64,000 nucleotides of DNA, taken from contig JAUKUA010000002.1 in the NCBI GenBank assembly GCA_030549175.1, positions 248,001 through 312,000 of the forward strand, given 5' to 3'. This DNA comes from Lasiosphaeris hirsuta. Lineage: Eukaryota; Ascomycota; Sordariomycetes; Sordariales; Lasiosphaeriaceae. The notes under the pieces are model-generated. The model did not search any database and was not told the DNA's origin. It worked only from the letters and a program-made list of their open reading frames with translations. The first letter of the stretch is position 1. Each line of letters begins with the position of its first letter. Positions 1-64,000 of this stretch are shown here, one piece after another. A program made the position numbers and the translations under genes.

Positions 1-118
1 CTACTTATGGCGTCTAGTAACGTACAATACTATGTGAAGGTATGCGCTAATTTTGCAATACAAAAGGGGCTAGATTTGAAGTATACACGCCCTGATCGTC
101 TAACTCCTGACCAACCCA

Positions 119-1274
119 TTACATCTTCTGGCCAGGCATCGAGTGGAGCCCTGTTGTGAATCTGGTCAGTATGCACATTAGAGACAAGGATTTGAGCAAA
201 CTCACATCCGTCGAGGTTCTCGTTGACCATGGTCTTGACGGCGCACTTGTTCATGGCGGCGACATTCTGCGACTTGAGCGGCTTTCCATTCTCGCAGGCG
301 TTGAACATGCACTTGTCGTCCATGGCGCGCTGGAGCGAGTCGCCCTTCCAGCCGAACAAGTAATCGGCATGGGTTCCGTATCCCTTGGTGTCGCCGTAGC
401 TGAGCACAAAGGGGTTGGACCCGTCGGCCGGCCACAGCTTGTCGAACTGGGTCGTGTCCCACAGGGTCTCGTAGGCGACCTGGGGCATGCGCACAGGGTG
501 CGAGGCCGGGCAGGCTCCCGCGGCCGCGAAGGCCTCCTTGGTCGTCGCGTACATGTGGGCCTGGTGGTCGGGCGAGTCGAGGTTCTTGCCATCCCAGCAC
601 GAGGGGAAGTGATGCACTGTCATGATGCCGCCCTTGCACGCCTTGGTCGGGAAGTCGGGCAGCTCGGGGAAGCGCGTGCCCTTGTCCTGCAGACAGACAA
701 AGCGCAGGCCGATGTGGCCCTTGGCGTCGCTGAGCGAGCCCGTGGTCGGGCTGCCGACGGTCATGCGGAAGCCCTGGGACGGTCAGTTTATCGAGTTCTG
801 GAGTCAAGATGTGGCACGTACCGGCTTGAAGGCCGTGATCTTCTGGTTGCCGTTCGAGTTGAAGTCCTGCTGCGTATAGTAGACGGTCATGCCGCCGTTG
901 ATGCCGTTGGGCAGCGCCGTGTTCTGCATGATGGGGACGCGCTTGTAGGTGCCGTTGGCATGCTTGAAGAACATGACGGCCGTCCAGTAGTTGCTGAAGT
1001 CCTCGGAGAATGTGCAGGTTGTGCTGGAGCCTTGTTAGCAAGAAACAGAGACACTACGGGGGGCTGTCTCTACGCACCAGCTACCCCTCTCACCGACATC
1101 ACCGTCCATGGTTGCGTTGAAGGCATTTCCACCGACGATCTGATGTAGATGGGCCGAGGGAAGACCGCCGGGCTCGACGATGGGGTCGAGGCGCTGGATG
1201 GTCAGGGTCGAGCAGCCGAAGCGCAGGGCGGCCTGGGCCGGTGCGGCGAGCGCAAAGAGAGAGAGCGACTTCAT
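119..1274 (-). CDS. Secreted DUF1996-domain protein
   Basis: Four exons fit: 1094-1274, 822-1030, 206-773 and 119-150, joined by introns of 63, 48 and 55 nt with consistent phase. The protein starts with a short signal peptide (MKSLSLFALAAPAQA) followed by FGCSTLTIQRLDPIVEPG, SAHLHQIVGGNAFN, FSEDFSNYWTAVMFF and a long Cys-containing region, the order seen in DUF1996 proteins. The last small exon restores the usual family ending (LDGWLHSMPG); without this splice the frame reads into unrelated sequence to position 30. The family is common in secreted fungal proteins, sometimes with a WSC domain, which is absent here. The biochemical role of DUF1996 is not established. Residues such as the paired HxHQ are conserved, so an extracellular wall or carbohydrate role is possible but only inferred. 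Confidence 0.88.
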
Positions 1275-2514
1275 CTTGGCAGGACTTCAACAACGAGGGC
1301 GTCAAGAGAGATGTCCAGAGGCAAGCCCCTTCAACGGACCGGGCCAGCAGTCCCACCCGGCCATATATACCACTTCTCGTTTCCACACCCCTAGTCTGCA
1401 AAACTTGCCGTTTGCTAGGCGTCTGCTAGCCGCCTGCGAGGCTTGATGGTAAATTGTTTGTTTTCATTTATTTTAAATGCGGGGGTGAGGAGGTCGAGCC
1501 TGTGATATTTCCCGGCATTTGCCTTTCGCGTATGGAAATCATGGACGCCCGATTCCGCCTAAATCCGAGGTATAACGGACCGCCTGCACTCTATACTTTA
1601 ACTTGGCGCTAACTGTACTGTACCTCTTGCTCAGGCGAACCAGCAGATCATGCTCACGTAAAAAAAAAAACGAGGTGGACTTGTAGTGTTGGCGATCAAC
1701 GCAGATCCTGTCTGCTTGGTGTTGATTGCATGTCTGCGGCGGCTTTCTGTATTTCTTCTACAAATCGCGGGGGAAGTGAACCCGGGCAACACAAACTGCT
1801 TCCAGGTCAGATATGTGTGCTGGGGTCTCGCCCGCTGCTAAGGTATGGAAGACATCTGGAACAGGTGCTAGGATGCGATAGATGAAAGGGCAATCTGTCC
1901 GCGCCCCTGAACCGGATTCCGAGTGTCCACGAGCCACTAGACGAGCCAATCCTGTGGGGGCAGAAAAAAGAATGACTGGCAGAATGACTATCGAGCACGA
2001 GCTTATCGTGGACGGCGGTACTGTGGTATAGTGTGGGTGGACAGGGACATATTTGCCGCGTTCTGAGCGTAGGTCCTGACAGGAGTATCCGGGCGGCGGT
2101 ATAGGGTTGATTGATTGACAGCGACGGCGAGGGCGAGCGTCCGGGTCTTATAGTGTTGTGGTATAGTGGAGGCTATAGCGAGGCTTGGGGCGTATAGGGC
2201 GCGCAGCCGATTGGGCTGTCGCTGTCCGGTATCATCTGCCGACCTCGATGGAGACGCATCAGCCGACCGCAGATTTTCAGCGTTGTGTTGTGCACTTGGC
2301 ACAAACACTGAACACTACAATATGTGCTGTGGTATCCCTTTGCGCGACTTTAGCATGTGACTTCCACGTGACTTTTACCAGCCAGACGGCCAGTTGAGGA
2401 AAGCTTACCTAATCCCGCTGCCTCAGCTGAGGGCAGCTGTGGAAAGAGCCATCAAGGGATGGATTGCTAGCGCTATGCAGATTGGCGAACTGCTGACATG
2501 ACATCCACCATGAG
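1275..2514. other. Intergenic region between DUF1996 and HET genes
   Basis: It holds the DUF1996 promoter and, presumably, the HET gene promoter. Only short open frames without recognisable motifs occur, plus a short A run near 1660. No RNA gene was seen. Confidence 0.5.
1363..1369 (-). promoter_or_regulatory. TATA-like box of the DUF1996 gene
   Basis: TATATA lies about 90 bp upstream of the ATG at 1274, a usual distance for fungal core promoters. Confidence 0.45.
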
Positions 2515-4530
2515 ATGCCGCGTCAGGGCATCACTCCCCATCTCGAGCCGTTCCTTCCCTACGTGGAAAAGGCCAAGCCGTCCAAGCTGCAGGCGGCATG
2601 GCACACGCCCGATAGCCTGTTGCGTCCTCTCGACATCAGCACGCTCAAAATATGGCTCGACACGTGCGACAAGCACCACGGCGACCACTGCGCCAATTCC
2701 AACACAGCCCTCGTTCCCAGCCAGCGGCCCGCCTGGCTTGCCGATGTGCACCGGCGATGCATCGTGCGTGCCGAGCCTAGCTTTCGCTACGCGACACTGA
2801 GCTACGTTTGGGGCAAGACATCGGACTGCGTCGCACTGACCACGGCCACCAAAACCGATCTCCTCAACCATGGCTCGCTCATCGAAGCGAACCTCCCCGC
2901 CACCATCTGCGATGCGATGCGTCTTGTTGCCGCCCTTGACCTAACCTATCTCTGGATTGATAGGCTGTGCATTGTTCAGGACGACTGCCAGGAAAAGCAC
3001 GCGCAGATCAAGGCCATGGGCTCCATTTATGCCCAGTCTTCCTTCACTCTCGTTGCTGCTCAGAGTGACGACGCGTCGGGACCGCTCTCGTCCAGGTCGT
3101 TGAGGCACTTAAGTTACCCAGCCATATTCGGTTGGGCGGGCGATTTGATGGCCATTGTTGCCGGGGCCATGACTTCCTGGTCAAGGACCACCGGGTCCTC
3201 GCGGCGGCCAAGCACCAACAATCCCAATGCCCCAAGTCCCTGGGATGGTCCACACACCGACCGCGAGGTCATGAACCACATGGCTGCTGAGCTCTTGCGA
3301 ACTGTTTGGTTTTCTCGCGGCTAGACCTTCCAGGAGTTTCTTTTTTCTCGCCGCAAGATTGTCTTCCACAGCAACACTGTCAACTGGGAGTGCCACTGCG
3401 CCTCGGCCCACGAACAACAGCGGTGCATCGAAACGGCTCCGTGTTTGCGACAGCCGTTGCAAACAGCCCCATTAGGCGTTGATATCGACCCATGGCCGAA
3501 CTTCCACCGCTATGCCCGCCTCGCCTCTCTGCTTACACCGAGATATCTGACCTACCCCGAAGATATCCTCGATGCCTTCGCCGGCGCCTCGTCCGCCTTT
3601 GCGCGCGTGTTTCCGGGTGGCATCGTGACTGGCCTGCCGGAATTGGCCTTTGACGCTGCTCTTATATGGCGACCCCACCACCCTGTTGAGCCCAGGAAGC
3701 CTGTTCTCATGGCTGTCGAAGATGCTGTTTTGCCCAGTTGGTCGTGGGTCTCCTGGCAGGGAAACGTCCAGTCTGAGAGCTGGCAGAGCGGCCACGATTA
3801 TCTCCGGCAAAACAACTCCGCAGAACAGGTTTCACGCTGGCAAACCATCCCCACAGTACAATGGCACTACTCGGAAGACCTATCTAGCACGCGATACCCC
3901 ATCGTGTCCCGCGCGCCAGAATGGCGCCACCTCTACCAACACACAAGTACCCTCCTTCCGCCGGGCTGGAAACACCACACCGACGCTGCCACAGACGACT
4001 CTTACTTTACGCACGAGAGCATCCCCAACCACCAATTTTGGTATCCCATCCCCGTCGGCATCGGCAATGGCCGCGCCTCTCGGTCCCGCTATCTCCACTG
4101 CAAGACACGGCGCGCCAGCCTCGAGGTCTTCCCCGAGCCGTACCGCTCATGCACCGGCCGCTGCACCGTGGTCGCCCTACGTGACCCTGACGGTAAGTTC
4201 GCAGGTTGCCTGCGCTTGAATGTGTGGGTGCAAGATGCCCGTAGCAGCCAGCCCCTGACCGCCTTTGACCTAATTGAGCTCTCGTCTGGCAGTGTGTGCC
4301 TGGATAATAACGACGGGGAAGATCTACTCGACCATCCGCTTACTGACGTCTTCGATGAGTGGGCTGTGCCCTATTGGGATAAGGACCGTAAGGGAATCTA
4401 CGAGTTCTACAATGTCATGTTTATAGAGTGGAAAGCTCCGGGCGTTGCCTCTCGTCTGGCGGTGGGTAGGGTCTTCAAGTCTGTCTGGGAGCGGATTGCA
4501 CGAGAGGAGGGGGAAGTTGCGATTAGCTAA
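2515..4530 (+). pseudogene. HET-domain (heterokaryon incompatibility) gene with in-frame TAG
   Basis: One continuous frame of 671 sense codons is interrupted only by TAG at 3322-3324. HET motifs are clear: FRYATLSYVWG (about residue 90), the LTYLWIDRLCIVQDD core (about residue 145), a following IYAQSSFTLVAA, and the SRG-stop-TFQEFLFSRRKIVF segment, where the family consensus has RGWTxQE. The stop therefore replaces the conserved Trp (TGG to TAG). HET proteins trigger cell death after fusion of incompatible hyphae. The start at 2515 is the first ATG after an in-frame TGA at 2494. The second half (3325-4530) stays open and ends EEGEVAIS, so the loss looks recent. The G-to-A change fits a CpA-to-TpA change on the other strand, the RIP direction, but no wider RIP decay is visible. 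The segment around 3110-3250 matches the family poorly and may hide compensating indels. Confidence 0.85.
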
Positions 4531-5070
4531 TCAACGAAGATGACTGAGGCTGAACAAAAAGGTCTTCATGTTGTGGCACCCTCAAGACAACAACTCCGCC
4601 GCGCACACCCACCCCTCCGCCTTCACCGAATTCCAGCCAGCACGGAAGGAGTGCTCTCGCGACCCGGTCCTTGTAGCTACCCCGTCTCCTTGCCCGTGGT
4701 AAAGCGCTCTGGTACGATATAATCGTGGCACTAATGCAATCCTCTCAGACCTTGGGCTGCGTATCACCCTCTACTCCGGAGGCACCCTTTGCTTTGCTTG
4801 CGGCTCGAGTCAGCGCTGCCGCGAGGAGTTGAGATCGAAGTCTTGAGAACCGGAAGTTGCATTTGAACCAGGCGGCCCGAAAAGTTACTGGTGTCATGGA
4901 TCCATGAGGACATCATTGATCTGGTAACTAGGTTAGTTGGTCGGAAAGGCTTCAGCAAGGGCTTGAGATTGGGTTGTGTGGAGAACTGACCCTGGGGAGC
5001 CCTCCTTCTTCTTCGAGCCTCCGGTCTTCCCTGAGCGTCTTTCGCGTATTCCCAAAGTCCGCTGTGCATC

Positions 5071-5226
5071 ATGTGCAGTACTAGCCCCGGCAGTATCCTC
5101 GACCATGGCAACAACCATCACGATCACGCCCTAGACCACGAACACGACGACGATGCGTCCCCAGAGACCAAAGACCGCCGTCTCCCCGGCGTCAAGGGGA
5201 CCTGCAACCAGTGCCGTCAGCACAAG
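5071..5226 (+). pseudogene. Orphan first exon of a Zn2Cys6 transcription factor
   Basis: ATG at 5071 opens 52 codons that start MCSTSPGSILDHG, pass through a His/Asp-rich stretch, and end in RRLPGVKGTCNQCRQHK, followed at once by a GTGGGT donor. This is the usual first half of a fungal zinc cluster (CxxCRxxK) with the intron at the usual place after HK. The second half (KCDxxxPxCxxC) could not be found in any frame of the next kilobase. An Arg-rich stretch near 5340-5390 might be a decayed remnant. I infer a truncated regulator gene. Whether it once controlled a neighbour (HET gene or CE5 esterase) cannot be said. Confidence 0.55.
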
Positions 5227-6138
5227 GTGGGTTAAGTCACCTGGTTTCCCACGCCACAAGAACTCCCGACCCTTTCACTAGAGGGCACGGTCGGGATGTT
5301 GGCTGCTTTCTTGACGGTTCGCGACCAACAGGGGTAACCCGCTTCGAGCATCGGAGACGCGTCCGCATCCTGAAGAGTCGGAGGGTCACCGCGCCATGGC
5401 CGCTGCTCCGATGGCAGTCGGTGCCGGTTCCCGCATCAATTCAGGCTGAAGGCACAGAGTCGCAGCTTCGGATCTCGCCTGTCGAAAAGTGTAGAAGCCC
5501 CTATTCCCCGCCTTTTTGGTTTTTATGGAAACCGGCGAACCAGGTACTAGGGTCAGCGGAACATGACTGGAGATTGCGCCGTGGACCCCAGGTTTTTGCA
5601 GGGATTCATGCAATGAAACATCACACATCGACTCGCCCTGGACACATGCCCTGGAGGCGATTTGCTTGTCTCCGCATTCCCACCTCCAGCATTTCCCCAG
5701 TCCGGGTATTGTCTTGGATGCAACTCTGTTAGTCTAGGTGCTACACTGGCTTCCTCTCTGAACTTGCAACCCCGGTTGAGCCATCTTCTGGAAGGTTGGC
5801 CTCCATGCCAAGCCATTGACGTTGCAACCTCACTGCTCACCCACTCGGACCGCCTCCATTTCTTGGTTCAACACGATGCGCTAAGCCTAGGTCATGACGA
5901 ACACGGCTCGAATCGCCCGGGCGCCACTACTAGCAAACTATCTATTGGTACCTTAGTAGGTAGGTAAACAGAGACGCCTACAACTCGAACCTGGTATTCT
6001 GGGAACACGGAGCAGCGGAATGCAACCGAGATGGGCTCACAGCAGGAACTGCTCCGGATGCCACCTACCTGGGCGGTCGTCTGACGCAGTAGTTGGGTTC
6101 AGCTATGAAGATCTTGGTCGCTGCGAAGATGTAGAAGG

Positions 6139-6147
6139 TATATATAT
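6139..6147 (+). promoter_or_regulatory. TATA-like box of the CE5 esterase gene
   Basis: TATATATAT lies about 115 bp upstream of the ATG at 6261. Confidence 0.45.
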
Positions 6148-6260
6148 CCCAAGCCCCGGCTTCATCCGATGTTGGGATTTCTTGACTGACCAGCAGCCAG
6201 GAACCGAATTATGCACACAGCCAAGCTTCCAGCCTCATAAACCCAGGGATCCAGTTCAAC

Positions 6261-7338
6261 ATGTGGCCTTCACCCAAGATTGCCTTTGCGCTCCTCTCGG
6301 CGCACTCGCTGCTCGCCAGCGGGTCCCCGGTCGAGGGTCTGTCAGGCGACCAGCACCTGGAGAAGCGCCAGTCGTGCCCATCGACCCACACCTTTGGCGC
6401 GCGCGAGACAACCGTGTCGCCGGGATACGGCACGTCGCTGACAGTCGTCAACCTGATCAAGGGCGCATATGCGGGCGCCACCTCGGACCCCATCGCCTAT
6501 CCGGCATGCGGCGGCCAGTCATCCTGCGGCGGCGTCGCCTACGGCGCCTCAGCAGCTCAAGGCACCACAGCTGTCGCGACGGCTGTGAACAGCCTGAACC
6601 AGCGGTGTCCTACCACACAGATTGTCCTAGGTCGGGTACTCACAAGTCAGTCCGCCCCTCACACCTCTCCCCTCCTCGGAAACCAACCAACTAACACCCG
6701 CCTCCAAGGGCGCCCAAATCATGGAAAACGCCCTCTGCGGCGGCTCAGACACGGGCTCAGGCATCACAACCTCCACCCCACCCATCACCGCCGCAGCCCT
6801 CAACATGATCAAAGCCGTGACCCTGATGGGTAGCCCGCGCTACGTCGCCGGTGTGTCATACAACGTAGGCACCTGCGCCACACAAGGGGTACGTCCTTCC
6901 CTCCCGTTTCCCCGCCCCCTCCCCCCTCTCCCCCCTTCCCCCCTCTCCCCCCTTCCCCCCTCCCCCTTCCTACCAAACTAACCCATCCCCCCCCTCTGGC
7001 AGTTTGCCCCCCGCCCCCAGGGGTACACGTGCGCCTCGGGGGCCAAGATCCAGAACTACTGCGACTCGCCCGACCCGTACTGCTGCACGGGCAGCGACCA
7101 GGCCACGCACCAGGGTTACGACACCAAGTACGGCCAGGCGGCGCTGACATTTGTGCGCGCCAAGCTGAGCGCGACGACGACGACGACGGCAGCGGCGACG
7201 CCGGTCCCCACGAGCGGAGCTGGGGGGTCGTGTTCCGCGCTCTGGGGCCAGTGTGGTGGCCAGGGGTGGGCGGAGGCGGCGTGCTGTGCTAGTGGAAGTT
7301 GTAAGGTGGCGAATGCGTATTATTCGCAGTGTTTGTAG
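6261..7338 (+). pseudogene. CE5 acetylxylan esterase with CBM1, frameshifted at the nucleophile motif
   Basis: This is a secreted plant-cell-wall esterase that would remove acetyl groups from xylan. The signal peptide is followed by a KR processing site (LEKRQSCPST). CE5/cutinase blocks are CPSTHTFGARETTV, YPACGG and QRCPTTQIVL; then, after the break, GAQIMENALCGG and [14 protein letters not shown] Thr/Ala linker leads to a C-terminal CBM1 ([13 protein letters not shown] to YYSQCL). Exons: 6261-6645, 6709-6888, 7003-7338. One extra G at 6629-6632 (CTAGGTC where CTAGTC would encode the VGYSQ elbow) puts exon 1 out of frame just before the catalytic Ser; the intron at 6646-6708 and everything after fit the restored phase. 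It is either a young pseudogene or a sequencing error. Confidence 0.85.
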
Positions 7339-8189
7339 GGGGAGGGGTTTGGTCCGGGTGTACATAGCAATAGCATGGTGATATGGACATAGGGGTGAGG
7401 GTTGATATTCAATGTCTCGGTTAAGCATACTGGCATCTTCTCCTCCACGGGAAGCAAACACTCGAATTAACATCACTGCATCATACTGCTTCTCCTAGTT
7501 CCAACTCATGGGAATGAGGTATGTTGTTGATTAGTGAATCTCATGCCCCAATGATTGCGGCTACGCACATTCCCCATCCTACAATTACTTCGACCGCTAT
7601 ATGCGGTACCCGTATGGATTCAACCATGTATAATATCGCAGGAGTAATGAACTTGACTGGCCAACTCCTATACCTAACTAAGTCGGTATGGTTTTTTCTG
7701 CGGAAATAGCCATGTCCGACACTGCTTCGGAATTTTGTGCATGTACTAATAGTAGGCATTGATGAACAGCTGCCTCTTTAGGAACCCTAGCATGACAACA
7801 TTGTCAGGCAAAATGACAACTTTGCTAGAATAGTCTCATGGCGGCCACAGTTGTGATTACAAGCCCCTACAACATGTTGACTAGCGTAAAGCTATCATGT
7901 AGCCTTGGCGTGTTGAGGTTCGTATCGGCGCGTATCGTTCAGCGGGGCACTTTATCACGGTGATTTATCATCTCGGGATCCCTTTATCTCTCAGGATTGC
8001 CACGATCTAGAAACCCCCCCTCCCCCCTCCAAGAAACGGGCACCTCATCTGCAAAAATAGCTCACCGACTCGTCAGCCGGCTACGAAAAACCCCTCTCGA
8101 TCGACAAGGTTCAGGAACGATGTTCAGGCCCCGTCGCGCGTTACTAGTCACGCGTTACTACTCGCTGCGTTGGGGGATTTTTTTGCCCT

Positions 8190-8270
8190 CCCCCGAAGGG
8201 GAGTCGAACTGACAACCAAGGTTTACCCATAGCCGTCAGTCCAGACCCCCGCCACTCCGCCAACTGGCCT
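8190..8270 (-). repeat. Degenerate tRNA-like element (possible SINE head)
   Basis: On the minus strand TGGCGGAGTGG (8252-8262) matches the Pol III box A consensus and AGTTCGACTCC (8199-8209) is one base off box B, 63 nt from end to end as in class II tRNAs. The T stem does not pair, and a CTCCCC/GGGGAG hairpin sits where the acceptor arm should be, so this is not a working tRNA. A tRNA-derived SINE or tRNA pseudogene is the likely origin. Confidence 0.4.
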
Positions 8271-8976
8271 CATTGTTGGGGGGTCGTTGCAGAGAAGCCT
8301 GAAAAATTCAATATACCTAGGCTAATCATGTGACCCACTCTGTGGTCTTCTACAGTGCAGTGACAAGGCTCGGCGCCTTACAGCGATAATTACTGCTAGC
8401 CTGGAGGGCTATCAGAGGCTTCCTAGGTACCAACAAAGGTATCAAAGGCGACAGCTGCCAGGTCTTTGGTTTAGCAAAGTGCTAGTTAGTGTTCTTTTCA
8501 GGCTTCAATATGTGTCACTGCTCTTGATTAGGTACCCAGACTAGCATCCAGAAACGAGGCCTCATTCTAGCCTCATTTCAGCCTCCTCGTCGCAGCGAAC
8601 CCCGATGCATTGCATACCACATTAGGAACCGATCGGCTGCGCCTGAGATCGGGTGAGATGCCGGGCAGTGGAGTTGAGATTTCGATGCGCCAGATCGGGG
8701 CTGTGCCGGGCTTGGTCCCGGCTGTCAAAGACCAGCCCTTCAGCCCTATGGGCGAAGCCAACCGCCGAATCCGTCCCATTGGCAGCATGTCGTGCCGTTT
8801 CGGAGCAGTACCTAGGGGCTGTGCTGCCGCGGGGTGAACTGCCCGACGCCTCCAAATTCTTGACCAATGAGGTCGACTGGTGTACTACACCACAGACAAA
8901 GAGCCCATGTGGTGGTGATGGCAATGCACCAAAGATCCAATTGGATGGGAGCCAGAATTATGGGAGCTCCTAAGGA

Positions 8977-8983
8977 TATAAAG
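8977..8983 (+). promoter_or_regulatory. TATA-like box (TATAAAG)
   Basis: TATAAAG about 200 bp upstream of the small secreted protein start at 9184. Confidence 0.4.
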
Positions 8984-9021
8984 ATGGGGGCTCCGTGATG
9001 GATGAAGGTGTCTTGAACAAT

Positions 9022-9103
9022 CATCAGCATCATCAGCATCATCAGCATCATCAGCATCATCAGCATCATCAGCGTCATCGGCATCATCAGCGTCATCAGC
9101 ATC
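9022..9103 (+). repeat. CATCATCAG microsatellite in the 5' leader
   Basis: About nine imperfect copies of a 9-mer (CATCATCAG), with later copies diverged. It lies between the TATA-like box and the chosen start of the secreted protein gene, in frame with that gene and free of stops. Confidence 0.85.
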
Positions 9104-9183
9104 ACTGCATCTCATCAAAAAGCATCATTACAACGACTCCATATCGTGACCTCACAACCCCACCCCTCCCAACCACCATCAAA

Positions 9184-9588
9184 ATGAAGACCTCATCCAT
9201 CCTCGCCACCATCGCGACCTTCGCGCTCGGCACCCAAGCCGCCCCGGTGGACCCCACCGCCAACCCGGGCCAGGTCGCCATCCGGTTCCAGACGAGCCCG
9301 GAGTGGGACCTGACCAACTGCCGACCCGAAACCCAGCCGTCGGAGCGCAAGAACTGCGGCAGCCACAGCTACACGTTCGGCGAGGTCGAGGCCAGCAACG
9401 GCCTGTGCACGCGCTTCCCCAGCGGCGCGCGCGCCATCGGCATCCAGCAGTGGGACGCCGGCGCGTGCAAGATGGTGGCCTACGCCGGGCCCGAGTGCAC
9501 TGGTGCGCAGTGGGAGCTGGGGAGCGTGGCCATGTTTTCGACCGAGTTGGGGTTGGCTGCGTTCAAGTTTGTGTGTGGCTCGTACTGA
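9184..9588 (+). CDS. Small secreted six-cysteine protein
   Basis: A 134-residue single-exon protein with a clear signal peptide (MKTSSILATIATFALGTQA, then APVDP). The mature part has six Cys in patterns such as NCRPE, NCGSH, GLCTRF, GACKM, ECTG and VCGSY, which suggests three disulfides. ATG 9184 has a good context (ATCAAAATG). The frame stays open upstream to an ATG at 8998 through the CATCATCAG repeat, but that longer form would bury the signal peptide, so the shorter start is chosen. The spacing hints at a crystallin-like or effector-like secreted fold; no named family could be assigned by eye. Confidence 0.75.
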   Translation: MKTSSILATIATFALGTQAAPVDPTANPGQVAIRFQTSPEWDLTNCRPETQPSERKNCGSHSYTFGEVEASNGLCTRFPSGARAIGIQQWDAGACKMVAYAGPECTGAQWELGSVAMFSTELGLAAFKFVCGSY

Positions 9589-9869
9589 GTTGGGCTCGTG
9601 TTGATGCATTGCATGGTGGTGGTTCATTCTGGCATTCTCTGGCGTTTGTTTATGGATGTATTATGAGTTTTTGGGGTAGATACCACCTGTACAAACCCCA
9701 TTGTTACGTTTACCATCTTCTAATTTTACATCATTAAACATAAGAGGTCTCCAAACATATTCTTCGTGTCGAGGATAAGCCGGCTACATGTTCCCGCCGT
9801 CTCCTGCTAGCGGACCCCTCCCCCCATCAGCCGGCAATGGAAATATAGGCCAAATTCCTCAATTTAAAT

Positions 9870-10912
9870 TCACTGCCAGTGCTCGCTGTGATCTTTGTGT
9901 TTGTGGTCGTCATCTTCTGGCCACACAGGAGGTAAATCGTGCGCATGATCAACCTTGTGGCCATGATTGTGCCCGCCGTGCACCTGAATCTCCCCATCAA
10001 CCATGGGAAACGAGAGACCTAGGTAACGCCAGACCAGTCAGTAGCCGTCTAAGTAGTGGCGGAGCAAGGAAGGCACAGCTATCAAGAGACTCACCGAGTT
10101 TCGGGTGGACCAGCGTCTTTTGATCAAAAATGGAAAACGACCGCTTCGATGCCCATGCGTCAAGTCTGTCCCAATTGACGCACGTCTGATCAAGATGGAA
10201 GTTGGGCATCGGTTTGCGCATTTCCGGATGCCACCAGAACGTCACAACCGACAGGTCCGCGTGGCACATGAGAGACTGGCGGATATCGTCGATGCAGTGG
10301 TCTGCATGGCCGCGGAGGTCGGGGATGCTGATATTGTACAAGTCATGCCACAGGACCAGTCTCAGCATCTTTAGGCAGTGAAGATGGTGGTAGGCGCTCA
10401 GCTGGCCGAAAAAGCCGCCCCCGTTGCGCAGCTCGATGGGATTGGCTTGGGTGCGATTCAACTTTTCCATCTCCTCTGCGGTAAACCGGAGGTTGTAGTG
10501 CTGAAAGAGGTGCCCCCATGCCTCTTCGACCTCGGGGCGCGGCTCGCCAGTATACTTGGTGCGCAGACCGAGACTCCCATCGAACTTGTGCTTGTGGTAC
10601 GAGATGGCTTCCTTGGCCGGTGCTGTGCCAGACGAGAAAAGTTAGTTATGTTGCCAATGCACATCGCTTGAGCCGGAGCCATGGCCACATACTATACGTA
10701 AGAAAGGGATCAAGGCTCGGACGGGTCCAGAGGTGCGGCAGTTCGAGTAGCGCAAGGCTATAGGCAATGAGGAGGAGGAGAGAGAAAGCCCAGTGCCGCC
10801 ACCACTGAGAACGCTGTTTCTTGCCATATGCCGGCATCTCGTCCTCCGAATCCTTTTCGCTCTCAGTGAGGAGCGGTTCGTAAGTGATGCCGGACCTATT
10901 TGACGACTCCAT
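9870..10912 (-). CDS. UstYa-family (DUF3328) oxidase with His-rich tail
   Basis: Three exons (10693-10912, 10095-10622, 9870-10018) give 298 residues with consistent phases. A cytosolic tail (MESSNRSGITYEPLL) is followed by one membrane segment (WAFSLLLLIAYSLALLELP, about residue 45). The two family signatures are present: HHLHCL and HADHCIDDIR (HxxHC), which bind metal in this family. UstYa-type proteins carry out oxidative cyclisation, chlorination or other oxidations in dikaritin pathways (ustiloxin, phomopsin, asperipin). After the usual TCVNWDRLDAWA and HPKLG ending, a third exon adds about 50 residues with ten His. The gene is divergent from the repeat-peptide precursor 2 kb away, so it is the likely tailoring enzyme for it. 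The alternative without the last intron ends SLVSHG and is less family-like. Confidence 0.9.
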
Positions 10913-12936
10913 AATGAAACAATAAGAGCCCAAGTCAAAAGTCTTTCACTAAGAAGCAATAGAACAATGATTTTGATAAGAGAGGTTGGAGGAGCATAAA
11001 CAAAGGTAAATAGGAATGCAGAATCAATATTATTTGGTTCATTGTGTTTTTGCCTCCTGTCTTGAGAATTGACTCGTCTCTTGAAAAAGCTAATCGCCGA
11101 TTCAAATGGACCGACTATAGTTCTTGGTTCTCGGCAAAGCGGGGTCATACAGAGATTGACGGGAATAATTCCTAGAAAGAACGGCCAGTGTTGTAGAATC
11201 TACATACAGGATCATTCAGGAGTGAGCATGCGTCTTGAACTTGGGCCCCGAGCCTGCTCGGTGATATGACGTCAACTCGCGGCGGGTCGTGTAACGTGAA
11301 ACAGGGACCGGATGCAAGGTGCTTGGGGACTATCTCTTCAAACCTGGATCGGCAAGAATCCTTCGATAAGCTATGCCGTCCTAACGAGCCAATGAACTAG
11401 AGCGCTCGTAAACTGCCTATAGAGCTGAATATATCGTCCATGTATTCGGAGTTGTTTACTTTCGGCAGGTCGTATACGCGAAAATCATCACTTAAAGGGG
11501 GGAAGCCTACGCCCGGTCACCGGTCTTCGCATTCATCGATCGGTCTATGCATTCATCGATCCATCTATGGATTTTTTTTTGGGCTCTTTGCCACAGACGT
11601 TCTGGCCCTTAGCCTTGCCACCGGCCGGTCTACCAACAGTCTCGTTGAAGTGCCTTTGTCGATCCCTACTACTGACCCAGCCTTCAACCTTTTAACACAT
11701 CAGCACAACAAGGCTCTCGACCTCCAGTCTTTGACGAATTGTTTTGCCACGCACACCCTAGCTCCTGCCTCACCGGTCTAAACCAGCCAATAAAACACTA
11801 CCAATAGATTTATGGTTACATCAGGAACAAAGTATGGTGCTCCGTCACCGATTATGCCCTGTAAAACTCGCCTCGCCTTCCCTCACCGACCCAGCTCCGC
11901 GACCCTTGTGTTCCCAGCGGAGAGAGAGTTCCTGGCCGATCTTATAGGGGCATAACCTTGGGTTGCCTGTGACAGTCAGTCTGTGCATCCGGGGTTGTTT
12001 GCTTTCCAGCAGGTTGTATAATATGAAAAACTTGAAATAGACTGGCGGGGTAGAATGCACAATGCTTCATACCTTCCTCTTCGAACCGAGATAAGAACTC
12101 CACGGCAAGTGTCGTCCCAACGAGCCAATAAACTAGAGGATATGTCAGAAAGGAGGCTGAGTGATGGAACATCTGTTTTGACTCGCAGGAATGTATTGCA
12201 ATGTAGATATCCAAGGAGAAGAGTCACAGGCCAGGGTTTTCCCACCTTAACTCACCACCTTTGACTTTTCTGTTTGCTCTAATACATGTGTTTCCACTAT
12301 CTCATGGTTCGCTCAAGTCATTGTATGGTAGCAACACAAGATCCCGTCTTTCTTGTTGAGGGTGTTGTTGGCCATTGCGTTGCAGGGTGGAAGTCCCTGA
12401 CGATTGACTTGACTGCCGTTTGCCCATACTATATGCAAGCTGAAATACGTAGCCAGTGTACTCGGGGCTGTTTGCTCTGCTTCCGGCAGGTCTTGTAATG
12501 TGAAAGAGTGGTTAGATGACGTCGTACCTATGTAAAGTGCTTCAGATCTTCCTCTTTAAACCTGGATAAGTAAGGTGAGCAAGACTTCTTTGATAAGATC
12601 GCCATCCTAACGAGCCGATCCATCAGCTGAGGATATATGGTCGATATATTCGAGGTTACTTGCTTCCCTGTGGGTCATATACTGTGAATAATATAACCTG
12701 ATGAGGGTAGTATAGAAATGAAATCCTGACGAGCCAATAAGCTTTGTAGCTGAAATCTGTAGTCCGTGTACTTGAGGCCGTTTATTTGGCAGTCCGGTAT
12801 CCGAGGAATGAAATTCATATATTAGTCCAGGAGACATTCAACCAAGAGACCATGCTCAAGATCACTTCATCGGTCGCCTTTCAGCAAGTCATTCAGTCTC
12901 CAGAATCATCAATTATCCTTGGTCCCATCATCCATC
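10913..12936. other. Intergenic region between oxidase and precursor
   Basis: Probably holds both promoters. No gene is supported; most of it is the degenerate repeat block at 11220-12800. Confidence 0.5.
11220..12800 (+). repeat. Decayed tandem/dispersed repeat, at least four partial units
   Basis: Shared words recur in the same order: 'tcctaacgagccaat(g/a)aactagag' at about 11380-11405 and 12107-12137, with diverged forms at about 12605-12630 and 12725-12745; 'cggggctgtttgctttc.ggcaggtcgtataatgtgaaa' at about 11445-11480, 11990-12030 and 12460-12500; and 'cttcctcttt.aaacctggataag' at about 11330-11355, 12070-12095 and 12550-12575. Spacing differs between units and stops occur in all frames, so coding is unlikely. 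The origin could be a duplicated promoter block or an old mobile element. Confidence 0.55.
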
Positions 12937-13439
12937 ATGATGCTCACGCCCAAGATCATTGCACTCATGCCGTTCCTGGCTGCGGCGCTTGCAGCGCCCT
13001 TGGCTGGTCCGGCAGGCGGTAGGTTTTGATTGTCTTGTCTCTGCCATCTACTCACGATAGTTACTGAATTAAATTGTCTACAGTCGACCAGGACGCCACT
13101 CAGTATTACGACAAGCGTGAGGCCGGGCTTACTGAGGATGCCACTCAGTACTACGACAAGCGTAAGGCCGCGCTCGCCGAGGACGCAACTCAGTACTACG
13201 ACAAGCGTGAGGCTGGGCTTGCTGAGGACGCTACCCAGTACTATGATAAGAAGCGTGAAGCCGGACTTGCTGAGGATGCCACCCAGTACTACGACAAGAA
13301 GCGTGAAGCTGGGCTTGCTGAGGACGCTACCCAGTACTATGACAAGAAACGCGAGGCTGGACTCGCCGAAGATGCCACCCAGTACTATGACAAGCGTGAG
13401 CCCGCACTCGTTGAGGACGCCACTCAGTACTACGACTAG
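12937..13439 (+). CDS. Kex2-processed repeat-peptide precursor (putative RiPP precursor)
   Basis: Exons 12937-13018 and 13084-13439 (65-nt intron) encode 145 residues. A signal peptide (MMLTPKIIALMPFLAAALAA) is followed by eight copies of DATQYYD. Seven junctions have K(K)R Kex2 sites followed by a short acidic/Ala spacer such as EAGLAE. DATQYYD is identical in all eight copies while spacers vary (EAGLTE, KAALAE, EPALVE) and the DNA of the cores differs only at silent sites, so the core is under selection. This layout matches UstA/PhomA-type dikaritin precursors. The adjacent UstYa gene supports a cyclic or cross-linked Tyr-containing product; the product itself is not known. The stop (TAG, 13437-13439) falls directly after the eighth core; the same frame then runs on for 12 more codons of spacer-like sequence to a second stop. 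Confidence 0.88.
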
Positions 13440-14092
13440 AAGCGTGAGCCCAGCCTCGCCGAGGATGTTAGCAGCTAGTTATTCCGTAGTGGGTTTGCCT
13501 ATTAGAGATCATACTCTAGATAACCAGTGGAGTGCCCGCACTTGAACAAGTACTCAATATACGCGATCTTATCTACCTGAATCTGTACTGCGCGATGATG
13601 CTTTTTCTCCTGCTGGTTGGCAGTCGGCTTTGCCATGAATCCCCGTGGCTCGGACCACTACTCCCTTATTGACAGTGTGGTATCGAGGGCCCATCAACGG
13701 TGGCAATATGCCTAACAATTTCATGCACCCCGCTGTCATGGCTGAAGAATCCTTCTGCAGCATTCACGTTACGGGCGCCCATAAAATGGATTAACCAAGG
13801 GATAGAAAGCCTGCGAATTGCTTGCTTGTTTTGAGGGTTGAGAGACGTGAGTTTGGGCCGACAGCGTAGAATAGATCCGTCTCTTATTTTGGGATTGGTT
13901 GCAAAACGGGATGTTGCACAAGCGAGGGGGGACTCGGTCAACGGGTCAATCTCCCGTTTTCCCGGCTCTGCTGACAAATACTCAACAGAAGGGGCCAGCA
14001 TTTGCCATTTGCGTCAGCGTTGGTTGCCAGCTGCCCACCAACTTCTGCCAAACTTGCAACCAGCTCTGTTTATCCAAGGCAGGAGCACCACC
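13440..14092. other. Intergenic region between precursor and MFS gene
   Basis: Precursor 3' end and MFS promoter. No further gene motifs. The remnant of the precursor frame continues to 13478. Confidence 0.5.
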
Positions 14093-15590
14093 ATGTCGGC
14101 TGCCAGCCCAGAACAGAGGCCTTTACTGGGTCCCAAGAGCGATGGCCACGAGCAGAAGCACCGGCGTCGTGTCATCGCCGTGAGCTTCTCCATGGTCCTT
14201 CTGATGGACTTTGCCGCCTTCTTCCTGGACGCGCCCCAGACGAGCATCCTGGAAGCCAACATTTGCAGCCGTTACTACGAGCCAGCCGAAGAGGAGAAGG
14301 ACTGCAGAGCTGGGCCGGTTCAGGCCGAGCTCGCGACCGTCAGTCAGATGCTCAACACCTTCAACCAACTGCCAGGCCTCTTCGTGGCCATCCCCTTTGG
14401 CATCATCGCCGACCGTTACGGCCGTCGCCCCGTGTTCATCTTGACCATCCTCGGCGCAGTCTTGCAGGATATCATTTCCAAGACGGTGCTCTGGCGCCCC
14501 GACCTTTTCGCACCGCGTCTCATCTGGCTGTCTTCGCTCGCTACCTTTGTGGGCGGGGGGATGCCGTTGCTAGCTCCATGATCTTTTTGGTCGTCGCCGA
14601 CGTTGCTCCACCACACGACCGAGCAAAGTTATTTTACCTCCTGACCGCCTGCGAACGGGTGGGGGAAATCGTGGCCACACCTTTGAGCGCGCTGCTCATG
14701 TCTATCTGGAATCCGTGGGTACCGTACCTGCTGTACAGCGTCCTGACCCTTCTCGCTGGCATGATTCCTGTATTGTTTCTGCCAGAGACTCTGCCGAGGT
14801 CCATGTCGCCGAGTGAGACGGAAACGGAAACGGAAACGGCTTCGTGCGAGTCCGACACTGGTACGGACCAAGGGCTGCCGAACGCTGCGAATGGGACGTC
14901 GTCGACATCCACACTCTTGACTACCATATCAAAATTCCGACCTCTTATAAAGCACAACATTATTGCTGTGCTGTTGGCTTTCTTCGTTTCAGCCTTGGGA
15001 CGTCGGTCAACAGGTTTTCTCTTACAGTACATCCGGCAGCGGTTCGACTGGACATACGAAAAGGTAAGTTATCTACTGGATCAGCACCCTAGCTTTGCTT
15101 AACCGTATCGTCTTCACTCTAGGCCAGTATTTTGCTCACACTTCGAGCTGCCGTGGACTTTGCTCTGCTCCTGGTCGGGCTCCCAGCTCTTCACAAGGTT
15201 CTCATCACTCGCGATTTCAGCACCCAGAGCAAGGACCTCCTCATCAGTCGTCTCTCCGTCGCCTTCTTCGCCACCGGCTCGCTGGTAATTTCGCTGGCTC
15301 CGGTTGTGCCCCTCGCCGCGCTGGGCATCGTCATCTTCGCGTTCGGCTCCGGCTTTGCTCCTGCCGCACGCAGTCTCGCGACCACCTTTGTCCACCAGGA
15401 CGAGGCAGGGCTGCTCTACACTGCCCTGGCCATCACGCAAACGGTTGGTGGACTGGTAGCAGGCCCCTTGCTGGCGTTATCCTTTCGGTGGAGCCTGGGC
15501 TTTGGTCGTGAATGGACTGGTATTCCGTTTACCCTGGTGGCCGGCTTGTTTGCCGGCGGGTTTATTGCCGTCTCTTTTGTACGGCTGTGA
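14093..15590 (+). pseudogene. MFS transporter, apparent -1 frameshift in a G run
   Basis: Major facilitator transporter, probably a multidrug/efflux type with about 12 membrane segments. MSAASPEQRPLLG opens the N-terminal tail; the first segment is VIAVSFSMVLLMDFAAFFLD; the loop 2-3 motif is GIIADRYGRRPVF; and the second half ends GGFIAVSFVRL. The intron is 15064-15122. The frame breaks at the six-G run 14555-14560: the 14093 frame meets TGA at 14579-14581, whereas the next frame continues with DAVASSMIFLVVADVAPPHDRA. Seven Gs would join them. This is either a real inactivation or a homopolymer sequencing error. The position between precursor and methyltransferase, on the same strand, suggests export of the cluster product. 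Confidence 0.85.
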
Positions 15591-16264
15591 TGGAATTATA
15601 TTCAGATTGTGAACGAATAGAGTCAAGGCAACTTGTAAGCGACGGACGTCGATGTATGCTTTGCAGTAGAGGCAATGGCTTTAGCGTCGTCACGATTCAG
15701 GCATTCACGAATTGGCCCATGATAAGAGTTTCGTGGTACGAGACTCTGTGGAAAGACAGTGCGTGGGGATAGTCGTTCTCGGTCTCATGTAGCGAGAGGC
15801 CTGTAGAGTCGTGAGGATATCAGCCTGAATGACATCCAAGGCTGGTACTAGCAAGACTACGGGCTTATCCTGGAAATGATTGGCAACGGGGAGTGCACGC
15901 TGATCAAGATACTTGAAGCCACCAGCGAGGATACCGTCAAGAGGCACAGTCTCCATATTACCTGTTTCAGGGCGCTTAAATGCATGCTTATGATGCATGG
16001 TTGATACGACGTCACAAATCACAAGCGACCTGCCTGTTTAGGGTTCCGATCTGCAGGGAGTAGTAGAGATATCAGCGTTACCTGATTGAACATGGAAGCC
16101 ATGTATTTTAGTGTACATGGTTTTAGGGGGGATATTCAGCCGAGTAATTCCTGTCGGGAGAGGTATCTCGTCCCAACATTTAAGGAGGTCGAAAAGTCGA
16201 CACAACAACCTGGCATATCCATTTCGAGGCAACGACGGCATCCATGGTCAGATAGACAAACAGA
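15591..16264. other. Intergenic region with unrecognised minus-strand frames
   Basis: Two minus-strand frames (15705-16022 and 16038-16241) have protein-like composition, with phrases such as LDGILAGGFKYLDQRALP, VVLLVPALDVIQADIL and LNIPPKTMYTKIHGFHVQ. They could be exons of one decayed gene, but no family was recognised and a clean splice was not found. Confidence 0.3.
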
Positions 16265-17236
16265 ATGGGCTCTCTTTCACCGCAGGAGCTGTCAGCGTGC
16301 CTCCTTTACTCTATCGATCATCTCGACAATCAAAACCACCTAGCCGCACTTGAGCATCGCCAACAAGTCGCCAGAGCCTGGGGCATCCCGTCGGGAGCGT
16401 CAGTGCTCGAAATTGGACCAGGCCAGGGTGAACTCACAGTCGTGCTGGCCGATGTCGTTGGACGCACAGGCCGAGTAGTCGCCGTTGATAATGCGCCATT
16501 GGAGTGGGGTTCGTCGACTTTTTTTTTTAATCGTTGTCTTCTTTCCTCGCCGTGAATAACAGTTATAATCCTAATCAAACCCTGTCAAATAGGCACCCCG
16601 GATTATGCATCATCCCAAGCCCATGTCCTCGCTTCGGCTGTAGGATACCAAGTCAGCTTCGTGCAGGCCGACCCCATCGCGTATCTGTCGGGAGGCGCCG
16701 GAGGCCACACGTTCGATTTCATCGTCTTTGGTTACTCGATCTGGTACTTCTCCAGCCCGGACATCCTCACCAGGGCCCTCCAAGAGGCCCGCCAACATGC
16801 CCAGAGCGTCCTCATCGCCGAGCATAGTCTCTCAGCGTCGCTTCCAGCCCAGATGCCTCACCTTCTCGCCGCCCTCGCGGACAACGCGCTCGAGAGCTTC
16901 CGCGGTGAGGAGTCGAAACGGAATATCCGCTGCGCCCTCAGCCCACGTCAGATTACGACTTTCGCTGCGAATGCCGGCTGGGCGTTGGCGAAGGAGGAAA
17001 TCGCCACGCCTTTGTCGAAGCAGGTTGATGCCAAGATGGAAACGCGAATGGTGCTTAACTCGCTGCTGTTCCGCGCTGATTTGGATGGCGTTGTTTCTCG
17101 TGTAGATGCCAAGATCGGTACCATGTTACGTAGTATGATTGACGCGGTTGCAGCCAGCGTGGAAAATGCAGAGGGTGGGTTAGAAAGTGTTAGGAACATG
17201 GATGTCTGGATTGCACGATTCGAAAAGAAATTCTAA
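16265..17236 (+). CDS. Class I SAM-dependent methyltransferase
   Basis: Exons 16265-16508 and 16593-17236 (84-nt intron with a long T run) give 295 residues. Motif I is ASVLEIGPGQGELTVVLAD (about residue 45), with the acidic end of the second strand at VAVDN, and FDFIVFGYSIWYF as the post-I region. The C-terminal part (ALSPRQITTFAANAGWALAKEE) is typical of fungal secondary-metabolism methyltransferases. By analogy with UstM and PhomM it may methylate the peptide product of the cluster; N- or O-methylation cannot be told from sequence. It is collinear with its neighbours, about 670 bp after the MFS gene and 330 bp before the ABC gene. Confidence 0.85.
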
Positions 17237-17566
17237 CACACCAGAAATGACATTCTTGGGCATTTCGCCACATCTCTCTAGAGAACCGACTACCATAAGT
17301 TTGCTCTTGCCAATGGCCCCTTCACAGGCATGAGATCGTCATTCTGTGCCTCAAGATTACGACCCAGGCAACCAACCAACCATGTAGATCGCGGCTATAT
17401 TTAGACCTCCTTCCACAACAAGAATCACCCCCATACACCAGGCAGAGAGATCTAGGATCTGCACTACGTAGGCCTGCTCACACGACCTACCGCCCATTTG
17501 TGTCCTGCGAACCAGCTACAACCCACATCTTCTTTACACATCATTCCGTCTCGGGCCAATGAATCA
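17237..17566 (+). other. Intergenic: promoter region of the ABC transporter
   Basis: Short spacer between collinear genes. No distinct motifs beyond general promoter sequence. Confidence 0.45.
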
Positions 17567-20500
17567 ATGGATTCGCTCCAGTGCGGTTTTGCGGCCGACG
17601 CGGATTTCGGGCCGTCGGTGTCGCCGTGTCGCCGGGAATTCGACTTCACGATCCTCTTTGAAGAAGTGGTGCTTGTGATTGTTCCAGCATGCACTTTCAT
17701 CATCCTCGCTATCGCCTCCCTTCTGTCTCTACGCCGAGCTCGCACACTGGTCCGCCATGGCCGGATGTACTTGTTCAAGCTCTTCTCCGCCACCGCGCTG
17801 GGAGCTGCGCAGGTGGCCGTCCTTGCTGTGCAAACGCGACTCGCCAACTCGACGGCCGGCTCGATCCCCAGCGCCGTTGTTTCGCTCATCGCAACCCTCT
17901 TCATCCCCTTCGTGTCGCATTTCGAGCATGTAAAGTCGCTCCGGCCTTCTTCGCTGCTGGTCGTCTTCCTCTCCTTGACCTGTCTTTTCGAGGCCACCCG
18001 GACACGCACTTATTGGCTGAGCGGAGAGGCGGCCTTGGCGGCCACCCTGTCCGTGGCCCTCGGAATACGACTGGTCGCTCTGTGCCTGGAGCTTCTGAGC
18101 AAGGGAGACCTTGTTCTGGCGCGGGACGGAAAGATAGCCGTCGAGCTGCTGGCCGGCCCCATCAGCCGCACCGTCTTCCACTGGCTCAATGGGTTGATGG
18201 CGAGCGGTTACCGTGGCGTGCTGCGACTGGAAGATTTCGGCCCCATTGACGATCGCCTGCTCACGGCGCGTCTGCAACCGAGGTTCCGACGCGTCAGCAG
18301 CCGATACGAAAACAAGACTGGCGATACAGAACCAGAGAAAGAGGGCTCATCGACAGGCAACGGGCTCGTCTGGCTTACCTTCACCGCCTTGGGCCGCACC
18401 TGGGCGGCTCCCATGGTGGCAAGACTGGCCGTCACCGCATTCACCTTCACTCAGCCATTTCTCGCCAACGCCGCCTTGACATACCTCGGGGCAGACTACC
18501 CCATCCCAGCCAGCCACGGGTACGGGCTCATAGGCGCGGCGTTCCTGTGCTATGTCGGCATCGCTGCGGCGACCAGCTGGTACTGGCATCAGGCGTACCG
18601 CTGTGCCGTCACGGTCCGCGGCGGGCTCGCCATCGCCGTATTCGAAAAGCTCCTGAGGCTGCCCGAAGGCGACGAGCTCGAGTCCATGGCTACCACGCTG
18701 GTGGTTGGCGATCTCCAGCGTATCATGACCGCTGTTGCCCACTGTCACGAGGTATGGGCTGGGACTGTCGACACTGGGCTGGCAACTTGGTTGCTGTACA
18801 GGCAGCTTGGGCCGTCTTGCTTCGTCATGCTCGGAGTTGCTGCAGGTGGGTGGTCCAAGACGAGGAGTTCCGTGTATTGCAGCAGCACAAATGGCTAACG
18901 ATTGCAAGTGTCCGGCCTGGGTTCCATGCAGATCATGAAGAAGACTGGTACGAGCCAGCAAAAGTGGCTGGCAGCTACCCAGAAGCGGTTGAAGCGTACC
19001 AAGCAGGTGCTCGACAGTTTGAAGGGAATCAAAATGACGTCGCAGAGCTCGGTGGCCGACCAAACCCTGACCAAACTTCGGATGCGCGAAATAAAAGATT
19101 CATCTTCATTCCGTTGGATCATGCTGGTAACCAACATCCTGTGTAAGTTTCGCAACTCACCAGTACGCGCCGACATATACCATAGCAGCTCGCTGACAGC
19201 ACCTTTTCCACCCCTCAGCATACTGCACCTTGACTCTCTCTCCTCCACTCATATTCGGCGTGTATATCGGCACTGCCGGCAGCGGGTATGACTTTAGTGT
19301 ATCCAAGGTTTTCACATCTCTGGTCATCATCACGTTGCTGTCCGCACCTCTGGTCCGTCTCTTCCAGGTCCTCCCTCAACTCGGTGGCGCGTATGGATGC
19401 TTCCAGCGACTGCACGAGTTTCTCGTATTGGAAGAGAGGATCGATTTCAGGGAGAAAATGGTCGACGGGGACCCTGGAGCCGACGGTTCCGATTCCCATG
19501 CAGCGCATACGCACATCATGTCGCTTCGAGATTTGTCCCTTGGGTGGAACCCGAAAAGTAGCCCGATTCTGACAAATATCAACCTCGAGGTTAAGAAAGG
19601 GGCAAACATTGCCATCGTTGGCTCCGTGGGGACCGGGAAAACACTCCTCCTGAGGGGGCTCATCGGCGAAGCCTACAAAACTCATGGGCAGCTAGCCTTG
19701 GCTCCGCCCATCTCGCTCGCCTACTGCAGCCAGACAGCGTGGCTCGAGAACGTCTCTGCGCAGCAAAACATTACGCAGTACGGAAAAGAAGCAAGCGATT
19801 CGGATTACTACCGACAGTTAGCATCGGACTGCGCGCTGGATGACCTCGTCCGGCTGCCGACATTCGCCTCTGGCTCCGTTGGCAGTGGCGGCGTGATGCT
19901 CAGTGGTGGGCAACGTCAGAGATTGGTGAGTCCGCACGCGTTTGAAAATGGGAAATACCTACCTACCTACCTACCTACCTACCTACCTACCTAGGGCTAC
20001 TGACATGCACACACCCGTGTATCTAGGCGCTAGCTAGAGCCCTGTCGACGGAAAGCGACATCTTGATTCTCGACGACGTGTTCAGTGCCTTGGACCGAAG
20101 AACGAGATGGCGTGTTGCCACGATGCTACTCGGTCAATCCCCAGCCAAAGCCGAGAGGGCGGTAATCTACGCCACTCACGATGGTAGGACTCCATCCTCC
20201 GTCTCGGCGGTCGGGTGGTGATGATGCTGACGCAAGCCGCAGAGCGAATTGCCAACCTGGCGGACGAGGTATACCAGATTGACGAATCGGGACATCTGTC
20301 CCGCAGGCCAGACCTAGGCCAGGCTTCGTTGGCTTTGGCGGAAGGACAACTCTTTGATTCTCCCCAGATGGAACCAGTCGAAAGCTTGGAAGCGGCCGAG
20401 GATTCCCTAGCCGACAAGTACGCCCACGCATCAGCCAGAGCCCAAGCACCGCTCGACGCCGTCGAGAGGCAGGCCGCAAAGCAAATGCTAGGGGACAGAA

Positions 20501-22500
20501 CAGTGTACAAGACGTATTTCCAATCCGTGGGCTTGCTCCACTCGACCATATTCCTCGTCGGCGCCATGGCTTGGTCAGTCAGTTTCAAGTTCTCTGGCAA
20601 GTAAAAAAAAAAAAAAAAAAAAAGCATCCACCGTGTTCCCAACACTCCTTCCAGTCTCCTAACCTTTGGTCATCTAGATGTCTGGGTGCGATGGTGGTCA
20701 GACGCCTCGGCCGCAGGCGACAACCGCCTGGGTTACTGGCTGGGCACATACGCCGTGCTGGGCGTCGTCCCGCTCGCCGTGCTCTGCGCGTGGCTGTACC
20801 ACCAGCAATTCAACGTCATCTCTCGGTCGGGCTCGCGCCTCCACAGCCGGCTCGCCACCACGGTCCTCCAAGCCCAATTCCCCATCATCAGCCAAGTCGA
20901 CACGGGCACGACGCTGAACCGCTTCAGCCAAGACCTCTTGTTCGTCGACATGCAGCTGCCCCTGGACCTGTCCAACACAGCCTCGGAACTCTTCACGGCA
21001 CTCATCCAGATAGTGCTCATCGCGGTCGCGTCAGTGCCCGCGCTGTGCGCCGTCCCGGCCCTGCTCGCAGCGCTGTACCTGGTGCAGCACTTCTACCTGC
21101 GCACGTCCAAGCAGCTGCGCCTGCACGAGCTCGAGGCGACGGCGGCGCTGGTGACCAAGATCGCCGAGACGTCCTCGGGCGCGGGCCTCGCCACGATGCG
21201 CGCGCACGGCTGGGCGGACGCGGCCACGGCTGGGTTTCTCACCCGGCTCGACCGCTCCCAGGAGCCCGTGTACCTCCTGTACGCGGCGCAGCGCTGGCTG
21301 CAGCTCGTGCTCAGCCTGGTGGTGGCCGGGCTCGTGGTGGCCGTGCTGGGCGCGTCCATCGGCCTGAAGGCGTCCGGCGCGGTGAGCGCGGGCGCCGTCG
21401 GCGTGGCGTTCCTCAACGCCGTGACGCTCGGCGAGACCCTGACGCAGTTCATCATGGCGTGGACGGGCCTCGAGACGTCGCTGGGGGCCATCGCGCGCAT
21501 CGCGCTGTTCCGGCGCCAGACCCCCGCCGAGGAGGAGGATGCCGGGCCCCCCGAAGCAGCGCCGACGGCCCGTGGCCGTGACGGCGCCGTGCGCTTTGAG
21601 AATGTGTGGGCGACATACTCCCGGGGTCCCGGCGCGGGAGCCCCGGGGCCGGACGGGGAATGGAGCCTCCGGGGCGTCAGCCTGGACATCCGGCCCGGCG
21701 AGCGCATCGCGGTCTGCGGCAGGACGGGCTCGGGCAAATCCACCATGCACCTCGCGCTGCTGCGCATGGTGTACGTGCCGATCGGATCCATTTTCATCGG
21801 CGGTGCGGACCACGCCGGCATGACCCTCGAGACGCTGCGCAAGGGCTTCTTGGTCATCTCGCAGGACAGGCTCGAGGGCTTCGACAGCCTGCGCCAGGAA
21901 CTCGACCCTCACGAGGTCTTCTCGGACCGGAGGGTTGAGGCGGTACTGCGCGAGTGTGGCATCGTGGACGTGGTGCTCAGAACCCCCGGCGGACTGGCGG
22001 CCAGGAGGGAGGATTGCAGGTTCTCGGCTGGCGAGGAGCAGCTGCTGAGTGTGGCGCGCGTCATGCTTGATGTGGAGAGGGGTGCTGGAGCACCGGACAG
22101 CGCAGGCGGGATTGTGTTGCTGGACGAAGTGACGAGCAGGTATGTCTGACCCTGTGTATACCCCTGCTGTGATTTGCTCTCTCCTATTTGCCGCACAAAA
22201 GTCGGCTGGGTCCTGACGACTTGACTGTCTACTTCCAGTATCGACAAGAAAACCGAAGAGAAGATTGAGTTGCTACTCAAGACCCGCCTCGGTGGGAGGA
22301 CGCTGATTGCTATCAACCACAGGCTTGAGGCTGCACTAAACTATGACCGTATCGTGGTGCTAGATAACGGGATGGTTGTTGACGTTGGCACGCCGGCGGA
22401 GCTAGTGTTACGGTGTGGACTGTTCGCAGGATTAAAGGTCCACACGCTGCGGGCCCGCCCCAGGCCCCCAAGTATCCATGAAGTTCGTTCGGCATGTTAA
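17567..22500 (+). CDS. ABCC/MRP-type ABC transporter
   Basis: Seven exons: 17567-18845, 18909-19142, 19219-19925, 20027-20183, 20243-20596, 20678-22139, 22239-22500; 1,484 residues. The TMD0 start (MDSLQCGFAADADFGPSV, then CRREFDF) is typical of fungal ABCC proteins. NBD1 (about residue 640) has Walker A GSVGTGKT, signature LSGGQRQRL and Walker B ILILDDVFSALD. NBD2 (about residue 1256) has Walker A GRTGSGKS and Walker B IVLLDEVTSSID, but its signature is FSAGEEQLL instead of the usual SxGQRQL form. Intron 5 is GC-AG (GCAAGT donor at 20597) and holds a poly-A run; intron 3 holds a CTAC microsatellite. It is likely the plasma- or vacuolar-membrane exporter of the cluster product, or a self-protection pump; this is inference from position. 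The start is placed at 17567 because family proteins begin there; the frame is open to 17498. Confidence 0.92.
19957..19993 (+). repeat. CTAC microsatellite in ABC intron 3
   Basis: About nine tandem copies of ACCT/CTAC, wholly inside the intron 19926-20026. Confidence 0.9.
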
Positions 22501-22589
22501 TATCTTTCTCATCAGTGCTGGCATTCACCATGTACATCAAAGATCCAAAAATGTGATTTTCTCAGTCTAAGGGGGTCTCCCCCTCCTCT

Positions 22590-22612
22590 CCCCCCCCCCC
22601 CCCCCCCCCCCC
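22590..22612 (+). repeat. Poly-C run between convergent genes
   Basis: A 23-base C run in the short space between the ABC gene and the convergent CE1 gene. Confidence 0.9.
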
Positions 22613-22633
22613 GTTCATAGCTATCGCCACCAC

Positions 22634-23571
22634 TCAAGACAAGATACCAAAAAACTTGAGCATCAACTGCTCATTGACAGGCGCCGTATGCCCAACGCCC
22701 TGGCCAAAGTAGCCCTGCAGCTTGGTGCCATCGCCGTAAACCATGTTGGTGTACGCGGCCGAGGGAACGCCTGTGACGTTCTTGGATAGCGGCAGATCCA
22801 AGACATTGCTCCACTGCTTGAGGGCCTCGTAGGCGCACTGGGGACGCACAAGACTATCAGCCAGGCCGTGGTAGATCTGCATGCGCGGGCGGCGGCCGGT
22901 GTATCCGGGATACGAGTTGCGGACGAAGTTGACCCACTCCTGGGGGGTGTGGGTGAGGCCCTGGGCGCAGGTCTGGTTGGCGCCGAAGGGGGTGGCGGTG
23001 GGCGAGCCGGCGAAGCAGGCGTGGGCGACGCCGGCCTCGAAGACGTCTGGGTAGCTGCCGGCCATGACGTTGGTCATCATGCCGCCCGAAGAGGATCCCA
23101 TGACGTAGACGCGGTCCTTGTCGCCGCTGTACTTGGCCAGCGTGTAGTTGACCATGCTGACGATGCCGAGTGCGTCGCCGCCCGCGCCGTGCGTCAGGCT
23201 GGCCTTGTTCTGTACGTCCCAGCAGTTGCTCTGGTTGGGCGTGCCGGCGTAGATGATGATGAAGCCGTTCGAGTCGGCGTAGGACGGCAGCCGCGTGCCG
23301 CTGTACCAGCCCTGGGCGGTGCCGCCGCAGGGGTGGAGCTGTGGTTTTGTCAGTAAGAGAGTCCAAAACGAAAAGGTAAAAAAAAAAGAAGAAAAAGAAA
23401 GGGGTTACGTACTGCCACAATGACGGCCGGCTTAGCCGCAACCTTGTCGGGCACGTAGATATACATGTAGATCTTGGTCGGGTTGCTGCCAAATTCCTTG
23501 ACCTGCTGCAGGGATGCGCCCATGACCGACGTCGCCGCGGCGGCGAGGCCGAAGAGGTTTGTAAGAAGCAT
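22634..23571 (-). CDS. Secreted CE1-type esterase (acetylxylan/feruloyl esterase or PHB-depolymerase-like)
   Basis: Exons 23413-23571 and 22634-23338 (74-nt intron) give 287 residues. A signal peptide (MLLTNLFGLAAAATSVMGA) precedes a LHPCGGTAQGW oxyanion block, the nucleophile elbow GSSSGG, and the late motifs IYHGLADSLVRP and GHTAP that supply Asp and His of the triad. These are the blocks of CE1 acetylxylan esterases of fungi. No CBM1 is present. It would act outside the cell on acetylated xylan. It is convergent with the ABC gene, so probably not part of the peptide cluster. Confidence 0.88.
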
Positions 23572-25952
23572 GGCGGCGGGAAGGTACGAGGTAATAGAAT
23601 GTCGAACGAACGGTGTAAATGGAAGCGGCTGCTGATTCTGATTCTTGGCACAACAGGAAGGCGCCATGGCCTAGTACTTATATACATGGCAAGCATGCCT
23701 CCCCTCGCCCCCCCCCCCCCCAATCGCTGCTGGATGCCGAACGAACTGCCACTCTTCATCAACTCGGAGATTTCTTCTGCTCCAGCAACAATTGCATCCT
23801 CCGCCGATGCCAAGCCTGTTCCGTTTGGTGATCAGGGACGCAGCGACGCGCGTGGGGATTCCCGCTCTGGGGAGTCGTTTGAGGGTGTCCGGGCGGCGTC
23901 ACCTGCAGCCAAGGTGCGGATAAATACCCGGGGAGCCGGTCCTACTGCAAACCTGCGACCCCATGAGACCCCATGGTGGCCGCCCAAGGTGCGGAGCAGG
24001 TTGCGAAAGATTGGGGAAACGGAGCTGTCGGCCGTGCCTGCCAGTTGAGGGAGCCGCACCCGGCACCTGGACTCGGCAGCCACGATGGCTGGATCGTCTC
24101 CCCATTGGTGCGCATCACTGTGATCACTCGATTGGGGCCTGGCAAAAGGCAAAATGCGTCCTAAAATGCGTCCCAAAAACCATGCATCGCGTAGCCCTTC
24201 CATTTGCACGTGGAATTAAGGTAGCGGCTCGCTCAACCTCTCTTGGCATCACAGCCTGAAGCCATCCCAGCCCCGGATGCGAGCTACGGGTTTCGTGTCA
24301 AGTAGGTAGGTTAGCAGCAGCACATTCCGAGTGAGTGTGGTGGCTTCAATTAATATAGGGCGTGATGCTGGGATCCTGTCAAACCCATTTTGCGGAACTG
24401 ACGGCGCCTACGGCATGAGGAGCGGCACTGTGAAATTTGGGGCTCGCTGGACAGGCATAGCCTGCCTGGCTAGCCTTGCTTGACCATCTTTCAGAAACTT
24501 ATTGGAGGCCGGTATAGTTTATTTTTTGCTATAATGTACCGATGCCAGAGGTGTCTTGGTCATCCTAATACGTAGCTTGCCCATGGCGCGTGTCTCGCTT
24601 TGGATTCGTATGTATTGCCCCTAAGTCGACTCGCCCTGCCCCTGACAACTCGGAACTTCATTTCCACCACCTCAGGCTTCTAATTTATAACGGCGGCGAT
24701 CGGAGAGAAACTCATGCTCGATTCGCGGGGTCCGGCAACCGCGCGCGGGATTCCACTCGTGCTAGGAGGTGATAGCTGGATATCACCAAGCTCAGTACCC
24801 AGCGTCATGACGCTACCGTACCTCAACTGGTAGTACCGTAGCATCGGCAACAGTCGGATGCAGTGCTGCCGTTGCGACCTCCATGGGTAGAGATACTCAA
24901 TTCGAGAACCGGAGGCTCATCTGGAGATATCATGGGTGTGAGAACGTTTACTCCGCTTCACAAAAACCCTACCTATCCCTCAGGCTTCCCGCCTTGGTTT
25001 GGCCCACATCCATCTGGCTTGAGAACCTTTTGATGTCAACAAAGAGATCGGGAGTTGTCGTCGGTTGATATAACAAATGATCTGTCAAGCGGTAACCGAG
25101 TGATCAAAGTCCGGAAGAAAGTTTTGGCTACCTACACCCGCATCTCCTCCTCGTACGCCGCCGTGATGCCAGGAGCATAACCCCGGCCGGCGCGATAGAG
25201 TGGACGGTATCTTCGATAACCGCCGCGCGTGGCTCGTTCGGCCACTCCGGCAACACTCGACGGTGTCAGTTGTAGTTTGGGGCGCGGACAACGCTAGGCT
25301 GGTTACCCATCACCTAGCCGAAATAGACGTTCGGGTTATCCCTATCACCATACCAGATGTTGGTGATGACGAAGATCGTCCCGTCGTGTCGGATTTCTAC
25401 CGCACGTCGAGGGCGCGCATGAGTCCGACAGGCTAATAAGTAACTTTCAAGTAACCAACACAAACCCTCCCCTTTCCATCACCGACACAATAAATTCCTT
25501 CATCCTCACAAAGTTCGAGCTAAGATGCAACCAACCCCTCCCCTCCATCCGGAAAGTGTCTCAAAGCCTCACCGCCACCAACACCAGGGCAGTGCAAATC
25601 ACGACCGCGACCAGCCACGACCAAATCCAGAGCCTGAATCGCCTGTAAAACCCCCCTTTTTCCCCACCGCCGATATCTCAACCAGCACAGACAGCGCACA
25701 GGGATCACGGTCACGCTCAAATGATCATTCACCCTTAGTAATTATTAATTATAATTACCAATTAAAGTTTATGTACTATGAAAAAGAGATAGCTAATGCC
25801 GAAACGGCCGTGATATCGTGAACTCCAGAATAATACCCATGAGAGCCCACGCTCTATCCAATACCTAACCTGAATGTCCCAGTACCATAGCTGATGTATC
25901 AAACGCTGTTGCATGTTGCAGTCCGACTCACCCATTGTTAATAGAAAACCCA
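23572..25952. other. Intergenic region, 2.4 kb
   Basis: Esterase promoter at its left end; the rest holds only short frames with no recognised motifs and no RNA gene. Confidence 0.45.
23678..23685 (-). promoter_or_regulatory. TATA-like box of the CE1 esterase gene
   Basis: TATATAAG on the minus strand about 110 bp upstream of the ATG at 23571. Confidence 0.45.
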
Positions 25953-28900
25953 TCATCGTGGAATCCTCTTCCCCTCAAAAACATCCGCAGGCCAGCCCTG
26001 CATAGTAACGCCCTCATCCACCGTGTCACCTCCCATGATCAAGGTGTGCTCTAACAAACAGCTATCCGCCATCATCGTCCCGCCCGAAAGCAACCTGCTG
26101 CCCGTGCGCAAGACACAGCGGTCCCCGACATGCAGCATGTTGAGATCAAACTTGCCTTTGCTGTTGATGTGCCCCACCAAGCTGGCATCATCCACCACCA
26201 CGCGATCTCCCATATTGATCAAATCGGGCTCGGTAAACATCAAAGACGGCCTACCGTTCGCAAACAGAGCGCAGTCCTTGCCAATCTTGGCTCCGAGGGC
26301 GCGGAAATACAGGACGCACCAGTGAGTTCCAGTCAACATGCCCAGGATTCCATTTCCGCGGAAGCAGTCACGTCTCAGTGCCTCAATCGTAATGTACAAT
26401 TGCCAGCGCTGGCAGTACGAGGACACGTCCCAGCTGTAGTTGCCCGGCTTTCGGCGGCCTATGACAGCCCACTTTCCGGCGATGGTAATAGCGAGCGCAA
26501 TGATCGACTGCACCAGGGTGAGAAAGGCGAAGGAGCTCGTGAAGAGGCCAAATAGAACGAGTGGGCTCATGTCGTAGGTAAACTCTCCCTTTTTGAGAGT
26601 TGCGCCGGGGGCGATGAGGGGTCGGTAGAGGCGATCAAAGACTTGGACCGAGACGACAAAGGGGGCGTTCCAATACACCACGATAAAGATACGAATGAAA
26701 GTGGTGTAGAGGAAAATGGCGAATTGCCCAAGCACGTAGTATGGAGCCTGGCGTAGGTAGAACGCACGGCTAAAGGGACTGAGGGTATTGGGGGTCGGCG
26801 ATTCCGTCTCGATTTGTGGTGCCGTGGTCGTATCTCGCTCCAGCCTTGACAGGGGCACTGCCTTCTCGGGATCGGTCATCGATGAGAGCATTTCGTGATG
26901 GCCATCTCCCGTTTGTGGCCTAGACCCAAACTTTGTGCTCGATTCCGACGGGGCCGCGGTGGATGCGGCACTGCTCCAGGACTGCCTGCGTCTTCCATCA
27001 TCCGACCTGGAGGTCAAATCCCCTGATGAGCTAGACCCCAGTGTCGACATGTCGCTATCACCCAAATCTTTTCCAGACGATAGACACACAGCCTCTCCGT
27101 TCCGTGATCCGACGAACACTCCCTGGGCCGGGTAATTCTTGTTCCTCCGCGTAAGCGCACCCGAGCCAAGAACGGTCTGCTCCCCGACCGTAACGCCTGG
27201 GAGGCACACGACACGGTCGGCAATCATGGCTCCGGCCCGTACCTTGATCACCTCTGAGCCGTTACCGTCAGATGTGACAAGGTGTGCACGTCCGCCAAAC
27301 ACAACATCATCCCCGATGTCGAGCAGATGATAGTCGCCGATGTGAGGGCCGGTACCTGGCCAGTAAACACGCTTCCCCACCTTGGCGCCGAGAATACGCA
27401 AGATAATCGACCTGAACTCGTAATGCGCTCCGAAAAGAGAAGTCACGCTGGTCAGAGAATGATTTGGAAAGATGGTCCTTATAAGCGACAGTCTCCATCT
27501 CTCAACCTGACCTCTCGATTCGGCTCTGCTAGGTCCAAGCTTGCCAAACATCAGGTCGAGGACGGCCAAGATGGCCAAGACGGTGGCAAAGAGAAAGAAG
27601 GGACCGAAGATGGTGTTCAAGATCAGAGCCAGGAAGTGGAAAAATACCCGCTGCCCACCAGCGAACCAGTGAATGATGCTGAGGAAAGGCGTAGCTGACG
27701 TTTCTGGCTTTGAGCTCACGAGTCCGAGAAGGGCGAGTAGCCAAGGGGTGGAGTGGATAGCTCTTGTAAACCCAAAAAGCGGCAGAGTGCCGAACAGTGT
27801 GAGAGCCCAATGGGGCTCGGGAATCTTATGGAAACCCAGGTCTCGGTTTGCTTCGGTGGCATCATTCAGCTCGCGGCTTGACGAATTCGGTCCAATGCAT
27901 GTGTTGTCGGGCACGGGGACGCCAGGGGCAAGTATCGATGCTCTCCCGACGTAGGCGTTCTGGCCAATCGTGATTCGTCCCAAGTACATGGATGTGTTGC
28001 GCTCGGAGGCAAATGGCCGGCAGTTACACGCCTCGAGCACTGTGTTGTCGCCTATGTCGATGAGATCCCATTCACCCAGCTGTGCACCATCGATAAGGAC
28101 GCCCTTGCCGATTTTGGCACCCAGCAGGCGATAGAACCACACTCGTGTGAAGTTTGTCGTACTGTTCAAGCACGGTTGTCAGCATCTTCGCCAGGGCAAT
28201 GCTGAGCACGCTGGATCGAGAAACTCCGGTAACATCTTGCCTCAGAGGTCAAAGGAGGGGGTTGGGGTTGGGGTTGGGGTTGGGGTTGGCAACTTACCTC
28301 CAAACGCCGAGACCACACACATCCACAGTTTTTTGTACAATCCACCACCTCGTATGGTATCCACCCCACATGGGGTAAATTCCCTCCCTGTGTCGCCAAA
28401 TGACTAACCACTTGACGAATATGCCCACAAAAGGAATGACAATGAGGATGCACAGACGTGTAAGCAACAGGCAGCCTGCCACGTTGAGAAGCCTGCCCAT
28501 AACATGATTGCTGGTTTGCATCGTCTTGGTGTTTGCCAAAAGAACAAGGAAGAGGGTCCATTGTACGCCGCGACGGGCTGGGTAGAGAAAGAGAAGGGGT
28601 ATCAATTGAAACAGAAGCAGGAATGGGTTTGTTGAACTGCAAGTTTCGGTTTGAGAAGGCTGATTGTGCTTTTCAGAGTCTGCACCCGCACTATCGGAAG
28701 AGTTGGAGGCTGATTCTTGCAGCTTCTTATCAATGTGCTTGGCTATCCTGTTGATAGAACCATCTCGAAACACGAGAACAATGGGCAGGGCGACTCCAAA
28801 CTCGGATCGCAGACTGGACAGCAGCTTGCCAGCGCGGAGGGAATCACCACCGAGTGCGAAAAAGTCGGTGTCTCGGTCAAGCTCACTGGATGGGGTGTCG

Positions 28901-31211
28901 AGAATGCTGCCAAATGCCGTCGCGACCCGACCGGCCGTGCTATCGCCCTCGTCGTCGACGGCGAGATTCCGCTGGGCATCCAGCAACCGCTTTACCTCCT
29001 CGTATTGGGGCTTGCCATTTGCATCGAGAGGAACCGGCCCGTCAAGGGTGAAGTATTTGTGCGGGACGCTGTAGCCGTCTACGAGCAGAGGCATTTGCGT
29101 CTTGAGGGCATCGATCAGGCTGCTGCCAGACCATCGCGACAGTGTTCGTGCGTGTGTGCGATTGCGAATCAGGAAAAGCTCAAGAACTCCCTGCTTCGGA
29201 TCTTTCCTGGCCAAGAAGGTGATGCTGCGCGGCACGTTGGACTGGATAGCTCGTGATAATTTGGACTGGTCGGCATCGCACACCTTGGACGGTATGTTGA
29301 CTGAGAGCTCCGTGTCGGGCTCGGGGCAGGTGGCCTCGCGATGAAGGTCGCTATATTGGGTGTTGTCGGTGACTTCGGGGATGTCGAGGCGATCGCCAAG
29401 CCGGATGCGCAGGACCTTATTGTTGCGCTTGGGCAGGTCGTCCATGTAGACAACAAGGGCGGGCCATTTAGCTTGCTGGAGACACTCCCTCAGCGCCTGG
29501 TGGAGTTGTCTGATGTCGACGCGGGGCGCACCGGGAGGGGTGACGAGGACGACGCCGACAACTTCTTGGAGGACATCGTGCTTGGCAGAGAAGGCGAGGG
29601 CTTGGGTCACGCGGCCGTAGATTGGCGAATGTTGGTTTTGGGCGACGGAAATGATGGCGTTCTCGACCTCGAAGGGCGAAATGATCTCGCCGCCGCGGTT
29701 GATGACCTCTTTGCTTCGGCCGGTGATGAAAAGGAAACCATCAGCCGACATGTAGCCGAGGTCACCGGTATCGAACCATCCATCGCGGGTGAAGCAGGAT
29801 CTGTCGATGGTGCCGTCCTGCTTGAGATAGCCAGGGAAGACGGGCTCCCCGCGCACGCTGATCCTGCCCACGGTTCCTGGAAGCACAACCGCTCCTTCGG
29901 CGCCGAGAATGGCCAGCTCAGGACCCACAGCGATGCCTGAAGTGCCAGGCCGGTCTAGTTTGTAATCGATGGGTGGGGTGGAGATGGGCATGCACCTGAC
30001 TAGGTCAGACAGACGGAAAAGGAAAGAGCAGAGAGAAAGGAAGCGACTCACTCTGTCATTCCGTAGCTGGGCAGGACGATGCACTTGAATGTGTCCCTGA
30101 TGCGCTCGGCCAGCGCGGGCAGCAGCCCACCCGCCGCATTACACACCAAACGAATCCTACTCTTGGCGAGCGCTTCAGGGCGGAACTCTGCCTGGTCAAG
30201 CACCATCTGATGCATCGACGGCGACGCATAGTACCACGACGCTCCCAGGTCCTCGACGACATCCCAGAAGGTGCTTGGGTCGAATGCGGGGCAGCAAATG
30301 GTCGACCCCCCCGAGACCACGGGCGCGAAGATATTTCGGACCAATCCACCACTGTATAACGGTCAGTCTCAGGCATCTGTGGGGGAGGGGGTGGGGGTGG
30401 GGTGTCCATGCGGGCATGAGCATGGAGGCGCTACTCACATGTGGTGGAGCGGCATCATATTGAGACACACATCATCCGCTGTCAACGCCCATGAGCTGAT
30501 GACATACGCCACGCCTGCCACGATGTTGTGAACCGTGATGGGCACAATCTTCTTCGTCCCCGACGTGCCGCTCGTGAAGAGAATGATCGCCATGTCATCT
30601 GGTCCGTTCGGCTGCACTCGGGCGCTGTTCGTCGTGAGCAGTCTTCCGTCCCGGGGCGAAACGGTAGCCAGCGGCCCGTAAGAGTCGCCCTGGCCTTCCT
30701 CGAGGAAGAAAACGGGGGTCTGTCGCTCCGTAGACCATGACGATGTCAAACCCAAGCGCTCGGCATCTTCCCTTGTCGTCAGGACGCATGACGCCCCAGC
30801 CTGTTGCACATCTGCCTCGAACTGCTCAGCACCCACCTCAGGGTTGATCGGGGCTGCTGTGAACCTGTTCGCGACGGCGAGAACAGCCGCCGCCAGGATC
30901 GGTCCGTTGGGCAAGGCGATACAGACGACCGGTTTCCTGCCGCTGGACGAGAAGGAGAGCGGTAGAGTGAAGGTATCCACGAAGTCGTACAAGCGTCGAT
31001 GCGTGATCGCGGGTCGTCCTTGGTCAGCGTAGAAGAGGGCGGGCTTGTCTTGCGGTCTGAGGAACTGAACCAGGCTCGAGTACTGTTTCCCCATCTTGCG
31101 TCGGGGGGAGGCTCCATTCGAGTCCGTATTGTTGGGTGAGTGGGCTATCTCCAAGGAGTGAAGGAGGGCGAGCCCGGTCCTAGACGGCGACATCGCGCTC
31201 GACCCGGCCAT
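25953..31211 (-). CDS. Pls/PosA-type NRPS-like synthetase (A-T-membrane-hexapeptide domains)
   Basis: Four exons (30439-31211, 30052-30351, 28298-29995, 25953-28161) give 1,659 residues, all phases consistent. The adenylation domain spans about residues 40-600: core motifs FTSGTSGTKKIVP, LPSYGMTE, WFDTGDLGYM and GRSKEVINRGGE. The carrier domain has the phosphopantetheine site FFALGGDSLRAG at about residue 740. It is followed by several membrane segments and blocks of hexapeptide (LpxA-like) repeats such as LLGAKIGKGVLIDGA, ILGAKVGKRVYWPG and ALGAKIGKDCALFANG. No condensation or thioesterase domain is present. This is the layout of poly-lysine-synthetase-like NRPSs (Pls/PosA), which make short amino-acid homopolymers or condense amino acids at the membrane. 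Substrate cannot be read by eye. It stands alone, separated from the peptide cluster by the CE1 gene. Confidence 0.88.
28257..28289 (+). repeat. GGGGTT array inside an intron of the synthetase
   Basis: Five or so GGGGTT units in the 136-nt intron 28162-28297; the plus strand could form a G-quadruplex, the transcript carries the C-rich complement. Confidence 0.85.
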
Positions 31212-33945
31212 GCTAGTATTAAAGATTCCAGGCTATCAGTGGGTGTTTACGGGGCCGCCTGCTGGAATGTATCGAGAGAAAATCTAGGTCTGAAACGAGA
31301 GGACGCGAAAAGGAATTCGCCGTGGGGTGTGAAGACCGAGAGGAACGAGAGACAACGTTCCAGTCGCATGGTTAGGACATATTTAAACTCGCCAGCAAAC
31401 ACAACCTGAACCGCAACAACGGGGAGAGACATGCCAAGGTTTACTTGCGTGGGCCAAGGTGGCTGCCCAGGTACAGCCCAAGCGAGTCTCAAACGACTTT
31501 TATCTTGCCCAGGAATGTTATATCGCGACGCGCCCACCGACATGCCGAACTCTGCGAAGAGGTCGGGAACTCTGATGCCCCAATAGGTTAGTGTTTACAG
31601 CAATCGACAGGGTGTTTTTCTCGTTCTTTTCTTCTTGTGGCTTTTAGGTGTGCCGCATCATCCAGAAACAGCTGCGTTTTGCACTCGTGGGATCCAATCC
31701 CATCCTTTGCAGCAGCAACTCTCACAGCGGATGAGCAGCAGTTGGTGTTGCAGGAGCAAAGCCACCTGCCCGTGGGCCTGATGTCAGTGGCAAGCCACCC
31801 GACAAGGTTCACACGCTAGGCAAGATGAGACGGCCTGGGCGCTCTGATGATCGCCCTGTGGCACTGGCAGATAGAGCGCAGATAGCAGAAACGGACCACC
31901 CAACGTCCCAGGCTCGGTTCCCACTTATTTTTTCGTCAGCGAAATCCCACCGAGGCAGTCCCGTCGCCGGCTTGACGATCGTCAAAATGCCCCATCGTTA
32001 TCAAAATGCCCCACGGCCATGCAGAAGAAATTGAGACAAAAAGCAGCACTCAGCAAGAATCGGCCGTGATACCTTCCTCTCTTCTGGGCGCCAAGGTGTG
32101 CACGAAGCTCCGCCCTCCGCGACTCGGCCGTTGCCTCGTGTGCATTGGATGCGGAGGGTGTCGGATTAAGGTTCGAAACGCCACGGCACCTCAGTGCGAA
32201 CTTGGTGAACGAAACAAAAACGGTCAGCGGGCTTACCGACTTTTAGAAAGGCGCTGAAGCCCACGCCTTGGCGCAACGCTCTGAGTGGACGCTGCGGTCC
32301 ACCAAACCAGGTCACGGCTTATTAGTGCCCGCCTTGGCAAAGTGTGACTTACACGGCGGTACTTCCGAGTTTTGTCGGGAGGACCGTGTCAATCCCCCTG
32401 GGAGATGCTTCAACGCCCCTTTTTGGGTTTGTTTGGCCATGGTATCTTGACAATCGCGGTTGTTTTTTTCTCGTGCGGAAAGGCTAGAGCGGCAGACGAG
32501 CTCCCCCTATTTAAAGAAATCGCGTGCGTGCTGAGTCCTTGGCGGAGTCGGGTTTCAGCCTGGCCCGGATGCCGCAATAATGTCGCAACGTCCACAACAA
32601 TGGCATCATCACCAAATTCAGCTTCAGGCTAGAAGAAAGAAGAATCTTTTGCCCATCTTGACCCAACTACTTTGGGAGCGTTGAGCTTTCAGTGTATGTC
32701 TATATGTCAGAGTCGGGTGGTGAGTGAATCATCATAGTACTACACTGTTCCAGGAACTTGACGACACATACCTACATACATAACCCCTTCCATCCCAACA
32801 TACTGGCCAGGTAAATTTGGTGTAGAACTCACTCGCTCATGCGAGCTACCCGGTGAACAGGGAAATCCCTGTTTGTTCCCCACACTCCCATTAATGTTCA
32901 CTACAAGACAGACGGGATAATTCTTTCAATCGGGTGCCAGTCTTACCACGTCAAGACCTTTGCGCGGCTCTTTCCAAGGGCCGGCTTGGCTTGTCTCGGC
33001 GGCTTATAAATCGCTCGTAGCATAATATAACGTAAAACCACCTATCTAGACCGGTAACTAATTGATCGAGGCGGAGTTATGTTAAATCCCTCCAACACCT
33101 TTAGCCAGTTGTCTCCTTGAGTAATACCAAGAGCTAGTGACCAGACCCCATACTTGCTTTCAGCTCATCAGCTGAACTAATAGTTTAACTTTAGCATTTT
33201 GAGTACCGCATTTTTTCCAGAGCGTAATATTCCAAAAGTGGATTGCGAAGCTAGGGTCCCATAGGCCGTCTCAGAGCGAAGGATTCTCCTCGCTGATTCT
33301 ACTTACACATCCATCCCAGGCTTTTGGTTCCTTTCCGGAGCCCATATATATATATATAGGGATCCCTATATATAAACGCTCAACAATTCCACGGACCATG
33401 AAGGACGGGCACCTTTTAACTTTGAAGTTGTTGAGTGAGGTTGATGGGCTCCAAAGGGATGCGACCTATAGGAGCGAAGCTTGGCAATAACTGTGGCACA
33501 GCATGTCTTCAATGCTTTTTTTTTTTTTTTTTTTTGATACGTCCCAACTTACATCTTCAATCGGGCACATGAAAGTTAACAATTTTAGTTTAGGAGACTG
33601 TGAAAATGATATGTTGTTTAATTGACTGTTGCCGAGTTATCTACCGTACGTAAAACCAGACCGTGATCATGAAATACTATGTATCAGGATAGACAGGATG
33701 GACAGGAGGCGTGGAAAAGGGAGTGGCTGAGAGAGGCACTATGACATGATAGGTGGGCAGATCGGGAAGCGGTGCAGACAAATAGAAGCACAGAAAATGG
33801 AATTCGTGATTGGGGTAGGTACCTTACTCCGCAGACGTAGTACAAAGTTGAGTAATTGGCGGGGATCGTACCAAATGGGGTGTCCATAGAAGACTCGGAA
33901 TGACGCGTCGTTGCCGTGCACACATCATCACTGCACACAGCCCGG
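31212..33945. other. Intergenic region, 2.7 kb
   Basis: Synthetase promoter on the left. The right half is AT-richer and holds a 24-bp palindrome (33351-33374) and a 20-base T run (33516-33535). No gene is supported. Confidence 0.45.
33351..33374. repeat. Perfect 24-bp AT-rich palindrome centred on GGGATCCC
   Basis: TATATATAGGGATCCCTATATATA reads alike on both strands to 12 bases per arm (only part is shown as motif: AGGGATCCCT flanked by TA repeats). Confidence 0.8.
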
Positions 33946-35270
33946 CTAGACGCGTAGTGGTCTTACCACCTTCACAGTCCAGCCCTTGTAGCTTGAATTC
34001 CGTGGCAAACTGTAAAGCAGCTTCGTCTCCTCAATGTCCCGGCTGCCCACGACCATCAGACTGAGATCGGGAAAGTAGTTCATGACGGAGGCCGGGTTGT
34101 TCTCTCCAATCAACAGCGACGGGTGTTGAATTTCCATGGGGGTCTGGAACTCATGCCGCAGGCCCAGCAGGTGGCCGATTTCGTGGGCGAGCACATTGAC
34201 CACGTAAGCCCGGTGTTCCTGGGCTAAGAGACTGTCGTACACAAAAACATTCTTCTTTCGCGGATAATCTTGCGGGAAGAAAGCAACCGCGAGGTCGCCA
34301 TTGCTCTCGACGCCGCCGTACCGGAACGTGAAGATACTAGTAGATGGCTCGGTGAAGGGAACCTGACGGAAGGTTATCGTGTCGAGGCCCAAGTCGCGCC
34401 ACGTGGTCATCGCCTTCCGGGCGGACTCCTCGACCAATACAGCGTCGGCGTGCCCGAGGAAGCTCTGGTTGTCGATGCTCCAGGTGAGGGCCGACCCCTT
34501 CTCCCACCGATGTATTTCGTTGCCGAGACCGACCCGCACCGAAGTCAGGCCAGCGTCAGACAAGGCATCGCTGTCACGGTCTTCTCCCAACCTGCTGGGA
34601 GGGCCCCGTGACCTCACAGTGATACGGGGGCTGCCGGTTGTGGAGTGGCACATCCATGATGTGGGATTCCGAGTTCCAAAGACCGTCGGTTCGGGATTTG
34701 TAGTAACGCCTGCGCAGATGATACCAGTGATCCGCTCACCGCCGTTGTTGGGGTTGGAGTCACATATCAGATCCGAGTCGTCGACCTCCACCGCCCACTG
34801 CCCACCGTCGTGGGAAGCTAACGTGAGGCCCAGGAGATCAGAGTCACTACTCCTTACGAGGGCAGTTGTGCTGCCGGGGGCATCGGAAGCGGACCGCGGC
34901 TCGGTAGGGGACTCATCGTTCCGTGTGTACTCTGTGGGCTCTGTAGAAATGGAGAGTTCGTTGCCATCGGCATCGCTCAATAGCGCCAACGAGGCTTCGG
35001 ATCGCGAACAACTCGAAGCACTGGCAAGGTCTGGGGTGGTGATGTTGCCGTTCACGTTGACATTCTGGAGGGAAAGTCGATTGGTACCCCATCCGATGGT
35101 GTCGTGCTGGGCTGGGAGAGGTTCCGAGCGCTTCGCGGCAAGTGTCCCAAGATGAGTCCATGGTAACACGAGGAGAGGTTTTGCATCTGGGCTTGCTTTT
35201 AGCGAGCGCACTTCCATACCTGTCTGTCTATTGCGCTGTAGCCCAACTTACCGACCACGATAACCTTCAT
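33946..35270 (-). CDS. Metzincin-like zinc metalloprotease
   Basis: The zinc site HEIGHLLGLRHE (HExxHxxGxxH) and a Met-turn SVMNY about 30 residues later define a metzincin fold, between astacin- and matrixin-type. Upstream sequence (WRDLGLDTITFRQV, FRYGGVESNGDLAVAFFP) fits the catalytic domain of such enzymes; residues 60-220 are a long variable Ser/Asp-rich region. The simple frame starts at 35217; a two-exon model (35252-35270 plus 33946-35195, 56-nt intron ending CTAAAAG) adds a better start, MKVIVV, in phase. Neither gives a strong signal peptide, so secretion is unproven. The C-terminus could also change by a donor at about 33960. Confidence 0.75.
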
Positions 35271-37994
35271 GATGCTGGTTGTGGGATTAGGGATTCAAGG
35301 GGGGAGATGGTTCAATATAGAAAAAAAAAAAAGCTCTGAACCTTCAACCTTTTCGACCTGACTACAAGTCGTGCAGAGGCTAGAAGGCTGGCAAGGAAGG
35401 CAAGGCACAGATGTGATCACCTAGGGAGGGAGATATTACTTGAATTCGCTGGCTGGAACAGCAATCAATCAAATGGTAATTCTGGTGGTCAAGGTACGGA
35501 GAGGGGGGGGGTGGGGGGGAAGGGAGGGTTTCCATCAAATGGGTCGGGAAAGGAAGAGTAAGATGGGAGGAGATAGTATTTCTACATGAACTGGGAAAGC
35601 AACACAGTGTTGACGGCCGAGCCATTCTCACGAGTCGTTCGTATCGCACCCAACTGCCCACTCCAGACCAGATTCAGCACCCGCTCTCCGACAGGGAGCC
35701 GTCTCTTGTTAGCGACGCACATCTGGGGCCACCAGGACCAAGGCATTGGGATCACGCTGGGGTCATCTGCATTGCTAGAGCAAATCACGTTGGTATTCAG
35801 GGATGTGCTGTCGGTATTCTACTGGGCTAGCCTTGCTATGAAGAAGACTAGCCGAGCAACGTTGCTGCGCTGCGGGCTACGGCACTGCATGAAGTGGCGA
35901 AATTACTGACCCTGTCCCAGGTTGTTAATTGGGCCAGACCTTCCCGTGTTGTTAGGGTATTCCTAGCCGCACATATGCTGTTCTTGACCTTCTCCGTGTT
36001 CCGGCAGAGCCTAGATGAACGTATAAGCTGCTGGAGGCCCCCTCCCAAGGTCTCTCAGTCGGGGAGAGGACTGATATGGCCGCCCGAGTGAGGAGAGGAC
36101 TTTGGCGAGTCACAACTGGCAGCTCGGCCGGGTCACGGACGAGGTCCGAAGAACCCACCTAGAGCGAAGGTGTGAATTTGCAGTGCTTGAGCTGCAAAGG
36201 CAAGTCCTCCTCCCCCTAGCGCTAGTCTACTTGGCACGTCCATACCGTCTCCCTGGATCGCTCGAGGACCCTTGTATTGAAGCCCGGAGAAGCAGCTGCT
36301 CCGACATCGTATAGAACCACGTATTATTGCATGAGCGATGCCTTAGCACGATAACACTTTGCGTCAACCGTCACCGCCCCCCATCTCGCTCATGAATAAG
36401 CTCTCTCTCTCTCTCTTTATTATGTAGGGGCGATAAGAGAGTTCATTGGGCTGCGATAACGAGGCGCCCAGTAGGCGGTGCTGGAGGACGGGGAGCGAGA
36501 GACAACTACAGCCTGCAGGAGTTGCCGTCTGAGGGAAGCCGGGCGCTCAGCCTTGGGGGACTGCATATCCATCCCAAGATAACAAACATTGTTCCGAGTC
36601 CGGCCCTCTGGCGCTATGAGCGGCTCGGATAACGCCCGCGGCTGCCCTCCCCCAAAACACACTTCGGTCTAAGACTCGCTGATGGTATGAGATTGTATTC
36701 GCAAACTGGCTAGTGCATGATGGTAACGGCTTGCCTCGGCACACCCAGGACGTATTGGGATCTGCGCCTGGGAGCCTGGGGCTTAGCTGGGCGGTTTTGC
36801 AGACGCAGCCATTCGCATGATCCCACGACATTGCGGCTGCAGCGCGTTGGCATCAATCAAGGCACCTATGTCGCGTGTTATGCCTAGGTTGCATGTGAGA
36901 AATGCCAAAACGCCGAATCCGCAGCGCAATTGACCATGCCATAGGCCGTATGCAGCTCGGTCCTAGTGCATAATCCAGGCCGGCGAGATGACTCTGACTT
37001 CCCTGGAAGCAAATTAAAAAGTCTCCAGTGGGAAATAAAGTGCGTTTACCACATCCAATCCGGTCATGATTGCATGCGACGCCGGGTTACACAGGTCCGC
37101 GGCAAGCGGTCTCGGTTCGGCAGGAAGCGGCCGAAATGGTATCAGCCCGGGGACCACTGGGCGCGGAGCCTCAGCCCTGTGCGGTTTGTTGCATGGATAG
37201 AGCCCCCAAGAGTCTCGACACGGTCGTGGGAGAGCCGAATTCGCTCCCATTGGCAAGGCAACCGCTCGCCTCGCGGGGGAATTGGGGGAGTTGGGGGTCT
37301 CGCCATCATTTCAGCGTTCTGACACTGCTTGGCATAGCTCGTTCCGCCCTAATCACATGCCCCCCGGGGCAACTGTTCGAACGACGTCCCTCGCGGGGAA
37401 AAGGGGGTGCGCGGGGGTTAAAAGGTCCACACTCAGATCCGTCTTCCATTTGGTCCAACGCAAAGCCAAGTGGCGGCAGCGGCCACTTGAGAAAGCTGGC
37501 AGTGAAGACGAGGGAAACCTGAAGATGCGGAAAATGATGCCTGCGCATCGGCATGCGCAAATCGCTGCGAACAGTGCAGTTCCAGTCGTTGCAGCCGATT
37601 TCGCATGCGCATGACGCTCCGCTCGGCGTAGCACACCATCGTGGTCAGCCGACCGATCCTCGATACTTTTCAACATTTTGAGAGCACGCCCATCCCCCAT
37701 CCCGCACCTCGAGTTCATGTGCACCCTGGCCGACAGCATGCAACATACCGCCGCCCGGTACTGCGCCCTACAAGGCTGGCCCCAGTTTGCATCGAAGGAA
37801 GCGATCCACGACCCATCTGCTTCGAAGCTTCCACGGCGGTTGTCGAGCCGACTGAAGGAATAAAACCCATAATTTCATCTATATATGTATATATGCCTTG
37901 CTCTGAATCAGCATCACGATATATATGGCACACGATACATCCAACTCCACCCGATGATACCGATGATAGCCCAGCACACGGCAATGCGACCGCC
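35271..37994. other. Intergenic region, 2.7 kb
   Basis: No gene supported. A minus-strand frame at 35582-35788 has protein-like composition but no known motif. A CT microsatellite lies near 36402-36418. It also holds the 3' flank of ATM1. Confidence 0.45.
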
Positions 37995-40124
37995 TTACTT
38001 CTTGCCCTTCTCCACCACCCCCTCAATAACCTCCCCCTCCCCATTCAACCCCATCTCCTGCGCGGTCCACAGATCCCTATACAACCCCCCGCTCTCCATC
38101 AGCTCCCGATGCGTGCCCGTCTCCACCACACTTCCCTCCCTCAGCACGATAATCAGGTCCGCATCGAATATCGTCCTCAGCCGGTGCGCCACAAAGACGC
38201 TCGTCCGTGCCTTGTCCCGCAGAATCTCATTGATATTCGCCATCAGCGCCTGCTCGGTATGCGTGTCCAGCGCGCTGGTCGCCTCGTCGAAGAAGAGCAG
38301 CGGGGGATCCTTGAGGATCAGCCGGCTGACGGCGAGCCGCTGCTTCTCGCCGCCCGAGATCATCAGCCCGCGCTCGCCGACCTTGGTCGCGTACCCGTGC
38401 GGCCAGCTCTCGATGCGGTCGTGGATGTGGGCGCGGCGGGCGGCCTCGTGCACCTGCTCGATGCCGGCGTCGAGGTTGCCGTAGTGGATGTTGTGCTCGA
38501 CCGTGTCGTTGAAGAGGGGCGTGTCCTGCGGCACGACGCCGATGGCGCGGCGGAGCGAGTCGAGCGTCACGTCGCGCACGTCCTGGTCGTCGATCAGGAT
38601 CCGGCCCGACTGCGCGTCGTACGACCGGAAGAGCAGCCGGAGGAGCGTCGATTTGCCGCAGCCCGAGGGGCCCACGACGGCGATCTTCTTGCCCGCCGGG
38701 ATGGTGACCGTCAGGTTGCGCAGGATCGGCCGGTCCTCGTAGTAGCCGAACGTGACGTTCTCGAAGCGGATCTCGCCGCCCTTGGTCAGCCGCAGCGGCT
38801 TGGCGTCGGGCTTCTCCTTGATCGCGACGTTGACCTTTTGCAGGTTGAAGAGGGTCTCCATGTCGAGGAGCGATTGGCGGAGCTCGCGGTAGACGGACCC
38901 CAGGAAGTTGAGGGGCACCGAGAGCTGGAAGACCAGCTGGTTGATGAAGACGAGGTCGCCCACGCTCAGGCTGCCGTCGACGATGCCCCTGGCGCCGAGC
39001 CACATCATCAGCGTCAACGCCGACGAGAAGATGATGTTTTGGCCGCTGTTGAGGAAGGCCAGCGACGTTGCCACCTTGATAGAGCTTTTCTCGTACTGCT
39101 GCAGCGCCTTGTCGTAGCGACCAATCTCGTATTTCTCGTTGTTGAAGTACTTGACCGCTTCGTAGTTGATTAGCGAGTCGACGGCAACGGTCGACGCACG
39201 GTTATCCGCTCCGTTGGCTTGCCGGCGGAACTTTGTCCGCCAGGCCGTCGTCCAGATGGTAAAGGCAGTGTACGCCGCCATGGTCGTCGCCGTGATCGCG
39301 GCAAACTCCCATCCGAAACTCCACGTCAAGATACCGCAGACCATGGTAATCTCCAGCGCCGTCGGCACAATATGAAACACCATGCTCGTCAGCAGAAAGC
39401 TGATACCCTTGGTGCCGCGGTCAATCGCGCGCGTCAGCCCGCCCGTCTGCTTTGACAGGTGGAAGCTGAGATCCAGATTGAGCAAATGCCCAAACGTCTT
39501 GCGCGCAACGCGGCGGATGGCCTTCTGCGCGACGGACGAGAAGACGGCGTTCCGCAGCTCCTGCGACAGCGTGGACCCGATCCTCGCGGCGCCGTAGGCC
39601 AGGATCATGGCGCCCGCGGCCGTGGCCACGGTGCCGCCCGTGGTCGAGAAGTCAATGTTGAGCGAGTCGACAATCTCGCGAAAGTAAAAGGGTACCTGCA
39701 CGTTGAGCACCTTGGCGCCAACCAGCAGGCCCACCGACAGCAGCACCCGCAGCTTGTCGCCGTAGCTGTCCTTGGGCCATAGGTACCGCGACATCTCCTT
39801 CATGATGGCCCAGTCGGCCTTGCGCTGCTCCTGCGCCGTCTTGTCCATGGCCGCGAGGGGATCGACCGGGGGCGCCGCCCGGGCGCCGGTGGCCCTGGGC
39901 AGGGGGGTCGGATGCTCGATCTTTGCGTCGGGCCGGCCGTAGAGGCCGAGGGGACTCGTCGAGAAGAGGGCTCGCAGCGGAGAGGGGGTCAGGCGGAGGG
40001 GCTCGAAAAGTCGGGGGGCCCGGACGGGGCGGCAGCGGGCGTAGGGCCCGCGGGCGAGGAGGGTGGATGCCCGCGGGACCCGGGGCAGTTTTGCTGCCAT
40101 CATGATTCTTGATGAGGGCGCCAT
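37995..40124 (-). CDS. ATM1: Mitochondrial ABC transporter ATM1
   Basis: A single exon of 709 residues. An Arg-rich, acid-poor N-terminus (about 60 residues) fits a mitochondrial targeting sequence. One six-helix ABC membrane domain ([15 protein letters not shown] to [17 protein letters not shown]) precedes one nucleotide-binding domain: Walker [10 protein letters not shown], signature [13 protein letters not shown], Walker [13 protein letters not shown] and switch His VFVAHRLRT. This half-transporter works as a homodimer in the inner membrane and exports a glutathione-bound sulfur compound needed for cytosolic iron-sulfur cluster assembly. Length and motif spacing match fungal orthologues. 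M at 40124 is the first in frame. Confidence 0.96.
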
Positions 40125-40913
40125 TGCTTCGGGGAACTGAGAGGCATTGTCCCCTCGACAGTGACCGGGTGGGATCGGTCGCGCGCAATTGACGCGGATT
40201 TGTGATTGGATTCCGGAAGAGCTCGGATGAGGGGTTATGCGTTCGATTTGGCGAGTCGAACGGGCGGGGAGGAGGGAGAGATGGGTACTACAGCCTCATA
40301 TCAGGCCCATTGCTGCTGTTGTGTGTCTGCCGAGGTGTAGTTGCCGCCGGAAATCTGTTGCTACTCGACTGGATCGGTTATCGCGCGAAATTGATGCGAC
40401 GACGAAGCTTGGAAGCTTGGAAGCTTGGTGAGCTCGGGTTTTGGAGACAGCTGTGGGGCAGTCCAATGATGCAATGGAGGGCTTTAGCGACGCCATGAGC
40501 CGCGCTGATGTGGGATCCCGCCGAGCCTGCTCACATGCCCCTGCACGCTGCTTCTTCCTGTAAGGTCCGTCTGAAGGAACCACAGCTGCGGGGTTGCGGT
40601 GACACGGCACAAGATAATCCATTGTAGCACTCGAGTAAAGCAATGCAAGCCAATTGAACATGTCAACACACCGGCTCAAGGCCAGGAGTCAATTATTCCC
40701 AACAAGCAGTAGGTAGTACGCTATCACAAATAAACAAAACCAACAACCCCGTTCCCGACTCACCCCAAACCCCACACTCCAAAACGCCCTCGTCCAATCC
40801 CTTCCCCAAAAACGCCATGCAATGCAACATGCAGAGCCCCCTGAAAGCCAAAGGCCATGTCGGGCAAAAACATAAAAACCCCGAGTCCGTCCAACTCCAA
40901 AGCCGTCCGATAT
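40125..40913. other. Intergenic region between ATM1 and kinesin genes
   Basis: ATM1 promoter and kinesin 3' flank. A small AAGCTTGG triplication lies near 40408-40428. Nothing else seen. Confidence 0.5.
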
Positions 40914-43178
40914 TTACACCAACCCTTCATACGCCCTCTCTACCGTCCGGCTTCCCACGCCCGGCAGCATCTTCAGCTGCGCCAGACTGGCCACCCGCCC
41001 CGACTCCTCGTCCCCCCCAAGGTTCAGATGGTCGACCAGGTCCTGGGCCTTCTTCGCACCGAAGCCATGCAGGCTGCGGATGAGTGACAGGTCACGCGAG
41101 TTGACAACGTTCAACAGCTTCTTCGTGCGCGGCGTAGTGGGACCCTCTTCCATGTCCACGTGCACCTTTCTAGTCTTGCTAGATGGTGCCTTCTTCTGGA
41201 GTAGCTTCACCGGGAACCACCTCGGATCGTTGATATCTATCCCAGCACCATCAAAGGCACCATAGACACTTTCATGGACATTTTCCTTGTCTTCCCGGCC
41301 GTCTCTGACCTGGAGAAAACGCTCCTTCTTGCGGTCAGTCTTACCCAACTTCGCCTTCAATCGCTCAATCTTGCCCATCAACTTGACTTGCCCAGGGAAG
41401 AAGGGCAGCGCCAACTCATAGTAGCGCAACGCGCCCTCGTCATCACCGCGCTCCTTGGCCTGCCGCGCCTGGAGCAGAATCCGCAGCCCCTCCGATCGGC
41501 CATCTTGCCCGTCATTCTCAATGCGCCGCTCCAAGGCTTCCAGTCTACGCTGCACCTCGTCACTAATTTGGTTCTGGAGCGGAGCGCTGTCTTCTTTGGC
41601 CGCCGCAGGTGCCGGCACCGGCACTGGTGCCGCCTCGGCAGCGCGGGAAGCGAGAATCTCTGCAACCTTCTTCTCGACCAGGGCTTCAATCTCGGCGGCC
41701 GAAATGGACAGCTGCTGCGGGGCGGGTGCCGCGGGACGCGCGAGAGTTGTATGCGTGGGTCGCGCCAGCTTTGTTGGCCGCGTCGACAAACTCTCGGACG
41801 GATCGGATTGCCTCTTATGGGAATCCGATCGGCGGAGCTGCGCCGTGTTGGCTGCTGAGACGGTGGCGCGTGACGAGGCCGTTGGCTTGCTCGCTTTATC
41901 GGTGTACACGCTAAAGGCCTTGATGGGCTTGTCAGCGACTTTGGCATCTGCTGCCTTGGCTGCGAGCGCGCCGGTGTGGACGTTGTGCGCATTGGCAAGG
42001 GGTCGCAGAGGCTGGCGCCGGACGTTCGGGCCTCCCAATCCGGCGGTGGCTCGCGGCGCCTGCTTGAAAACAACTTCGTTCTCGATCTCGCGCACCTCGA
42101 TGCGCTTTGCGCGAGAGCTGACATTGAGACTGCTGAGGGTGTCGAGGTGGTAGCTGCGCATGGGTGCGAGGTTAAGGATCATGATAGTGATGCCGTTATT
42201 CTGCCCCAACGACAGGATGCGTGTCATCTTCGACTCCCGGTAAGGAATGCGCTTGTCGCCGCGCGCTATGGCGTCGATGCACTGACTGAGCACAAACAGA
42301 CTCTTGTTGATGGCGGCCGACTCGATAAGCCTCTCCTTTCCGTTCTCCGTCCTCCGATTGTCTTCGGATCCGGCCAAGTCAATGGCGGATGCGGTACTCT
42401 CCTTCACCATGTCCCCAGTTGTTTGGGTAACCTTGACCCGCAAGATGGCGTGACTCCTGCTGCTGTGGGCGTTGAGCTTTGTTGCGGCCGTCATGCGGTT
42501 ATTATTGGACTCGATGTACAGCTTCTCAAAGTCCTTGAGGTCCTCGCAGGAGCGCTCGGACAGACCGACGACAATGGTCTTGCCATCCTTCTCTCGAAGA
42601 GGTAGACCCGACGGTGTGCGCTTGTCGGGCGACTCGAGCAAATCGAAAACCTTGTCGTTGTAGATTTCGTAGTATGAGAGGGCCACCTGGACCGTTGTCT
42701 CACCGTCCGAGTCCTTTGCGATCTTCTTCCCTCTACGGAAGACATTGCTGAGCAGCCTGGGGATCACGCCGCGCTCTGCCAGCTTCATACCGCCTCGCAT
42801 CGTGTGTGTCTTGCCGGTTCCCGTGACGCCATAGGCGAAGATTGTCACATCGAGGCCTTGAAAGAGTGCTTTCACGTGGGGTGCCACTGGTCGAGGATTA
42901 GTACGGGATCTCGTCGGAGCGTCGTCCGCGGTGCATCAGATCAGTTGCGGCCGGGGAGGGGGCTTGCCTTCTGCGGAGAACAGTTCCTCCTGGGAGGTGG
43001 TCTGCTCGTAGACACTGTTAAAGGTGAAGGAGAACTCCTCGGCTTCGTTCTTGGGACTGGGGATCTTGACGATGGTCAGTGGCTTGCCGTCGTCGACACG
43101 GTCGGCGCGAACAATGGCGTCCCGGTCCAACTCTTTTTCAAGAAGCGGACGTATCCGAGCGACGACTCGGACAGACAT
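40914..43178 (-). CDS. Kid/KIF22-like chromokinesin with helix-hairpin-helix end
   Basis: Exons 42968-43178 and 40914-42886 give 727 residues. The intron is GC-AG (GCAAGC donor at 42967); the splice restores the motor sequence LFSAEVAPHVKALFQG. Motor motifs: RVVARIRP, P-loop GVTGTGKT, switch I AHSSRSHAIL and switch II DLAGSE. A basic/Pro-rich region and coiled-coil-like stretch (residues about 430-560) follow, then two helix-hairpin-helix blocks at the end (IRSLHGFGAKKAQDLVDHL and LKMLPGVGSRTVERAY) as in Kid/KIF22, which bind DNA. The likely role is chromosome-arm positioning in mitosis. Well-conserved fungal relatives exist; the start at 43178 gives MSVRVVARIRP. Confidence 0.93.
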
Positions 43179-44059
43179 GGTCAAAAGTCAACTTGCGTTG
43201 ACGAGTATGAGGGGAGAAAGAGGGACGCAATTAGCGTAAGGAAAAGAAAGGACGCCGCAATTGGGCACCGCTGGCGTGGAATTGCAGGATATTAAGGTGG
43301 CCGAATCTCGAAGAGCAAAGTCCGGTGCTGGTCCCAGCTTGCAAATGTCGTGTTTGGCTGGAGCTGTTTTGGCATTTCATCGCCGAGGCAACCACGCCCT
43401 ACGCACGGGCTTTCTCTACTCCTGGCGGGGCGGCGCTTGCCAATGTGTCAATATGTGCCAATCATTCGGTAGTCCGTGCGCGCAGCATCGAGTCCATGAA
43501 TTCCATTAACAACCAATAACAGCTGCGTCAATTGCTCTGACTTTAGATCTCGATTACAGACAGATGCTGCTGCATCTGAATTTTTTTCTTTTGCCTTTTT
43601 TTTTTTTTTTCTCTTTCGGCTCTTCACTTCTTTTTTTCCCCACCATCAACAGTATTTTTCCGCAGGCGCTCTCGTCCCCAACCAAAGAAATGGAACCGGG
43701 ATGTCTGCTCCACCCCAGCCCGCCAGCCCGCTGTCATCGAAAGGTCAATTAACTTATTACGGAACAGAGTGAGACGCGCCTATTCAAGTTTGAGAACCCA
43801 GCTGAGCAGCCATACCGCATGAGCTCTCATGTTACTTTCAAGACCGTCAAGGTTACCTACGCGTGACGTCTTGAAGCCCGGCCGGGGAGATTACTCTGCG
43901 CAGCACGCAGCCATCTGCTGCGGACATACCTCACCGCCACTCCGAAATGAAGTGACTTGACGTTTCATACAAGTGTTGCTAGCATTCAGCAGCGCTAGCG
44001 GCCCTGCTAGGTTCATCCTGAGTCGTCAACTCCCATTCAGAGTAGGACAACCAGCTTCT
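43179..44059. other. Intergenic region between kinesin and tRNA genes
   Basis: Kinesin promoter; a T-rich stretch at 43575-43640. No further gene. Confidence 0.5.
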
Positions 44060-44155
44060 GGTCGGGTGGCGTAATGGTAGCGCGTTACTTTCCGGTATTG
44101 ATAGCCATCAACTCCCACCTGGTAAAGGCTCTGGGTTCGAATCCCAGCTCAATCG
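44060..44155 (+). tRNA. tRNA-Arg (anticodon CCG) with intron
   Basis: Box A (TGGCGTAATGG, 44067) and box B (GGTTCGAATCC) are intact. D stem GCGT/GCGC, anticodon stem TTACT/GGTAA and T stem CTGGG/CCCAG pair. The acceptor stem GGTCGGG/CTCAATC pairs with one C:A mismatch and two G:U. Placing the 24-nt intron after position 37, as in all eukaryotic tRNAs, gives loop TTCCGGT and anticodon CCG, which reads the Arg codon CGG. Confidence 0.78.
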
Positions 44156-44164
44156 TCTAATATC

Positions 44165-44169
44165 TTTTT
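44165..44169 (+). terminator. Pol III terminator of the tRNA gene
   Basis: TTTTT ten bases after the mature tRNA end. Confidence 0.7.
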
Positions 44170-44346
44170 GCTACCCTGATACTAGACGATGGGAGCCAAC
44201 GGACGAGGGGGAAACAGGGGCACGAGTCGCGCATGTTTTCACCCAACCAGAACCGTGAGAGCCATCACGATGACGAGCTCGATGATTATCGCTAATGACA
44301 CCGTCTATGGATCACCTAAATTGTGCTCTCTGCCTCCGGGACCCAT

Positions 44347-46443
44347 CTACACCGACGAAGAGAATCTGCCCTGCCGTTCCCACGCCTGGGCCTTGCTCAT
44401 TGTCGCTCCTATAACACCGCCAAACTTGTTCCAGTTTTCGACCTGATACGCCGTAGTCGGTCCGACGTACAGCTGAGAAGGGTGGTCTCTGGCGATTGGC
44501 CAGGATGTCTTCAGTTGATTGCCGCCGTACCATAGGCCAGCCCAGACATCGTCAATCAGAACAGACTCCAGCACCCTCATGCTCCCGTTGAACCCGGGCG
44601 ACTCCCTGTCTCTGGCGGCTCGTGCAGCGTCGAATTCGAAATCGGCTACAGTAATCCAGCTTCCCAGGTCCGCATCGTCAATGAGGTTCTGGCCAGGAAG
44701 CTCTGGCCTCTTGAGGTATGAGTCGATGCTGGCTTTATCAGCAACAAGGAAAGCCGGGGGAGTGAGGAAGCCTCGGAAGGTGTCCGAGTCTGTCTGCCTG
44801 CCGGTTGCAAAGTGCCTATAAATACCGCCCTGGGTCAGTTTCTGATGTGCATTCACTGTACAGGACTTCCAAGTTTGACTTACCCCCTTGCGGCCTCAAC
44901 ATCACCCTCAAGTATCCCGAGCTCTCGACCGTCGATCCATTTGATCGCCAACTTGGACTTGACCGCATCCGCACCAGCAACCCCCTCGTCCCAGCCAGCT
45001 AGCTCGTTCTTGAAGGACTCTTGGAACAGCGCCCACTCTTCATCGGAATGCTCATAGTGTAAACGGTAGCCGACAAAGCCCCATCTGAGCTCCGATACCA
45101 ATACCCCGTTGTTGGGTTCTTCTAGTGGCTCCAACCACTGCTTCAATGACGCGATCCAGAGCTCTTCATGAAATTCTACGGCCAGCAGCTCACCCCGAAG
45201 CTCCTTTTGAGTGTCGACACATGCCTGCCTGTGAGTATGGCAGATATGGAGCAGTCCATCAGCGCCAAAAGATCTGGGTGCGGGAGCTGTCGTACCAACC
45301 GCACGAGTTATCGAGTCCCGGAAAATTGCTTGGCGGAGGTGCCACTGCATTCGCTGGAGTTGGACACCGGTCCGCTGCTCAAGCTCTGGGGGATATGTTT
45401 TCAGGGGCTGGCTACCGTTGTAGGCTGCCCAGTTGACGATTGGCGGGTTGCTCAGATGACGCCAGTGCGCGAGTTCGTTCTTGTACCCAACCAACGGGAA
45501 CAGGATCGTGTAGTCAGCCTTGTTCACATAATCCAGCAGCGCCCGGTACTTATCCAGCAACTCCTTTTGCGGGAGATTCCACACACGACCGCCGGGGTCT
45601 AGAGGCACCGCGCGCATCTGCCCCATGAGGTTTTCGAGGAGCACGTCGGCCCGCTTCAGATACCATGCATGCACGCGTGCCGAAACGAAGGTGGTGCGGC
45701 TGAAGTAGAACTCGGTCCACAGGTGCGCCGCCTTGGCCCGGCGCTCCGGCTGCTGGTTGGTGGCGCGGTAGTGCGCCTCGAGCACGGTGTCGAAGTGCTC
45801 GAGGACCCCATAGGCCGTATTGTAAGCAGTGCGCATCTTCCGGACCGTCCGGGACAGGTTGAAGTACATAAATTCACCAGCTTTTTCCAGGTACTCGATG
45901 GCCTTTTCGAGGTTCTCGGGCTCATCAAGCCGCTTTTGCCGCCAGCGGCGGTCCGAGAGCGGCACGAGCCCGTTCCAGAGGCGGTTCTTGGAAAACTCCA
46001 GGTCGTGGGCGATGTAGCTGAAATCCTGGAAGGCCGTGCCGCTGAAGAGGCGGGCCGGGTCGTATAGCCCGTCTACGCCGGACGTCGCCAGGACGAACCG
46101 GATCATGCACGTCTCGCTGCGGATCGGGTTGGCGTTGAAGGGCGCCGGGGCCCATTGGTTGTACGGCTTGCCGAGCAGGGCGATTTCCTCCTTTGTCAGG
46201 GTTGGCAGCGTGGTTTGCTCGCCGTTGGGGAGGCTCTTCCGCTCGATGAATTGCAAGAATTGGACTCCCATGTTTGCGGGCATGGGCGACTCCTCTTTTG
46301 GTCTGTCAACAGACTGACCGTGTCGAGATTTGGATGGACTGAAGCGACTCACTGACGACAATTTGATCATCCCGTACTTGCCGGCCCAGCGCGTCGGTCA
46401 TGCCCAGCGGGCGGCCATCCTGCCCGAACGGGTTCCTCCACAT
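44347..46443 (-). CDS. Conserved-looking fungal protein of unknown function
   Basis: Three exons (46353-46443, 44884-46294, 44347-44815) give 656 residues. The start MWRNPFGQDGRPLGMTDALG was chosen because it splices in phase to KESPMPANMGVQFLQFIE; the alternative ATG at 46370 lies in another frame just upstream of the intron. No signal peptide or membrane segment is evident. The protein is rich in aromatic and charged residues with helical stretches (LEKAIEYLEKAGEFMYFNLS, LLDKYRALLDYVNKADYT). The last exon ends WERQGRFSSSV. I do not recognise a domain. The even codon use and clean splice sites argue that it is a real gene. Confidence 0.7.
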
Positions 46444-49260
46444 TGTATTATCTATCAGTGGCCTCGGTCGACTTGAATCTCAGACTCTCGATTTGCTTTG
46501 GAGAAAGGCGGCGCCCGGACGGATTTCCAGAGGATGGACGTCGGCTTTATGAATCTTGATGCGCGATACATTTGGAGCAAACCGCGATGCATGTGGAGCG
46601 ATTGGCTGGCGCGATCCCGGAATTAATGGGGGTTTTAGGCAGGCTGATAGGCAGCCGTCGCTCCTTTCTGAAGATTGGTGGAGCTGGGGGTGGATGAAGT
46701 AGCCGAACAACATGCTGGTGTGCCCCGCCGCTGGCAGTTGACGCACCAACAAGGGGGTATTGCCAGACGTTTAGGGGGATCCGGTAATATCGTGCGGCGG
46801 CACGGTTGGCACGGTTGGCGCGATGGAACACGATTGCCCTTTCGCGTTGGTGGTGCTGGAGACCCAATGGTACGTTAGCATTAGGGGTTACGTATTGTGG
46901 GTTGTGGCCAAACCGGGTGTCGTGCCATCAATCCTTCAAAGTTACGACTATTTTGACCTCATCATAGGCTCCAGTAGAGCTGCCTTGACGATCGAGACCA
47001 GAGACATTCCGTCTCAATCAAGCATCTCAATCAAGTACCCGTCACAATATCCAATGCTAATAGATTTTTTGTCTTCTCTCTTCAACTATCCGGTCCTCCA
47101 GTCTTAGTCTGGCCTGAACTCGGTCATATCCCAGGTATTGTGAGATGGAACGTGGGTGAAAGCAATGATTGATGACTTTAGATGCAGCTGGTAGTGAAGT
47201 GCCCCTGGATTCTTCAAAGATGACATGCCTAGAAACCAAGCACCTAGGGATAATGCGACTCCTTTTTCTAAGCTCAAAAGCATCACGAGCGTGAATTTTC
47301 TGGTGCTAGTTTCTGAAAGGAGTAGACTTTGGAGTTCATCAGGCATTCTCGTCGTCTACTTCGGGCTCTGGCAAACGATCACAAAGTGGGAACACATTTG
47401 CCGACTTGATGTTGTAGGTACGTTCTCTGCGAAGGGGAGGAAGAGGAGGGTTTGGGTGACTCTGATGCGCCTCCGGACAAAGCGGAACCTCCGCATACAT
47501 CATGATCCGCTTGGGCTCCGGGTCCGCCGGCCCTCCGGCATAACGCTCTATAATTTTGTTCGGGGCCCGCTGTTTTCAACAAACCCCCCACGGCTCAACT
47601 GGTATTGGCTTTGCTTTGAATCTTTGCTAACCTGTTTACAGAATGTGTGTGCGTCTCGGCGTGTTCCATGTACTTGCAACAGGTGATGCTCGGGTGATCT
47701 TGCTGTGCTGGTTCCTGTGAGGTATCCCACTGACGTGACTTGTGCCTAGGTGTCGGTGACATGTTGGTGTGCCAAGTGAAGTAAGTACAATCCTTCCTTC
47801 CCTTCAAAACCCAGTTGAGCCAATATTTTTTTTAATTTTTTTTGGGGTATTTTTGCCCACATTTGGCGAGGTTTGAGGCTCCTGGGCAACCCAGATGTGC
47901 GTTTCCTGCGAGGTTATACACTCATGTATGTAGATTCACTTTTGTCTCTGCTCAGGCCGATTCAATGTGGTAGCATCGCTGGCTGGTAATGCGACAATGT
48001 GCACCCTCACCGGGATATCTTGGCCACTTATATCAATTAATTACGAGACTTTGGGCTTGATGATCTTTTCGTCAAATCGATCGGGTTGGCCGCGGACCTC
48101 TCAGCGTTGATTACTCTTGGACTAAACATCTTGACGACCGGGAAGCTTTCAGGGAACTCTGGAATAGTGGGAACAACGAAAACACTTGCAGCATACTAAG
48201 CTAGGTATGTATAATATGTAGCCCGCCTCCTTGCCCGATTACCCCTTGCACATAATCAATCATCTTCACCAGCGGGATGATTTTGTATCCGTAATCCTTT
48301 GGGTCCGGCTTCCTGCAGAGTTCGGCGCGGCCTACGTTCCGCCTCTTTCGCGGCCCAACTGGCATCAGCAATCTTTACTCATCCCCCTTGGTTGGTCTTC
48401 TTTCAGGGGCAACCAGACGCTCTAATCCTCTCTCCTCTTGCGTTTTAGCTACGTCCAACTGTCTTGCAGGCTCTTGAAGAGACCTCTATTCCAGCACACG
48501 TGAGTCGTTTCACCCGTGCCACCACAGGCGACAATAGATGTACCTTTCCTTCGTACTTGTCCCAAGCCACCATCATCCTCGAAAAGCGACTGTTGGAAGA
48601 GCGCCCACTGTCCCACGCGTGCTTTGTGAAGCCATCGCGGTGTGTAACATCGAATTCCGGGACGTCGATACCTTCAGTATCGCAACTTGTACACGTAGAG
48701 AAAGACCGTGTTCCGAAGCCGCGGTCTCTGCTATGTTAATCATCTCCCGAACTCTACGGTTCGGGACAAAGTGAGGAATAAAAAAATTGGCATCAACCGA
48801 AAAAAACTCAGGACCCCTACTTCTGTATTGCTGGGGCTATCGGTGACTATCCGAGCCGGGACGCCGCTGCACTCCTGGTCGTAAAGGGTTAGGGCAATAG
48901 ATCCGAAGATGGGCTTCGCGAAGCCATCGCGAGAGACAGAGCCGGTTCAGCCTCTGCATGTCGTAGCCCTCTTGGGGGAATCCATCCTTCTCAGCTGGTA
49001 TCAAATTGATAACTAGTGCGGTCATGTGAATGGGAGCGCAACGGTACTCGATTGGCAGGACGACACTGAGAGTTGTTCCCTTTATGTACTACCGTACAGA
49101 AAGTAGGACTTTGAGCGCGCCGGTGGCAAGGCCAAGACTCAGAGGGACAAGTATCCACCGTCGGTAGGGCCTCAGTTTGAGGCAGCTCCAGGATAGGACG
49201 CAGCGCTGTGACTTTGGTGGTCGATGGCTAGTGGCCAGTGGTTAGTGCTACTTGCTCGCT
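46444..49260. other. Intergenic region, 2.8 kb
   Basis: Only short open frames on both strands, none with known motifs. It carries the promoters of the two flanking divergent genes. Confidence 0.45.
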
Positions 49261-50308
49261 ATGGCTGCAGATTCCGCGCTAAAGTCAGACCAACCGAAGG
49301 CTCATAATCCCCACCATCTCCTATCTCCGGATGCTGGCGCCCTGGCCGCGTCACCCGAACCGCGCGCCAAGCTCCAAGCTCCAAGCTCCAACTCCCAAAC
49401 AATTCCTCACGATGAGTTGCGGAAGCTCGACGACAAACACGACCGTCGAAGAGCACCTCCTTATGGTGCGGATGCGATCCTGCTGGGGCGTCTCTCCTCG
49501 TACATCATCGGTAAAGAGCTGCACAGGGCGGCCGACGAAGGGGCCGTGTACCTGGCAAGGTTCGTTCAATCGCCATCTACCGAGTGCATCAGCTGACCAC
49601 CCCGCCGCACGTAGGAATCGCAGCGGTGAGAAGTGCATCGTCAAGAGCATCAGAGGCCACTGGCGACTCAGAAATGAAGCCGATGTCAAGCTGGATAATG
49701 TCTTTGTCAACCACGGCCAGGGTGATCAGCGCTTCTCCGACATCCAGCTTGGCGATTGTGGGGGCGTCGTATCCCGGCGTTCAGGGCTCGCCAGGGAGGG
49801 GCACGTCATCGGCGCCGCCTTCACCCGCAGCCCCGAGGCCACCTTTCAGCTGCCCTGGGGCACCGCGACCGACATATGGTCGTTCGGAACCGCTATGCTT
49901 AGCCTCGTGTTCGGCGGTGGCTACCTCCTATTCAACCCCAGGATCGACAAGGTCGAACCGGGAAGCGATGAGTACGAATTCACCGTCCTCAAGCGCATGC
50001 ACAGGTTCTTCGGCCCCTTCCCGCAATCCTACCAAGACTTCAAAGACGAGGACACCATGACCATTATCAATTTCATCAACGCCCAAGGGCCACCAGTGAA
50101 GCCGTTCCACAGGGTTGGCCCGCGAGGAGTTTCCCCTGCTGATATGGAATTTCTCCTAAAGGTCGTGAAGCTGGACCCCCGCGATAGGCCGACAGCCGAG
50201 GAGCTGCTCGCCGACGTGTGGTTCATGGAGGATTCTCAGGATACCCGAGACCCTCTGCCTGGAGACCCTCTGCTTGGAAAAGCGAGGAAACACACTCTCC
50301 AGCCGTAG
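49261..50308 (+). CDS. Protein-kinase-like protein lacking the middle of the kinase domain
   Basis: Exons 49261-49559 and 49615-50308 give 330 residues. The N-lobe is visible: LGRLSSYIIGKELH, then GAVYLAR and GEKCIVKSIRGHW, holding the ATP-site Lys. The protein then passes directly to DVKLDNVFVNHGQGD, the catalytic loop, so about 100 residues (helix C with its Glu, the hinge, and helices D-E through the His before the catalytic Asp) are missing. The DFG motif is DCG. The C-lobe is intact: SPEA, WGTATDIWSFG and LDPRDRPTAEELL. Fungal kinases with this signature are common and often lie in accessory regions. Without the hinge it is unlikely to be an active kinase, so it may be a decaying copy although no stop or frameshift is present. 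Confidence 0.72.
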
Positions 50309-50746
50309 GTAGGTTTTAAGAAGAATTTGAGCGGCTATGTAGTCCTAAAGAGTAGAGGAAAATGGCTAGCCATTCTTTGCATGCCTCCATGAGGATGCTT
50401 CACAACCGTGAGTTTAGCACGATGGGGAAATTATTTCGAAGACCTACTTCGCTATCTCGTACCTCCATCCGTTCATCGGATGTATATATATAGTACAAAA
50501 CGATATTCATGACGGTGCGTAGTTCCGCTCATAACAACGGCTACGAGTAACCTCGATGCCGCCTCCTGACCTTCGCGATCAAGACCCCGAAAGAGACGGT
50601 GACCAAAGTCGACAAAACCCCCCCGGCTGTTTAATAGCGCTCACGGACAGCCGCACACAGCCGATACAAGTTTGCCGCTGTCTCTGTGGTATCACCATAA
50701 ACATTTACCTCAGGTAGGTACATTCCTGGTGCTCAAAGGCAATCAA
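50309..50746. other. Intergenic region between convergent genes
   Basis: 3' flanks of the kinase-like and MFS genes; nothing else seen. Confidence 0.5.
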
Positions 50747-52329
50747 TCACACCCTCACCATCCACCCGCCCGCCTTTCTCCCCCTGACCACCCTCGCAGC
50801 AAACATAAAGCCCGCGCCCAACAGCAACATGGCGCCCGCAAACGCCTGGGCGCTGTGGTAGTTCCCCCCCGACGCCGTGAGGATGGCTCCGGCAATAGGC
50901 GGTCCCATCAGGGTGGCGAAGCTGTTGATGCTAAACACCATGCCCATGCGCACGCCCTGCTTCCGCAAGTCGGTGGTCAGACTGCTCAGGCCGGCAGGGA
51001 ACAGGCTCTGGATGGCTCCGCCGGCCACGCCGTAAAGGACGGACCAGATGTACATGCCCGTGGTGGAGTCGACGGCCATCCAGGACAGCATCAGGATGCC
51101 GGCGCTGACGGCGGTGGGGATGAACATGTTGACGGGCCCGATGCGATCGGCGAAGAAGTTGACGACCAGCCGGCCGGGCAGGCCGATCCCGTTGGCGACG
51201 AGAAGCAGGTTGAGGCTGTCGGTGTAGCTCATGCCGACGACATCGCGGCTGAATGACGCAATGTAGTAAAAGGCAAAGTACACCCCCAGGAAGCACTAAG
51301 CCCCAAGTCAGCAAACCAAACTAGGTCCCAAAAGAAACAAGACAACGCACCGAAAAACTCCCCATGGTATAAAACGTATACTCCAACTCCTTGAACGCGC
51401 CCAGCTCCAACAACGGCCCCGCCTTCCTCGGCCTCAGCCGCGGCCTCAGAAACACGCCAGCAACGACCAGACACGCGAGCTGCACGAAGCCGATGGCGCG
51501 CATCGCCCAGGGGAACCCGACAGCAGGGAGCAGCTGGCGGGCCATGGCAGGAAAGACAAGCCCGCCGGTAGCCGTGCCGGAGGCAACAACACCGATAGCC
51601 AGATTCCGCCTCGCGCTGAAGTACGTCGACACGGTGACCATGGTCGGACAGAACAGAAAGCCGTTCCCCAGCCCCATGGCCACGCCCTGCGACAGGAACA
51701 GCTGCCAGTAGCTGCCACCCGCAAACGACGAGGCGAAGACGCCGAGCATCTGGAACAGGGCGCCCAGCAGGAACACGTGGCGGAAGTAGCCGGCGTCGGT
51801 CAGCCGGCCCGTGACGGCGCCGATGAAGAAGATGAGGAAGATCTGCATGGACCCGATCCAGCTGATGTCGGAGGGCGCGCGGCCGAGCGTGGCGGTGAAG
51901 TAGGTCTGGAAGACGCCAAAGGAGGTGATGAAGCCCCATGTCGTCACCACGATCAGGTGGCCGCAGATGGCTGGGCGGTTGTTAGATTTTTGACATGGCC
52001 AAAGGGGGAGGGGAGGAGGGAGGCGTACCCGCCGTCCAGGCTTGGAGTCCGCCATCTGGTGGCGGACCTGGGTTGACAGACTTTGTGCTTGTTCTGCTGA
52101 TGGCTCTGCTGAGGATGGTTGAGAGTCCGCCATGGGGACTTGGGTCTGCGCTGGCGCCTGAGTCTTTGGACTCGGAGTCGTCTTCATGTTCACTCTCATC
52201 GACACCCTCCTCCACCACAGCGTCGGACTGCTTCTCTATATCCTCCAAAGACGACATGTTTGGGTCTCTTGTTCGTTGGAGTTGTTGTCTTGTCTTTTCG
52301 ACATCAATCGAGGGCAGCGATGACTCCAT
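50747..52329 (-). CDS. Monocarboxylate-type MFS transporter (MCT/SLC16-like)
   Basis: Exons 52029-52329, 51351-51970 and 50747-51295 give 489 residues. A long acidic, Ser-rich cytosolic tail ends in PPPDGGLQAW, the signature that precedes helix 1 of fungal MCT-like transporters. It is followed by HLIVVTTWGFITSFGVFQTYF (helix 1 and DxxxW-like region) and about 11 more membrane helices. The family carries monocarboxylates, riboflavin (Mch5) or related small acids at the plasma membrane; the substrate cannot be assigned. M at 52329 is the first in frame; M at 52257 is an alternative. Confidence 0.9.
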
Positions 52330-53684
52330 ATTTGTTGCCAGGGCAGTACAGTACAGGCGGAGTCACCAACTTTGTAATAATACAGATTTTGCAACTCTTG
52401 TTGGTAGAGGTGTAATTACCTACATCCAAGTGCTGTGATCAAAGTGTGGATCCAGTCGGGTGAGTCAATGGCGACGACCCGTAGCTCTCGATGCCGAGGT
52501 CTTGGACTAAAACAATCAAGCGTAATGCTCAACCATATTCCTAGGTAAGCACTTGCTATTTAAGAGTGCTAGCCGAAACAGAGTTTGCGGGTTCGGCCTT
52601 GGTCTCATGGCATCCTCCTCCACCCACGGGCATTAGGCCTATGCAAACGACAATATGTAATCCACTTGGACCCTGGTTGGCTTCACACCGCTTTGCCCCC
52701 CGAACCGCCGCCGTTCCGTCCGCCGCCGTCATCGGCTGTGTCAGCGAGAACTTGCCGCCGATTAATAATGATGTCGCGAGAGACAGCCCAGCGAACCTCT
52801 ACTTTAAATCCTGCATCGAGTTGTCTTGAGGGTGCTTGTTCCTCCAGACGCATCCCGTGACACGCCCAATCCAGTGATGCCATTTCCGCGGAGGATTGCA
52901 AGGGCGCAAAATGACATTGAGGACGGGTCCAAGTTTATCTTGCATGCCTTGGCCCATAGTGCTGGGGAAAAAGTCTTGCTGCTCTTATTCCCGACCCAAC
53001 CACAGGGCAATTGTCGGCACACGCCCCACCTTGGGGGCAAAACCTGTGCTCTAGTTCATCCCGAAGGGCGTAACGACCCGGAACCAACGTGCCGTCCATC
53101 AATCAGCACACCGGGCAAAAGCAGCAAGCTGCCCTGACCCCTGCCATCGAACATGCCTCAAAAGCTTCTAAATACCCGCCAGAAGCATTGCGCAGAAGAG
53201 CATAGAGACGGCAATGTTTGTTCGATTGCATGTCAGTCATGGTGTCTGCAGAAAATTTACAGAGAGTTCCAGAGATGTTGCTCCCCTATTACGTCCTTCT
53301 CAAAAAGATCCCGACCCCTCCATCACTCGCTTCCTCGACCGTGACACCTCCACCAGTACATGATTGTCTAGAAACATCTTGGCCATAACCTCGGGTCTAT
53401 CTGGCCTCCAACTCTTTGTGTCAAAATTTGACCGCTGTCAGGTGCCCTTGTTGGTGACAGCCAGCCGTGAAAACATGCAAATGGTACTCGAAATATTTGC
53501 GCAAGCCTGCGCGCCAGAAAATAAATAAAACTGCGTCAACGACTCGGGGCCGTGTCGACAGCGTGTTAAACTCCTCCCCCCGAAGTGTTTTGAAACCCCT
53601 GCAAACCCTGGGGACCCGTGTCGACAATGTGTTGAAACTCCTTTCGGCAGTGCTCAACCCTTCTTCGACAGTGTATTCAACCAC
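52330..53684. other. Intergenic region with a short direct repeat
   Basis: MFS promoter on the left. Near 53550-53645 two copies of CCGTGTCGACA(G/A)(C/T)GTGTT(A/G)AAACTCCT-like sequence lie 66 bp apart, with a third weaker copy at about 53662. No gene supported. Confidence 0.45.
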
Positions 53685-56600
53685 TCAGTTGCGGCGCCGA
53701 TAGGCATTTCTGCGCAGACTTGAGGGCTTGTGGAGGAACATGATAGTATTTGGCACCCGGCTTCGACACCCTGCAGTATTGCAGTCATTGTCTGTCCATG
53801 CAACCTGTAAGTCGTCGGCCCACCAAGTTTGGGCCTCATTGGCAACCGTAAGAGTGATATTGATGGCGGTCAGATTGGTAAAGGTCGAAGCCGCAGCGGA
53901 GTCCAGAACTTGGTGGCTGAGAGTGCAGTTGGCCGTGTCTGGGCAGGCTGCGATTTCGAAGGTGCGATTGGCTTGAACAACTTCTTCCGCACCATTCCAC
54001 TGCAGACCCGTGACGCCGAATACACATGGGAGGTCTGTTGAGTTGCAACCAAGGCCAATTCCTAGCAAGTCAAAGCGGAAGCATGGGTTCTCACGCAGTT
54101 GGGCAAGACCGATTTGGCCTATTGGCGACGCCGATATGTTGTATTGCACCAGCTGTGAGGGCGATGAAGGCTCGTACTTAGAGGTTTGTTGAGTGGCCAC
54201 ATGGAATCCTTCCGAAAAGAAAAAGCGGTGGTAGGGGAAGGGAACGGGCTGTGGTGGGAAACTGGAATCGTTGCCGAAGCTCAGGCTAGGGATATCGTCA
54301 AACTACAAAGGCGTTAGAATAATTAAGAAAGGCCTGCAAGAATTTTAAAAACGCCTACTTACGTTGAATACAACCTCTCCGCGGTCCCCTGCTGCCCCGC
54401 AAGTTGGTGATCCTAGGCTAGTACTCGAGACGGTAGACGGCAAGCTTGGAGGGGTTGCGGTTCCGTTGAGGGGTGCAGCACTTGTGGCGACGAGCGACGC
54501 CGAAGTTGCAGGCAGTGTCGTGGTCAGCGAGCCTGAGGGGGTTGCCGGCAAGCTTGAAGGGATTGATGTTCCATTGAGGGGCGCAGCACCAGTAGCGGAA
54601 GGAGTTGTGGCCAAGCTTGAAGGGGCTGCCGACGGGCTTGAAGGAGTTGTGGGCAGGCTTGAAGGGATTGCGGTTTCGTTGAGGGGTGCAACACTTGTGA
54701 CGGTGAGCGGCGCAGAAGTTGCAGGCAGTGTCGTAGCCAGCGAGCTTGAAGGGACCACCGAAAAGCTTGAAGGGATTGAAGTCCCATTGAGGGGCGCAAC
54801 ACTAGTGGCGGCGAGTGACGTGGAAGCCGGTACTGTTGAGAGAAGCTGTGAAGAAGCAGCTGTTCCACTTAGTGGAGCGACACCAGATGTGAAAATGTCA
54901 GCGGTCGGAACTGATGTCGACAGGGGTGCTGGCAGGGGAGCAGCGGTGCTGTTGAGCGCAGTTGGGAGCGTTGTGTCAGAAGAGGTGGGGAGCTGTCCGC
55001 CCAGGGTCGACAGCGCAGCAGTCGGAGATTGAGCGACAGACGAGAGGGCGGGAACAGAGTCTGAGGCCGACACAGTGTCCGTCGGGCTTTGTGTAGAGAG
55101 GCTCCAACCGGAAGGCAGTGTTGCAAGGATAGACGTTGTTACACTGCCGGGGACGGTGGCAGTCGGTGCAATGGAGTCGGAAGAAGGCACCACAATGGAT
55201 GGAACGATGCCAGATTGAGTTGGGAGAGTTGTGTTCTGGCCCGGAACTGGCAAGGCGAGCGACGTCGATGTGGCCGCGGGCTCAGCACTGATGGTAGTGA
55301 TAGCAGGCACGGTTGCATTGCTTCCAGGCGTGGACTCAACAGTCGGAAGGCCAGGTTGTGTGAGGGACGCCAAAATGGTCGCAGAAGAGGTGACAGCTGA
55401 GACAGGCGTTCCATAACCGGGGACTGGATTGCCATACCCATCAGGCGATGAGAACACATAGCCAGCGAGGGTGCTCGAGGCCACGATCGTAATCACCAAC
55501 GGGGCATCGTCGCCTCGGGTAGTGTGCCCGTGGCCTTGGTTGGCAACTTCTGTCTGGGGCGGAGGAAAGACATCGGACGGTTCTGCCGAGGCATCGGATG
55601 GTTCTGCTGTGGTCGAGGTACTGTCAGAGGTGGTCGAGATACTGTCAGAGGTGGTTGAAATGATCTCAGAGGCCGTATTGGCAATGGACAGAGCGCTACT
55701 GGAGATTGCGACCTCCGGTGTCTCGGTGCATGTTGATGAGTGTGATGCAGCTTGGGCAGCGCTGTCTGATGCTAGCGAAAGGGTGATCACGGTGAACTGG
55801 GCCGATGTGGCAGGATCAAAACGACTGGTGGTCGATGATGGACGGTAGATTGTCAAGAGTGTCGTGCAGCTGTCACTGGTAGAGGATGGGGTAGGCCAGA
55901 TCGTGATCTCGGAGGGAGTGGCACTGTTAGATTGTGCTGCGGCGGCATCGCTGTTGGATTGTGATGCCACAACTCCCGGTCCAGAACCGTCATATCCAGA
56001 GGCCGAAGCCGTCAGCGTCAGAGTTGTAACGCCTCCTGGTGAAGTGATAGTTGATGCCACGGGCAGACCGGTGAGGTGGGACAGGGCAGAGGAGCCGTCA
56101 TATCCGGAAGCCGAAGCCGTCAGGGTCAGAGTTGACACGCCTCCGGGTGAAGTGACAGTCGATCCCACGGGCAGATCGGTGGTGTAAGTCAGGATCGTGG
56201 AGCCGTGGTCATACGCGCTCGAAAGGGTATAGGTGACCACAACTGGCGACACCGTTACAATGGCAGGCAGTCTGGTCGAGGCCGAACCGGTGATTGTAAG
56301 CTCGGTGGTGAGTTCGACAACCGTGGATTCGCCGGAACCGATCGGCACCGTCTCCGTAAGCGTGACCTCTGAAACGAGAACAGTCTGCGGGGTGACTGTG
56401 ATGACACTACCGCCGGGGCTGCTCGCCCCTGTTGTGGTCGACGAAAGCCATGTAGTCACCGTCAAGACACCCGGCTGAATGGTAGAAATCGTTTGAGGGA
56501 TGTTGCTGGTCGGAATCGTGACAACAATGGGAGAACCAGAAGGTTGAGGAATTGTGATGGCGCTACCACTTGGACTAGTGCTACCCGATGTCGACGAAGC

Positions 56601-59002
56601 CCCTTCAGTGATGGTGACAACGCTTGCTTGGGTGGTTGAGACCGCAGAGTTACCAGAGATTGTGACGACGAGGGGTGGACCTGAAGACATGGAGAGGGTG
56701 AAGACTGTAGGACTGGCGCCTGCACTGCTGCTGCCTGCAGGAGTAGACGGCACGCTCGCAATAACCGTAGATACTGCTGGCGGACCACTCAAAGTCCCGG
56801 AGATGGTGTTCTCGGAAATGGTGACGACAAAGGGTGAGCCCGAAGATGGAGTCACGGTTATGACTGCAGGACTGACACTGCCGCTGCTTGCGCCGCCGCC
56901 ACCATACCCCGGGCTGGAGATACCTGTAGCAACCGAAGCAAAGCCTGTGGTAACTGAGGCGACGCTGGGATAAATGGTCTCGGTGGGGGTGTAGGTGAAC
57001 ACAAATGGCGTCCCCGAGGTGTCGGTGGGGAAGACTGTGACGACGACTGGTGTAGGCAGGTTCGAGATCGAAGAAACCGAAGAGGAAACGGTCACGTCTG
57101 GCGTGTAGGTGACAATGACTGGCGTCCCCGAAGTGTCGGTGGGGAAGACTGTGACGACGACCGGTGTGGGTACAGTCGAGACGGAAGACACTGAAGAGGA
57201 AACAGTCACCTCTGGCGTGTAGGTGATGATGACTGGTGACCCCGAGCCTCCGGCAGGAACAACAGTGATAGTCAGAGGAGGGGTTCCGCCCGAAGATGTT
57301 AAGATTCCGCCTGTGCCGAAGATGGTGACCGTCTCAACACCTTGAGAGATGGTCTCGAGGGCGTGCGAAACTGTTGCGCTGGGGGTATATGTGACCACAA
57401 AGGGAGTCCCTGAGGCGCCATTTGGGCTGACGGTGATCGTTTCGACGATTTGGGATGTGGTCTGGGAGATCGTCCTGACGCCTTGAGAAACTGTCTCGAG
57501 GCCTATAGACTGAGAGGAAACCTCCGAGCCACCAATGGTGATTGTCTCCACGGACTGAGAGAACTGGGGTGTCGATGAGCTGAAAGAAGTTCCATACTCG
57601 TCAGGAGGGCTGAGAGTGGGGGATTGGCCAGTCAGCGCAGAACTCGAAGACTCAAAGCCGGTTGCCGATGGCAGCTCCGTGTAAGTGACAGTGTAGAGGG
57701 ATGGGCTGACCCCCGAACCGCCTGGAATGGTGTAGGTGACGACAACAATCGATCCTGTCTGAGTGCTCAACGCCCCAGAGCCAGGAGAAGATGGGGTAGG
57801 CAAGCTGATGGAAGCAGTTGACTTCAGAACGGTGACCGTGATGACTCCTGGTTGGACGCCGGTATTTGATGGTGAAGACCCCCCTGATACGGTGACTTCA
57901 GGAACAGTGAGTGTCACTGTACCTGGCTGGCCTGATCCCGCCTGAGGAATGGTGACAGTGGTCAGAAAACCTTGCGAGACCGTCACAGGACCTGTCGAGC
58001 CCGTCAAAGAGCCTGCCGAGGGCGTCGGAAGGCCTGTTGAAAGTGTCACTGACACAGTTGCTGCCGGTATCGTGATGGTGAGGGGGGAGATCATCGAGCC
58101 TGGCGGTTGGCTGCCTTGTCCTGGAGAAGACGGAACGGGAATCGTCACAGGAATGACAGTAACAGTTGCGAGAGCCGTGGAAATTGTCTGGAAGCCTGTC
58201 GAGATTGTCTGTAGGGGCTGGGTGAGCGTGAAAACGGCTGTGTACCCAGAAGATGTGCCGGACGGAAGGATCGTATACGTCACAAGCTGAGCAGACAAAG
58301 GCGTGCTACATGAGCTTGACACTCCAGGCGCAGACGGCGATGATGGCTGGCCTGTAGTAGGAGACGAAAAGGCGTCCAAGGATACAGTGATGGTTTCAAT
58401 CGTCAAAGGAAACCAGCTGGAGCCGGTGTCAGAAAGGCTTTCTGATGAAATGGGAACCGATGAAACAGGCACCGGTACCCTTGTGGTAGGGCCCGACAGA
58501 GGCGTTGAGAAGAGCGTGACAGTGACAACTGGGCCAGCCCCAGGGGCTGTGATGATGGTGGACCAGGAACCTGGGCTTCCTTCGGGAACAGTGACGGTAA
58601 GCACCACAGTGGCAGTGCTGCTGGGGCCTTCAGGGATGGTGACAGTAACGACAGAGCCTTCAGGGCTAACCGGGAGGGGTGTTTGGGAAGCCGAAAGGTG
58701 TGCAGTGGTACCTGAAAAGGCCTCTCCGGGCTGGCCAGTAGGGGTTTCCGAGCAAGACGAAGAGCCAGATGCAGAACCGAGAGAGCCAGGATCGAGAGTA
58801 ACAAAGACTGTAGCCTGCTCTGTGAGGGTGCTGGTGCATGTCGAGTCGGTCTCGATGATGTCGCTTACAAACGGGTCAGCAAACAGAACACAGCTTAAAG
58901 GCATCCACGACGCAGTCGAAGAGCTTACTTGCGAGGCACAGCGGCAGCCGAGGCAAGCCAGGCTATACCTGTGAGGGCCCCGAAAGAGGCGTAGATCCGC
59001 AT
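53685..59002 (-). CDS. Giant secreted Ser/Thr-rich repeat protein
   Basis: Exons 58929-59002, 54363-58863 and 53685-54302 give 1,730 residues. The first exon encodes a good signal peptide (MRIYASFGALTGIAWLASAA); the uninterrupted frame to 59051 lacks one, so the spliced start is preferred. Residues about 30-1,530 are Ser/Thr/Val/Pro-rich with repeated VTVT, VVTITxG and VTYTP modules, including near-identical repeats around 57000-57240. This is expected to be heavily O-mannosylated. The C-terminal exon starts FDDIPSLSFGN and is a globular Cys-containing domain (CFRFDLLGIGLGCNSTDLPC, then WADDLQVAWTDNDCN) seen at the end of similar fungal cell-surface proteins. It probably sits in or on the cell wall; an adhesin-like role is inference. 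No GPI signal was seen. Confidence 0.82.
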
Positions 59003-59951
59003 CGCGGAGCGGTTGAAAAAATGCAAAAAAAGGCCCAAGCAGGAGAGGCAATTGCCAAAGTGTCGAGGTGCAAAAGAGTGGACTGGGGCGAGCAGTGCCT
59101 AGGATGGCTCAGGCTGGTCGAGGATGGTCGAGGTCGGTCGAGCGTGGTCGAGGCCGGTCGAGGGACAAAGAGGGTCGGAGAGGGGTGAAGAGGGATGAAG
59201 AGGGATGAAGAGGGATGAAGAGGAAGAAGAGAGGTCGAGCTTTGGGGAGAGAATCTTTTGGTTTTGTGGAAGACGCAGAGCTTGGATGGGCACTCGGACG
59301 ATTGACGGGTTGGGGAAGGAGGCCTGGTTGGAGGTGTGCCGCCGTCCTTTTGGGAAAGAGTAGGGCCTTGACATGTCGGGGGGAGGAGTCGAAGGTGAGC
59401 GGTGGTCCGATCGTGCGCGATATACACTGCTTGCTCCTTCCACACACGGCTGTCTGTTGAAGATCGGGCTGATGGTGAATAGGCACCTCGGGAAAGATCC
59501 AGGGCCAGGAAGGTCGACGCCCCGCCCCCTTCCGACGCACGACAGCCATACCGTGACATCAAGGACCTCGAAAGTTGAAGTACCTAGGTAGGCAGGAAAG
59601 AAAGGAGGGCAGTGCCTGTGGTCGGGTGTTGGATTCTGCGATTCTTTCGAATGACGTCCGTTCCTTCCTCCCACGGGCAACTTCAAGTTTGGGCAATGCC
59701 GGCCGCATAGGCCAATATTCGAACACTCTGGACTTCTTTCTTTTGTCGAAACCTGGAGGGACTCTGGCCAGTGGCCCTTCCATTAGTGCACCCAAGATTA
59801 TGCGGTTAGCGCTACCGAGCTGCAGCCTCCGATGGCGGGAGGAAACATTTTGTGCACAACGCAAGACGATCTGGCAAGCCATTGAGAAAAAGGGATGCTT
59901 CGAATGAATGCCAGTGAGCTGAACAATAATTAACCAAGCCCCTCGTTGGAC
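59003..59951. other. Intergenic region with short tandem repeats
   Basis: Imperfect GGTCGAG(G/C) repeats at about 59105-59165 and GGATGAAGAG repeats at about 59175-59225, in the promoter region of the giant secreted protein. No gene supported. Confidence 0.5.
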
Positions 59952-60916
59952 CTAAACCGGATCATCGTGATACACTGGGCCATCTGTAGTCTGCTGAGGC
60001 ACTTGGTCATCGGCATTGACTAGCCTTCCAACTCTCACCCGCGCCTTCTCCTCCAATTTTGCTGCCCACAGCGCCGAGCCCGCAGTCGAGGTCAACAAGA
60101 AAAAGAAGTTGAGGATAGGGATGAGCTCGAGTATCATGGCTACAGTGCCAAACCACAAGTATTCCCATGACCTGAGGCCGAGCTCCTTCTTCATTGCCTT
60201 CTTGTCTAGACCCCTGAGTTTGAACCACCTGTAGTGCGACAGTTTGCCGAGCCGGGCACCTGTAATCATGATGAAGGCAGGCGTGCCCACATAGGGTATC
60301 AGGTTGAGAGGGAGGAAGAATATTAGCTCGGCGATCTGTGTCAGGCTCCACGGTTGGTATTCGGCTCGTTGTGTCGGTTTGCCCAGTTTCTTGATCGGGT
60401 TCGGGGCGTCGAAGAAGAGGATGCGCTGCGGTGCGACGAGCTCGATGAACCCCTTATCGATGAGAGTGGCCTAGCGAGCATTAAGGTCAGCCAGCAACCA
60501 CCACCAGTTGAGCTAACCATGGCACAACTTACATCAAAGACATCGACGCGGCACTCGTCGACAAAGAAGCCTTCGAAAAGACCCTGGATGATAACGAGGC
60601 CTTCGCCGAGGACGAGTACCGTCGCGTTAATCAGAGACCCAGCCCATCCATGGAAGATGACGAGGAAGGCGAGCTGCGGCGCAAAGGCAAAGGCGAAGAG
60701 GATGAAGTAAACCAACAGAGATATTATCGACAATGGGAGGAGGCGCCCGGTAAATAGAGGGTAGAAGGCTGGGCGTCGAATGAAGTACCAAATGCCCTGG
60801 ATGGGGAAATAAGCAGATTTGACCGCGCGCGCCACATATCCCAACGGCCGCTCGAACGGGCGTTGAAGAACAACGAGGGGCGATGGATTCGGAAAACTCG
60901 CCGTCGGCAATGGCAT
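59952..60916 (-). CDS. EI24/CysZ-like membrane protein (RRT8/LDS family)
   Basis: Exons 60533-60916 and 59952-60470 (62-nt intron) give 300 residues. Four or more hydrophobic segments are visible (LPLSIISLLVYFILFAFAFA, PQLAFLVIFHGWAGSL, LIFFLPLNLIPYVGTPAF, FGTVAMILELIPILNFFFLL). The YFIRRPAFYPLF start, PLNLIPYVGTPAF and LELIPILNFFF pattern is that of the EI24 superfamily; yeast relatives Rrt8, Lds1 and Lds2 act at lipid droplets in outer spore wall formation. A role in spore wall or lipid droplets is inferred from those relatives only. Confidence 0.82.
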
Positions 60917-61871
60917 TTTGGAACGTTTCGACTGACTTTGGCGCTCAAGGTTGCGGAACGGTACGAATGGCTGCCGTCGAGAGGTGGTTGCTCCAAGCCT
61001 CTAAGCTTTCCCGCGACGCAATGACGCGTTCTCTGAGTGCCCCCAAATCGCCAAGCCACTTTCCCCGCGCGCTCCACACCGGCGGGAGCCCTGTGCCCCT
61101 CCACATTTGAGCCACAGGGTCCATCCATGCACCTCGAAAACGACACAGAATTTCGTCTGCGATGCTTCCTGAGATGCTTCCTTAATGCTAACACCCGATA
61201 GTTGCTTAAAGGGATATGCGGTAAGATGTTTGTATCACCCGTTTCCACTGGATTGGGCTCGCCGTCAGCGGTGTGGGTGGGGGAGGGGCATAGGCGCGGA
61301 CACGGCCATCGCCGCCAGCTGTTGGCTGCACAAAGAAATGGAAGGGGCTCGAGAAAAATAAGGTAGATGCCTAACTGGCTTCGCTTTCCTCTTGCCCAAG
61401 ACGAAATGACGCTATCATTCGAGATCTCACAAAATATGGGAAAGTGTAAAAAGAAAGATTTGAAGGATGAGAGTGACGCCTCGATTTTCCAAGAGCCCTT
61501 TCCGAGATGTTGTTTGGCAGCGACGCGACGGCTGTGTTAAGGTTGGGAGAAATGACGGCTGACTAAGGCTGCGTGAAGAATGGAAAGTGCCGGCAGGATG
61601 CCTTGCTTACCCATCACCTCTCGCACCCCTGAACTGGCTGCTCGGCCTAACACACCCCCGTACCTGCTTCTAGAAAGTCTGGATTTGGTGGCAGCGCGAG
61701 GTTACTAACGTGGAAAGCGTGCTCTTCAATTGCAACCCATCGTCTTGAGCGGGCTCTGGCTCTTCCTTCCACCTCCCTCGACGTCTCAGTAATCGCACGC
61801 AGAGACCCGACGCAACTTTCAAGCCCGACTCGACGGTGCGAAGTGCTCGCGCCTGCAGCAACGACCGAAGC
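60917..61871. other. Intergenic region between divergent genes
   Basis: Bidirectional promoter region of the membrane protein and the regulator. No other gene motifs. Confidence 0.5.
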
Positions 61872-64000
61872 ATGGACGCCGTCACAAACGAAGCTGGAAA
61901 TGCAGGCGGCGACTACTCGTTCGCCAGCTCGGATTTGTCAACACCTGAGCAAAAGAAGCGGAACCGTATTCGGTTTTCCTGCACCACCTGTCGCGACAAG
62001 AAGTGAGCGCCGTAGTAGACGAAGAGTGCCCCAAATGGACCTCTGCTGAACCCTGTGCAGGCTCAAATGCAATCGTCAGTCACCCTGCGACCAATGTGAG
62101 AAGCGGGGCATCACCAGCACATGTCGCTTCGTCCCATATGAGAACCCGTCGCGCCGCACACCCCCTTCCGCCGCCCGAAATGCCCGTGATGCCAGCACCC
62201 TATCGTCCGTTGGCCCTGCCGCCCCTCGCGCAAAGGCCCCGCTAGGGGAATCCGCCCTGATCGCTCGTCTGAAGCACCTCGAGCACATCGTCCTCGTCCT
62301 CAAGTCCCAGCGTCGAGAGTCTGTCGATTCCCCCTCTAACTCCGGCTCCGCTCTAGGTCGTTCCCCAAACCCTGCCGCCGACCCCAAGCATGATAAACCG
62401 GAGCAATTTCCCCAGGACTGGCTCCTGTACGGCAAGAAGGCAACCCTGACAGCCGACCAGAGATATGTCGACTCTGCCACTTGGGAATCTGTCCTGGATG
62501 ACGTGCGTCCCCCTCCCTTGTTTCCGCAATGCCTAACCTCGTGTCCGCATCTTTCTCATACGTGCTGTCTAGATCACCACCCTCACGCGCGATCTCAAGA
62601 CGGAGGACGAGCCCTACGACGAGTGCGCCGAGGTTGTAGATCATCATGTCGATGACCACATCTCGGCTCTCCAGGGTCCCGTCCTGCTCCTGGGCGGCTT
62701 CCCTCGCATGGCCACCGCTGAAATGGCTGCCCTGCTGCCTCCTCGCATTGTCGTTGACCGTATGCTCGCCAGGTTCTTCCAAACAAGAGAGCACGCATGG
62801 ATGATGTTCCACATCCCTACCTTCATGAAGCATTACAAGCTGTTCTGGGAAACCCCCCACAAGGTCACCTACACCTGGATCGGCCTGCTCTTTGCCCTGT
62901 GCGCCCATTCATGCCTGTATTCCATCATGGCAAACGAGGAATTGCCCGGGAACATGGGTGACCCCCAGCAGTTGTTTGACGAGTTCCGAGTCCGCGCCGC
63001 CCAATGCCTCACGCTTGCCGATTACACCAAGCCAGGACGCTACAAAGTCCAGGCAATGATCCTGTATTTCGGGACCGAGTTTCTCCGCCGCAATGAAGCC
63101 ATGCTAGGTACCTCGACCCTTCTCTCGATCACGATACGTTTGGCGATGCACATGGGTATGCACCGTGATCCTAAACACTACCCGGGTATGACGCCATATG
63201 ACGGAGAGATGCGCAGGAGAATGTGGACATTGTTGAGAGAGATCGACCTTCTCGTTTCCTTTCAGTTCGGCCTCCCTCCCAACATCACTGCTGGCTCTTA
63301 CGACACCGAGCCTCCTCGCAACTTACACGATGAAGACTTTGACGAAGATTCCAAGAAGCTTCCCCCAGCTCGGCCCGAAACAGAGAGGACCGTTTCACTA
63401 CTCACGGTCGTGAAGGCGCGAATGATGGACGTCTTCGCCACCATTACAGCGGCCATCGGGTCTCGGGAACCAATCAGCTACGCCGAGATTATGCGCATCG
63501 ACAAAATGCTCAAGGACGCCCACGACAAAATCCCCCCAATCCTCCAATACCGCCCATTCAGGGATTCCATTGCCGACCCAGTCGATGTCATCATGCAGCG
63601 CTACTGGCTGGAGCTGCTCTACCAGAAGTCACGGGCCGTCCTTCATCGCAAGTACATGTGTCTGGGGAGAAGGGACAACCGCTACATGTATTCCCGAAAG
63701 ACAAGTATCGACGCTGCTATGCACACCTTGCGCCATCAATACGACATCCACTACGAGATCCAAACGGGGGGGCGACTATCCACCAACCGGTGGTTCATGG
63801 ACAGCTTGAGCGTACATGACTTTCTGCTTGCCGACATGATCCTCTGCCTCGAGCTCTCATACTTGAAGGCCAAAGATCAGAGCCCTGACGCAACAGAGCT
63901 CGCCCTCAAGGCATTCTCCGGTGACACCTGCGCCGATGTATTGACCAAAGATCAAATAATGGAGATCTTGGCAACGTCAAGATCGATTTGGCAGATGTCA
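61872..64000 (+). CDS. Zn2Cys6 transcription factor, incomplete at window end
   Basis: Exons 61872-62002, 62061-62502 and 62573 onward; 667 codons lie inside the window and the frame is still open at 64000. The zinc cluster CTTCRDKKLKCNRQSPCDQC, then CRF, starts near residue 38 and spans the first intron, as usual. The middle homology region (fungal-specific transcription factor domain, PF04082 type) runs from about residue 230, with TFMKHYKLFWETP, LSITIRLAMHMGMHRDP and RRRMWTLLREIDLLVSFQFGLP. It acts in the nucleus as a DNA-binding regulator. Target genes are unknown; there is no sign that it belongs to the peptide cluster 40 kb away. Confidence 0.92.

Follow-up and report, generated by a model that had tools for sequence, protein, structure and literature searches.

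Five neighbouring genes of Lasiosphaeris hirsuta (Sordariales) probably constitute a minimal dikaritin-type (ustiloxin-type) RiPP pathway without a tyrosinase and with a new core peptide, a reading to which we give a probability of roughly 0.8. The genes lie in a 64,000-nucleotide stretch of DNA analysed here as a whole (C7:248001-312000, the window) and encode a UstYa/DUF3328 protein, a two-exon precursor, an MFS transporter, a SAM-dependent methyltransferase and an ABC transporter (Table 1). The cluster is very likely to encode a small modified peptide, built from one short sequence that is present eight times; it follows the pattern of known fungal cyclic peptides, with its own core sequence and set of enzymes. 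A compact dikaritin-like cluster, with the last four genes collinear, had been proposed in an initial annotation. The collinearity is borne out, and the cluster assignment is the best-supported reading in view of the linkage of UstYa and methyltransferase genes in other fungi, the ED-core-KR layout of the precursor and the presence of a separate pheromone-type gene.

Table 1. Features of the cluster, with positions counted from the first nucleotide of the window.
Feature	Positions	Strand	Description
Cluster	9870-22500	UstYa gene on -, other four genes on +	
UstYa/DUF3328 oxidase gene	exons 10912-10693, 10622-10095, 10018-9870	-	298 aa, N-terminal membrane helix, HHLHC and HADHC, His-rich C-terminal tail
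RiPP precursor gene	exons 12937-13018, 13084-13439	+	145 aa, signal-peptide-like start, eight (E/Q)D-ATQYYD units
Tandem array of eight core repeats	13090-13436	+	units of 45 or 48 bases
TAG stop at the Lys position of other repeats	13437-13478	+	followed by an in-frame linker-like stretch and a second TAG
MFS transporter gene	14093-15590, intron 15064-15122	+	frame broken at ~14560-14580
SAM-dependent methyltransferase gene	exons 16265-16508, 16593-17236	+	295 aa
ABCC-like full transporter gene	17567-22500, seven exons	+	1493-1496 aa, according to which splice sites are used

The UstYa-family gene with HHLHC and HADHC motifs, as initially annotated, was recovered intact. Its product matches PF11807 at 168 bits (cut-off 25), and a deposited protein from L. 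hirsuta has the same sequence, over its full length, as the translation of the three-exon model. HHLHC (residues 152-156) and HADHC (residues 179-183) are each placed on a predicted helix in a structure model of middling quality (mean pLDDT 70), for which no clear relative was found among solved structures. No NCBIfam family scored above its cut-off for either the UstYa protein or the methyltransferase. A His-rich luminal tail is present in 4 of the 29 aligned UstYa rows, including that of the window, and a genome-wide UstYa search placed one match in the window. Passages of PMC12435403 describe the UstYa/DUF3328 family as binuclear copper-dependent, as shown for the hydroxylating enzyme CctR, and implicate it in halogenation, hydroxylation and macrocyclisation.

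About 2 kb away, on the opposite strand and beyond a dispersed repeat, lies the precursor gene. The encoded protein begins with a hydrophobic segment, a putative signal peptide as judged from the sequence, and contains all eight of the DATQYYD repeats claimed for it. Kex2 sites are found C-terminal to seven of the eight, as KR after repeats 1, 2, 3 and 7 and KKR after repeats 4, 5 and 6, with 13 residues between sites when counted after trimming of Lys; directly after repeat 8 comes a stop codon (TAG, 13437-13439), placed exactly at the C-terminus of that core. The hexapeptide ATQYYD is preceded by D in every unit (ED in seven, QD in the first), both tyrosines are invariant (YY in 8/8 units), and Trp and Cys are absent from the repeats. 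Because the units read (E/Q)D-ATQYYD-K(K)R, a framing shared with ustiloxin and with the phomopsin-like precursor of the same genome, the core by analogy is more likely ATQYYD than DATQYYD. The heptapeptide first named as the core thus stands as a repeated sequence, whereas its boundary is better parsed as ED plus ATQYYD. These boundaries are not settled, since some known cores have fewer than six residues (e.g. YAIG), and in passages of one paper the phomopsin core is given as YVIP. With either parse the core differs, as had been noted, from the three known cores YAIG, YVIPID and FYYTGY.

Six of the seven codons vary among the eight cores while the amino acids never do, indicating that the core peptide is under selection. 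Pairwise comparison over seven repeats gave 56 synonymous and 0 non-synonymous codon differences in the cores, and 48 and 33, respectively, in the linkers. At least seven changes are required among the eight cores and all are synonymous, for which the odds are ~5e-6 if every base change is equally likely. The array is not due to chance, because it is tandem, its core variation is purely synonymous, and it is one of five such repeat frames among 4013 open frames examined; the other four are also near UstYa genes.

The precursor sequence occurs at one place in the genome. Of the 7996 protein-database candidates that were scored, namely those sharing the most words with the precursor at 0.55-1.75 times its length, none was a relative at E <= 1. 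The L. hirsuta precursor itself was missing from this result, so its gene seems to be unannotated, and the lack of relatives is therefore weak evidence. In a full-text literature search of main texts, with supplementary precursor tables outside its reach, ATQYYD, DATQYY and TQYYD matched only unrelated subjects (satellite navigation, virus antibodies), and neither YYD nor QYY occurs in the passages of PMC7329392, PMC12048977 and PMC6339444 that were searched.

The genome holds at least four further Kex2 repeat precursors near UstYa genes. A phomopsin-like cluster on C11 has a precursor of ED-hexapeptide-K(K)R layout with a YVIPID-type core, together with several UstYa genes, a tyrosinase (matched in three pieces, C11:3856711-3857442), an S41-type peptidase (match at C11:3854439-3854645), a Zn2Cys6 regulator, an OPT transporter and a methyltransferase. 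None of the 42 tyrosinase matches in the genome falls in the window, the nearest being on C7 at 821006-822115; this search scores its best candidates only, exon by exon, and found the C11 tyrosinase. The window is also free of the five genome matches to S41-type peptidases and of the 44 matches to the NmrA family (PF05368; nearest C7:105199), of which aprR is presumably a member, and no Zn2Cys6 regulator or OPT domain was detected among the window proteins scanned. A pheromone-type precursor with three WCTIRGQSCW units is located on C1 at 4998371-4998703; the first match to the query peptide was weak (E 0.0055).

The MFS, methyltransferase and ABCC-like transporter genes are present as first described; the MFS reading frame, however, is broken. 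The methyltransferase is identical to the deposited protein P0048, and its closest solved chain is 3bkx_A (E 4.9e-22). It is 32% identical to the methyltransferase inside the C11 cluster, but a closer paralogue (38%) is found on C1 at 2680706-2681515, where no UstYa is listed; hence this methyltransferase family cannot be linked to dikaritins by the 32% match on its own. In the ABC transporter, TMD0, a single membrane region and two stretches of ATPase domain all score over their cut-offs. In the MFS gene, the 323 residues encoded past the frame break match MFS_1 at 66 bits (cut-off 33.4), and the portion ahead of it scores 24 bits. The break is either a natural lesion or an assembly error; a run of G, a common source of assembly errors, lies close by. 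An intron was thought an unlikely cause, the break being inside what resembles a continuous membrane-segment motif of the MFS pattern.

Co-location in other genomes, which the initial annotation had called for, was found for the UstYa and methyltransferase genes only, as the precursor could not be traced beyond the L. hirsuta genome. UstYa and methyltransferase genes are linked in six of the nine named species with a methyltransferase match of at least 72%, that is, in L. hirsuta and five other named fungi. Within each of L. hirsuta, Nemania sp. FL0916 (338,453 bases), Canariomyces notabilis (119,128), Diaporthe helianthi (24,097) and Neopestalotiopsis clavispora (89,303), the contigs carrying the two genes agree in length, with consecutive gene numbers (g10497/g10498) in the last; in Cytospora chrysosperma both are within one fused gene model. 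For Lasiosphaeria hispida, Niveomyces insectorum and Diaporthe ampelina, no close UstYa is among the 47 UstYa matches. Seven Ophiocordyceps proteins match the window UstYa at 53-67%, and none of the 42 methyltransferase matches is named Ophiocordyceps; titles and abstracts of the literature that pair Ophiocordyceps with RiPP, UstYa or ustiloxin hold nothing on this UstYa. The UstYa and methyltransferase trees both join Cytospora with one metagenome protein and Diaporthe with another. They disagree in part: the Cytospora and Diaporthe groups come together in the UstYa tree, whereas the methyltransferase tree keeps them apart at a fork that is open.

A pathway consistent with these data can be proposed. 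The precursor would enter the secretory pathway through its signal peptide, and host Kex2 would cut after each K(K)R to release 13-residue units such as EAGLAEDATQYYD; a carboxypeptidase would then trim Lys/Arg, so that the core would end in Asp. The single UstYa, as a putative membrane-anchored binuclear copper oxidase on the Golgi-lumen side, would oxidise one or both tyrosines, most likely forming an ether or aryl cross-link within ATQYYD. The cross-link is not certain, because DUF3328 proteins also hydroxylate and halogenate. Peptidases encoded elsewhere would remove the linker, the methyltransferase, like UstM and PhomM, may alpha-N-methylate the N-terminus so released, and the MFS and/or ABC proteins would export the product. 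We infer the order of the steps, together with the cross-link, the methylation site, expression and export. For this scheme the calculated [M+H]+ values are 760.3148 for linear ATQYYD, 758.2992 for the form with a single cross-link and 772.3148 for the cross-linked form carrying one methyl group; the unit EAGLAEDATQYYD comes to 1445.6067, or 1443.5910 when cross-linked.

That UstYa acts on ATQYYD as a hydroxylase or other C-H oxidase and not as a cyclase is, in our estimation, unlikely. The hydroxylation by CctR and the range of reactions attributed to its family in passages of PMC12435403 would allow it, yet ustiloxins, phomopsins and asperipin-2a, which derive from Kex2 repeat precursors, are all cyclised through Tyr according to passages of PMC7329392, and asperipin-2a biosynthesis, as described in passages of PMC12048977 and PMC6514808, uses a single UstYa without a tyrosinase. 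We regard it as slightly less probable again that the cluster is decaying, a formerly working pathway with a broken MFS gene and with the last linker of its precursor lost to a stop codon. The frame break fits such decay, as does the TAG with repeat-like sequence continuing in frame behind it; this stop, however, spares all eight cores and gives the same C-terminus as Kex2 cleavage and trimming, the UstYa, methyltransferase and ABC models are open, the cores show no non-synonymous change, and the MFS break, being near a run of G, may be an assembly error.

A precursor of unmodified secreted Kex2 repeat peptides, serving as signals or otherwise, with UstYa and methyltransferase acting elsewhere or being neighbours by accident, appears improbable, a shade more so than decay. 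Kex2 repeat precursors adjoining DUF3328 genes are common; in one survey, 1758 of 7878 were beside such a gene and 6120 were not (passages of PMC7329392), and the latter figure favours unmodified peptides, as do the opposite strand, the distance and the dispersed repeat that separate UstYa from the precursor, and the failure to trace the precursor in other genomes. On the other hand, the class is defined by a UstYa gene adjoining a Kex2 precursor that contains Tyr, neither tyrosine varies in any unit, and the UstYa-methyltransferase linkage is kept outside L. hirsuta. A mating-pheromone or wall/repellent-type repeat protein is highly improbable. Its Kex2-repeat layout is common to alpha-pheromone precursors, but almost all pheromone precursors are without DUF3328 neighbours in the passages of PMC7329392. 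Identity as the alpha-pheromone precursor was rejected, given repeats devoid of Trp and Cys and a pheromone-type precursor that is a different gene on C1.

As a dikaritin-type pathway, this compact single-UstYa system with adjacent tyrosines offers a test bed for one DUF3328 copper enzyme without a tyrosinase. A precursor without a counterpart among the scored database candidates, even from L. hirsuta, suggests how gene callers miss such peptides, and precursors in further fungi could be sought by way of the recurring UstYa-methyltransferase pair. More speculatively, UstYa and its linked methyltransferase might define an undescribed tyrosinase-free dikaritin subfamily scattered across Sordariales, Xylariales, Amphisphaeriales and Diaporthales; Ophiocordyceps (Hypocreales), which includes ant-infecting species, would hold a branch with UstYa alone. 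The His-rich tail might load copper, and one copper enzyme alone might give cross-linked, N-methylated Tyr-Tyr-Asp cores, perhaps with a Tyr-Tyr link, which dikaritins are not known to have.

Among known systems, the asperipin-2a cluster of Aspergillus flavus (aprA, aprY, aprR, aprT) likewise has a Kex2 repeat precursor with a hexapeptide core containing adjacent tyrosines, a single UstYa, a transporter and no tyrosinase, as far as passages of PMC6514808 and PMC12048977 describe it. Its core is FYYTGY instead of ATQYYD and its repeat unit 8 residues instead of 13 (passages of PMC7329392). Its four genes include an isoflavone reductase and no methyltransferase according to passages of PMC6514808, whereas the cluster here has a methyltransferase, an extra ABC transporter and no NmrA-family match in the window. 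The ustiloxin B pathway (ustA, ustQ, ustYa, ustYb, ustM and others) shares the framing of each core by ED and KR (PMC6514808) and units of 13-14 residues in UstA (PMC7329392). It also has an N-methyltransferase, to which the methyltransferase here, with putative alpha-amino activity, may correspond. Its core, however, is the tetrapeptide YAIG and not a hexapeptide, and passages of PMC12048977 and PMC6514808 describe two UstY proteins, a tyrosinase without which the first cyclic intermediate is not formed, and P450, FMO and PLP enzymes, none of the last three being among the five cluster genes here. The phomopsin pathway (phomA, phomQ, phomM and five DUF3328 genes) and its C11 relative share the ED-hexapeptide-K(K)R precursor layout, UstYa and a methyltransferase. 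They differ in a YVIPID-type core, several UstYa proteins, a tyrosinase, an S41-type peptidase (named for phomopsin-type clusters in passages of PMC6514808), Zn2Cys6 and OPT, while neither a tyrosinase nor an S41 match falls in the window. A single UstYa in the absence of a tyrosinase match thus brings the L. hirsuta cluster closer in organisation to asperipin-2a than to ustiloxin or phomopsin.

The initial annotation had placed the UstYa (DUF3328) gene, an eight-repeat precursor and the MFS, methyltransferase and ABC transporter genes in a dikaritin-like cluster, and both the genes and the class are borne out here. The precursor occurs at one place in the genome. Six of the seven codons first assigned to the core vary among the eight repeats, and all of the differences are synonymous. 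In pairwise comparisons of the seven repeats with a full linker, these seven codons show 56 synonymous and no non-synonymous differences, and the six linker codons show 48 and 33, respectively. The codon tallies require at least seven changes in the core, and the odds that all seven would be synonymous are approximately 5e-6 if base changes are equally likely, 17.5% of them then being synonymous, a figure made rough by gene conversion between repeats and unequal mutation rates.

The core had been read as DATQYYD, which is probably one residue too long at its leading D. The precursor units have the form (E/Q)D-ATQYYD-K(K)R. All ten printed units of the phomopsin-like precursor in the same genome consist of ED and a hexapeptide (YVIPID in two, YVISVD in six and YVIEVN in two), followed by K(K)R in nine units and by K at the frame end in the tenth, and ustiloxin cores are bounded by conserved ED and KR according to a review (PMC6514808). 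Because of this shared framing, ATQYYD is the likelier core as judged from the repeats, with the first D assigned to the linker. By analogy, the final peptide may be shorter still; the ustiloxin core is four residues long, and YVIP is given in one paper as the phomopsin core (PMC7329392). In repeat 8, a stop codon takes the position of the Lys in the other repeats, so that the last core itself forms the C-terminus. Beyond this stop, sequence resembling the repeats continues in frame.

Coordinates of the features (plain numbers refer to the window, which is C7:248001-312000; C1, C7 and C11 are contigs of the genome, and L-numbers are stretches fetched for comparison)
Feature	Location	Strand	Description
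UstYa gene	10912-9870	minus	three exons, 298 residues
Precursor gene	exons 12937-13018, 13084-13439	plus	hydrophobic start, eight repeats
Dispersed repeat	about 12143-12434		between UstYa and precursor
Related short repeats	11312-12783		
HET-domain match	2497-4530		heterokaryon incompatibility
NRPS-like gene	25953-31232	minus	consecutive ORFs of AMP-binding, phosphopantetheine and hexapeptide-repeat type
Phomopsin-like cluster	L015-L017 = C11:3838000-3867999		YVIPID, YVISVD, YVIEVN repeats
Its precursor	L015 2097-2528	minus	
Kex2 repeat precursor	L022 2362-2853	plus	
Kex2 repeat precursor	L020 4881-5783	minus	
Kex2 repeat precursor	L029 3200-3727	minus	
Tyrosinase and S41-peptidase matches	C11:3960707-3961544, C11:3962389-3962874		at most 2 kb apart
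Pheromone-type precursor	C1:4998371-4998703 (L037 1225-1836)	plus	three WCTIRGQSCW units

Deposited proteins of L. hirsuta match both the UstYa and the methyltransferase exactly. DUF3328 was described in 2025, with evidence from CctR, as a binuclear copper enzyme family having HxxHC...HxxHC within a four-helix bundle, one membrane helix and a luminal catalytic domain (PMC12435403). Sequence features of this type are present in the UstYa of the window, which starts with a membrane helix and carries HHLHC (152-156) and HADHC (179-183), both on predicted helices. A histidine-rich tail is shared with three close relatives (P0002, P0003 and P0004), and a VWP motif lies close to the C-terminal end in 14 of 29 aligned UstYa rows. 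The UstYa pieces of at least 100 residues in the stretches fetched from this genome share 25-30% identity with it, placing its close relatives in other fungi.

Co-location in other fungi, as initially proposed, was found for the UstYa with the methyltransferase; for the precursor, none of the candidates scored in a search of the protein collection was a relative. Database searches gave 47 matches to the UstYa and 42 to the methyltransferase. Nine named species have a methyltransferase match of at least 72%, metagenome matches being left out: L. hirsuta, Lasiosphaeria hispida, Canariomyces notabilis, Niveomyces insectorum, Nemania sp. FL0916, Diaporthe helianthi, Neopestalotiopsis clavispora, Cytospora chrysosperma and Diaporthe ampelina. 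In six of them, L. hirsuta included, the UstYa lies on a contig equal in size to that of the methyltransferase; no close UstYa was found among the 47 matches for L. hispida, Niveomyces and D. ampelina. The two gene numbers are consecutive in Neopestalotiopsis, and in Cytospora both proteins fall within one deposited model (P0006, VSDG_00637), apparently a gene-caller fusion. Seven Ophiocordyceps proteins are 53-67% identical to the UstYa, and none of the 42 methyltransferase matches bears that genus name. One Ophiocordyceps model (P0011, CDD80_4502) looks like a gene-caller fusion of a UstYa with the secreted-looking protein of the next gene. In trees of 24 UstYa and 21 methyltransferase rows, with many forks open, Cytospora pairs with one metagenome protein and Diaporthe with another, but the two trees disagree on whether these groups join.

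Downstream of the precursor, the MFS, methyltransferase and ABC transporter genes follow on the plus strand. A break interrupts the MFS reading frame at about 14560-14580, close to a G run; the MFS_1 score is 24 bits before the break (below the cut-off of 33.4) and 66 bits after it. UstM and PhomM are described as methylating the N-terminal amino group (PMC6514808, PMC11285071), by analogy the likeliest role of this methyltransferase.

Several other features surround these genes. The dispersed repeat has at least 39 further genome matches, which are 72-83% identical to it and include two that adjoin each other. The HET-domain match is close to the cluster, and some 250 kb separate it from the end of the contig. 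The layout of the NRPS-like gene presumably resembles that of fungal poly-amino-acid synthetases.

The genome of L. hirsuta, a member of the Sordariales, has 44.4 Mb in 14 contigs and contains 41 PF11807 matches. The 20 fetched stretches represent 13 UstYa places besides the window, and when 4013 open frames were scanned, those of the window among them, a Kex2 repeat precursor was revealed at four of the 13. At the phomopsin-like cluster, the precursor is accompanied by several UstYa, a methyltransferase, a tyrosinase, an S41-type peptidase, an OPT transporter and a Zn2Cys6 regulator. This methyltransferase is 32% identical to that of the window; a closer paralogue (38%) is on C1, at a place without a listed UstYa. 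The precursors in L022, L020 and L029, within approximately 1-2 kb of UstYa matches, are built of the units DTVIPDKQKYE, ARHHKGKKTNG (which lacks Tyr) and LAKDGIKIKAVNTY. The separate tyrosinase and S41-peptidase pair is approximately 100 kb away from the phomopsin-like cluster.

A literature search covering main texts, as distinct from supplementary tables, gave no occurrence of the ATQYYD core. Since a DUF3328 neighbour lies beside 1758 of 7878 surveyed Kex2 repeat precursors, with 838 types spoken of (PMC7329392), the novelty of the cluster is modest.

Whereas the phomopsin-type set on C11 includes a tyrosinase and an S41-type peptidase, the same searches found neither in the window, where an NmrA-family reductase match is likewise lacking. 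This gene content argues that the cluster is a separate, smaller type and not a piece of the phomopsin set. One UstYa suffices for asperipin-2a (PMC6514808, PMC12048977), so a tyrosinase is dispensable in principle. In the precedent bond, the phenol of a Tyr is attached to the beta-carbon of a different residue (PMC6514808), and the adjacent tyrosines of ATQYYD would also allow a Tyr-Tyr link. The precursor unit of 13 residues equals that of ustiloxin, in contrast to the eight residues of asperipin-2a, as these are given in PMC7329392.
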